Shown in pieces: positions 1 through 64,000 of a stretch of DNA of 64,000 nucleotides. The translations under genes were made by a program, and so were the position numbers. Source of the DNA: Arctopsyche grandis (lineage: Eukaryota > Arthropoda > Insecta > Trichoptera > Hydropsychidae); assembly GCF_051622035.1 (NCBI RefSeq), contig NC_135365.1:27218001-27282000 (forward strand). Direction: 5' to 3'. The notes beneath the pieces were generated by a model, which worked only from the letters and a program-made list of their open reading frames with translations, ran no database searches and was not told where the DNA came from. Numbering within the stretch: position 1 is the stretch's first letter; every line of letters begins with the position of its first letter.

Positions 1-334
1 TATGTATAGCGTAAAAATAAGTATCAGTACATTTTAAGCACCCGAATAAAAATAAAAATAGACATGGAAAATAAAAACAAAAATCAAAATGAAATTAAAG
101 TTCCAAAATTCAAATCCTTCTAATTATTTCATTACAAAATTATTTAAAAACACATTGAAAAAAGTTTGTGACCGCTATATCGTTGTATACAATGACGCAC
201 ATTACAGCGTACAATGATGCAGCGCACACAACACAAATTTGTGCTCTACTAATACGAAGTTTTTGGTCACAATTTTACCGGTTTAAAATTCACAACACAT
301 CCAATTAACCCTTTTAAACGAAATCAAAAAATAG

Positions 335-756
335 CGTGGCCAGAACACTATCCTAATAAACATGTTTCAATAGAAAATACTCAATATAATATAGTATTAA
401 CAGTGGGAAAAAATCACAAGTGAAAATACGTAATTTTGACTTGTGATTTGAACTGGACGACTACTTAGAGAGATTTGAAAGCTGAAAAGTACTACAAATG
501 AAAGATAAAATACCCGACTCTAGATTCCAATATTCATTTTGAACAGAAAATTAACAGATTTTGAGAAATCGACCGAACAACACCAAGATATAGAAAAATC
601 GCGCGATTTAAAAAACACATATATCTCCGAATCTCGAGCCAATCAACACTTTTTATTACCAGATTCGTGTTCACTGGGCATAGATCTAGAAGAAAAGTCA
701 TATCCCGTCTCTGGAACATTTTAAAAGTCGTCATTTGTCGAACAGTGTAATTTGTG
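335..756 (+). repeat. Dispersed repeat, copy A
   Basis: About 420 bases match 38960-39381 in direct orientation at high identity, both opening with GTGGCCAG and TAATAAACATGTTTCAA-like sequence and ending with CATTTGTCGAACAGTGTAAT. The small ORFs on both strands are conserved only because the DNA is nearly identical, so I do not call them genes. A more diverged relative seems to lie near 62250-62460. Confidence 0.8.
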
Positions 757-1093
757 ATTGATTAATGTGCAATAAATAAGTTTGTGTAAAATTTGATAGA
801 TGTCTCATTGATTTGCGAGTTTTTCTCGTTGTCTCGTAATTCAGTGACTTATATAATGAATGAAAAATGCTGCAATATTTGTAATACCGCTTGTGACGCA
901 TTAGGGTAACCTGTCAGGTCACAGCGGTCTTTAGTTATAAAATTATTATATATATTATTGATTGATTTTTCCATTGTTGTGAGGTTGAGTTATTCCAGCG
1001 TGTTGAAAAAGATTTCTTATTCGTGTCATATATTGATAATCGCAAGCGGTAGGTCGCCATATCAACTTCACTTGTTATAGCTTTATTTATCTA

Positions 1094-1430
1094 CTAGCTG
1101 AACCTAGTATGCGTTGGAGTGCCACAATAACGCATGCAATTCCCGTTCCCGTTTCGTGGTTGATGGTTGGAGCTCAACTCCCGTCTCTTCAAAGCTGTAT
1201 CGTCATAAACCAACTGGTAACGTGGTTACCAACGAACAAATTTCTTTGACTATACAATGGCGCTTCAAACTTTCGCGTTGGTAAAATCGTAATTACGAAT
1301 ATTATTATTGAGAAGTTTTTCCACAGTAAACTTCCCAGACATGCATACAACAAATCCTGAAAGTTCCATCGTAATCGGTTGAGTGGTTTAGAAGCCTATA
1401 CGAGACACATTCAATTTTATATACATATAT
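1094..1430 (+). repeat. Dispersed repeat, inverted copy at 24935-25275
   Basis: The segment from CTAGCTGAACC to the TCGTATAGG-like end is the reverse complement of 24935-25275 with scattered differences. It shows the shared stretches AACGCATGCAATTCC, GGTAACGTGGTTACCAACG and CAACCGATTACGATGGAAC (as complement). No coding capacity is apparent. It looks like a non-autonomous transposon or SINE-like unit, but I cannot assign a family. Confidence 0.7.
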
Positions 1431-2639
1431 ATATTTAGATTATTTTAATTTTAATAAACATATATTACAGTGTCTTCACAGGTTACCCCAATATGAAACT
1501 GGCCAGATATAGGTTTTTCATTTCAAATTGACATTGAAAAGGGGTCAATTTGAAGTGAATAATAAAAAGGGTTAATTTGGAATGAAAGACCTGTATACAT
1601 AAATAACTATTTTACATAAACATATATACATACATACATATGAAATATATAAAAACACATTTAATTTTATTTAACAAATATTCACATGCTACCTAAAAAA
1701 TTTAAAGAAAAAAAACAAAAAAACAATAAGAATTAATAATTAAAAATTGAATAAAATTGAATAGGATTTGATTAAACTAAAAGTAAAAAATAATGAAAAT
1801 AATAATATTTAAAATAAACGGAAGGGATGTATGTATTTATGTTTGTATGTGGGTATGTGGTGAGTGCGTCGACAAGTATGGAGATTCCAAATAAACAAAT
1901 TTTAGAATTATCAAGAGTTGTATCGTTGATATCAATTTTGTTAACGATGACATCTTGCAACAATATAAAATAAACAAATTAAGTCTATTAATGAATGTAT
2001 TTTTCCAAAATTAGTTCCATCTTTATTGTTGTTAAAATGTAATGCTCACAATCTAAATGCCAAGCCACAATGTAAAATACTCAGCAGTTAGGGATTTCCA
2101 TCAAATTCTGCTATGGTTATAAATTCAGAAATTCCGGTGTAAACGAGTCTTTATAAACATTGACACGGATTACACGACCCATGTTCAATGCATGTTTTTT
2201 TCAATGCTACCTGGAAAGGCTTAGCGGGTAGTGTTCTCTTTTACTTTTTACATACTCAAAATACGGTTTGGTGATTATTGGTCACAAAGCGCTCTCCCAA
2301 AAGTCACTGAAATCTCTATAACGGAACATCTGGCAGCCGAAAAGTCCATCATACTAACGATAACTATCATAGGCTTTAGCGGATAGTATTCTTGTTTACT
2401 TTGTACATGGTGAATATACAACGCCTATCGGCGTTTTGCAGGCCCATAGACTTGTCAGCAAAACGCCGATCGGCTTTCGTCCGCATTCAAAGGGTTAAGT
2501 GCATTTATTAGCCATTTGTACTTGTTTCAAATCGTTTCCATCTCCATGTAGGCTTGTTGCTTCATTTTTATAAGCTTTGATCTTTTCATATGATGTTAAC
2601 AGTTGTGGTGTTTTGTTTTTCAGATTAAATTGAATAACA

Positions 2640-15732
<13,093 letters not shown>

Positions 15733-18700
15733 ATAATAATAATAGAAAAAAAAAATAAAAACGGCGTAATATTCCAGTGAAACTGATATATTCACACCAA
15801 ATTCATTTTCATATTGATCTCTGTGATGAAAAAGAAACAAGTTATCGTACGATTTGGTATATTTTGTATTTTTCAATTTTATATGTTAAAACAAAAAATG
15901 ACTTAAATTTATTTGTAACAACCGATTGGTTCATCTTTCGACCGTAAATGTAGGATCAAAGTGTACGTCGACATTTTGACTTGTAAATGCCACTATAGTA
16001 TGTTCCTACGCGGTGAAAAATTAGTCAAAACCACACTCATAAGACTAAAATAATGTAATAATACTAATAAGAATTTATACAACACTGAGATTCGGTATAT
16101 TTTTACTCATTCGTTGTGCAATATCTGGAAGTTGGCATCGACAGCTAAGACAGGCCTGCTTCATTTAGCAAACATGTGGTAAATTGGACTCAATGCTTAG
16201 GCTTTATGATTTAATAATAGAAATTTGAAATGTATCGTCTTTTTTGCCAAACGTTGCACGGGATAGCTTCCAATATCTACTTTATATTATAATTTCATTT
16301 TTAAGTTATATAAATTATCATTTTTTGCGGCATCGTTGTATCAGAAATTAAATATTGCTAATATAACTAGTATAATTTATAGAAATGGGCTATCAGGAAG
16401 CCACTTTTCATTGCTTATGATTGTACTGTTTGATTGCAACAATTAGCTGGTGGTTTGAGTTCTATTTAACGCATGCTTCCATTTAAGAGCAGGCCTGGTA
16501 TTGGAAACGAACTGTCAATACATTTAAATAAGCACAGAAAAATTGAAACGGTTGGTTAAAATGTGTTTAAAATTGTATTTTTTCAATCTCTAATTTTAGA
16601 GCCTCCTTTGTTGTTAGCCGAGTCCCGGTCTAAGACACTCAATTCAACTCTGGTCACAACTGATATCGAATTAAGGTACGTTTATTCGATCAGTGTTTCT
16701 TTTTTGTAATATTTTTGCACTGATTGATTAAGGGCGAAAACACAGAGATAAACGGAACGACACGCAGTCTTGGCTTTGAGTCAAGAATTGGCGTTCCCGG
16801 TTAATTGTTCTTATTATTTTGACAAGTTTCTCCTACCTTTCTTCAAATATGGGATTAGCTGTTATCAAGCTTATATCAATACAAGGACAAAATATCACCG
16901 AAAACACTCCAGGGGGTGATTTTGGGACGGTGTGCCTTGAATATGTGCTAGGCGTGCCACATTTTTTTCAAAAATGTATCAGTGGACTGAAACAGTTCGC
17001 GCAGTCGTAAATCATTTATGTACCAGTGGCCACTAAGCGTTGTGCATCCAACACGATACAAATATGAGTCATCCAACATGATACAAATATGATTCATCGG
17101 CTGCATAGTGTATTAAAAGTATCTAAAAAAAAACCACGTGCCGCGTTCCTCTCTGTGTGATTTTCGCCCTAACACTGTCCGGGTATTCATACCTTTAGGA
17201 AGGTTTAAAATGGTTAAAAATTTTCACAAGTTGAGAATTTCTTGCATAGATTACACATACATTCATATATATTTATATAATAATCGTATATTATACAATA
17301 TTAATAACGTAGTGGTCTGTAGATCTGATTGTCTCGTGTAAATGAGGTTTTTTTCGGAAAATCGATACTTTATTTGTGTATTCGTATTGTTTAATTTCAT
17401 TGATTCGAGCAATCGACAAAAATGTATACAGGGTAGTGTGTATTTACAAAATTTACTTTTTTTTTCTTCTTATTTCTCGGTATAATAGGTAATGGCCGTT
17501 TATTTCACTGCGATGGATGTGGAAGTATTATTTCACAAATTACCGCTTTGTACCAAAATTATATTTATTTGTCTTCCTTATTGTAAGATTAGACTTTTCG
17601 TTAATTTATATTTATATGTAAAATGTGTTTTAATAATGTATTTTCACTGTTAGTCTTCAATTATTGTCAATTCAATTCATAACCTCAAAATTTAACGATT
17701 AGAATGCCGTTTTTTTTACACCTTTGTTGTGTATTAGATTGAAATGATTTATGTAGCCTGATTTAGTATTTTTTTTTGCTCTTTATAATGGATGGATTTT
17801 ATCGAATTATTTAACTTCAATTATATTATTGTATACAAATGTAACGCAAATAGCGTGTTTTTTTTTAGGTTATGTTTTATTGTGTCGTATTATTTTACAG
17901 TTATTATCGTGTAGTTTGTGGGTTGTGTTGATATACATTTGATATTATACATAAGGCGCGTTTAAAATTGACATTTTCATACTTGACCGGTGCAAATTTT
18001 CATGCATTCCAAAATATAAAAAAAAATGAAATCGCAAAAAATTGAATTTATTTTTATAAACTCATCAAAAATCAAACGAAATTATTATGTGTGCGGTTGT
18101 GAATTGTGCATTATTAAAAAATGTGCAACTGAGATTTTTTTCAATTGACTTTTCACTTCCCTGTTCGTAATGAAAATAAAAAAAGAAATAAATCAAGTAC
18201 AATCTAAATTATCTAAAATATTTTATATACATATATATATATTATTATACTTCAAAATAATAAAACAAAGCAGTACACATTTATGTAATATTATAAGGTT
18301 ATACATTTTTATACATTCTTACATACAATATGTATATGCACTTTAAGTATGATAATATAAATAAGTCAGAATTCTTGAACCTTGTAATACCTGTAATATA
18401 TTATATATAGATCTGTTTTAAATTAGCTTTAAATCTGTTTAATTTAAATCGAATTTTTTTTTGAAATCACATAAATATTCTTCAAAACGTCAAACATAGA
18501 TTCTGATGAATGAATTTGTGAAGAATTAGCCGTCATCAATATGACGGTTGATATTTAAAATAACTATACTCGAGGATTGAGTCTGATCCACATTGAGAAT
18601 TGAGCCACACCCGGCAACTCTGTGGTCACTCATATTTCCATACATTTGGTCTGGTCGTGCAACTAACCGACTAAAGTCGCCTGGCTTGGCCCGGGTCTAA

Positions 18701-19017
18701 ATTGATGGCTCTAAAAGCGGGTTTCTTTTAGCTATGACTCACTAAGACTAATTTGTGTTTTGAAGAATATATTATATATATTTTAATTTTTGTATTTTTT
18801 ATAATTGTAAAATATTTATATACGGGTTATATGTAGCATTTGGACGATGTGCTTAATTGCATTTTTTTGCTTAAAATTCTCAAAAAAAAAAAGGCCTGAG
18901 GTCCAGTTATTAAGCGGAGTAGGTTATTGTGAAATTCCAGTTCTAAATTCCACTCATTTTTTTTCATTATTTGTATGTTTTTTATAATACAGTTTGGACT
19001 TAATTATTTATGTAACT

Positions 19018-19053
<36 letters not shown>

Positions 19054-19272
19054 TCTCTCACTTAAATTATTGTAGTAGTGAAAATTTTGTACGAAATGTG
19101 TATGAAAATTGTATGGATTCATAAGATGGCACGCAAACGTTTGAGAAGCGGAGCGCCGAAGGCCAAATCAACTGACGAGGCCTTGTATTGAGTGTGATTG
19201 AAAGCTAAGCTTAGTTATATACCTATTGTGTATTAGGAAAAGAAAATTGTATAGGAAAATTGTATAAATAAA
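15733..19272 (+). other. Probable 3'UTR and downstream sequence of BCAS3
   Basis: AT-rich, gene-free DNA following the distal stop. Candidate cleavage signals AATAAA lie at 15754-15759 and 19267-19272; which one is used cannot be told from sequence. No coding exon, tRNA or clear transposon is visible. A short (TA)n tract lies near 19020-19050. Confidence 0.4.
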
Positions 19273-20082
19273 GTGGCCAAATTGTGACGTATTATTGGTA
19301 AAGGTTTAGTTTTAATGTTTTTGGTACATGAGGTGTGATAAAAAATACAGTGAATATAAACTATTACCTTAACAAATTAACCTTAATTTGGATTAGTTGT
19401 TTTTTTGGATATAAATACATGAATAAAATTGGTTTTCATAAATTCACATTTACTCAAAACTTGGCCGAGATTCATCGACTGGATTTTAACCTACATATAT
19501 AAATAATCTGGTTTTTTTCTCTATATATCAATTAATTTTATATATACGTATGTTAAAGTGAAAGCATATTTCATGTGAAAATATATTTTCACCAATTCAA
19601 GCAGTGAAAATGTATCAAACAATGAATTTACAACGATTAATTCTATAAATTTAACCCTAACAACCCAAACTTAAATTAATAGGGCCAACCCTTACTTAAC
19701 CTAACCTATTCTAACCCTTCAATTATACCAACCCTAACAATCTAATCTTAAATGAATAAAACCAACCCTGAAAATGTAACTGGTTATGATTTCACTGGAA
19801 CGTCAGTGAACATATATACATATTTTCACTTGAAATATAATTTCACTGTGACATGTACATATATAAATGAATTAATCTTTATATATGTAGTTTATATAAA
19901 CAAATTGTTTGTTGATTCAAAATGGCCGCCTTCTAAACCATTATGCTAGTAGCTCCAAACCTTTTTGGACATTGGCAGCCCATTTCAGATATATTTGCAG
20001 ATATCTAGTTGATTTGTGTATATCAACAATACTCATCGACTTTAAATATGAACAAAAATCAACACAGGAAGTTCTCATTTAT

Positions 20083-20234
20083 AGGTCTGTTACCGAGAGT
20101 TGGCGCGAACAAATGCGCTTGTGAATAGGTTTATAGCATGCTGTCACACTGCATTCCTTAGTAAAAATACGCTCTGTCTCTTTCGCGCGCTTCTGTGTTA
20201 GTATGAGAACGCGCCAACTCTCAGTAACAGACCT
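20083..20234. mobile_element. Short MITE with 25-bp terminal inverted repeats
   Basis: A 152-bp unit has ends AGGTCTGTTACCGAGAG and CTCTCAGTAACAGACCT (both continuing into GTTGGCGCG and its complement). It contains a GC-rich core with no coding capacity. I see no convincing target-site duplication, so the family is uncertain. Confidence 0.75.
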
Positions 20235-21539
20235 GTACTCACGATGCCAATCCAAAAGTTTGTCAAAATTCTGTAAATTTGATTTTGTTACCGTATTCAT
20301 TCATGTGCATATTCGATATTAAACGAGTGAGTATTAGAAGCTGTTCCATGCAATGTTTCGCATAATAAACAATGATTGAAAGTTCGGAAATAATATGGTT
20401 GGAATTGTTGCATTATGCTATCCAGTAGCCATTTTGAATTATATCCGAGGATGCGCTTACCTGTCATGGTCGTATTGAAATGGTATGTTCACTGTATTTT
20501 CTAATCACGCCTGTATTTTTGAGAATTGTTTGAATAGCAGAGGCTTAAGTTTGTAGCGAATGGTTTTGTAGTTTTTGCATATCATATCGAGACTATAATA
20601 TATATATACATGTATTGTAATATTATTATGGTTTAAAGTTAACAAAAATTTATATACCTCTCATTCGTGTGTCGTGTCATATAAAGTAATATTATTTATG
20701 AATGCAAACAAAATATGAACGTCTAGTCACAAAACAGCCACAAAATATCGATAAGGCACCACCTTTATATTTACTTAATGAATTTATTGACGGCTGATAT
20801 TAAAAAAAAAATGGAGAGAATACTTTTTTTCCTGTTGACATGGAAAGTCCCCGGTTAAATAATAAAAAAAAAACCCACCCATGAAACATATTGTGATTTC
20901 TAATATTTGTGATAGCTTTTTTGGATCATTATTGCAGCGCGTATGTATAACATATAGAGCAACAGTTTTAAGAGATATTATAACACGTATGTAGTTCTAT
21001 ATATTATATATGATACATTTATATATTTTATTACAAGATATCTTCTTAGAAGAATAAGACATTTTAATCAAAACTATTTACTCTATACATATATACATGT
21101 TTTTGTAATTGAATAGAAGTGAATAAACAGTGTAAAATGATTTGTTTCTATAGAGTGCATGTATTATATATTTTATGTTCCTTATTATGTTTTGGTTACA
21201 TCCCGTTTTCAATGTGTTTCAATTTCAATTCGGGAACAATCGACGGAGAGCTATAAAACTACTCGCACCATTTCACAATGAGTATTTTTGGCAACGGAAG
21301 ACTCTTCATCCTCTTTCTCGTCCATTGTTCATTGTTCGTTCTAAATGTTGAGCATTTTGCGCAAATGGCACGTTTTATATGCCAAAAATAGCAATGGAAA
21401 GATTTGGTGCGGTCAATATATGGAAAATTAATCATATATAGGTATGTAATATCGCTATTCTGTGTGTCTGTCTGTGCATTTTAAATAACGCTCGCCGTAC
21501 TATAATAGTCGTTTCATATGTATGTACGTTACAGCTGCC

Positions 21540-21972
21540 AACAAATCGTACGCAGCCGCGAGTAGCATCGCTATTTCCCAGAATGTGGACGAGCGTGAGA
21601 CATCGCGTTCCTGCGACCGTTATAATTGGTTTCGAGGATTATCTCCAGGCTAAGTGCAAGTAGGCTAAACACAGGAGACCACCGAATTGGCTTAGTACCG
21701 GCACCCGGTCCCTTCTCAGAACTGACAGCGCGTAGCGTGGGACTGAGTGCGTTGAAACGTAAGAATGCATATCCTGGTACGTGACTAGAACAATAGGTGA
21801 AGTAACCGGACGTCGAAGGTGCAAGGAGCGACCTGTCTTTTATAAACGGGTACTTAGGCGATATCAAGACATTCTGGACGGAGCACTAGCTGTGCGTGTA
21901 TCTCCTTAATCACCAATAAATGCTGTGAAGCGACTTTGGCCTTTTACTTGGATCCTCCACCCGCCTCTACGC
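21540..21972 (+). mobile_element. LTR-like segment (solo LTR candidate), copy 1
   Basis: The segment ends CCGCCTCTACGCAACA and contains an AATAAA followed by TGCTGTGAAGCGAC. A diverged reverse-complement copy lies at 26490-26850. The position of the AATAAA and the ACA terminus suggest a solo LTR in plus orientation. No internal retroelement genes accompany it. Confidence 0.5.
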
Positions 21973-22036
21973 AACAATAACAAAAGAAAAATATTCTATA
22001 TACATACATATACTTTTACCAGTGTTTCCTCTAGAC

Positions 22037-23210
22037 CAGGGTTTCCCAAACTATTTTCCGCGACAATTTGGTAAGGTTTTATACACTGCAACCATAGATA
22101 TATAATACCATAGATACGCCTTCACGTTCTAAACCGGTCACCCTTTTGGACCATGCACAAACAAAGTAGTGCATGGTCCAGCTCTCAGTAGCTAGTTAGC
22201 TTCTAAGTAGGAAAGGTCGATTGCGGAGATCTTGACGTCACTAACTGAGGGGTGCGGGGGGTTTAACTAGCGGGGAAGTGATGAAAAAAACGACGACCGC
22301 TGCGTCGTAGGGAAAAAAACCTTTTTTTTCCCAACTTCCACGCTAGTTAAACCCCCCGCACCCCTCAGTTAGTAAGCAATTGAGGGGATAAAACAGAACT
22401 TGCAGTTTACCATAGACGGTGTTTTTCTTGTCGAAACCAAGCAACTGCTTTTGTCTACTACTGTAAACAAAAGAAGACAGTTGGAGCTGTGTATCCAAAA
22501 GGCTGCTCAAAAAAGCGTCTTAAAACTAGACTCGCACTCAAGACTAAATGAGACAAATCTATTCCACCAAACATTGAGTAAACTATTCAATCCATCTGTG
22601 GCAGGTACAAAATCTAATAATAATGTTAACGAAACAGTTTTGTTTTTTAGAAACCTGCTATTGTTTAATGTATGTATTAACAGAGGCTCAATGTTTGGAA
22701 GGATATCAGCACTTTTTAGACAATTAATAGAGAATATAAAAAGTGAATCCACGCCGGATATACATATTGCTATTATTGATGGCAACAAAAATTAAAAATG
22801 AAGAGTTTGGTTGTACAGCTCTAAAATCTATTTGGTGTCCCGTCAATAGTGTGGATGCTGAAAGGTATTTTAGTAAATACAATATAATTGTTTTCGATCG
22901 TCACACGAATCTCAAAAAAGAATCTGTAGAAATCAGAGACTAGGAAAATCTAATTGATTTAATTAGTGACTGATTTGAAACAAAAATACAAAGATCAGCC
23001 TTTAAATGATTTCTGGGCGAGTTTGTCAGAAGAGTACCCCAATTTTTTCAAAACAAACTATTATTGTTTTACTTCCGTTTTCTACAACCTATTTATACGA
23101 AGCGGGATTTTCTTCGGGACGCAAAGTACAGAAACAGACTCGACCCCCCACCAGATATTAGAATGAAACTTACCTATATTGTGCCTGATATCAAGAAGAT
23201 GTGCAATTCA
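22037..23210 (+). pseudogene. hAT transposon remnant
   Basis: The left end CAGGGTTTCCCAAACT is a typical hAT terminus. Broken reading frames at 22400-22795 and 22790-22942 include SIWCPVNSVDAERYFSKY and a following DRHTNLKKE, the hAT C-terminal dimerisation-type region. Stops and frame changes interrupt it and I find no matching right end, so it is a dead, truncated copy. Confidence 0.7.
22241..22372. repeat. Perfect 32-bp inverted repeat (hairpin)
   Basis: The arms 22241-22272 and 22341-22372 are exact reverse complements, beginning CTAACTGAGGGGTGCGGGG, with a loop of about 68 bp. It lies just before the hAT coding remnant and is probably a subterminal structure or a separate small foldback insertion. 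Confidence 0.85.
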
Positions 23211-23312
23211 AGGACTCAAAATCATCAATGTCATTAAGTGATTTTTCAGACATACATACATTTTTCAGGCATACATACATATTTTTTGAGATTAGGTAAG
23301 ATTGATTGTATG

Positions 23313-24424
23313 CAGTGGCGGCTCGTCCATACGCACTGCGGTACTGCAGCACCCCCAAGGAAATTGAGAAAAATTTAATATTATTATATACATAAATGTA
23401 TGTATATTATATGAAAATATCAATATTATTTAAGCGTGTATTAAGCTCCCCCGCACACCGATACATCCAATAATGATCATACATCGCGGTACTAATATCA
23501 GAAAGTGAGGCATCGTTTATGATTTTGTGCAGTACGGTTTTCGATGGAATATGCCAAGTGGGCGAAGGCGGGGCGCGGGGGCAGCTAGAAGCTTGGTCCG
23601 TACTGCACTCCCAACAGTGCTATACACATTTCTTGTTGCGTTCGTGTGCGCTCGACACGCTCCTCACTTTTCTTCATTTCTTCTGCACCTTTCTACACTT
23701 CCTTCTACACGTCACTTTAAGTATTTAAGTTGGTTTCAAAATCAAGAGAAGCTGAGCCAATGTTTTCAAGAACTTAAATATTCTTCCGAAAATACTGATA
23801 AAACAATAACAGATTCTACCAATTTACTGAATACAATTTTTTATTTTGGTCAGAACTTTTTCACAAGTTAATGCCGCATCTAGAAATTATTTATAACCAA
23901 ATGCAATCTAGTAATATCGATGCATTTTCAATTAAAGAAAACTTGCTTGAAAACTTAAATGCCAATGGAAGATCTACTACTAACCGTTGAATCATATCGA
24001 ATGCTAGATAAAGAAAAACTTCAAACTGAATTAGAAGTGTTTTACTCAAGGAAAGAAATGCATAGTATTAATGATCTATTAATATTTTTAAAACTTATTT
24101 TTGCAAACAAAACTTATTCAAATTCTGCTTACAACTTCAACTACCTCTGAGCCAGAACGGTGTTTTTCATCAATAAATAAAATAAAGACATACATATATA
24201 AGAAAAACAATGGTTCAGGAAAGATTGACGGCTTTGTCTATGCTGTCAATTGAAAAAAAATGATTATGAACAGTGAAAAATTTAACGAAAAGCTGATAGA
24301 CCTTTTTCAAGGAAAAAAGACCGATCATTTTGATGTTAATAGTAAAATATAATCCAAATAAACATTTTTTTTATTTTTAATCAACCGCAGCACCCCCAGA
24401 TATTTTATCCACGAGCCGCCACTG
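23313..24424 (+). mobile_element. Defective hAT element with 8-bp TSD
   Basis: The terminal repeats CAGTGGCGGCTCGT and ACGAGCCGCCACTG are flanked by an exact 8-bp duplication ATTGTATG (23305-23312 and 24425-24432). The interior holds decayed fragments of a ZMYM/DUF4371-like hAT transposase, including a TTSEPERCFSSINKIKT-like stretch near 24135-24185. There is no full-length ORF, so it is non-autonomous. The clean TSD suggests modest age. Confidence 0.9.
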
Positions 24425-24607
24425 ATTGTATGTATGTTGAACCGTCACGGTTAATTGAATCATATGATGAATAAAAAACGGAAAGGTAATCATGTGATTA
24501 AATCATTGGACTCAATTTACTCTATGTTCACGTGTATCTATGTTTGTAAAAGCGCTATCTAATTTCCATAATGACGGTTTATTACATTAGTGAATAAAAT
24601 TTAAACA

Positions 24608-24886
24608 TATGCCACTCATCGTCCACTGCTGGATGAAGGCCTCTCCAATACGCTTCCATTCGTCTCTGTTTTGCGCAATTCTCATCCATCTCACCCAACA
24701 CATTTTCCTAATTTCGTCTACCCATCTTTCCTGCAATCTTCCTTTATACCTTTTTGCATTCTCTCGGGTACCATTCTAGCATTTATTTTGTCCACCTTTC
24801 CGTCCATTCTTCTAGTCGCGTGGCCAGCCCATTGCCATTTCAATCTCTACTCTATCCGCTATGTCTACTACCCTTGTCATTCGTCT
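24608..24886 (-). mobile_element. RTE LINE 3'-end fragment
   Basis: Reverse complement of about 47212-47490, the C-terminal region of the RTE element described below; shared stretches include CCACTGCTGGATGAAGGCC and TTTTGCGCAA. It is 5'-truncated in the usual LINE manner, and the ORF on the plus strand is a shadow. Confidence 0.9.
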
Positions 24887-24934
24887 AAAAAAACATGTAT
24901 AATATCTACATATATATGTTATATAGGTATATAA

Positions 24935-25275
24935 AATTGAATATCTGTTTGTCTGTCTGTCTCGTATAGGCTCCCAAACCATTCAACCGACTACGATGGA
25001 ACTTTCAGGATTTGTTGTATGCATATCCGGGAAGCTTAACGGGAAACAACCTCTTAATAATAATGTTTGTAAATACGATTTTACCGACGCGAAAGTTTGA
25101 AGCTCCATTGTGTAGTCAAGGAAATGTGTGCGTTGGTAACCACGTTACCAGTTGGTTTATGACGACACGGCTTTGAAGAGACGTTAGTTGAGCTCCAACC
25201 ATCACTTGAAACGGGAACAGGAATTGCATGCGTTATTGTGGCATTGCAACGCATGCCGGGTTTAGCTTGTAATAT
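24935..25275 (-). repeat. Dispersed repeat, inverted copy of 1094-1430
   Basis: It begins with CTGTCTGTCTCGTATAGG and ends with GCATGCCGGGTTTAGCT, complementary to the copy at 1094-1430. It directly abuts the RTE fragment. Non-coding. Confidence 0.7.
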
Positions 25276-26059
25276 ATAAATATATGTATGTATTATATTT
25301 TTTTTATGTATGTATGATTGACTATGTATTATGTATGATTATTGACTTATAGGCCTGTGGCAGGGTAAGTTAATAAGATGCGAAGAATTCGCGAAATTGT
25401 TCGAGGTCGTCACGATAGTGATGGTTTTTATCGAATTCCAGGCCTGATAGTAATATTTCAAATTAAATACTAACGATTAATCAGCTGGAGATTCGAGTCT
25501 GATTAGCAAAGATCCGCGTTGGGACGAGGCATTTAGCTCATAAAATGTTTCACTATTGTCGACCATGCTTTTTTGCTTTCTTGATGGAGCCAGATAAATT
25601 TAAACCGTTGTAAGTTTGCGGTATGGCTATCGCCATACTTAACATACTTAATTAGTTTCTGCCATTATTATTCCTCTATTATTATTTTTTATTAATTTTA
25701 AATTGCAAATATATTTCTTATGAGCTAAATACGTACGTACATTCTACATAATGTATAACAATAACAAGCTAAGAAGAGGTTAGTAAAAAGCTTCGTCGCT
25801 GTGCCTCTCCAAAAAAGAGACTAGCTTTTGTGCTTGGAAAGGGGCTTATAGTTACATCTCTAAAGTACATATTTTTATTTTATTATATACATACATATAT
25901 ATACCTAGCAGGTAAACCTCGATGCGCCTTCCTGGCCAATTACAAACAATGCAGCATTTTTTATTACATAAGTCGCTGAATTCGAAATTAACGAGACATC
26001 TATGAATTTTAACTTGTACATAAATTTTATTGCACATTAATCATACTCAAATAGTGGTG

Positions 26060-26308
26060 ACATAGTAGGTAGGAAGGTTTTTAGTCAATTTAATCGAGGA
26101 ACTGTTTCAACAATGAAATCAGAAAAAATGGCCAGCTCTGATAGGAAACCATCGACCTGGAGTCACAAGTATCCAAGTCTGACCGAAGCAGCATTACACA
26201 GATATACTCAAAATAAATTCTTTTCAATCGAGGTCAACTCACGAGATCGAACCCGGCGCCTCTCGGTGCTAGGCAAAAGCCCAACCACCGAACCATGTTG
26301 CTGGCTAT
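26060..26308 (-). mobile_element. tRNA-derived SINE, minus strand
   Basis: The complement of 26244-26300 has a tRNA-like head with a box-B GGTTCGATC and a box-A-like TGGTTCGGTGG. The body shares TATCAGAG, a CCATTTTTTCTGAT-like run and GTTGAAACAGTTCCTC with the copy at 41059-41275. Confidence 0.7.
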
Positions 26309-26489
26309 ATTTTTTTAAGTGTAAATAATAATTATTTAAATAAACTAATTAAATAATTATTTATTTTCTGAAGTGTTCATTTAATTTCTTTTTTAATTGG
26401 ACTATATCCTCTATCTTCTTAATTTCTGAAGGGAAATTTTTATGTCTAATTATATAAAATGAAATTTTGCTGATATTGTTTGGTGTTAC

Positions 26490-26850
26490 AATTTGGTATT
26501 GTTGCGTAGGTGGAGGATCTAAATAAAAGGCCAAAGTCGCTTCACAGCATTTATTGGGTGTTTAAGGAGATCCACGCACTGTCAGTGCTCCGTCCAGAAT
26601 GCCTTGGTATGGCCTAAGTATCTGCTTATAAAGGACAGGTCGCTCACTGACACGTTTGTTTACCTATTATTATAGTCACGTACCAGATATGCAGTCCCAC
26701 GGTCTCGCACTGTCAGTTCTGAGAACTCTAGCGGGAAGTGACCGAATGCCGTTACCGACCACTTAGTCAATTCGGGGGTCTCAATTGTTAGCCGACAGCA
26801 CTTAAGCCTGGAGATAATCCTCGAAAACCAATTATAACGGCGGCTCCTTT
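26490..26850 (-). mobile_element. LTR-like segment, copy 2 (inverted)
   Basis: Reverse complement of the 21540-21972 segment with many differences. It starts TGTTGCGTAGGTGGAGGATC and contains the complement of the AATAAA block (CAGCATTTATTGGGTG). The two copies face each other, so they are independent solo insertions and not the two ends of one element. Confidence 0.5.
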
Positions 26851-28174
26851 TAGCATATGCTAGTATTTTAAAGTTATTTTGATATCTTAAAGATGCACAT
26901 ACATACATGTTTCAAGTTTTGTATAGTATTTTTCTGTGATTTATTGGATTAGTGAGATTTCTTTATAAATATTTTCTATTAGAGGAAATATAAGTCGTTG
27001 ATTGTGTGATAATCGTCGGCCAATTGAATTAAAATAATACATTCTTATCAGTTCGTAGTGAGCAGTAGAACCATCGAAAGCACGAATGGTACTGGAATAA
27101 TAAAGTTTTAACTTATTTTTTAGCGAGGTGAGTAAATCTAGATTTCTATCGGCTGTAGACATTTTGAAAACTTGTGTCAGAACTCTGACGTTTGGATGCG
27201 CATTCGGAATACGTGTGTCGCTTGCTTGCGGTCGGGTGAGAATTTTTAACAGATCACGTATTGTGAGAAAAAATGTGAAATACAAGGTTTATTTTACAAT
27301 TTAAATGTTGGCACTTCCATCGGGCAAACTTCCACACTTTTGCTTTATTGACCTTGAGACGTACAACATATTTACTGCTTTTCCTATTCATAATGTTCCA
27401 AAAGTTACATTTATATAATCTCATCTCTGAAAATCCTTGTTTGGTAGTAAAAATCTTATTTTTTGGTTATTATCATTTTATCTACTATATAATGCGACAT
27501 GTTTTTCAAGTTTCCGAGTTATGATTGAACTTTTTCGTGAAACTCTTAGCGGTAAATAATAATGTCAACGGACAAGGACTAGGCACCTGAATTTAGCGTT
27601 TCTTTATTGTGTTTCGTTTCGCAGATGTTTGGAGAGCGATTACGACCGGAAGATAAGCAATAAAAGTGTTTTCCTGTCCGGCGTTTAAGTGATTGGAACC
27701 CTCTTCCACCTGGGCGGGAAAAACGAGAGTTTTCGATATGGAACAAGACGAAGACAAAGACACCTCCTCCACCCCCTCGACAGCACATAAACAACTTGTT
27801 TATGAGCCAAGTTTGAATGGCTTTTCGCTCCGGGGATGACGAGGGAGGCTGGCAGGGGAGTAGATGGAAGCAGCAGAAGAAGAAGCAGGTGGAACGAAAA
27901 AAGTTGGATGTTCCTCCACTTCCCCGCGGACCACTTAAACAAAATGGATAGACACTACAGTATGATTTAGTCCACTCGGGAAGTTGTTGCCCAAAAAACC
28001 AATATCGAATTTGTTTCAAAAATTCTACCTAGCGTATTTCACGATTATGAAGTTGCTCCAGAACTTTGCTCCGATGCGAAAATGGTGCAATTCAAAAGTT
28101 CAAAATACTTGTGAAGGTTCGCGCTACCTTTAAAACGCCTTATATTATGCTGCTAGTACAGTAATTGGAGCTTA

Positions 28175-28745
28175 TGACTACAGGTAGGACCGGAAGTGTG
28201 CTTTTTCCAGGAAACGGGGCGTTTTGGGTCTATTTTCCAGGAAATAGTGCAAACTACAAAGCTAGAGTGCAAAATAAAAAAAAGGTTCACCATAAAAATG
28301 AACAATGGTTCGCCGGGTCGTGCCGCGCTATAGTCATAAGTAGAGGTAGGACTGGAAGCGCGCCGTCTATTGTCTTATTGTAAATGCTTTGTAAAAAAGG
28401 TTCGGCAAACCTTTAACAATGGATTTACAACATGTGAACAATGAAAATCGCGCTCTGGGTCCGCTCTTTAGTCATAAGTAGAGCGCGGATAGAGACCGTG
28501 CTTTTCCCTGGAATCGGGGCGGTTTGGCTCTATTTACAAAGCAAAGTGCAAAAAAAAAAGGTTCGACGAACCTTTAACAATGAATCTACAACAATTGAAC
28601 AATGAACGGCGAGCTCTGGGTTCGCTCTTTAGTCATGAGCAGAGATAGGCGCGAAAGCGTGCTTTTTTCCAGGAAACAGGGCAAACTACAAAGCTAGAGT
28701 GCAAAAAAAAGGTTCATCATAAAAATGAACAATGCACGGCGAACA
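28175..28745. repeat. Tandem repeat, about 155-bp unit, four degenerate copies
   Basis: The units recur near 28190, 28350, 28490 and 28650. Each carries a GGAAGTGTGCTTTTTCCAGG-like segment, CTATAGTCATAAGTAGAG, and an AAAAAGGTTC block followed by its complement GAACCTTT. The last feature gives each unit a small hairpin. It has a satellite-like character and no coding capacity. Confidence 0.7.
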
Positions 28746-29508
28746 ATACACAGAACGGCGCAAACTTGGTACATTTCATTCTCGTTGATATGGAAAGTAT
28801 TTACAGGTTTTAAATTGTACATGGGAACATATTTGACAATAATTGTAATTGTCTTATATATTGTAGACAATTCACCCCTTTTAAGTGATATAAAATACGT
28901 CTTCTTGAGCTAAAAAACAGCGCTATATGTACATATAAAGCGATAGACTTGTTGAATTTGATCGTTTTAGTATCTCCAGTATGAAGGCAAAGGTCCGTTC
29001 GTTATAATTAAAATGGTAGGGGGGCTCTCAGGAGCCCCCCTTACGGGGGCTGCGCCCCTGTAATTGGATTATGGCCGACCGTTTGACCGGCGAGCACTTT
29101 TCCGAGCGCCATTTTCATTGCTTCGTTAATTTCTTTTTCGAAGGCAGTGTCAACACTCGGAAGTCCATTGAAGTTAACTTTTACCCTTTCGTCCTGTGAA
29201 GCTTTTTGTAGCACCCCGGAATTTAAATTATTGTAATTACTTTATTAGAGCGTCAACGCGCCAAGTCTTCTCTGTATGACGCGTTTGAAGTTCTTTAAAA
29301 TGTTATCTTAAAGGCTTATTTAATTACGTAATAACGACGAATGTTTTCGAAAAATGTGGCAACAATTTTTATTAGTAATCGATCATCATTTGAGAGGAAA
29401 AAGTAATGTGATTCAATTTCGCACAGATAAGCCTCGAGGTGTATCGATTCGTTTACCTATTTATGTATATCTTCGATAGAGGCAAAAGATAAGATATGTA
29501 TATGTTTG

Positions 29509-29540
29509 TATATAAGTAGAGGTATCTACATACTTATCAT
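29509..29540 (+). promoter_or_regulatory. Putative TATA box and initiator of the STAND gene
   Basis: TATATAAG at 29509-29516 is followed 30 bases downstream by an ATCATT initiator-like site (A at 29539), about 90 bases before the proposed ATG at 29630. Spacing is standard for insect core promoters, but AT-rich DNA yields chance matches. Confidence 0.35.
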
Positions 29541-29629
29541 TGCATTAATTTATCTTGGTGATAATTCGTAAGTTTGAATTTTTCATTCTGTTTAAATTCG
29601 TCGTTTTGTATATACATACATATATCAAA

Positions 29630-29691
29630 ATGGTGACGGAAGACATCAATATTGGCCCAAATAAATCGACTAAGGAAGTCACTTCAAATAG
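29630..29691 (+). CDS. Proposed exon 1 of the STAND nuclease gene
   Basis: ATG followed by 20 codons (starting MVTEDINIGP) and a consensus donor AATAG/GTATGT. It ends in phase 2, which fits the exon proposed at 33537. Independent support comes from a degenerate copy of the same exon at 63019, with the same upstream motif TTTAAATTCGTCGTTTTG and downstream sequence GGTGTTGTGAAAAATTCGG. The nearly 3.85-kb intron is filled with repeats. Confidence 0.55.
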
Positions 29692-29899
29692 GTATGTATT
29701 TACTATCACTGATTAGAAATAAACGATACATTTGCATGGTGTTGTGAAAAATTCGGATGTGACTAACACATGACTTTATTAATTTATTTGAGGGATTAAA
29801 GAAGTATAAAATACGCAATTCGTTAATGAAGAGCATTTCGAAGTTTGAGCGAAAATGTAGAAAAATTCATACAATACAAAAGTTCTACTCTCGGTTGTC

Positions 29900-30560
29900 G
29901 GAAATATTGTTTTAAAAATAATTACTACTTCCGGCTTACGAATTATTACTAACCAAAACTTTATCTAATCTACATAAGTTAGTATATAAAGAATACAAAT
30001 ATAAATTTTCAGCTCGATACGTTCAGTAGTGTGGAAAAAATAATGTAGAAGTAGGGAATGCAATACCGATAGTACCGATACCGGTAGTAACGGGATCGGA
30101 CCGAAGATCTACCTTTGGTATTACCGGTTTCACAAAAAAATACCGGTAGTATCAATTTTTTAAAAATTCGTTCATTTTATTTGTTGAAAACGATATCTTT
30201 ATGGCGAAACACTGTGTAAATTTGTGTTGTTATCAACTTGGGATTTCCATGTGAAATATTTGCGGTTATAAATATGTACATCCGGTTTACGAATTAGGAA
30301 TTTACGAATAACCAAAACCATATCTACTGTATGTACATATGTTTGAACACAGATAATACAAATATAAATTTTCAGCTTGATGCCTTCAGTGGTGTTGAAA
30401 AAATCGTGTGGTCAAAATATTTTTGACTTTTCCAAAAAGAAAAAAATCACACTTCCGGTTTTTTAAACTTAATGATTTATTTTTATTTTGATCACATTGA
30501 TACACGGATTATAATGGAATTTTCTTGTGAAGTGCATACATAATATATGTACAGACAGAC
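29900..30560 (+). repeat. Repeated intronic segments related to 62640-63640
   Basis: Two local copies (about 29910-30050 and 30270-30420) share CTTCCGGTTTACGAATT, AAAACCTTATCTA, ACAAATATAAATTTTCAGC and GTTCAGTGGTGTGGAAAAAAT. Two further copies lie at 62690-62830 and 63355-63500. The following segment with TTGATACACGGATTATAATGG also has a partner at 63560. They mark either a segmental duplication of the STAND-gene 5' region or a repeat family associated with it. Near 30065-30145 there is a degenerate ACCGGTAGTA tract. Confidence 0.7.
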
Positions 30561-30646
30561 ATATATAAAGGGAAGAAAAATTGAAAGTAAACTGCCACTT
30601 CTTTTTATTACTTTATCTATGTACGTAGTGACAATAGGGGTTTGAT

Positions 30647-31022
30647 GCATCCGCTCTAAAATCGCCAGATTAACAGAACGGCAGCTTTAAACGCAATTCT
30701 CATTTTCTCGAATGACAGATTGCACATCAGATGACGAGTAACCTTTCGATGTGCACAGATGCAATTATTAAAATTGAGTTGGATCTTTCTGGCGAGTTTA
30801 ATAAGGCAATATTCGTAACTTATCGAATCTTGCCTTATTAAACTCGCCTGAAAGATCCAACTCAATTTTAATAATTACCATTTTGATAATTGCATCTGTG
30901 CACATCGAAAGGTTACCCGTCATCTGATGTGCAATCTATCATTCGAGAAGATGAGAATTGCATTTAAAGCAGCCGTCCGTTAATCTGTCGTTCAATTTGT
31001 CTGGCGATTTTAGAGCGGATGC
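30647..31022. repeat. Long near-perfect inverted repeat (foldback) in STAND-gene intron
   Basis: The sequence from GCATCCGCTCTAAAATCGCC at 30647 folds onto its complement ending at 31022. The arms are about 180-190 bp, with a centre near 30830 and few mismatches. One arm has a small extra insertion (ACCATTTTGATAAT). If transcribed with the intron, it would make a long hairpin RNA. Confidence 0.9.
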
Positions 31023-31621
31023 ACCGCATCCTAACAATAGACGAAGTTTTGTGATCATGCGGAAATTCGAACTCAGAATCGATTACTGGTCACGTTAGTC
31101 CTATCGAATATGAAACTTAGTATCGGTTATTGAAACTGTTATCGAATTTAAAATTTGTCTTTTTTTATTTGCATGTCAATACTATTTTTAAAAATGCGCG
31201 CGATTTCGGTAGCATATGTAAATATGTATGCCTACACGTGCGACCTCCAAAACAAATGCACTCTGCAAGTGCAACCTCACCCAAATTCAATATGGGGAAT
31301 TCCAGCTGTGCGATAACGTGCTGTGACCTTCAGTTTGTTTTCCCCTTATCTGATCGATAAGATCTAGTCGGAATTGCAAAATAAATACTAAAAATAACTA
31401 CAATTCTACGAAACATTAGAATCCTCTGTGCTTAGGGTTGTCAGATTTCATGCCGGGACACCCCACCAAAAAAAAAAAAATCAGTTCTTTGACTTTTCTA
31501 TGGGTTTTTGATCTCTTTTTCCTATTATGCTGTACATTAACATTATAATAATATAATACTATGATTACTAACCAAATTAAATTAAAATTGTAAAATAGAA
31601 AATGATCAGTAGATCAGTAGC

Positions 31622-31626
<5 letters not shown>

Positions 31627-31709
<83 letters not shown>

Positions 31710-31710
31710 A
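31627..31710. repeat. (TA)n microsatellite
   Basis: Uninterrupted TA dinucleotides within the STAND-gene intron, flanked by AT-rich DNA. Confidence 0.95.
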
Positions 31711-32025
31711 TGTATTGAGAACATAATTTCGTAATAATAAAAAGCATTTATAAAGTCGTAAGATCAATTTCTCGATCAAATAAGGTCATATATGAATCTA
31801 TAAATAATACATATTTGGATATTAAGTTAATACTCGAAATTTTAAATACCCGGATCCCGCAGGTTTATTTATGTATTTATTTATTAAATAGCAAATTTCT
31901 AGTGAATTATTTAAAATTAACAATTTCAAACTTAAACTAACAACTATAATATAACATAGTTAACACAATTAACAAACATAGCATTTTATCAAACTTACAT
32001 ATATAATTACGTCATCTTCCACGGA

Positions 32026-33036
32026 GGTATCCATTAACCGTGTCACGACATAAGGTCCAAAGCTATAAGATCCAACGACAAGGGCACCACGAAAGAAGAT
32101 CCACCCGTTAGAATGCCCACCTGCTAAGTGATCCAGACAATTAAAAGCCCGGATGATAAAACCGGGCTTGCGAACCTTGGTCTAGAATCCGTTCATACGT
32201 AAGATTTTACTCTTTTTAAGAAATAATTTTTGCGGAACTCAGTTGAGAAACTCTGAATATGTAGGATTTGAAAACATAATTTTTGGGGAAAAATCGAAAA
32301 CCAAAGAATCTCCCATTTTTTATCAAATGCAAAGTTTCATAATGACGATTTGCGAACCTTAGTTCAGAAGCCCTGCATACGTAATAGTTTGGATTGCTAA
32401 AAAAAACTATTTGAAAAAAAAATTGCTACCCGGTTTAGAAACCCTGCTTAAAAATAAATGTTCGCGGTCTTAGTTGAGAAACCCTGCGTAATATTTCAAG
32501 GCACAAAGAGTATCAAATAAATTTATTCGCATTTATGAAATTATCATGTAGATATGGCCGACAATTTCAATACAGTAATTATTTTCGAAAACGCATTTAA
32601 TATTTATTGGAAAAATTGATTTTGCGCTGAATTGTCGTTGCGCTGAATAGATTGGCAGCACCTGACTCGATGTCAGGTGCTGCAATGATTTAATCTAACA
32701 TTATTATTTTATTCGGAATTTAATTAAAAAAATTGAAACCCGCCGAGTATTCAATCTAGTATCGAGTCAAATTGACTCGATATCTGATTTATGTAGATAT
32801 GGAGCGTTTTATTAAACATTATTACTTTATCTATGTTTTATATTTTGTTTTCGGACTTTTTGTGGCTGGACCTTTAACAAGGTGGACGATTTTCGGTTTT
32901 TACGTTTTATAATCTGGGCTTTTTATTGTCTGGATCACTTAACAGGTGGGCATTCTAACGGGTGGATCTTCTTTCGTGGTGCCCTTGTCTTTGGATCTTA
33001 TAGCATTGGACCTTATGTCGTGGAACCTCCATTAAC
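32026..33036. mobile_element. Non-autonomous element with about 130-bp inverted ends
   Basis: The segment 32026-32163 (CCATTAACCG, GACATAAGGTCC, AAGGGCACCACGAAAG, GCCCACCTG) recurs as reverse complement at about 32912-33033 (AGGTGGGC, CTTTCGTGGTGCCCTT, GGACCTTATGTCG). The interior of about 750 bp is AT-rich and non-coding, with repeated CCGG and GTTTAGAAACCCTG-type motifs. It is a foldback or long-TIR DNA transposon with no transposase. Confidence 0.75.
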
Positions 33037-33041
33037 ACCCC

Positions 33042-33400
33042 TCAAGAAAGCACCAATGTTACCTCTAAAGCACCTCTAATGCTCTCGGGAAGGGCATTAT
33101 ATATTTGAACACCTCTGTGGAAAACACCTGCAGTTTTAGCTTTCTTAACTCTACCTATAATTAATTTATTCCTATTTCTAATTTTATAATTATGTATATC
33201 TCTTTTCCTAACTATATGATTATTAAAATACTTGGGTAATAGATTCTTATCTAGCTTATACATATATAAATTTTAAAGTTTATTTCTAATATCCAACCAT
33301 TTCAATTCATCTAACATACTTACGTTTCCTCACATTCAAAATTGCACGCATTGCTCTATTCTGCACTTTCTGCAGTTTATCAATACACAATTTGAAGCCC
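33042..33400 (-). pseudogene. LINE reverse-transcriptase C-terminal remnant
   Basis: Minus-strand reading gives KLQKVQNRAMRAIL followed, after a frame change, by RKRDIHNYKIRNRNK and a GVQIYNALPESI motif. This is the usual C-terminal end of CR1/jockey-like non-LTR ORF2 proteins. It is broken and 5'-truncated, and is a repeat remnant within the STAND-gene intron. Confidence 0.7.
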
Positions 33401-33536
33401 GGATCCCTAATCCGGGTTTTAAGTCACTCGACCCAGCCAGGTCGAGTCCGAGTCGAATCGAGTCCAGAAACCCCAGATATACATATATAATTGAATGCAG
33501 ATATCGTATATTATTAAATATATGTATATTTTTCAG

Positions 33537-33574
33537 AATCGCCAACAATGCAGCACATAAACACGTAGCTACTA
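33537..33574 (+). CDS. Proposed exon 2 of the STAND nuclease gene
   Basis: A 38-base mini-exon. The acceptor is strong (TATATTTTTCAG at 33525-33536). It takes phase 2 from exon 1 and leaves phase 1 at the donor ACTA/GTTAGT (33575), which matches the next acceptor TTTTTTAAG at 33649-33657. The intervening intron would be 83 bases. An alternative is direct joining of exon 1 to an acceptor at 33678-33679, which is also in phase but has a poor pyrimidine tract. Confidence 0.45.
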
Positions 33575-33657
33575 GTTAGTATACGATTTTTTTTCTTAAA
33601 ATACTTAATGTATTGTAATCATTATGTAATATTCATAATATGTATATATTTTTTAAG

Positions 33658-34622
33658 ATATACAAGATAAACCAAATAGCAATCCCACTCAATTTGGTCG
33701 AGATTATGAAGGATACTTAGCTATGCTGTTCATATTGAGAGGTGCCATCAACAAGTATAGATTCAAAGTGGGCGTCGAAATAGAGCAAGCCCACAAGTTT
33801 GACGACTTGATCTTCATCTACAACAGGGCTGGCAAAAATGCCGGCAGATGCTTGCAGGCTAAACATACTACCAGCAATAAAAAGAAGATTGACTCTATGA
33901 ACCTGTTGACGATTGGGCAGAGTGATTTTAGCATCGTGAAATATTTTTTTGCTTTCAAAGATATGATGAGGGAGGATTATTTCCATGGAATCATTCAGGA
34001 GGATCTCATCGTTTATACAAATTTTGAGCTAGACGTCGATAGCAAAATAGGACCCAAAATGAAGCGGTGGCAAGAATTCGGATCGATGAAAGATGATAAA
34101 ATTAATAAACTCACCCAATTGTTGGAACCCATCAATAGTCCAGACGATATTCTAGATTTGACTAAGGAGGATTCTAAACGATACAGATTCAAAGATGAAT
34201 TAGTTGACATCTTGGAGTCCAAAGTCAATGAATATAGCATCGTTAGATTGGCACAAACGTTTAAAGATTGGTTAATGGGTAAAAAGAAGCTACAAGAGGT
34301 GGAGCACACCATTAGACCTTATTGGAAGTTTTTGACCGAAGAAATTCTGGATATTGAAAATGGACGGCTGCGAGAAAGTTTTCTAAAAGAACAAAAGAAG
34401 TTCAGGTCGAAGGAAGCTCAGATATTTCACGAAATATTAAAAGAGGAAATCAAAAGAAAAAATACACAAAATAAAAAGAAAATTGAAAAATATCAAGATG
34501 AAATATTGTCAATTGAGAGTTTGAGCGAGAGGGTGGGAACGATAGGCGAATATCCGTCGTGGAAAGTTGACTTAGAAGTGAAATTCGATAACATGGTCAA
34601 AGTAGAAGATACACCAACCTGA
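33658..34622 (+). CDS. STAND protein, N-terminal PD-(D/E)xK nuclease-like part
   Basis: The open frame runs from the proposed acceptor to a TGA at 34620-34622. Near its start lie YEGYLAM (E about residue 51 of the joined protein), KFDDLIFIYN (D82/D83) and LQAKH (Q100, K102). This E...DD...QxK arrangement is the PD-(D/E)xK fold signature in the form used by the Cap4/DUF4297 dsDNA endonuclease family of bacterial CBASS and related STAND effectors. The rest is charged and helical, with a coiled-coil-like Lys/Glu stretch near 34390-34500. The next ORF continues one frame over (+1) with no gap, so together they appear to be one gene broken by a single-base frame change. Function is inferred: nucleic-acid cleavage on activation by the C-terminal sensor. 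The nuclease call rests on motif reading only. Confidence 0.75.
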
Positions 34623-37506
34623 TCATAACGAATTGAAAGAAATTATTAAAGCCGACATTTTGGAGTACCAGCGTCAAAAATACGGTGGTGACGACTTTTA
34701 CACCGAAGAAGACATCGACAGATATGTGGAGGAAATATTTCAACACTTTCACAGCACGGTGTTTAAATGGAAGGATGCCGAGGTGGACAGGAAGAAGAGG
34801 AACAACAGAGATACGCAGGAAACGTACATGACTGAAGAAGATGGCGAAAAATTCTTGCAGAATCAATGGAAGGAGGTGAAATTCGACGTTCAAAAGCCAG
34901 TCACGTCTTTCATGGGAAGGGACGACGAATTGAAAGCTTTGCACAAGAGCTTCCAAAGAGGACCCACCGTGAAATCACAGACGAGAGTGATCTGTGGACT
35001 TCCCGGAATGGGAAAAACGGAATTAATTCGAAGCTACATCCAAAGATACAGTCGCCGATATGAAAACAAAGTTATGTGGATCGACGGTAAATCACGCGAG
35101 TCCATAGAGGACTCATTTCGGAGGCTGTACGAAACGTTGGAAATATCGACAGAAGAATCGGAAGACATCGACCAGATAGTTGCAGAAGTTTACCGAGAAT
35201 TTCAATCGAAAAAGTGCCTAATAGCGTTCGACGACGTTTCCAACCCAGAAGTAATCGATTCCTTTATGCCAAAACAGACTAGCAATGGAAATTTGCCTTT
35301 TATACTCATTACGTCTGCTAACTCAAAATGGGAACGAGACCGGAAAAGGAATCTGAAAGTTTTGACTGAACAGAATGCAACGAAGCTGATCGAAAATCAA
35401 GTGAACATCAGAGAATCAACTGAAATAAGGGAGATTGAACAACTAGTCAGGTATTTAGAATGCTTTCCGTTGGCCGTACAGCAGGCGGCTACTTATATCG
35501 CGAAAGAATCTGAGAAGGATTCTACATTTAGAATCACCGACTGCGTTAAAAATTTCTCCAAACACGTTGCAAAAATCCTCAAGCTTAAATTGCCGAAAGA
35601 CATTACTTCTTACGAGAAAACTACGTACGCCAATTTTCAAAACATCATCGATTCGATAGCAGATTTGGGAACTGTCGGAGAAAATACCTTAGATGTACTA
35701 AACGTCATATCTTTTTTGTGTCCCAATAACATCGATGTTCAATGGTTCTCGCAATACTCCACTTTAGATTTGGGTAGCATTTTCCAGACACTAAAGGAAT
35801 ATTCGATTGTTAATATCGAATACGGTACAGCGAGCATTCATAATCTCGTGCAGATGTTTACTAGACTTAGACTGAAGCAACTGAAAATGGATAGATCGGT
35901 CGTTTACAAAACGTTCTTTTTTTTTAATAAATTTTTTCCAAAGGAATTTTTAAAGAATAAATATTCCGTGAACGATTATGCAAATATGCGCAAATTAGCA
36001 CCACATTTGGAAGTATTTATGTCACACGCAGATGAAATTTGTAAATCGTGGCCTAAAACAGAAAGATTAAACTATTTGGAAAAATTGTTAACTTTGTCAG
36101 GAATTTGCTATTTCATATTACGTGATCTGCATAAACATAAGCAAGCTTTAAATCGATCTCAGGATATATGTAAGGAAAAAAATGGGTCAATGAGTTTTCA
36201 AAGCATAATCATCGATCTAAATTCGATTTATGCAGATATGCAAACGGGTAAATACGCCGAAGCTAAAAGGAGATACGATAAAATACTACCAACTTATTTG
36301 AAATTTTTTGGAGAAACAAGCAAATTGGCTGCTAATCTTTATACAAACGCGTCTCTTGCAGAATCATTTATGGGTAATTTATGGGTAGCCAAATCCTATT
36401 GTGAAAAGGCGTTAAAGATATATTCCATTAAAAATTATGAACCATATATCGAATGTTATATAAACTTGGGATTTGCGGAATTGGGTTTGGGTAATTACGC
36501 CATTGCAAAATCCATTTTCAAAAAGGCAAAAGCAATGTCAGTGTCACATTATGGAGAAAAGCACGTCACAGTTGCCAGAATACTTGTAGGGTTGGGTAGA
36601 ATAGAATTAAATTTGAGTAATTACGTTAGCGCAAAATCTATGTTTGAAAATGGCTTAGCGTCTCTTTTGTATAACTACGGAGAAGATCATATATTGGTTG
36701 CCGAAGCTCGTTTTGACTTGGCTATTTCAGAATACGAATTGGGTAATTTCGCAAAAGCAAAGTTTCTATGCAAAAAGGCCCTAGCGAAATATTTGTCGTA
36801 TTATGGAGAGAATTACCGAAAAAATGCGTATATATATAAAAAATTGGGAAATATTGAGTTGGAATTAAAAAATTATGCCACAGCAAAAACTCTATTTAAA
36901 AAAGCAATAATAGTTTATTTGGATAATTTTGGGGGAAATTTTATTGAACTCGCCAATATTTATTGTATCTTAGGTGGTTTGGAATTTAATTTGCAGCAGA
37001 ATTACACAGCTGCAAAATTCCAGTTCGAAAACGCTGTTGCGGTGTATTTGACGAATGGCATGGGAACACATAAAAATATTGGCACTACCTATCGTTATTT
37101 AGGACATTTGGAATTTAAATTGGGTAATCATACTTCAGCAAAAAATAACTACAAAAAAGCTTTGGTGGTTTATTTGAAATACTATGGAGAAAATCACATA
37201 GAAGTTGCCGAAATTCGTAACGATTTGGGTGATATAGAAATTAGATTGGGCAATTACGGTACTGCAAAAAATTATTTAGAAAAATCTTTGAACACGTATT
37301 TAACATATTACAGAGAGGCTAAGAATCACGTAAAAATTGGTTACCTTTATTCAAATTTGGGTATTGTAGAAATTAAATTGCGCAATAACTTTGAAGCATA
37401 TCGTCTGCTTAAAAGAGCATTAGCTATTTTTTTGAAAAACTTTGGAATAGAACACGAAAAAGTTGCAAGCGTTTATTATTTATTGTTCCAAATAACTGAT
37501 ATATAA
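34606..37506 (+). CDS. STAND protein, NB-ARC NTPase and TPR part
   Basis: This frame opens at 34606 (after a TAG at 34603) and runs about 960 codons to TAA at 37504. Numbering from 34633: Walker A GLPGMGKT at 122-129, Walker B LIAFDD at 196-201, an ILITSAN sensor strand at about 224-230, and the FPLAVQQAA motif (GxPLA class) at about 278-286. This set defines an NB-ARC/AP-ATPase. From about residue 530 to the end there are some nine or ten repeats of about 42 residues, with the pattern YYGE-H-VA...LG-IELxLGNY-xAK--FxKAL, as in kinesin-light-chain-type TPRs. In such proteins the TPRs sense a ligand and the NTPase oligomerises to activate the N-terminal effector. The upstream frame supplies a nuclease-like effector. 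No start codon is needed here if the locus is one gene; the first ATG in this frame is well inside. AATAAA lies at about 37777. Confidence 0.9.
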   Translation, partial: KIHQPDHNELKEIIKADILEYQRQKYGGDDFYTEEDIDRYVEEIFQHFHSTVFKWKDAEVDRKKRNNRDTQETYMTEEDGEKFLQNQWKEVKFDVQKPVTSFMGRDDELKALHKSFQRGPTVKSQTRVICGLPGMGKTELIRSYIQRYSRRYENKVMWIDGKSRESIEDSFRRLYETLEISTEESEDIDQIVAEVYREFQSKKCLIAFDDVSNPEVIDSFMPKQTSNGNLPFILITSANSKWERDRKRNLKVLTEQNATKLIENQVNIRESTEIREIEQLVRYLECFPLAVQQAATYIAKESEKDSTFRITDCVKNFSKHVAKILKLKLPKDITSYEKTTYANFQNIIDSIADLGTVGENTLDVLNVISFLCPNNIDVQWFSQYSTLDLGSIFQTLKEYSIVNIEYGTASIHNLVQMFTRLRLKQLKMDRSVVYKTFFFFNKFFPKEFLKNKYSVNDYANMRKLAPHLEVFMSHADEICKSWPKTERLNYLEKLLTLSGICYFILRDLHKHKQALNRSQDICKEKNGSMSFQSIIIDLNSIYADMQTGKYAEAKRRYDKILPTYLKFFGETSKLAANLYTNASLAESFMGNLWVAKSYCEKALKIYSIKNYEPYIECYINLGFAELGLGNYAIAKSIFKKAKAMSVSHYGEKHVTVARILVGLGRIELNLSNYVSAKSMFENGLASLLYNYGEDHILVAEARFDLAISEYELGNFAKAKFLCKKALAKYLSYYGENYRKNAYIYKKLGNIELELKNYATAKTLFKKAIIVYLDNFGGNFIELANIYCILGGLEFNLQQNYTAAKFQFENAVAVYLTNGMGTHKNIGTTYRYLGHLEFKLGNHTSAKNNYKKALVVYLKYYGENHIEVAEIRNDLGDIEIRLGNYGTAKNYLEKSLNTYLTYYREAKNHVKIGYLYSNLGIVEIKLRNNFEAYRLLKRALAIFLKNFGIEHEKVASVYYLLFQITDI

Positions 37507-38010
37507 CAACGAAGAAAATGGATATTAAAAATTAAAACATTGTAAAATTACAAATTATGAAAACAGAAAAATAATCAGATATTAGAAAATGAAATAAGCA
37601 ACTAAACACGGATCTGTTCAATGTAGTCGTGAATTAAACAAAATTTGTTATTTTGAATTTGTCATTTCAGATGTTCAGTCCCTAAACGATTTTTATATAT
37701 GTATGTATGTAAATATTTTTATTCCACAAATATATGTTTTATGTATAATATAATGTGAATATTTAATATATTATCAAATAAACCAAGTTTTGTTATATTT
37801 TGGTGACATCTTTATTACCTATACCTACACATGTAAAATTTAAATAAATAAATTATGTACAAACAAAAAGCCGTTTTTAATTTTAGAAAAAGAGTTACAG
37901 ATGTGTTAGATTTCTTGAAAATATTAAAATCATGTTGAAAAAAAGTCGTATGGATGACCTTCAAATATTTATTTAAAAAATTATAATTATTATTAAACCT
38001 GATTCTTTTT

Positions 38011-38430
38011 TAAAAGCCTCCTCTATATTTCACTTCGCTCATTGGTCTGACAACATGTTATATTATATCCTACATTGTTCTGATCGTTTTGAAACTTTGC
38101 CATTTTACACGGTTTGGTCAACGATAGATATTTCAATCAATTCCGCCTATACGATGGTGAAAAATAATCATAATAGACAAGATTAAAATTGAAAACATTT
38201 TGGACATCTTGACGTTTAATGGTCAGTAACCTTATATGTTTGACTTTCCGCAACACTCTCGTTTTGTCAGATTTTAATTGTTTAAACGCCTATAACTTTA
38301 TCTTTTTCACACTATATTTATAAAATTTGCATTATAAGTTCTCTATATCTCACATATATAATTTTACTTCACTTATAGGTTATATAAAGAATGTTAAAAT
38401 GTTTATATTGTAATGGTGATAGTTCGATAT
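38011..38430 (+). repeat. Dispersed repeat, related copy at 39395-39780
   Basis: Shared order of motifs: CTCC-T-T-TTTCAC, GATCGTTTT-A-ACTTTGCCAT, TTTGGTCA, GTTTAAACGCCTATAA and a TTTATGAAATTTGC-like end. A third partial relative lies at 10693-10830. Non-coding. Confidence 0.6.
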
Positions 38431-38959
38431 GCTTGTTATGGCCAAATACCTCAGGCTCAACTGTCATTCTGACATTTGAGCTTGTGACTGACATCTCAGT
38501 GACATTGTGACTGTCAATCTTTTTGTTTTGTTTTTAACTCGATGACGTTGTATTGTATCTTCCATAGATATAATTATATCGCAATATCCCACAGAATTTA
38601 TGTCAATTACCACCTCACACCAGCATCCAAACAATTACTCACTATAACCAAGGAAACGGCCAAAGAAAAAAAACTATCAGTACACTTGGATTAAACATGG
38701 TAAAATTCACATAAGAAAGAACGATAGATCTAAACAAGATTTAAACAAGATTATATAATTTATCTCTTATGCAATTTATACCAATTTTTTTTCAGAACTT
38801 ATCTTTCTAACTGTGTAATTTAATACTCACATTTATGTATGACTACGTGTATGATTGCCCTTTAGTTTATTACTACCAGCGGAAACCTATAACACTGTTC
38901 GACACCTATGGTTCAGAGACGAAATATGAATTTTCTAACTGGAATTTTATTTAACTCTC

Positions 38960-39381
38960 ATAGTGTGGCCAGTACACTATCCCAATAAACATGTTTCAAA
39001 AGAAAAAGCTCAATATCAAATAGTATTAACAGTGGGAAAAAATCCCAAGTGAAAATACGTACTTTTGACTTTTGATTTGAATTGGACGACTACTTAGAGA
39101 GATTTGAAAGCTGAAAAGTACTACAAATGAAAAATAAAATACCTGACTATAGATTCCAATATTCATTTTGAACAGAAAATTAACAGATTTTGAGAAATCG
39201 ACCGAACAACACCAAGATATAGAAAAATCGCGCGATTTAAAAAACACATACATCTCCGAATCTCGAGCCAATCAACACTTTTTATTACCAGATTCGTGTT
39301 CACTGGGCATAGATCTAGAAGAAAAGTCATATCTCGTCTCTGAACCAAAAAAAAGTTGTCATTTGTCGAACAGTGTAATTG
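38960..39381 (+). repeat. Dispersed repeat, copy B
   Basis: Direct copy of 335-756. Between them, small indels and substitutions are seen, for example TATCTCGTCTCTGAACC against TATCCCGTCTCTGGAAC. The flanking sequence differs, so this is a dispersed element and not a large duplication. Confidence 0.8.
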
Positions 39382-39394
39382 GTCTTTTGTAACG

Positions 39395-39780
39395 TATTTT
39401 ATTACATACCTCCTTTACGTTTCACATGGCTTTCGTGTCAGTGATCTTTTTATCTCTTATCCGATCGTTTTCATACTTTGCCATATTGCTCATTTTGGTC
39501 ATCAATACACGTTAATGTATCGTCTGCCATTACGTTTGAGATAAAATATCGTATACAACGCGTTTTAAACACGCGGAAAGTAAATCTTCCTGACGTTTAA
39601 TAAGCGTTCGTCCCGTATCTTCCTACCTGTTCGCCTTGATATGGCGATATAAGATTTTAATTGTTTAAACGCCTATAATTCACTCTATATTTTATGAAAT
39701 TTGCTCTATTGGTTCTCGTTATCTCTAATATATAAATATTTATAGTTTTAACTCTCATATGTATATATAAATTTCAAATT
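39395..39780 (+). repeat. Second copy of the 38011-38430 repeat
   Basis: It follows copy B of the other repeat directly and carries TACCTCCTTTACGTTTCAC, CGATCGTTTTCATACTTTG and GTTTAAACGCCTATAATTC. It is diverged from the first copy. Confidence 0.55.
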
Positions 39781-41058
39781 TGGCGTGTAGCTTCTTGTAG
39801 GGTAATACACGATATATATTGATTTTTGGCCAAATATGTCAGATTTGACATTTCCCGGCTAAAAGTATATCTCTTCACTGGGTTTTATCTGCGAGATAAG
39901 TATTCAATAATAAGTTATGTTGTATCTAATTGTTAATATGATTTACAATAAGCTTACATACATTTAGTTTTTTACAATAAGCTTACATACATACATCACA
40001 TACAATTATTTTTAGTTATCAGCTGATTTAATTTATCTGATGATTGAAAAGTTCATTTCTGTAAATACATAAACTCATTTATGGACAATCATACATTGAT
40101 AAACTATTCTTGAAGCAATCTTAGTATTAATAATCTATTCTAAACTGTAAGGTTCCCGGCATAAATGAGTATACATATTGCCGGCAGCAACTCATAACCT
40201 CAAATTTCATTGTTTATTCCTTCATAACAAACTTTCTAACCAATACAAGCTACACATGTACACAGATCAAACAGTGATAGTTTTATTTTTAGTTATCAGC
40301 TGATTTAATTTTTATTTGTTCTGTTTTGATACAAGACTGTTGGTTTTCCTAACAAAATAAAATAAAATAGATAGTTTTCGGGAGAAGTAAGAGTTTATTA
40401 GTTAATTTATGCAAATCTACAGTTTTTAATTTAGTACTATAACATTTGATATTTGTATTATCTCATGACATTATTAGACTAGTAGATTTGGGAAGAGTTC
40501 GGAGCCCGAAGCAAAGGGCCTATACAATTTTTTTAATCCAACTTCTACTCGCTCGAGCAACGCCAGTTAATTTGACTAGTTATAAAGAAATTCGGACACT
40601 TGCAAAGAGACTAGGTTTGAGTTCCGCTTAGCACGACATACCACTGATATAGTTACTTATGTACATATGTATATGTATATTTTCAATTAAATTCCACCCC
40701 CACCCGCCCCTCCCCCCTCACATTCGCCTTTTTTTTAACCCTTTCGTTCGGTCGGCGCGCACGAATTGTGCCGGGGCCTATAATTAAACGCTTTTCTCAT
40801 GTGTCGACCCTTTCACCGCAGACTTTATTGCGGGGGTCCGCTTATCGGCCCCGAACCCTCGTTTCTAACCCCTGGCGCGCGCGCGCACGTCAAAAGTCAA
40901 ACTGCACAGTCATGCGATACGTCACGCGCCATAGAAAATAATAACCGAGAGCATGCAAACCGTTTTAAATTGTTGCCAAAGATAAATAAATGCGAGGCTT
41001 CATATGGACTTCAGCAAAATATATTAGTAAAATATATATTTCGCACTTTACATATATA

Positions 41059-41275
41059 AGCCAGCAGTATGGCTTAATTGTAGCGTGTATGTTTAGCACC
41101 AAGTGATCATTGGGTTCGATCCGTCATACTGCTGGTTAGATTTGGAGGTATTTTTGACTCCGAATCGATCGTTTCTTATCAGAGTTTGCCAATTTTATCT
41201 GATCGTTGTTGAAATGGTTCCTCAAAATTGGTAAAATATCATCTTTCCTGTTGTCACAAATCTTCTGTATTTATT
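41059..41275 (+). mobile_element. tRNA-derived SINE
   Basis: The head contains an RNA polymerase III box A (TGGCTTAATTG, 41070-41080) and box B (GGTTCGATCC, 41113-41122). The head opens GCCAGCAGTATGG and closes with the complementary CATACTGCTGG. The body has CTTATCAGAGTTTGCC and GTTGAAATGGTTCCTC, shared with the minus-strand copy at 26060-26308. It is not a functional tRNA because no proper anticodon stem is formed. Confidence 0.8.
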
Positions 41276-43488
41276 ATTTTTTTTATTTTATTTAAATAGG
41301 CACACATACAGAATAAAATATAAAAAGAAAGTTGTATAATGAGACAAAAAATAATAATAAACATAAATAAAAATATAATATTCCATTTACAGTGAGCACC
41401 ACATGGTATTGTGTGTATGATTTGTCAAAAATATGTACAAAAACTCAATCCATAGATGTCTCAATGGATTAATTGTGTAATTAATTAATGAATTAATTGT
41501 CATTTCGTGTTCTTTAGCTTCTGGAAATACAGTGCCTTTTTTGTAATAAAATGTCCAAGAAGGCGCATTGGGATCTTCCTGTCAAGCCTTCATGGTATAT
41601 ATCTATTTGAAATAAAAAATAAAATATTGTAGCGTCGATGTGTAGAGGGGTTTCCGAGATCAAGTGAAATTTAAGGTGAATTGTTTATGTGAGATGTTTA
41701 TGAAAAGACTGTATATGTTTTGACTACATACATATTTTATTCAAATAACACAATACAGTTTGTAAAAACCTCAAACACTTTGAGTCGACGTTTTGACGAC
41801 GACTGTAAACTGTGATCTTATGTACTTTTCCAAAAATGTAATTTAAAAAAACCGAAAAAGTTTTTGCCATATTTCGGAAAACCAGAGGATTACCTGTATG
41901 TGATTGTTGATGATCTAATTTTAGGTCAATCTCGAAAATTTATTTAAATTGGGCATGTTCTGTTTTAACTTTCAATATTTTATTTTAATTTTCATATATT
42001 GATTATAATTTTATTTTGATATTTGAATTTACTTTTAATATAATAATAATAGTTTTAATTTTGATATTTAATTTCAATTTTTAAATTTAATTTTTATTTC
42101 GATGTCTTGTACGCTACTGGTTTTATCCTGCTGGTTAAAACGTTGGCCCAAAATCGTCGTTGGTTTGGTCCGTACGCAGCATAAGATAAATGGGTAATAA
42201 ATATAAAAAAAAGGTATTTGGAATAGGATAATGGATTATTGAAGCGGCACTATCGGCAATTTTATGGGCACTATTTTCAAACGTGTCTATTACGATGATT
42301 TTTGACGAAATTCGCGAATGACACAACAACGGTGACTTTGATACTTGATCATTGAATAAGACTGCTTTTTCGGATGGGTGGATTGAATTCGACGCGCTTT
42401 TCCTTACATGTATGCGGCCTGGACGATGGGGGATGCGGGGGTGGGAGGGGGTTGACACGTGACGTCACAAAGGGTCGGTTTTGGTACACCAATCATCATC
42501 TATCACCGAGCGTTGTGTGGCCGGGGTTTAAGGGGTTAAGCGTGGAACGCCTCAAACGTCCGACTTATAAATCACCCCGGAAGCCGATCGAATCGATCAA
42601 TTACAGTTTCCGGCTTACCGGAGTATCATTTCGAATGCCGTTATTTCGTTTTCCCGGATGGGAGAGGAGGGGAAAAAGTGTGGGGGGGGGGTGGCCGTCT
42701 TCGGCCCTGGAAAAGCGTTATTTATCACCGGAAGTAGAGCAGAGCATCATCATAATGGGTGAAAATTCAATTATATCATAGCACAAGGTTGTTGTATGTG
42801 TAATGTTGAAGTAGAGATGTCAAGTGAAAGTGAACCCCCCCCCCATATGTACGTAATTTTCCATTTTGATTCGTATTTAAATCACACGAATGTGACGTCA
42901 CCAGTGCTCGATGCAAGTAGATGACTGTCAAGCTCATCGGCTTGGTTTGAAATTGTATAAATCGCATATGTATGTACATATGTATGTATGTAGTATGTCC
43001 ATTTATTTATTTATTACCATTTTGTCTGATTTTAAACTTTGATTTACTCATAATTTTTTTATATTAATTCAAAAACAAAAAAAAGGATGTCGTAAAAATT
43101 TTAGGGACCTAATTTTAAGACGCATGGTTTTGTGAGGGATTAGGATCGTCATTCATGAGAGATAATTGAAACAATACTTAGTTTGTTTTTCGAACTTTCA
43201 TACATCCACAAATTTTCTATCGGGTTCATATCGGGGCTTTTCCAGGCCATGGTAACGTCGTAACTTCCATTTTCCGTATGTTTTTTTTTATAACATATAA
43301 ATTTTATTAATAACATATGTTACATACATAATCATAAAATAAAATATTTAATTACCTTCACCGCAGTATGAAACATGTTCTTCCATCGATGGGATATAAC
43401 TTTCCTCCAATATTGATTTCTTCATTTCTCCATTCACAAAAACATTATTAAAACAAAGTTCTCCAACAGAAAAAGTTTTTATTTCAAC

Positions 43489-43807
<319 letters not shown>

Positions 43808-44538
43808 TCCGAGTCCGACTGTCACCGTGTCCGCGCGCGTTTCTCTCGCTCTCACTTTGCATTTCGAAATACTCGGACTCCCCACGCATCTATCACTACA
43901 AAACCTAACCATCTACTCACTTATTTTACTAATTGCATCCTAGTATAATTTAAGTGTAAAAATAAACAGATGATCGGCTGTTAACAGCGTTTTTTAATAT
44001 CAGTGATTTCGTAAAATTTTGTGTTAATTTTGTGTCAGTTACAAAAGCGTATACGAACGAGATACATCTCCCTACCTGAATACAAAAAAAATAAGGGTCC
44101 TTGTTCGTCAGTCAAAATTCGGTCCCACAGAAGCAATATATCTTCCACATAATTGCTTTCAGACAAAAATTTTTAACGAACTTTACTTAATAGAATAATA
44201 GCAAACAGAAACGGTGTTTCCCAATTGTCTAATAGTTCGTTTTCATATTTAATTTATATTAAAGTAATTCGTGTAATTTTATATTCTTTACTAAATTTAT
44301 TATTAAAATATTAAATTGCAAACCGCACTCACACATATATAAATCCGTTGTCTCCAAAGAGGCGTCTCACGATAAAGATCTGTAAAAAAAGTAGTATAAC
44401 AATTGCTAATCTATTATTATCATAACTAACTACTTTCACTTACAAAATAACCCTGTTATATGGCATGTAATAACTCATAAGGGATCCAAGTGATACCTAG
44501 GATGACTATCAGACAAAGCTGACCACAGAGAAGAGTCT

Positions 44539-47496
44539 ATGGCGGTAAGAACTCACTCCTTGAATGGAAATCTCTCTCAAGTACCGCCTTTTTCTCAAAA
44601 CATCTTGGATAAATGCGAGAAAAATAATATCCAAACCTCCAACAAGGTAAGAGTGACGATGGATGATAGCTTAGCTAATAGAAACCTGTATTTAGCCACG
44701 TACAATGTAAGAAAGTTATCGAGTGAAGGAAGTGTGCTTGCATTAGAGAATGAATTAGAAAGTATCAAATGGGATTTAGTAGGACTTAGCGAAGTAAGAC
44801 GAAAACAGGAAAACCAAATAATCCTAAAAAGTGGTAACTGTCTCTACTGGAGAGGGCTACCAAATGGTAGAATAGGAGGAGTAGGGTTTCTTATCAATAA
44901 GAGAATAGAAAGAAATATTATAGAAATAAGCGACATATCGGAACGTATATGCTATGTAGTATTAAGAATCTCGAGCAGGTACACTTGTCAAATCTTCCAA
45001 GTGTACGCCCCCACATCTAGCCACCCAGACGAGGAAATAGAAGACTTCTACGAAAAACTACAGGGCGCATACGATAATAGCCGCCACCACTTTAAAATAA
45101 TCATGGGCGACTTTAACGCAAAAATAGGACAAAAGGCAAACACAGAAAGAGCAGTAGGCAATTTTGGTACCGGCCAAAGAAACGAAAGAGGCGATCGCCT
45201 CATAGAATTCGCAGAACACAACAGGCTCTTTATCACTAATTCATTTTTCAGGAAAAACGCAAACAATAAGTGGACTTGGGAGAGTCCTAAAGGAGACAGA
45301 AACGAAATAGATTTCATCCTAACAAATACCCTGCACTCCGTTAAAGACGTTAGTGTTTTAAGTAAAGTAGATATAGGTAGCGATCACAGATTAGTCCGGG
45401 CCAAGATGGCCATTAATATAAATTGCGAACGTAGGAAACTAATAAAAGGATGCAGTAGCTCTCCAGACTTCGCTCAACTAAGGACTAGGAAATAGGAATT
45501 CGAACTCGAACTTGGAAATAGATACGAGAAATTAAACCCAGAAGCAGACATCGAGGAATTGAACACTGTAATTAATTCGGTTCTAACCTCAACAGGTAAG
45601 AAATTAGGTGGATTCAGGAAACAGATTAAATTAAGCAAAATTTCAGCGGAAACAAAAAACCTAATTAAGCATAAAAGGAATTTAGATAGGGATAATAATA
45701 AGCAAGAATACAATCTAGTAAATAAGGAAATTAAAAAGAGAATAGTCAGGGATGTCAGGGATTTTAACAGCAAGTTAATAGAAAGTACCATTAAGAATAA
45801 CCGTAGCCTGAAAAAGTACAAACAGGATATTTTCTTAGGCAAAAACCAAATGATCGCAATCAGATCAGAGAGCGGAGTAATAATTAGGAATAGAGAAGAA
45901 ATCATAGACAGAGTTTACACGTTCTATGCAAAACTATACGAGAACGACAACGGCCAATTCCCCGCTCTGGAACCGACACACGGCCAAAGGGTTCCTGCAG
46001 TATTGCCTAGCGAAGTAGAGGCCGCGCTAAAAACTGCAAAGAACGGTAAAACCCCAGGGGAAGATAATATTCCCATTGACTTACTAAAATGTGGCGGCTC
46101 CCCCCTAAATAATATCTTAGCTAGGCTTTTCAGCAAATGCATCCAGAACCAAGCTATACCAGAAGGATGGAATAACGCAACTATCATCTTAATACACAAA
46201 AAAGGTGATAAAAGCGATATCAAGAACTACCGACCCATTAGTTTACTTTCAGCGGTCTACAAGCTCTTCACGAAGGTTATTACAGAAAGGCTGAAGAATA
46301 TCCTCGACGAGAACCAACCTATAGAACAGGCAGGATTTAGGGCAAATTTCAGTACAATGGACCACCTCCAAGTAGTTGGCGAACTAATCGAACGCGCCAA
46401 CGAATATCAACGGCCATTGTGCCTAGGTTTCGTAGATTATGAGAAAGCCTTCGATACAGTGAGCCACAATGCAGTACTTAACGCTCTACAAACACAGGGA
46501 GTACCGGAACCCTATGTGGGGCTGTTAGCTGCAATATATAAGAATGCCACAGCTTCGGTTAAAATTTTTTCAGGTACAGATAGATTTAGCATAAGAAAAG
46601 GAGTAAGACAAGGAGATACAATCTCGCCCAAGTTATTCAATGCGGTGCTTGAGGGAGTTTTCAGGAACTTGGAATGGGACAAAGCCGGAGTAAGCATCAA
46701 CGGTCGCTTCTTGAGTCACCTTCGGTTCGCAGACGATATAGTTTTAATAGCTCGTGATTCAGCTGACCTACTTAACAGGCTAACACAGCTGGACAGGGAA
46801 AGTAGAAAAGTAGGATTAAAAATTAACGTAGATAAGACCAAACTAATGTTCAATAGGTATTGCATGCCTGATAGCATCCCATTAGGTGATAAACCAGTAG
46901 AAGTAGTAAATAATTATTTATATTTAGGTCAAATAATTGACATGTCTGGTAATAAAGATGAAGAGATAAAGAGACGTATGAAATTAGGATGGAGTGCATT
47001 TGGACGGATGAATGCTATTTTTAAATCAAAAATGCCACTCTGCCTGAAGAAAAAGATCTTTGATCAATGCGTTTTGCCAGTGATGACGTATGGATGTGAA
47101 ACTTGGACACTGAACACCAAGATGCTACATAAAATCTAATGCACTCAAAGAAGTATGGAGCGCTGTATGCTTGGCATAACGAGAAAAGACAGAAAGCGGA
47201 ACACGTGGGTGAGAAGTATGACAAGAGTAGTGGACATAGTGGATAGAGTGAAGAGATTGAAATGGCAATGGGCGGGTCACGTAGCTAGGAGGATGGACGA
47301 AAGGTGGACAAAAGAATTGCTTGAATGGTACCCGAGAGAATGCAAAAGGGTAAAAGGAAGACCGCAAGGAAGATGGGTGAACGAAATTAGGAAAATGTGC
47401 GGGGTGAGATGGATGAGTGTTGCGCAAAACAGAGACGGGTGGAAGCGTGTTGGAGAGGCCTTCATCCAGCAGTGGATGGCGAGTGGCTGTAAATGA
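44539..47496 (+). mobile_element. RTE-clade non-LTR retrotransposon with two in-frame stops
   Basis: A single reading frame runs from 44539 to a TGA at 47494, interrupted only by TAG at 45493 and TAA at 47137. The N-terminal third is an APE-type endonuclease (ATYNVRKL, GLSEVRRK, VYAPTS, IMGDFNAKIG, GSDHRLV). The middle is a reverse transcriptase (NYRPISLLSAVYKL, GFRANFSTMDH, VDYEKAFDTV, GVRQGDTISPKLF, RFADDIVLI). The end is the usual RTE tail (MTYGCETWTL, LKWQWAGHVARR, GRPQGRW). The 3' end is an ATGATGATG run merging into (TA)n, typical of RTE. The 5' end is not delimited but may lie near 44330. Having only two nonsense changes in about 3 kb implies a fairly recent copy. It probably cannot make a full protein. 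Confidence 0.93.
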
Positions 47497-47502
47497 TGAT
47501 GA

Positions 47503-47503
<1 letters not shown>

Positions 47504-47562
<59 letters not shown>
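47504..47562. repeat. (TA)n at the 3' end of the RTE element
   Basis: TA tract directly after the ATGATG terminal repeat of the LINE; part of its tail or of the insertion site. Confidence 0.9.
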
Positions 47563-47567
<5 letters not shown>

Positions 47568-48182
47568 ATTGAATGAGATGTATGAGTGGAATTTTGATCA
47601 TCTATCTTCTATTTGGGCCTCACGGGGATGACTTGTATTTGCAGCTGGATCTTGTACATACATACCTATGTATACATATCATATCGGTGCTGACTGTTGA
47701 TGCAAAACATTATCAATTTTTCACATTATATTTTACCGTTATTATATGATTTGTGACTACTTTCATTATTATTTGAATTTTTGCTGTTATTGTTTTATAT
47801 TTTATTTATTTATTTATTTTTATTTTTATATGTATGTATTATGTGTAAATATGTATATTTTGTATGTATATGTATAGGTATATATTATTTTTTCTGTTAT
47901 ATTTTTGACCATTGTGGCGCATTAGGGATTCCTGTAATGCCACAATGGTCCAAATTTAAATAAAAAAAATAATAACAATATAAAAGGACAATTGTTTTTA
48001 TGTGACCGACTGTATGTGAAGAATAAAAAAAAAAACACAAACCCACAGTTAATTTTCATTTTATTGTATAACATTATATTGGAGAATTTACATAAATGTT
48101 ATTGAATATTGAGTTAAATATACATACAATGGTTATTGAATATTGATTAACTGTCGAAACCAAAACCATTTTTGAAATGCTC
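47563..48182. other. Non-coding interval with a terminal-hairpin motif
   Basis: No gene seen. At 47909-47952 a hairpin has arms GACCATTGTGGC and GCCACAATGGTC around GCATTAGGGATTCCTGTAAT, followed by an A-rich tail with AATAA units. This is the kind of 3' end seen on some insect non-LTR elements. A looser relative lies at 880-930. Confidence 0.5.
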
Positions 48183-48719
48183 AAGAGGGCTGTACACCCG
48201 AAACCTTAATTTTGTTGCCGTTCCTTTCTTCGATATATGTACATATATATTGAGTGAATGTATATATTGAGTGAATGTGACAATATATATCAATATATGT
48301 ATATATATTGAGTGAATGCGACAGTTGCGCTTCGACCAGATAAAACGTATTTTAAATCGACAAAATCGAGGTTTCGTATTCTCCTATTTTCTCCTCCGAA
48401 ACTGGACCAATTTTTAAAAAAAATTCATCATCGGAATGAGAAAGATATTTTCTGTGCAACTATGTGCGTATTTTTTTTTTAATCGGCCGTTAAATAAGCA
48501 CGCTGGACTCTTTTCGTGGGTGTAAAAAAGAGGCGATTTTATATTTTTTGGCGGCTCCTAGCTCCTATAAAAATAACTAATCAAAAAAATAAAACGATAG
48601 ATGCATCCCAATGTTGGATATCCGTAGCATATTAAAAAATAATTTCTCTAGTGCCATAATTGAGGAAGGAAGAAGTCTAATACGTTTGTATGGACAAGGC
48701 GCTGGTGTCCAGCCCTCTT
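48183..48719. mobile_element. MITE-like element with AAGAGGGCTG ends
   Basis: It opens AAGAGGGCTGTACACC and closes GGTGTCCAGCCCTCTT, which are imperfect inverted repeats of about 16 bp. The interior is non-coding, with short repeats of TATATTGAGTGAATG near 48248-48320. I find no clear TSD. Confidence 0.6.
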
Positions 48720-48970
48720 AATGCCTATTTCTAATGTCATGTATAAACATGTAATAGTTTCAAAGTACATAAGTTTCTAAAAGTTATAAGAAAACTCTAG
48801 CTCATAGATACTACTGGTGAATAATCGCAATGGAAACTGGTGGAGTTCCAAGTGATTAGTCAGAAATGGCATAAATAGGTAAATAGTTGAGAATCTGAAT
48901 AGGTTCACTTTTTGTCATCTAAGTTATAAAAATAGAAATGTATAGGAAAAGCTTAAATTCAACTCGAGTA

Positions 48971-51290
48971 TTACATTTTGAAAAAATCATCCGAGTTATC
49001 CTTCCCATTAATTTGAACTTGTTGATCTGAATTCATGTTATTCGGAAACATAATACTGGGAAACTTGTCCGAGTTAGCATCCTTTCCTTTAATTTGAACT
49101 CTTCGATCTGAATTCCTTCTATTCGGGAACATAATACTGGGAAACTTGTCCATGAAACTAGATCTAGAAGATGCTTGGCCACTCATCTGTACGACTTCAT
49201 TATCGAACACCCGTCGCTGTTGTTGACATTGAATTTTTCTATCCTTTCTGTAACCTTCCTTCTCTTCCGTTTCCTCGAGTGTTTTCAAATCGTTTGTCTC
49301 CTCTTTGTGACATTTTTGTCCGCTTGTCGTTTCAAAGAATTTCCTAAAACTATTACGCTTGTTGTTGCTCGGATTCAATGGAGCAGCGCTTGTTGGGTCG
49401 TTACCGTCCTCGAATTGATCTGATTTGAAAGTTTTTGAACAATTTAGAAACCTATAACATGCCATACGGTATTTATAAATCACGAAAATGACTATTACCA
49501 AAATGACTATTATCAAAACAAGCCCTATTGCGGAGCATACATAAACGAGTGTAGAACTTAAACCACTTCGCTTTACTTTGAACGAAACATCTTTGAGATC
49601 GTTTAAATCTGAACTAATCAATGTAGCCGGTTCTCCAGCATTTTTAATTTCGGATAGAATATCAGACGTACAGCAAGAGTCGTTCCATATATTCAAGTAA
49701 ACTTTCGGTAAAGGTATTGTAATATCGTCTATTTTGCTCGAGGTGAGGTGGAAGGAATCAACGTTCGCTGAACATCCATCAGGAATCGTCATTATTCCGG
49801 ATCCTATGACTGTTTCTTCTTGGGCGGAGTCCTTGTCATGACAATTCATGGTCAATCTGTTGATGGCCGTTTGAACGTAGATCCAACGGTCGTTCGAAAT
49901 CTTGTGCCAAATGTTGATATTTCCATGGACTGCGCGCACGTCACATTCTGCAGGCATTGTTGGAGTGTGTTCACTCAATAGTTTCGTCTCGCAAATTGGA
50001 TATTTAACGGTGGATACTATTCTATCAGATCGGCACAAATATCTTGCATTGGACAGTTTTTTGCAATTGTCGATCGATTTGAAGAGAGCGTAGGAGAGCT
50101 TGTCGAATGTCGATATGGCCAGGTAAGAGTGTTTCTGATCTGGTTGTATGAACAGGAACATGTCGGGTTTCGAAGGATCTTGAGCGATTGGCATGGGGAA
50201 GTATTGGTAAAGGGTGAACTCGTATTTGAGTACCAGCGGAATTCGAAGTGCAAATATTACAATACCATCTCGAACGAAACTGATAACACTAGAGATATCT
50301 AGTAGAGATTGTATATGATTAATAGTAAGGGGGTAAGGCAACTCGCTGTTTTGGTTCACATTGTGTATGTTTTTCACCAACTCATCGTATATTCTCTGAT
50401 GTGATATGACAGCTGTGTGGAGTACGTCTTTTTTGGCCAAACTTATGGCCGTCAGCAAATCTTTAAAGGCAGTTGAAATGCTACGAAGTGAGTTTTGAAT
50501 ACTACTCATATACGTTGTCATTTTGGTTCTAATATCCAAAATGTCGATTGATTTTTGGTGCAAATTCAAATTTAAACCATGGCGCGTCAATATATCTTTG
50601 TAATCGTTTAATATTACCGATACTTCTTCTAGCTTGGTATCCGTTTTATCCAACCGCTGTTCGTGTTCTTGTATTTTAAGTCTATCTTGGTGCGATAATT
50701 TCTTCTCTTCCATTATGACGTCCAACATGTTGCGCATATTTGCATGAACTATGATTTGATTAGTTTGTATTTCCTGTACGTCTTCTTTGATGTCATTCAT
50801 TGACGATTTAATGCCGATTACTTCATTTTGGAATGAAATGGACAAAACATTTAAATTGGAATTTAGACTAGAAACGGCATCCTGAAGTTTTTCAATGTCT
50901 TTTTCGCTAGTGTCTCCAGATATAGCATTCCATATGTTACCAAAAATATTTGCTCGTTTTGTTCTTCTATTCTGCGAAATAGACAAACTCAAACTATTAA
51001 GATCCGAATCACAGGATGTCATCAATGAATCCAGACTCTCTCTAGATGCAGTAAAAGAGCTTCCCTTGTCGTAAATTTCAATTTTCAGGCTTTGCACTTT
51101 AGCATCCTTTATTATTTTCTTTAAATGTTCCAGTTTGGTGTTCGCCGAGGTAATATTGATAAATGTAACAACATCCAGGGGATGCGTGGAGACTTTGATC
51201 TGTCCCAGAGGATCAAAATACAATCCGGATCCAGTCTTTGCGATTTGGTCGTATTGGTTTTCAGCGAACGCCGAAATCGCCAAGAAACAC
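48971..51290 (-). CDS. Envelope (F-type) derived gene 1, candidate domesticated env
   Basis: The open frame of at least 770 codons begins at a minus-strand acceptor (TTTTTAG, exon edge 51290); the signal-peptide start must lie in an upstream exon I could not place. Order: hydrophobic FLAISAFA signal remnant, ectodomain, a furin-like RRTKR (about 106-110 of the open frame), coiled-coil region, a Cys-rich block with CETKLL...CDVR...W, one membrane segment (about 575-602), and an unusually long cytoplasmic tail of about 168 residues with a 27-residue tandem repeat. The family is that of insect errantivirus/baculovirus F proteins. No LTR, gag or pol flanks it. The segment after the furin site is short and weakly hydrophobic, so fusion ability may be lost. 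It could be a host gene like fly Iris; that role is inference. Confidence 0.75.
48985..49165 (-). repeat. 81-bp coding tandem repeat in env-derived gene 1
   Basis: Two copies of a unit encoding DKFPSIMFPN followed by a Asn/Asp/Gln-rich stretch and QIxGKD lie 27 codons apart at the extreme C-terminus. It keeps frame and has diverged at several positions. Confidence 0.85.
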
Positions 51291-52631
51291 CTAAAAATTA
51301 AAAATTATTTATAATTTTTTTTTGTAAAAAAAAGTATTGAAGACAGTAAAATCAAATTTTTCAACCCACGTGTAAAACGATTGTAAAAATGAGTTAGATT
51401 AGATAGATCTTATATTTCAAAATAAGATAGAATACCATGGAAAAAATGATTGACCAATTTTTGAGTACAAAAAAATTAGTCCAAAAGGCGTTAATTGATC
51501 CAAATATCGATTAAGAATTTGAATGAAACCGCTGAAATATTAATTGCAGTATTGAAAATATTATAATAACCGTCGAACCATTGAGCATAGAAGATTCCAT
51601 CTAACTGCAGAAAAAAAAGGTCGAACACTCCTAACTTCATAGTCATTTTGGAAAATTGAATTTTTAGAGTACGACCCGTTCACAAGGAGACCAATTCTTC
51701 TTCTTCTGGGTACGAAAATCCACAATATTTAATTTTCTATATTTAAGGAAGGAAAATAATGTGCAATCTTTCATAATGTTACAGCGGAAATAATTCCCTG
51801 TTTTGGTTAAGTGAAAGAAACGTTATTTTTCTCTATTATTCGATTTTTACAAAGAGTTATTTTTTTTAGAAATCCTGTCAGTGGATGTCAAAGAATTTTC
51901 TCTTTTTATTTGAACGCTTGTGTTAACGTTATTTAAGTAATTATTAAAGTAAACACATTTTGGTTTATTTAAATTTTATATATTTATTAGTGTATTCGTG
52001 TGTAAAGTATAAAGCCAAATAAAATATGTGTATATATAACAAGTCTGCACATTTTAAAATTATGGATTAAAAATTATAATTTAAACATGTTTAAAGTATT
52101 AAAGATTTTCTCGAGAATTTTTTATAGATTCATCTTATTTTTTATAGATAAATTAGAAACACCATGTAACATTTATGACGTGTCAACAACAATATAAATC
52201 GGTATACTTATAAATCTTTAGAAATTAAGAATAATATATATTTTTGAAACAGTGGCAATTTTTAAACATTTGAATAAATTATTGAATTAAGAAGTTAAAT
52301 GAATAGTTTCAGAAATACAAAAGAATATATATGACTCTTTTTAATTTGATTGTTGTTATATTAAAATTTCATGTGTACATACATATATATATGTATGTAC
52401 ATATGTACCATTCACATTAGTTTAATATATATTAATTTGTAAATGCATGGGCCACAAAGTTAAACTAGTTGTTGAAATAAATATAAAAATATGAAAATAC
52501 ATGAGCCACAAATTTTAACAACTACCAACGGAAAATAATCATAATAATCGAGGTTACAAATTTTGCATAATAAAAGAAATCATCCCCGCATCACTATTTT
52601 ATATCATCCTTCTTTATCATCATCATAATCA
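51291..52631. other. Spacer between the two env-derived genes
   Basis: Very AT-rich. It must contain the first exon and promoter of gene 1 (minus strand), but no ATG with a phase-matched donor is convincing. Nothing else is recognised apart from a CATACATATATATATGTATG palindrome near 52379. Confidence 0.5.
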
Positions 52632-54587
52632 TCATCCTTTAATTTTATACATCACTATTTTATATGTTGCGAGGATGATCAAAGCTACCAGCGCAATGGT
52701 GAGAATAAAATATAGAATGATTGGGATAAAACTTTGGTTGCTTTCTTGCATTTCTTGTATCGGCATTCGATAAGAATGCTTTTTGACGTAGGAGAGATCA
52801 CCGTGCATTAAATCTAAAAGTGGTAACTTTTCTTTAATGCTTTCCAATTTATCAACTGTACAGCAGTCATCTTTGTATAGTTGGAAGAAGATTTTCGGGA
52901 TACTTAAAGTCTTCACTTTATTAAAGTTGATTTTTAGCTGGTTTGTACCCACAAACATGCTGCAATTCTCCATCAAGTTGAGAAGTCCCGATCCAGAGAT
53001 TATTTGATCAAAAGAATCAGACTCGCCGCAATGTATCGACAATCTCTTGGGTTTGCTTTGAATGAAGGTCCATCTGTTGCTGTGCAATTGGTGCCAAAAG
53101 TCAATATCTCCGTGCAGAATCCTCACGTCACAGTCTTCGGGAAGTTTTGGCACGTCCTCGGTTAGAAGTTGAGTCTCGCATCGGGGTCTCTGTGCGGTGC
53201 GATAAATTTCCTTAGGAGGGCACATCTTGGTGTTTTCGTCAAGGATCTTACAATGGCCGAAAGAGTCCATGTAGGTGTATGCCAACTTGTCGTCGGACAG
53301 GGCAAGGTAGGGCGAAAGAGTGGAAATCGACTGGACGAACAAGAAAAAGTCTCCAATCTGGACAGGATGCGGCACGCAATTGTACAAAGTGTACTGAATT
53401 TTGTTCACTAGAGGCACTTTCAGCACATACACCAGTTTGAAATCTTGTATTTCGTTCGACACATCGGACATTCTTATGATACGATCTATGTTATCTATTG
53501 TAGGGTGCCAGGGTAATTCGTTGTCTCGTAGATAAGGCACCACATTCTCAGTCAGCCCTTCATGCAACTGCGTACGACTCAATATTGCAATGTCGAGTAC
53601 ATTGGCATTGCTCAAGGTGATCTCTCGAAGTACTTGAGCTAGTTTATTTTGAAAATTTTCAAACCGGGTGGTCAAACTCGCCAACCACGATAGCATATTG
53701 GATTTGATTTTTAAATTTTCAATTTCACTCCGGTGGTTCTTCAATATAAAATCGTGTTTCGTTAAAATTGCATTGTATTCTTCTATAACGCTATCCGTTT
53801 CGTTCATTTTGAAATCCAAGTTTTTTAAGACGTCCCCGTGTTGTAGAAGTATTCTGCGATTCTCTTCTGAAAACGATGCCTCTTGAGCTAGCATATAGTT
53901 GAAATCGTTAAAATTATTCAGAATATTAGCCTCTGTCCTATAAACTTCGTCTAAAGATGCTTCCAGGGTATTAAGATGAGAATTCATAGTTATAATTTTC
54001 TGATTGAAGTCAAAATAGTATTTTTGTTGATTTTGTTCCATTTTTTTTATTGCCGTATTGTACTTTTTATAATTTATGGACGGTTTTCTTGATAATAAAG
54101 GCATCAATAAACTAATAATTCCAACGGCTGCAGTTGCTATCGTGATCCCCGCAACGATCGTTGTTATCACTGCCTTTTTACGTCTTATAGAGTTAGACGA
54201 TCCTGAATTCGATAATGATTTGATCTTGGCAAAACTTTCGTTCATATTCGTCGCCAATAACGTTATTATGTCCATGCAAGTGTTGTTCTCATCTATTAGA
54301 ATGATCGTGCTACACATTGCCTGTGATTTTATCAGAGCGTTGGCATTTGCCTTCAATTCATCGATCATGAAGTGCAAGTCAACAAACGTCACGATTTCTA
54401 AATGATCATCTAAAAATTTTATCTTGCTAACTGGATCGAAAAACATTCCAGGTCCATCTCTAGACACACGTACGACGAATTCATCTCCGAATGCAGGCGC
54501 TATTGTCATTAGCATTCTGCAAATCAAAAAAATGAATTCCGTTAAGCTGAGCACGGTAAGAGGTTTGTCGACATAAAAATCTCTCAT
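52632..54587 (-). CDS. Envelope (F-type) derived gene 2, candidate domesticated env
   Basis: Intact 651-codon minus-strand ORF. Its N-terminus has a hydrophobic signal-like segment (about residues 11-33). Either the ATG at 54587 is used, or a splice acceptor (TTTGATTTGCAG) just before an internal ATG near residue 25, at the same relative place as the acceptor in gene 1. A GPGMFFDP motif, a basic RRKK site (about 135-138) followed by a strongly hydrophobic fusion-peptide-like run (139-163), coiled coils, a CETQLL...CDVR...W Cys-rich region and one C-terminal membrane segment (about 620-643) with a very short tail complete it. It is clearly paralogous to gene 1 but diverged. No LTRs or other retroviral genes adjoin it in the same orientation. 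Either a captured env under host use or an old proviral remnant; the uninterrupted frame favours the former. Confidence 0.78.
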   Translation of the reverse strand: MRDFYVDKPLTVLSLTEFIFLICRMLMTIAPAFGDEFVVRVSRDGPGMFFDPVSKIKFLDDHLEIVTFVDLHFMIDELKANANALIKSQAMCSTIILIDENNTCMDIITLLATNMNESFAKIKSLSNSGSSNSIRRKKAVITTIVAGITIATAAVGIISLLMPLLSRKPSINYKKYNTAIKKMEQNQQKYYFDFNQKIITMNSHLNTLEASLDEVYRTEANILNNFNDFNYMLAQEASFSEENRRILLQHGDVLKNLDFKMNETDSVIEEYNAILTKHDFILKNHRSEIENLKIKSNMLSWLASLTTRFENFQNKLAQVLREITLSNANVLDIAILSRTQLHEGLTENVVPYLRDNELPWHPTIDNIDRIIRMSDVSNEIQDFKLVYVLKVPLVNKIQYTLYNCVPHPVQIGDFFLFVQSISTLSPYLALSDDKLAYTYMDSFGHCKILDENTKMCPPKEIYRTAQRPRCETQLLTEDVPKLPEDCDVRILHGDIDFWHQLHSNRWTFIQSKPKRLSIHCGESDSFDQIISGSGLLNLMENCSMFVGTNQLKINFNKVKTLSIPKIFFQLYKDDCCTVDKLESIKEKLPLLDLMHGDLSYVKKHSYRMPIQEMQESNQSFIPIILYFILTIALVALIILATYKIVMYKIKG

Positions 54588-54671
54588 ACTGTATCGTAGC
54601 TACATATATATACTAAAATAGACCCTACAAGAGATATATACACACATAGGTATATAAATATTCATATATAC

Positions 54672-54845
54672 CAGTGGCATGCCGTGAAAATCTATCCGTT
54701 TTTATCGCACAGCCTTACTTACAAGTGCGCAAGCTGGATAAAAGGGGACTCGGTATGACGTCACTTAGTTACCTTGTATCCAGCTCACGCACATGTAAGT
54801 AAGGCTGTGCGATAAAAATGAGGATATTTCCATGGCACGTCACTG
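54672..54845. mobile_element. hAT-like MITE, nearly palindromic
   Basis: CAGTGGCATGCCGTG at the left and a GGCACGTCACTG end at the right form inverted repeats of about 70 bp each, including TCGCACAGCCTTACTTAC and its complement. The element folds almost end to end. The CAGTG termini suggest hAT, but I do not see a matching 8-bp duplication. It sits between env-derived gene 2 and the LTR element, upstream of the gene-2 ORF. Confidence 0.75.
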
Positions 54846-54863
54846 ATGTGCATACATATGTAC

Positions 54864-55329
54864 TGTTATGTACCCCGCTTATCACTCGAGTTCCCACAAT
54901 ATCAAATGTACTTTTCACACGCTCATATACGTGAATAACAAAACCATAAAAATTCCTGTAATAGGATATTCAGATAACACAGGAATGTACCCAGCCCATA
55001 AGATAACAAATCATTTATATAGATCGCCATTCGATCGCATTAGTCAGTCATCATCATCGACTCAGAGAGTGACAGTCGTCATCGTAAATACTCCGAGAAC
55101 GTGTCCTCAATTAACGATCAGCACAGCAGCAGAATAAAGTGAACGAAAGTTATAGTGAAATAGTTCTACGTGTCTCCTATTATAAAAATCATAGTTCCAT
55201 TATCTATCGGTTTTCGAATATATCTATAATATAAGATAATTGTAACATTTTAATAACAATAAAGAAACTTGGTTGGTTAACCAAGTAATAAAAATAAAAA
55301 TTAAATAAATATCTCCCTGGAACGTGACA
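54864..55329 (+). repeat. 5' LTR (466 bp)
   Basis: It starts TGTTATG and ends GTGACA. A TATATA at 55016-55021 lies 30 bases before an insect-type initiator TCAGT (A at 55046), giving the likely start of R. AATAAA lies at 55258-55263. It differs from the 3' LTR only at 55079 (T here, C at 59300). The ORF read through it is not a gene. Confidence 0.97.
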
Positions 55330-55340
55330 TATGATAATTT

Positions 55341-55358
55341 TGGTGGCAGCGGTGGGAT
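55341..55358 (+). other. Primer-binding site, tRNA-Leu type
   Basis: TGGTGGCAGCGGTGGGAT lies 11 bases after the LTR. Its complement, ATCCCACCGCTGCCACCA, corresponds to the 3' end (with CCA) of common eukaryotic tRNA-Leu species. This match is from memory of tRNA sequences. Confidence 0.75.
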
Positions 55359-55724
55359 GAGTCAATTGGTTTAAATTAAAAATATCCGTGCAAGGATAAG
55401 TGAAAGTTTTAAAAAGAGGAAAATTCCTAAAAAGTGAAAGTGCTAAATAAGATATTAAATCTTAATAAATTTCGTGAACTTAAACATTCCAAAAAACGTA
55501 GCTATTCAGATTAGATCTAAGTATCTATCATTCCCGAGGGAATCAGCAATTATTGCTCTTGAGTGAATTAGTGACGTTCGGAAGTACAGTTCAGTTTTAA
55601 TAAAAATAAAAATAATAATTTTAAACCAACGGCGAAAAAACGTAGCAGTTACGGCGGATTCTACATCCTACAACCTCGCAAGGACCTTCCCAGATTTTCG
55701 AGACCAAGAACAACCAACATCAAT

Positions 55725-56301
55725 ATGGAAATTGTATTAGTGTAAGTCTTCTGATACTTCCCACATTACACAAACACACAATATAAACTTAGTTGCTGAT
55801 ATTTAAATTCTAAGAACGCCTCCTAAAAAGGATAGTGAAGGTGAAGTTGTGATTCAGGAAGTAATAGACTTCAACACACTCACTAAATTCATAAAAAGGT
55901 ATGATGGTAGTTCAATACCATTGTACGAATTCATCGATGACCGTGAGAATGCTCTCATATTAGCATCAGAGTCCCAACGTAAAATATTATTAAATTACAT
56001 TGTATCTCAAATTACGGGATCTACAAGAATAATTATATCGAATATAAATACTAGAGATTTCAATAGTATAAAAGAAGCGCTTGTTAGAAATTATAGTCCC
56101 CATAAAAATTACTCTACATTATTATTGGAACTTCAACAATTGAAGCAACGACATGACGAAGACGTAACTAAATTTATGAATCGTATTCAAACCGCGACAA
56201 ATTCCCTTATTAAAAGCATACAAAATTGTAACATCAAGTCCAAAGCAGACGAATTTAACGGACAAATAAAATTAATTGACGAACTTAGTCTTCAAGGATG
56301 A
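55725..56301 (+). CDS. gag: gag, N-terminal part, with probable 73-bp intron
   Basis: ATG at 55725 opens five codons plus two bases, then GTAAGT (55742). The acceptor TCTAAG ends at 55814, and the frame resumes in phase at 55815 and runs to TGA at 56299. The product shows the helical capsid character of gypsy-type Gag. Without splicing the first frame stops after six codons. The stop at 56299 overlaps the next gag frame by four bases (ATGA), and the following frame carries the expected continuation, so gag is interrupted by a single frame change. I describe the break only. Confidence 0.7.
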
Positions 56302-56849
56302 TTCACGGAAATAAATGTCAACAAACGCGGATAGTATTTTATTCTACTCACCCAAAAACTCTCTTAGATGCGTATAAAACAGCTCTAGAAATAGAGACTG
56401 ATACTGCAAGAAACAAAAATTGCAACATTTGTGGTCGAGAAGGACATACAAGCAATGCATGCTTCAAGAATAAAGACAGTAGAAATCAACAAGTCCACTC
56501 TGTTGAGACGCGCCCCAAGACATGGGAAAATAATAGAAATAATGATGGACATAAAAATTTTAGCAACAATAATAATAATTATAAAAATGGATATAATAAT
56601 AAAAACAATGCGGGTTTCAAACCAAATCATCAGTACAATAACACTGATCAAAATAAAAACGGTTATAATAAAATCGATAAAAATAACAGGAGTTATGACC
56701 AACCAAAGTCATGTACTTATTGTAATTTAAAAGGACACACATTTGAGAATTGCTACAAACGGCAAAATAAAGAACAAAGAGATAAAAATAAGGTCAATCA
56801 TTTAAACTTAATTCCGTCTGTCGAAGCCCGAGTCAATCGAACAGACTAG
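56298..56849 (+). CDS. gag: gag, C-terminal part with two CCHC knuckles
   Basis: The frame contains two zinc knuckles, CNICGREGHTSNAC and CTYCNLKGHTFENC, separated by a long Asn/Lys-rich spacer. It follows the N-terminal gag frame in the -1 direction with no slippery site at the junction, so a mutation is likelier than recoding there. Its own 3' end overlaps the protease frame. Confidence 0.85.
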   Translation: MIHGNKCQQTRIVFYSTHPKTLLDAYKTALEIETDTARNKNCNICGREGHTSNACFKNKDSRNQQVHSVETRPKTWENNRNNDGHKNFSNNNNNYKNGYNNKNNAGFKPNHQYNNTDQNKNGYNKIDKNNRSYDQPKSCTYCNLKGHTFENCYKRQNKEQRDKNKVNHLNLIPSVEARVNRTD

Positions 56850-57712
56850 TTAATGACTCTTATTGTTTTAAATTAAACCCGAGCGATAACCCCATGAAAC
56901 ATATTAAAATTGATATTAAAAATAATAACAAATTTATTCCTAGAGATTTTCTAGTTGATACAGGAGCAGGGATCTCCATAATAAAAGAATCGTGCTTAGA
57001 TGAAAAAACTATTTACAATAAAAATGATAAAATTACAATTAACGGTATTAACCAAGGTTCAATATCCGAATCAATAGGAAGCATACATCTAAATTTAGAG
57101 TTTGCTCATCACAAAGTATACATTATGAAAGACGATGAAATCGATACCACATATGACGGTATAATTGGCGCTGACTTCTTTGAAATTAATCAGGCTAAAA
57201 TTTGTTATAAAATAAACAAACTTATTATCAACGAAACGATAAAAATTGATCTTCTTAATAATAACAAAGATAATGAGGATGACGAAATTCTAAATAATTA
57301 TATTGTAAAACCTCGAACGGAAACGATTACAAAAGTTGAAATAACAAATCCGGAGATAATAAAAAGCGAAATTATCGATGACGAACTTAATCAAGAAGGC
57401 GTTTATTTAGTCAATGCAAATGAAAATAATGAAACTCTTTGTACTACTCTCAATACTACCGATCAACAAATGAGAATTGATAATTTGAAAGTCGAATTAA
57501 AACCAATATCAATATCTACGGAAATAAATAATTTTGAAAATGAAAGTAATATTCCTATTTCCGAAATGAATAATGAAAATTTTGAAAATAAAACAAACGA
57601 TCCTATAAATGAAAAAGATAAAGACAATTTTGAAAATGAAAATAATATTTCTATTCCCGAAATAAATAATGAGAACTTTGAAATCGAAATTAAATCACCT
57701 GAATTAAAATGA
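56792..57712 (+). CDS. pro: pro (aspartic protease) with truncated pol
   Basis: The frame is open from 56792, with an ATG at 56894 that need not be used. The catalytic motif FLVDTGAGIS and the later IIGADFF strand mark a retropepsin. After the protease a short linker typical of the region before reverse transcriptase is kept, then the frame runs into an Asn/Glu-rich stretch with repeats of NENFEN and stops at 57710. No reverse transcriptase motif occurs. Confidence 0.88.
   Translation, partial: GQSFKLNSVCRSPSQSNRLVNDSYCFKLNPSDNPMKHIKIDIKNNNKFIPRDFLVDTGAGISIIKESCLDEKTIYNKNDKITINGINQGSISESIGSIHLNLEFAHHKVYIMKDDEIDTTYDGIIGADFFEINQAKICYKINKLIINETIKIDLLNNNKDNEDDEILNNYIVKPRTETITKVEITNPEIIKSEIIDDELNQEGVYLVNANENNETLCTTLNTTDQQMRIDNLKVELKPISISTEINNFENESNIPISEMNNENFENKTNDPINEKDKDNFENENNISIPEINNENFEIEIKSPELK
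56801..56807 (+). promoter_or_regulatory. Canonical -1 frameshift heptamer TTTAAAC
   Basis: The heptamer sits in the gag frame as T TTA AAC, exactly the X XXY YYZ register. The protease frame is open from 56792, and gag stops at 56849, so the site lies inside a 58-base overlap. A slip of one base back moves gag ribosomes into the protease frame. I did not identify a downstream pseudoknot. Confidence 0.8.
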
Positions 57713-57736
57713 TGTAATGACGAAATTGAAAAGTCA

Positions 57737-59041
57737 TTGGAATGTTTTCCTAAATTTCCTGAGCCGCAGGAATGTAATTTATTCGTATACAATGAAAAAA
57801 TTGTTAATTGCGATATTAAAATAAAATCTATTGATATGAAATTGCCAGAAGATGATTTCCTGTGCAATCTATTAATTAAAAATAAAAAGGTGAAAATAAA
57901 AGTTAAAGGGAAAATAAACGGAATTAATCGTAATATTAAAAATGGATTCGTTAAAATGTTAAAAGATATTTTCATAGACAAATTGATTATAAAAATAAAT
58001 AACGCTACTAGTGCGGAAATAAATACGAAAAGGAAAATAATTGAACGTGGTAATAAACCTAAATTTCGAATAACAAATAAAATATTGTGGTGTAAACCAA
58101 CAGTAAAAATTAAATTAAAACAAAATAAATATAAATTATATAAAATTTACCCTTTACCTATACCTCATACAGATACAGACATATACTCACTCATTATACC
58201 AACATATAAATACATTGGAGTATCAGTCGACGATATGAGTTATACTATTTTTGATAATTTAGAAAATAATTGTAAGAATATTATTAATCAAATTTTTATA
58301 TGTAATAAATTAAATATACTTTCCACACTAAGTGAAATACATTGTGAAACAAAATTGCTAAAAGATGTTACTAAGAATATACCTGAATATTGTAACACAA
58401 GAAATGTTAAAGGTAAAATAGACCTATGGCAAAAATTAACTAACAACAGATGGCTATATACCTTGTCGGAAAGTAAGAAATTAACAATTAATTGTAAGAA
58501 TAAAAAGAATGAATATGTTGAATTATTCCAAACAGGAATCATAAAGTTAGATAAAGGATGTAAAACGAATAATGGCTTAATAAGTTTAAATGCTGATATT
58601 AACATTTTTACTGAATATGAAAATCCAATGTCAAATATAAATATAATAAATGATAAATGTTGTGTTATAGGAAAAACAAATTATAGTTTACATCAACTAG
58701 ATCCTATAAAATTAATAAATGTAGATAACACAAACACTCAGAAAGTCCTAGAGACATTTGAAAAATTTAACGATAAATTAGAAAACTATCAAAATCAGCC
58801 AGCCATTGTAAAGCATTCCTCATTTTTTGTAAAGCTAATTTATGGAATAATCATTACTATTGTTATACTTATGCTAGTTAAAATAAGTTTTCATCTTTAT
58901 AAATGTTTTAGAGATAAGAAAAGATTTAATGTAAAGTATAATCGAAAACCACGAGATAACGTAGAAAACGAAGTAGAAATAGTTCAAATCGAACCAGAAA
59001 TTAGATCTAGAGAAGAAATATTAAATGCCATAAGCGGCTAA
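57737..59041 (+). CDS. env: env, C-terminal part
   Basis: Open frame in the same register as the protease. The first 110 residues or so are Lys/Asn/Ile-rich and unlike an envelope N-terminus. From about residue 130 it matches the C-terminal half of both env-derived genes here (CETKLL, a following CNxR, and NNRW), with one membrane segment near 355-385 and a tail of about 45 residues. The N-terminal half with the cleavage site and fusion peptide is absent, so it cannot be a working fusion protein. No independent start or splice site is evident. Confidence 0.8.
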   Translation: MECFPKFPEPQECNLFVYNEKIVNCDIKIKSIDMKLPEDDFLCNLLIKNKKVKIKVKGKINGINRNIKNGFVKMLKDIFIDKLIIKINNATSAEINTKRKIIERGNKPKFRITNKILWCKPTVKIKLKQNKYKLYKIYPLPIPHTDTDIYSLIIPTYKYIGVSVDDMSYTIFDNLENNCKNIINQIFICNKLNILSTLSEIHCETKLLKDVTKNIPEYCNTRNVKGKIDLWQKLTNNRWLYTLSESKKLTINCKNKKNEYVELFQTGIIKLDKGCKTNNGLISLNADINIFTEYENPMSNINIINDKCCVIGKTNYSLHQLDPIKLINVDNTNTQKVLETFEKFNDKLENYQNQPAIVKHSSFFVKLIYGIIITIVILMLVKISFHLYKCFRDKKRFNVKYNRKPRDNVENEVEIVQIEPEIRSREEILNAISG

Positions 59042-59076
59042 CTTCTTAATTTTTATGTATTAATAAGTTTCTTAAC

Positions 59077-59084
59077 AATGGGGG
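59077..59084 (+). other. Polypurine tract of the LTR element
   Basis: A short purine run, AATGGGG, lies directly before the 3' LTR where plus-strand synthesis is primed in LTR retroelements. Confidence 0.6.
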
Positions 59085-59550
59085 TGTTATGTACCCCGCT
59101 TATCACTCGAGTTCCCACAATATCAAATGTACTTTTCACACGCTCATATACGTGAATAACAAAACCATAAAAATTCCTGTAATAGGATATTCAGATAACA
59201 CAGGAATGTACCCAGCCCATAAGATAACAAATCATTTATATAGATCGCCATTCGATCGCATTAGTCAGTCATCATCATCGACTCAGAGAGTGACAGTCGC
59301 CATCGTAAATACTCCGAGAACGTGTCCTCAATTAACGATCAGCACAGCAGCAGAATAAAGTGAACGAAAGTTATAGTGAAATAGTTCTACGTGTCTCCTA
59401 TTATAAAAATCATAGTTCCATTATCTATCGGTTTTCGAATATATCTATAATATAAGATAATTGTAACATTTTAATAACAATAAAGAAACTTGGTTGGTTA
59501 ACCAAGTAATAAAAATAAAAATTAAATAAATATCTCCCTGGAACGTGACA
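59085..59550 (+). repeat. 3' LTR (466 bp)
   Basis: Same length and ends as the 5' LTR with a single substitution (C at 59300). It is followed by the GTAC duplication. Confidence 0.97.
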
Positions 59551-59574
59551 GTACATATGTATGTATCACTCGTA

Positions 59575-59870
59575 CTCGTACTCCCCGCTTCGTCGGTTGA
59601 CGGACTATTAGTCGAACGGACACTTGGCCGAATGCACACTAGGCCGACGGACATTTGGCTAAATGGAATATTTAATTGTTTAAATTTATCAAAAATATCA
59701 AATTTTAATGTGCTCAAGATGATTTCTGAATGCTGAGCTATGAGTAATTTAGATACACAATCGGGCAAAAGTCCGTCGACCTAATATACGTATGTTCAGT
59801 CAAATGTCCGTTCGGCCAAGCGTCCGTCGGCAAAGTGTCCATTCGGCCAAAAGTCCGCGCACGACATTTT
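59575..59870. mobile_element. Foldback MITE with GGACATTTGGC motifs
   Basis: The two ends carry many short related motifs (GGACACTTGGCCGAA, GGACATTTGGC at the left; GTCCGTTCGGCCAAG, GTCCATTCGGCC at the right) in opposite orientation around an AT-rich core. It lies just beyond the LTR element. No transposase. Confidence 0.65.
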
Positions 59871-59984
59871 AATTATAAGAATATTTTATTGAATAAAATA
59901 TTATTTTCTCAAATGCAATTTTAAGATCACATTGACCCAAAAACCAAACTTCGTTTTTTAATATTACACCTAATATATGAATAT

Positions 59985-60200
59985 GTTACAGTTGAAGTGG
60001 ATCTTCCAGTTGTAATATACATATTTTGACTAGTTGGAATATATTCCATCTAACCTGGTAACAACTACATAGTTGAAGGTTATAGTTGTAGGTTAGGTTA
60101 GGTTACATAGGTTATAGTTGAAGTGTATTTTTAGTTATAATATATTTTTTCAATAGTGGAATATATTTCGTCTAACCCACGTAAGTTGATTCATATCGCA
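59985..60200 (+). repeat. Two-copy tandem repeat, about 120 bp
   Basis: GTTGAAGTG..., AGTTGTAATATA... and TGGAATATATTcC(A/G)TCTAACC-type blocks recur with about 120-base spacing, joined by a GGTTAGGTTAGGTT motif. A further partial copy is near 60500. Non-coding. Confidence 0.55.
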
Positions 60201-60539
60201 AATTACATTCCAATTGTTCCAAATATATTACAACTGAAAATGCAGTTCAACTATATTTGGTATGAAAAGGTTAGGTTTTTGTGAAAATCACTCACTCGAC
60301 TAGTAAATTCACATTTTTTTTGTTTTGATCACATTCTTAGAGTTATCATAATACGATACTCATTACCATAATTCGTAATACCTAGCAAATATTAACGCAT
60401 TATTGGATTCTATAGCATGAGAACTGTACGCGCTGTAACTGTACTGTGGCGCACATTGTTGAAAGTTTATTTGCGCTTATAGATATATAATTTACTAAAA
60501 GCCAGTTGGAATATATGATAACTGATAATATACTTCAAC

Positions 60540-61005
60540 TGTAATATATATAAAAAAAATCGTAAAGATATGTTAAACAAACGTCTTTGAATTCTTGAAA
60601 GACAGTGAACGTTACAAAATATGTAGATTGTAAAAGGTGCAAAAAAACTTCATCTATTGAATTCTGGAAGATCGTATCATTAGATTAGAAAACGTGGAAC
60701 ATAAAAAACGGGCTAAAATTTTTGATAGATCATGTTATCTTAGCAATAAACACCAATTCATTGATGTCCTCCATAAAAAATATACATGATCATATTAACA
60801 AATATGTTCAAATTCTAGATTCATGGCCTAGCAGAAATTAAGCCTTCGAATTTGTCGAATGTACAATATAGTTTTACACGAAGAGATTATACATGAAGTT
60901 ACGTAGAACATCTCCATTTCATAGTTTAATACTTGATGAATGTATGGATATTTCTTTGAAAAATATTTATTAATATAAAACCTATATATTTATTAATATA
61001 CATAC
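60540..61005 (+). pseudogene. Decayed hAT transposase fragment
   Basis: A broken reading contains SPFHSLILDECMDIS at about 60910-60957, like the (F/S)LxLDESTDIS core of ZMYM/DUF4371-type hAT transposases. Multiple stops flank it. Confidence 0.5.
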
Positions 61006-61765
61006 ATATGTAGAACCTCCACTATCTTCACTTCGATTATCCGGATTGTTGAAAACAAACACAAAATTTATGATTTTGCTTCTTTGAAACGCATAACATA
61101 AAAATTCGAAAATAAGACGGAGAAATGATTCAGTTGTCTTCAAAATTAAATAATCAAATGACGTTTGTTTCTTGAAAATTTTATAACGATTTAAGTATTT
61201 ATTTTAATATTACCAATATGGAAAAGACAATAAAAATAAAACGTATTGTATTATCATTAAAAGACAAATTATATATAATCAATGCTTTAAAAAGCGGTGT
61301 TTTGGGACGTATTTTGTCAAATAAATATGGTGTTGGAACGTCAACGATCTCGGATATAAAAAACAATGTGAATACAATATAAAGTTTACTGATTCTTTAC
61401 TGTCAGATAGTAGCCTAGAGCGTTAGGTTATGTTAAAATCAGGAAATTAAGAAGTCGAAGTGTGTATTTTTATGTTATTCATTGAAAGACGATCGTCTGG
61501 ACAGCCAATATCTGGTCCATTATTGTATTAAAAGTATTCACGATTTGGCAGCTTGAAAAAGAAAAGCTAACTTTAAGCAAAAATCCATAATTGAATTTCT
61601 TAATAAAGAATAATTTTATATTGATATTTATGTTATTATACATATATGTAAATGTAAACAAATAAAAATGATTTATACTGAATGTACACTATAAATCTTT
61701 TTTTCGATTATCCGGACTACAAACCTTCATCCCCATTTAGTCTGGATAATCGACGTTCTACTGTA
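61006..61765 (+). mobile_element. Internally deleted pogo/Tigger element
   Basis: The right end GATAATCGACGTTCTACTGTA and the left GTAGAACCTCC...CGATTATCCGGA are the recognised Tigger-type termini in inverted orientation. Only the start of the transposase remains inside. Confidence 0.75.
61218..61382 (+). pseudogene. CENP-B-type HTH fragment of a Tigger transposase
   Basis: A 54-codon ORF whose product contains LSLKDKLYIINALKSG and YGVGTSTISDIKNN, the psq/CENPB_N helix-turn-helix of pogo-like transposases. The catalytic DDE part is absent, so it is a deletion derivative. Confidence 0.8.
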
Positions 61766-62639
61766 TAGAGCTTTGTTTGAATTATTAAATCTTTTTTTTA
61801 AACAAGATTTGTTGGAATTATTAAATCGATAAAATGTCTAAAATGTCTATAGTGAGAAAGATCTGTAATGTTGGGAAAAATAAAAAGTGTAGCTGCTCTT
61901 CTACGAAATAAAAGGTAAAATGTTGCCAATACTGTGTGATATTCATGAATAAAATATCTAGCCAAGATGGATGTGACATCTGATTGTTAATATTATTTGT
62001 GTGCTATTTAAATGAATTTAGATAAATATGAAAGTGCAACTTCTGCAGTGAGTGTGCTATGAGATAGAAAGACGTTTATATTTAATATATGACCGATGTA
62101 GTCCGACCGCTGTACTCTGTGAGGTGGATTATATGCCATCTCGCTTGCACCTAACATATTACGCGATACAACCATATATACAACGAAAGCATTTAAATTG
62201 CAATTACCGCTTTAGTTAGTACGTTTAGATAAAAATATTGAGATAGAAAACCAATCCATATAAACGCGGTGAAATAAAAAATTTGCCAAATAAATGAAAA
62301 ATAGCACGGAAAAAAAATCCCTAAAAAAAAAATATATTTTTGACTTTTAAAATTCGCTAGACAATTAATTAGAAATATTTTAAAGCAATAAAATATAACC
62401 ATTAATAGGAAAAATATCTGACTATTCATTCCAATACTCACTTTGAGTGTAACAATCCTAAACTTTGAGTTAAAGACCGCAAAAGCCAAAAAACTGTAAA
62501 AATCGCGGATTTTTTTAAACGCTCATATCTCGTAAACGATCACCCACCAACAAAAATCAATATCATATTCGAATTAAGTGGGCAAACTTAGTAAAGATTG
62601 GCTAGTCTCCGCTCTGTTAACTCAAAAACGTGATTTTTT

Positions 62640-63640
62640 GTTGCTCAGTGTTATCAGAACAAATTTAAGCGGTCAAAATTAAATATTGAAATATTGTTTT
62701 AAAAAAAATTACTACTTCCAGTTTACGAATTCTATTCAAAACCTTATCTATTCAAAGTAAGTACATAAATAATACAAATATAAATTTTCAGCGCTGATAC
62801 GTTCAGTGGTGTGAAAAAAATCGCGTGGTCACAACATTCTCGACTTTTCTTCGTTTTCCTATTTATATCTTTGATTGAGGCAGAAGATAAGATATACATA
62901 TGTGTTTGTAATGCAATATAAATGTAGAGGTTTCTATGTTTAATTAAATTTATTGACCTAGGTGATAAATGCAATTCATACTGTTTAAATTCGTCGTTTT
63001 GCCAGAGATTGTTTTAAAATGGTAACGACAGAAGACCCAAATTTTCGACTGATGAACTCACTTCTAATAGGTGATATCACTAATTAAACGACAAATATTT
63101 GCTCGGTGTTGTAAAAAATTCGGCTGTGATGAAACCATGACATATGTATTTCAGGAAATAGAGAAGCATAAAAATTTGACAATGACAAAATTTGACAATG
63201 ACAAACATACGCGTTCACACATTCCGGCATATGAAAGCATTTTAGTAGTTTTGAGCACAAACCTTTTTTACTACTTAGTATCACTGTAAATGTAATACTA
63301 TACGCATAAAATATGTATAAATATGTAACTTAAAAGATAAAAACGAAATAATGAAATATTGTTTTAACAAAAAATTAACTACTTCCGGTTTACGAATTGT
63401 AAACAAAACCTTATCTACTCTATGTATAATATGTTAGTACACAAAGAATACAAATATATATTTACAGCTTGATGCGTTCAGTGGCGTGGAAAAAATCTTT
63501 TCTAAGAGGAAAATATCCCACTTGCGGTTCATTAAATTTGATTTTTTGTTTATTTTCATCCCATTGATACAAGAATTATAACTGAATTTTATTGCGAAGA
63601 GCACACATATTTAAAGGGTCGAAAAAAATAGTGTAGTTCA
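62640..63640 (+). pseudogene. Degenerate copy of the STAND-gene 5' region
   Basis: Sequence parallels 29440-30560: AGGCAGAAGATAAGATAT, TTTAAATTCGTCGTTTTG, then ATGGTAACGACAGAAGAC at 63019 (against ATGGTGACGGAAGAC at 29630), and TCACTTCTAATAG/GTGATA where the original has TCACTTCAAATAG/GTATGT. Several internal bases are lost and the donor is weaker. It is followed by GGTGTTGTAAAAAATTCGGCTGTGA and two copies of the CTTCCGGTTTACGAATT segment. The remainder of a paralogous gene, if any, would lie beyond the window end. Confidence 0.65.
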
Positions 63641-64000
63641 CCAAATGTTGAATAAGAATATTGATGTAAAAAATTCAAACGAAATTTTGGGACAATATAC
63701 TGGTTTTAAGTTTTTAATGAATCAAAAATATAAAACTGGTCGTATTAAAACATTTAATTATACATACATATATACATATATAGTTCCTAATGCCCTAAAA
63801 GACTGAAAAATTTAAACAAATATCGGTTCTTTACGATATTTGTGGAACCTTTCAAGCATCAAGAACAGATTGTGAACGTGGAATTATTTTTTTCTATTTA
63901 CCTATAGAATTACTACATGTATGCATATATTTTGCAAATATTATGTTTTGCGTTCAACAATATTTAAAAATACTGGTGGTCTGTAATACGTTTATTTTGC
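63641..64000. other. Window end, nothing recognised
   Basis: AT-rich sequence without an ORF of note, a known repeat or an RNA gene that I can support. Confidence 0.6.

Follow-up and report, generated by a model that had tools for sequence, protein, structure and literature searches.

The window, a stretch of 64,000 nucleotides from the caddisfly Arctopsyche grandis, contains a locus that we consider reasonably likely to be a damaged member of a symbiont-derived family of sensor-gated DNA nucleases which multiplied in caddisflies; both the direction of transfer and the immune function are what we infer. The domain order at the locus is PD-(D/E)xK nuclease (33.7-34.05 kb), NB-ARC (34.9-35.9 kb) and TPRs (36.2-37.5 kb). 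The initial annotation had described an effector-NTPase-sensor gene, and the domains do follow in that order, but the nuclease half and the NB-ARC/TPR half are in different reading frames, with the switch within 34602-34620. Because the halves are out of frame with each other, no single protein is encoded at the locus.

Domains of the locus

The nuclease ORF (33657-34619, 321 aa, forward frame) reads ...GRDYEGYLAMLFIL...GVEIEQAHKFDDLIF...RCLQAKH..., and the ORF of the NB-ARC/TPR half is open over 966 aa. Two small proposed exons lie 5' of the nuclease, and the three proposed exons, the last from 33658 onward, splice together in frame (Table 1). A start codon at 29630 is plausible from the splice signals. 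The first proposed exon begins with MVTEDINIGPNKSTKEVTSN...; the N-termini of relatives resemble it in style.

Table 1. Features of the nuclease-NB-ARC-TPR locus (window coordinates)
Feature	Position	Strand	Remarks
Proposed coding exon 1	29630..29691	+	ATG; GTATGT donor; in frame with next exons
Proposed coding exon 2	33537..33574	+	TTTTCAG acceptor; GTTAGT donor; frame kept
Proposed exon 3, nuclease ORF until frame break	33658..34619	+	AG acceptor; open frame
PD-(D/E)xK domain as modelled	33675..34052	+	pLDDT 85; E 33777-33779, DD 33801-33806, QxK 33855-33863
Lesion; FLxxLVFAVxQPN helix mostly lost, frame broken	34602..34620	+	Helix in 10/10 closest relatives
Second ORF (NB-ARC/TPR)	34606..37503	+	Open frame
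NB-ARC NTPase and helical part after it	34903..35925	+	PF00931; Walker A (GLPGMGKT) 34996-35019, Walker B (LIAFDD) 35218-35235, ILITSAN 35302-35322, FPLA 35464-35475
TPR array, about 10 units, period 42 residues	36223..37485	+	TPR_12; limits set by eye

The nuclease domain was modelled with a pLDDT of 85 as a helix, three strands, helices and a strand, a predicted restriction-endonuclease-like core such as had been expected at the N-terminus. Every fold match by VIA had a Z score below 8, and Foldseek with the nuclease model returned nothing at E 0.001; the leading VIA matches are mostly what we take to be restriction-endonuclease-like folds, Upx excepted. When all 321 residues of the ORF were modelled together, confidence was low (pLDDT 59.5), and that model was kept out of the fold searches.

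The window nuclease ORF shared 39-58% identity with its ten closest relatives. The active-site residues E, D, D and K were kept in all 10 caddisfly relatives and in 105/105 other aligned relatives, and the Q of QxK in 10/10 and 104/105, respectively. The invariant E is the first-strand acid (GVE). The E...DD...QxK signature of the initial annotation is conserved when read from this residue, but not if its E was meant to be the first-helix acid (DYEG), a position with E in 8 of the 10 caddisfly relatives and Q in 103 of the 105 outside relatives (the other two having gaps).

The PADLOC model SAVED_PDDEXK (PDLC02005) matched 9 of 35 nuclease members (best 1.1e-8) and the PADLOC model LmuA (PDLC03848) matched 5 of 35 (best 2.4e-6), while a Pfam scan of the same 35 gave nothing better than E 0.021. 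A Cap4-like nuclease had been proposed for the locus itself, and Cap4-type models did match those nine members, but the window's own nuclease matched neither of the two PADLOC models. The predicted core, the kept E/D/D/K residues and the PADLOC matches in some relatives suggest, at the level of sequence and model, a nuclease of Cap4/DUF4297 type. A helix pattern of the FAVNQPN type was present in 97 of 115 nuclease proteins.

In the second half, the NB-ARC motif set described earlier (GLPGMGKT, LIAFDD, ILITSAN, FPLA) was present, and Pfam PF00931 matched ORF residues 126-300 at E 4.4e-9 (36.4 bits against a cut-off of 23.5). Together with the Walker A, Walker B and FPLA motifs, this places the region among the NB-ARC NTPases. 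This region was 37% identical to the Wolbachia protein P0023 over 403 aligned positions. The roughly ten 42-residue TPRs were likewise confirmed, with TPR_12 (Pfam) at E 1.4e-49 and a repeat spacer motif that occurs nine times; all eight intervals between its occurrences fall within 39-43 residues, and seven measure 42 or 43. No NACHT or LRR was among the best 25 of 27 Pfam matches for the window ORFs.

The caddisfly family and its relatives

The same architecture recurs in A. grandis, which has 12 annotated loci on six contigs of 29.5-42.7 Mb, most with the full architecture. Nine of the ten closest relatives are A. grandis loci (contigs of 30.7-42.7 Mb), and three further loci encode the nuclease with all or part of the NTPase. 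The order effector, STAND NTPase and repeat sensor was found in one protein in the ten close relatives; the initial interpretation held for the nuclease-STAND order, but the window copy is broken. Mean pairwise identity over 55 pairs was 59% for the nuclease and 48% for the NB-ARC part. Counts of a crude motif for the 42-residue repeat ranged from 0 to 18 across the 12 loci, and adjacent repeats were identical in P0007. In sequence, these figures suggest a receptor-like pattern.

Some Wolbachia proteins, P0023 and P0086 among them, were matched by both window halves, and 21 non-caddisfly proteins had both the nuclease and the NB-ARC profiles. In Wolbachia, Mesenet, Rickettsiella and many insects, this nuclease stands ahead of NB-ARC-TPR or NACHT-ankyrin and in most cases has the FAVNQPN signature helix. 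The 111 rows of relatives included 24 arthropod names (millipede, ant, bee, sawflies, beetles, bugs and midge), and 15 of the 17 named bacteria were Wolbachia, Mesenet or Rickettsiella. A scan of prokaryote contigs with two short peptide patterns found at least three loci, all in Rickettsiales; an earlier strict scan with other peptide patterns found nothing. Because the pattern scans were strict, the count of prokaryote loci is a lower bound. Neither the window ORF nor the nuclease domain of a Wolbachia relative matched phage or plasmid records, and no relative was found in viral contigs.

The caddisfly proteins formed one clade (support 100/100), whose branch measured roughly 1 change per site (1.03 in one tree and 0.94 in another). 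Monophyly of the arthropods was rejected (p 1.2e-8), in a tree that left out Folsomia P0013, Callosobruchus P0052, P0128 and the rows without a taxon label save P0010. Folsomia P0013 is a related NTPase with no nuclease match and a branch of 2.67, and P0128 was dropped as its NTPase was cut short. Callosobruchus P0052, on a branch of 0.024 beside Wolbachia, is probably Wolbachia DNA inside an insect record. In a quick nuclease tree, the caddisfly nuclease grouped with those of Wolbachia of Tetranychus, Andrena, Halyomorpha, Temnothorax and two other rows (SH-aLRT 98). That tree took P0010 as caddisfly, placed P0052 with the unlabelled rows and lacked 6 of the 111 proteins (four insect-named), which the caddisfly profile failed to reach.

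Origin of the family and state of the window copy

The non-caddisfly insects were intermixed with Wolbachia in the trees, indicating that transfer recurred. Together with the dozen or so caddisfly copies, this mixing with Wolbachia-like bacteria makes the family a candidate for symbiont-gained insect receptors. Caddisflies would have gained the family in a single transfer, from a protein of a Rickettsiales endosymbiont, after which it multiplied, and other insects would have taken up relatives separately. At rest, the NB-ARC with ADP and the linker may keep the nuclease apart. Once the TPR superhelix has bound a ligand, ATP exchange and oligomerisation would become possible, and the clustered N-terminal domains may cut double-stranded DNA, resulting in cell death or destruction of foreign DNA by analogy with Avs and Cap4. 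Only tentatively do we extend this to a general proposal, that arthropods repeatedly took nuclease-STAND receptors from Rickettsiales endosymbionts and that in caddisflies one such gene grew into an NLR-like multigene repertoire with fast-changing repeat sensors, which would respond to viruses, transposons or symbionts by killing the cell or destroying DNA.

It is possible, if doubtful, that the genes go back to symbiont effectors that reached insect genomes and persist there as relics or in domesticated form; in insects, if active, they would serve as antidotes to symbiont manipulation or as selfish elements and not as general immune receptors. The broken window copy is consistent with such relics, as are the additional modules of Wolbachia and ant relatives: presumably latrotoxin-CTD in the Wolbachia proteins P0016, P0018, P0020, P0025 and P0110 and OTU in P0101, and presumably Ulp1 and OTU in the ant proteins P0015 and P0126, respectively. 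Bordenstein 2016 (PMC5062602) counts OTU, Ulp1 and latrotoxin-CTD-like modules as eukaryotic-association genes of phage WO. However, the precomputed domain lists of the 13 caddisfly-type proteins held no OTU, Ulp1 or latrotoxin accessions, the 12 loci have the nuclease with all or part of the NTPase, and their repeat numbers vary as in receptors.

Transfer in the reverse direction, in which Wolbachia and related bacteria would have acquired members of an arthropod nuclease-STAND family on several occasions, seems rather improbable. The diversity of the arthropod names and the narrow range of the named bacteria would both fit it, and for gwv_1093 Bordenstein 2016 (PMC5062602) regards arthropod-to-phage transfer as more parsimonious and allows the reverse. 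The nuclease models matched by the relatives, however, are those of bacterial defence proteins, and the arthropods form no single clade.

Within this putatively symbiont-derived family, the window copy probably represents either a null allele or a recent pseudogene, from which the joined nuclease-NB-ARC-TPR protein could not be made. The bridging helix (EEIxxFLxLFVFAVxQPN type) of all ten closest relatives is mostly absent at the lesion, and apart from the lesion there is no further stop inside either half. A small intron in its place was rejected because the junction has no sequence for the missing helix. An assembly error in an animal whose gene is whole is unlikely. Such an error would agree with the presence of just one lesion in a coding frame that is elsewhere open for about 3.9 kb, but the loss of about a dozen conserved-helix residues exceeds one or two bases, and the site is no homopolymer.

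Comparison with known systems

A non-immune STAND protein of transport or cilia (nephrocystin-3 or kinesin light chain-like), an NLR in appearance only, is very improbable: TPR_NPHP3 and kinesin light chain were among the TPR matches, but those matches were confined to the TPRs, TPR_NPHP3 reached 48 bits against a cut-off of 100, and a nuclease with a conserved active site has no place there. Anti-phage Avs (AVAST) proteins have the same order of effector, STAND NTPase and repeat sensor, present in the window with the frame broken. The window locus differs in its Pfam NB-ARC, in having no known phage ligand and in its location on an insect chromosome. CBASS Cap4 has a SAVED sensor where NB-ARC and TPR stand here. 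No SAVED was among the PADLOC matches of the window ORFs or the best 25 of their 27 Pfam matches; P0003 had a weak SAVED match (E 0.0096) with no stretch passing, which falls in its NB-ARC. CBASS proper was thus rejected, as NB-ARC and TPR follow the nuclease without SAVED.

A canonical animal NLR (NACHT with leucine-rich repeats) was also rejected, NB-ARC and TPR being present instead; arthropods are not known to have canonical NLRs. According to Bordenstein 2016 (PMC5062602), gwv_1093 and the WO NACHT protein of the phage WO eukaryotic association module are repeat-rich or STAND-type proteins common to phage WO and arthropods. Membership in the gwv_1093 group was rejected, with no match to the nuclease or NB-ARC profile at E 10. 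CifB (CinB, CidB) was not among the five PDB matches of the profile search, the fold likeness is weak, and CifB is not known to have NB-ARC-TPR. In the open-licence literature, no prior description of DUF4297 with Wolbachia or with insects was found, a search for caddisfly NB-ARC gave only plant work, and among the papers listed no title or abstract start named the nuclease-NB-ARC-TPR architecture.

The closest counterparts include P0023 (Wolbachia of Kerria lacca), P0086 (Wolbachia of Tetranychus) and P0073 (Andrena cerasifolii), which have the same nuclease and NB-ARC family at 32-37% identity. Like the caddisfly proteins, these relatives have TPR accessions, with the FAVNQPN-type linker in most members. 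The Wolbachia and insect proteins have added ankyrin repeats and, in some of them, toxin-like modules, whereas the caddisfly clade is without those accessions. If the symbiont origin is true, a bacterial-type nuclease receptor reached animal genomes via symbionts and grew into a receptor family. With 12 annotated A. grandis loci, known active-site and switch motifs and a defined TPR sensor, the question of an insect NLR equivalent becomes directly testable. What sets the nuclease module apart, usually together with its FAVNQPN helix, is its position before both NB-ARC-TPR and NACHT-ankyrin in Wolbachia and insects.

The locus and its broken reading frame

The window is insect chromosome, with a BCAS3 gene upstream of the gene under study and retroelement ORFs downstream. 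The initial annotation had placed one gene for a Cap4-like nuclease, NB-ARC and TPR protein at 29630-37506. A gene-like unit lies within this span on the plus strand, and the nuclease, NB-ARC and TPR motifs were confirmed. A single intact gene was not, as the nuclease half and the NB-ARC/TPR half are in different reading frames and the bridging peptide (EEIxxFLxLFVFAVxQPN type), present in all ten closest relatives, is mostly gone (34602-34620). Both halves are otherwise open, and the break therefore looks like young damage or else an assembly error. No second copy of either half was found elsewhere in the window by tblastn.

Features of the window by position
Feature	Position	Strand	Evidence
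BCAS3 gene			PF21034, E 3.1e-30
Very long TA dinucleotide runs	12299-13008; 43348-43948		read as IYIY frames
Proposed exon	29630-29691	+	part of gene-like unit
Nested palindromic element	30646-31023		proposed first intron; arms 97, 53 and 42 nt
Inverted-end element, probably a DNA transposon	32044-33022		proposed first intron; 119-nt ends, 95% complementary, 741 nt between
Proposed exon	33537-33574	+	part of gene-like unit
First open frame, after proposed exons	ends 34619	+	nuclease motifs
Second open frame	34606-37503	+	Pfam: NB-ARC PF00931, E 4.4e-9; TPR_12, E 1.4e-49
LINE-like ORFs	44506-47136	+	endonuclease (by eye), then reverse transcriptase PF00078, E 1.5e-34
Baculovirus F-like long frames, perhaps adjacent domesticated envelope genes	48971-51301; 52635-54599	-	PF12259, E 8.8e-37 and 9e-30
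Retroelement pieces	55807-59041	+	gag-like ORF; retroviral protease PF00077, E 1.4e-6; further ORF resembling the upstream F-like proteins (by eye, without Pfam match)

The caddisfly family and its relatives

A search using residues 1-680 of the read-through matched 12 proteins at E 0.001: nine Arctopsyche grandis loci, the relative P0010, a Folsomia protein related in the NTPase and TPRs but without the nuclease, and a millipede protein akin in the nuclease only, with NACHT and ankyrins in its Pfam list. Three further A. grandis loci came from a profile search; each carries the nuclease together with a complete or partial NTPase, which brings the total to 12 annotated loci on six contigs (29.5 to 42.7 Mb, distinguished by size). 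The first search scored only 7,988 candidates sharing most words, and the profile search only 7,992; the former missed relatives found later, e.g., Andrena P0073, so that absence of relatives beyond the listed matches cannot be read from these searches.

Mean identity over 55 pairs was 59% for the nuclease, 47% for the linker and 48% for the NB-ARC part. A crude repeat motif occurred 0 to 18 times across the 12 loci, low counts perhaps reflecting misses or short gene models, and neighbouring repeats in the relative P0007 are identical. Such domain conservation with variable repeats would fit a receptor whose sensor changes, but is no evidence of immunity.

The NB-ARC part of the window copy shares 42-58% identity with ten caddisfly relatives, up to 37% with Wolbachia proteins (P0023) and 31-34% with ant, bee and bug proteins. 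The nuclease and NB-ARC profiles occur together in 21 non-caddisfly proteins, one of which (P0030) has the NB-ARC start only. An OTU accession (PF02338) stands beside both in P0029 and in the Temnothorax americanus protein P0126, an arrangement also seen in modular proteins of symbionts. The scan of the prokaryote collection gave three loci, all Rickettsiales, where an earlier scan gave none; phage and plasmid records contained no match to the nuclease. In a Midichloriaceae MAG (L003, 821-5193), the nuclease-FAVNQPN half and the P-loop half are adjacent same-strand frames.

Of 115 proteins that carry the nuclease, 97, caddisfly and Wolbachia members included, have the helix pattern after it, and the helix is readable, as the FAVNQPN type, in the Rickettsiales loci L002 and L003. 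This recurrence marks it as more than a spacer.

Lateral transfer and literature

In the NTPase-family tree (12 caddisfly relatives plus the window copy, four other insects and seven Wolbachia), the caddisfly genes formed one clade (100/100), and the two ants, bee and bug were placed among Wolbachia. Forcing all arthropods into one group was rejected (p 1.2e-8), as was a group of the four non-caddisfly insects (p 1.5e-52), both groups having been chosen after an earlier tree was seen. In a quick 122-row nuclease tree, the caddisfly clade (100) joined six rows with an SH-aLRT of 98, namely, Andrena, Halyomorpha, Temnothorax, the Wolbachia of Tetranychus and two others. The NB-ARC-profile label, on 36 of these 122 rows, needed 11 changes, and the nuclease thus seems to have passed repeatedly between different STAND partners. 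The sequences indicate that the module is found in arthropods and intracellular bacteria and has moved between both. The nuclease resembles bacterial defence nucleases, which favours transfer from bacteria to insects.

Excerpts of Bordenstein 2016 (PMC5062602) describe gwv_1093, a phage WO gene rich in repeats, as well as a NACHT protein of the phage, with homologues in arthropods, and count NB-ARC among the domains of the phage WO module; these excerpts do not mention the caddisfly-type nuclease. Profile comparison rejected gwv_1093 as a family member. According to excerpts of PMC12445526 and PMC7750005, symbionts have modular toxins that include nuclease, OTU, latrotoxin and ankyrin parts, and the genomes of some arthropods contain cif or CI-like genes. 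The open-licence library searched yielded no paper linking DUF4297 to Wolbachia or insects.

Likeness to bacterial defence systems

The reading as an old animal immune gene lacks support; the locus is better read as part of a lateral family linked to symbionts and expanded in caddisflies. The Cap4-like nuclease and the effector-switch-sensor order are both supported. By analogy with Avs and Cap4, the protein probably acts from sensor to effector: the TPRs would sense, the NB-ARC would switch and oligomerise, and the nuclease would cut.
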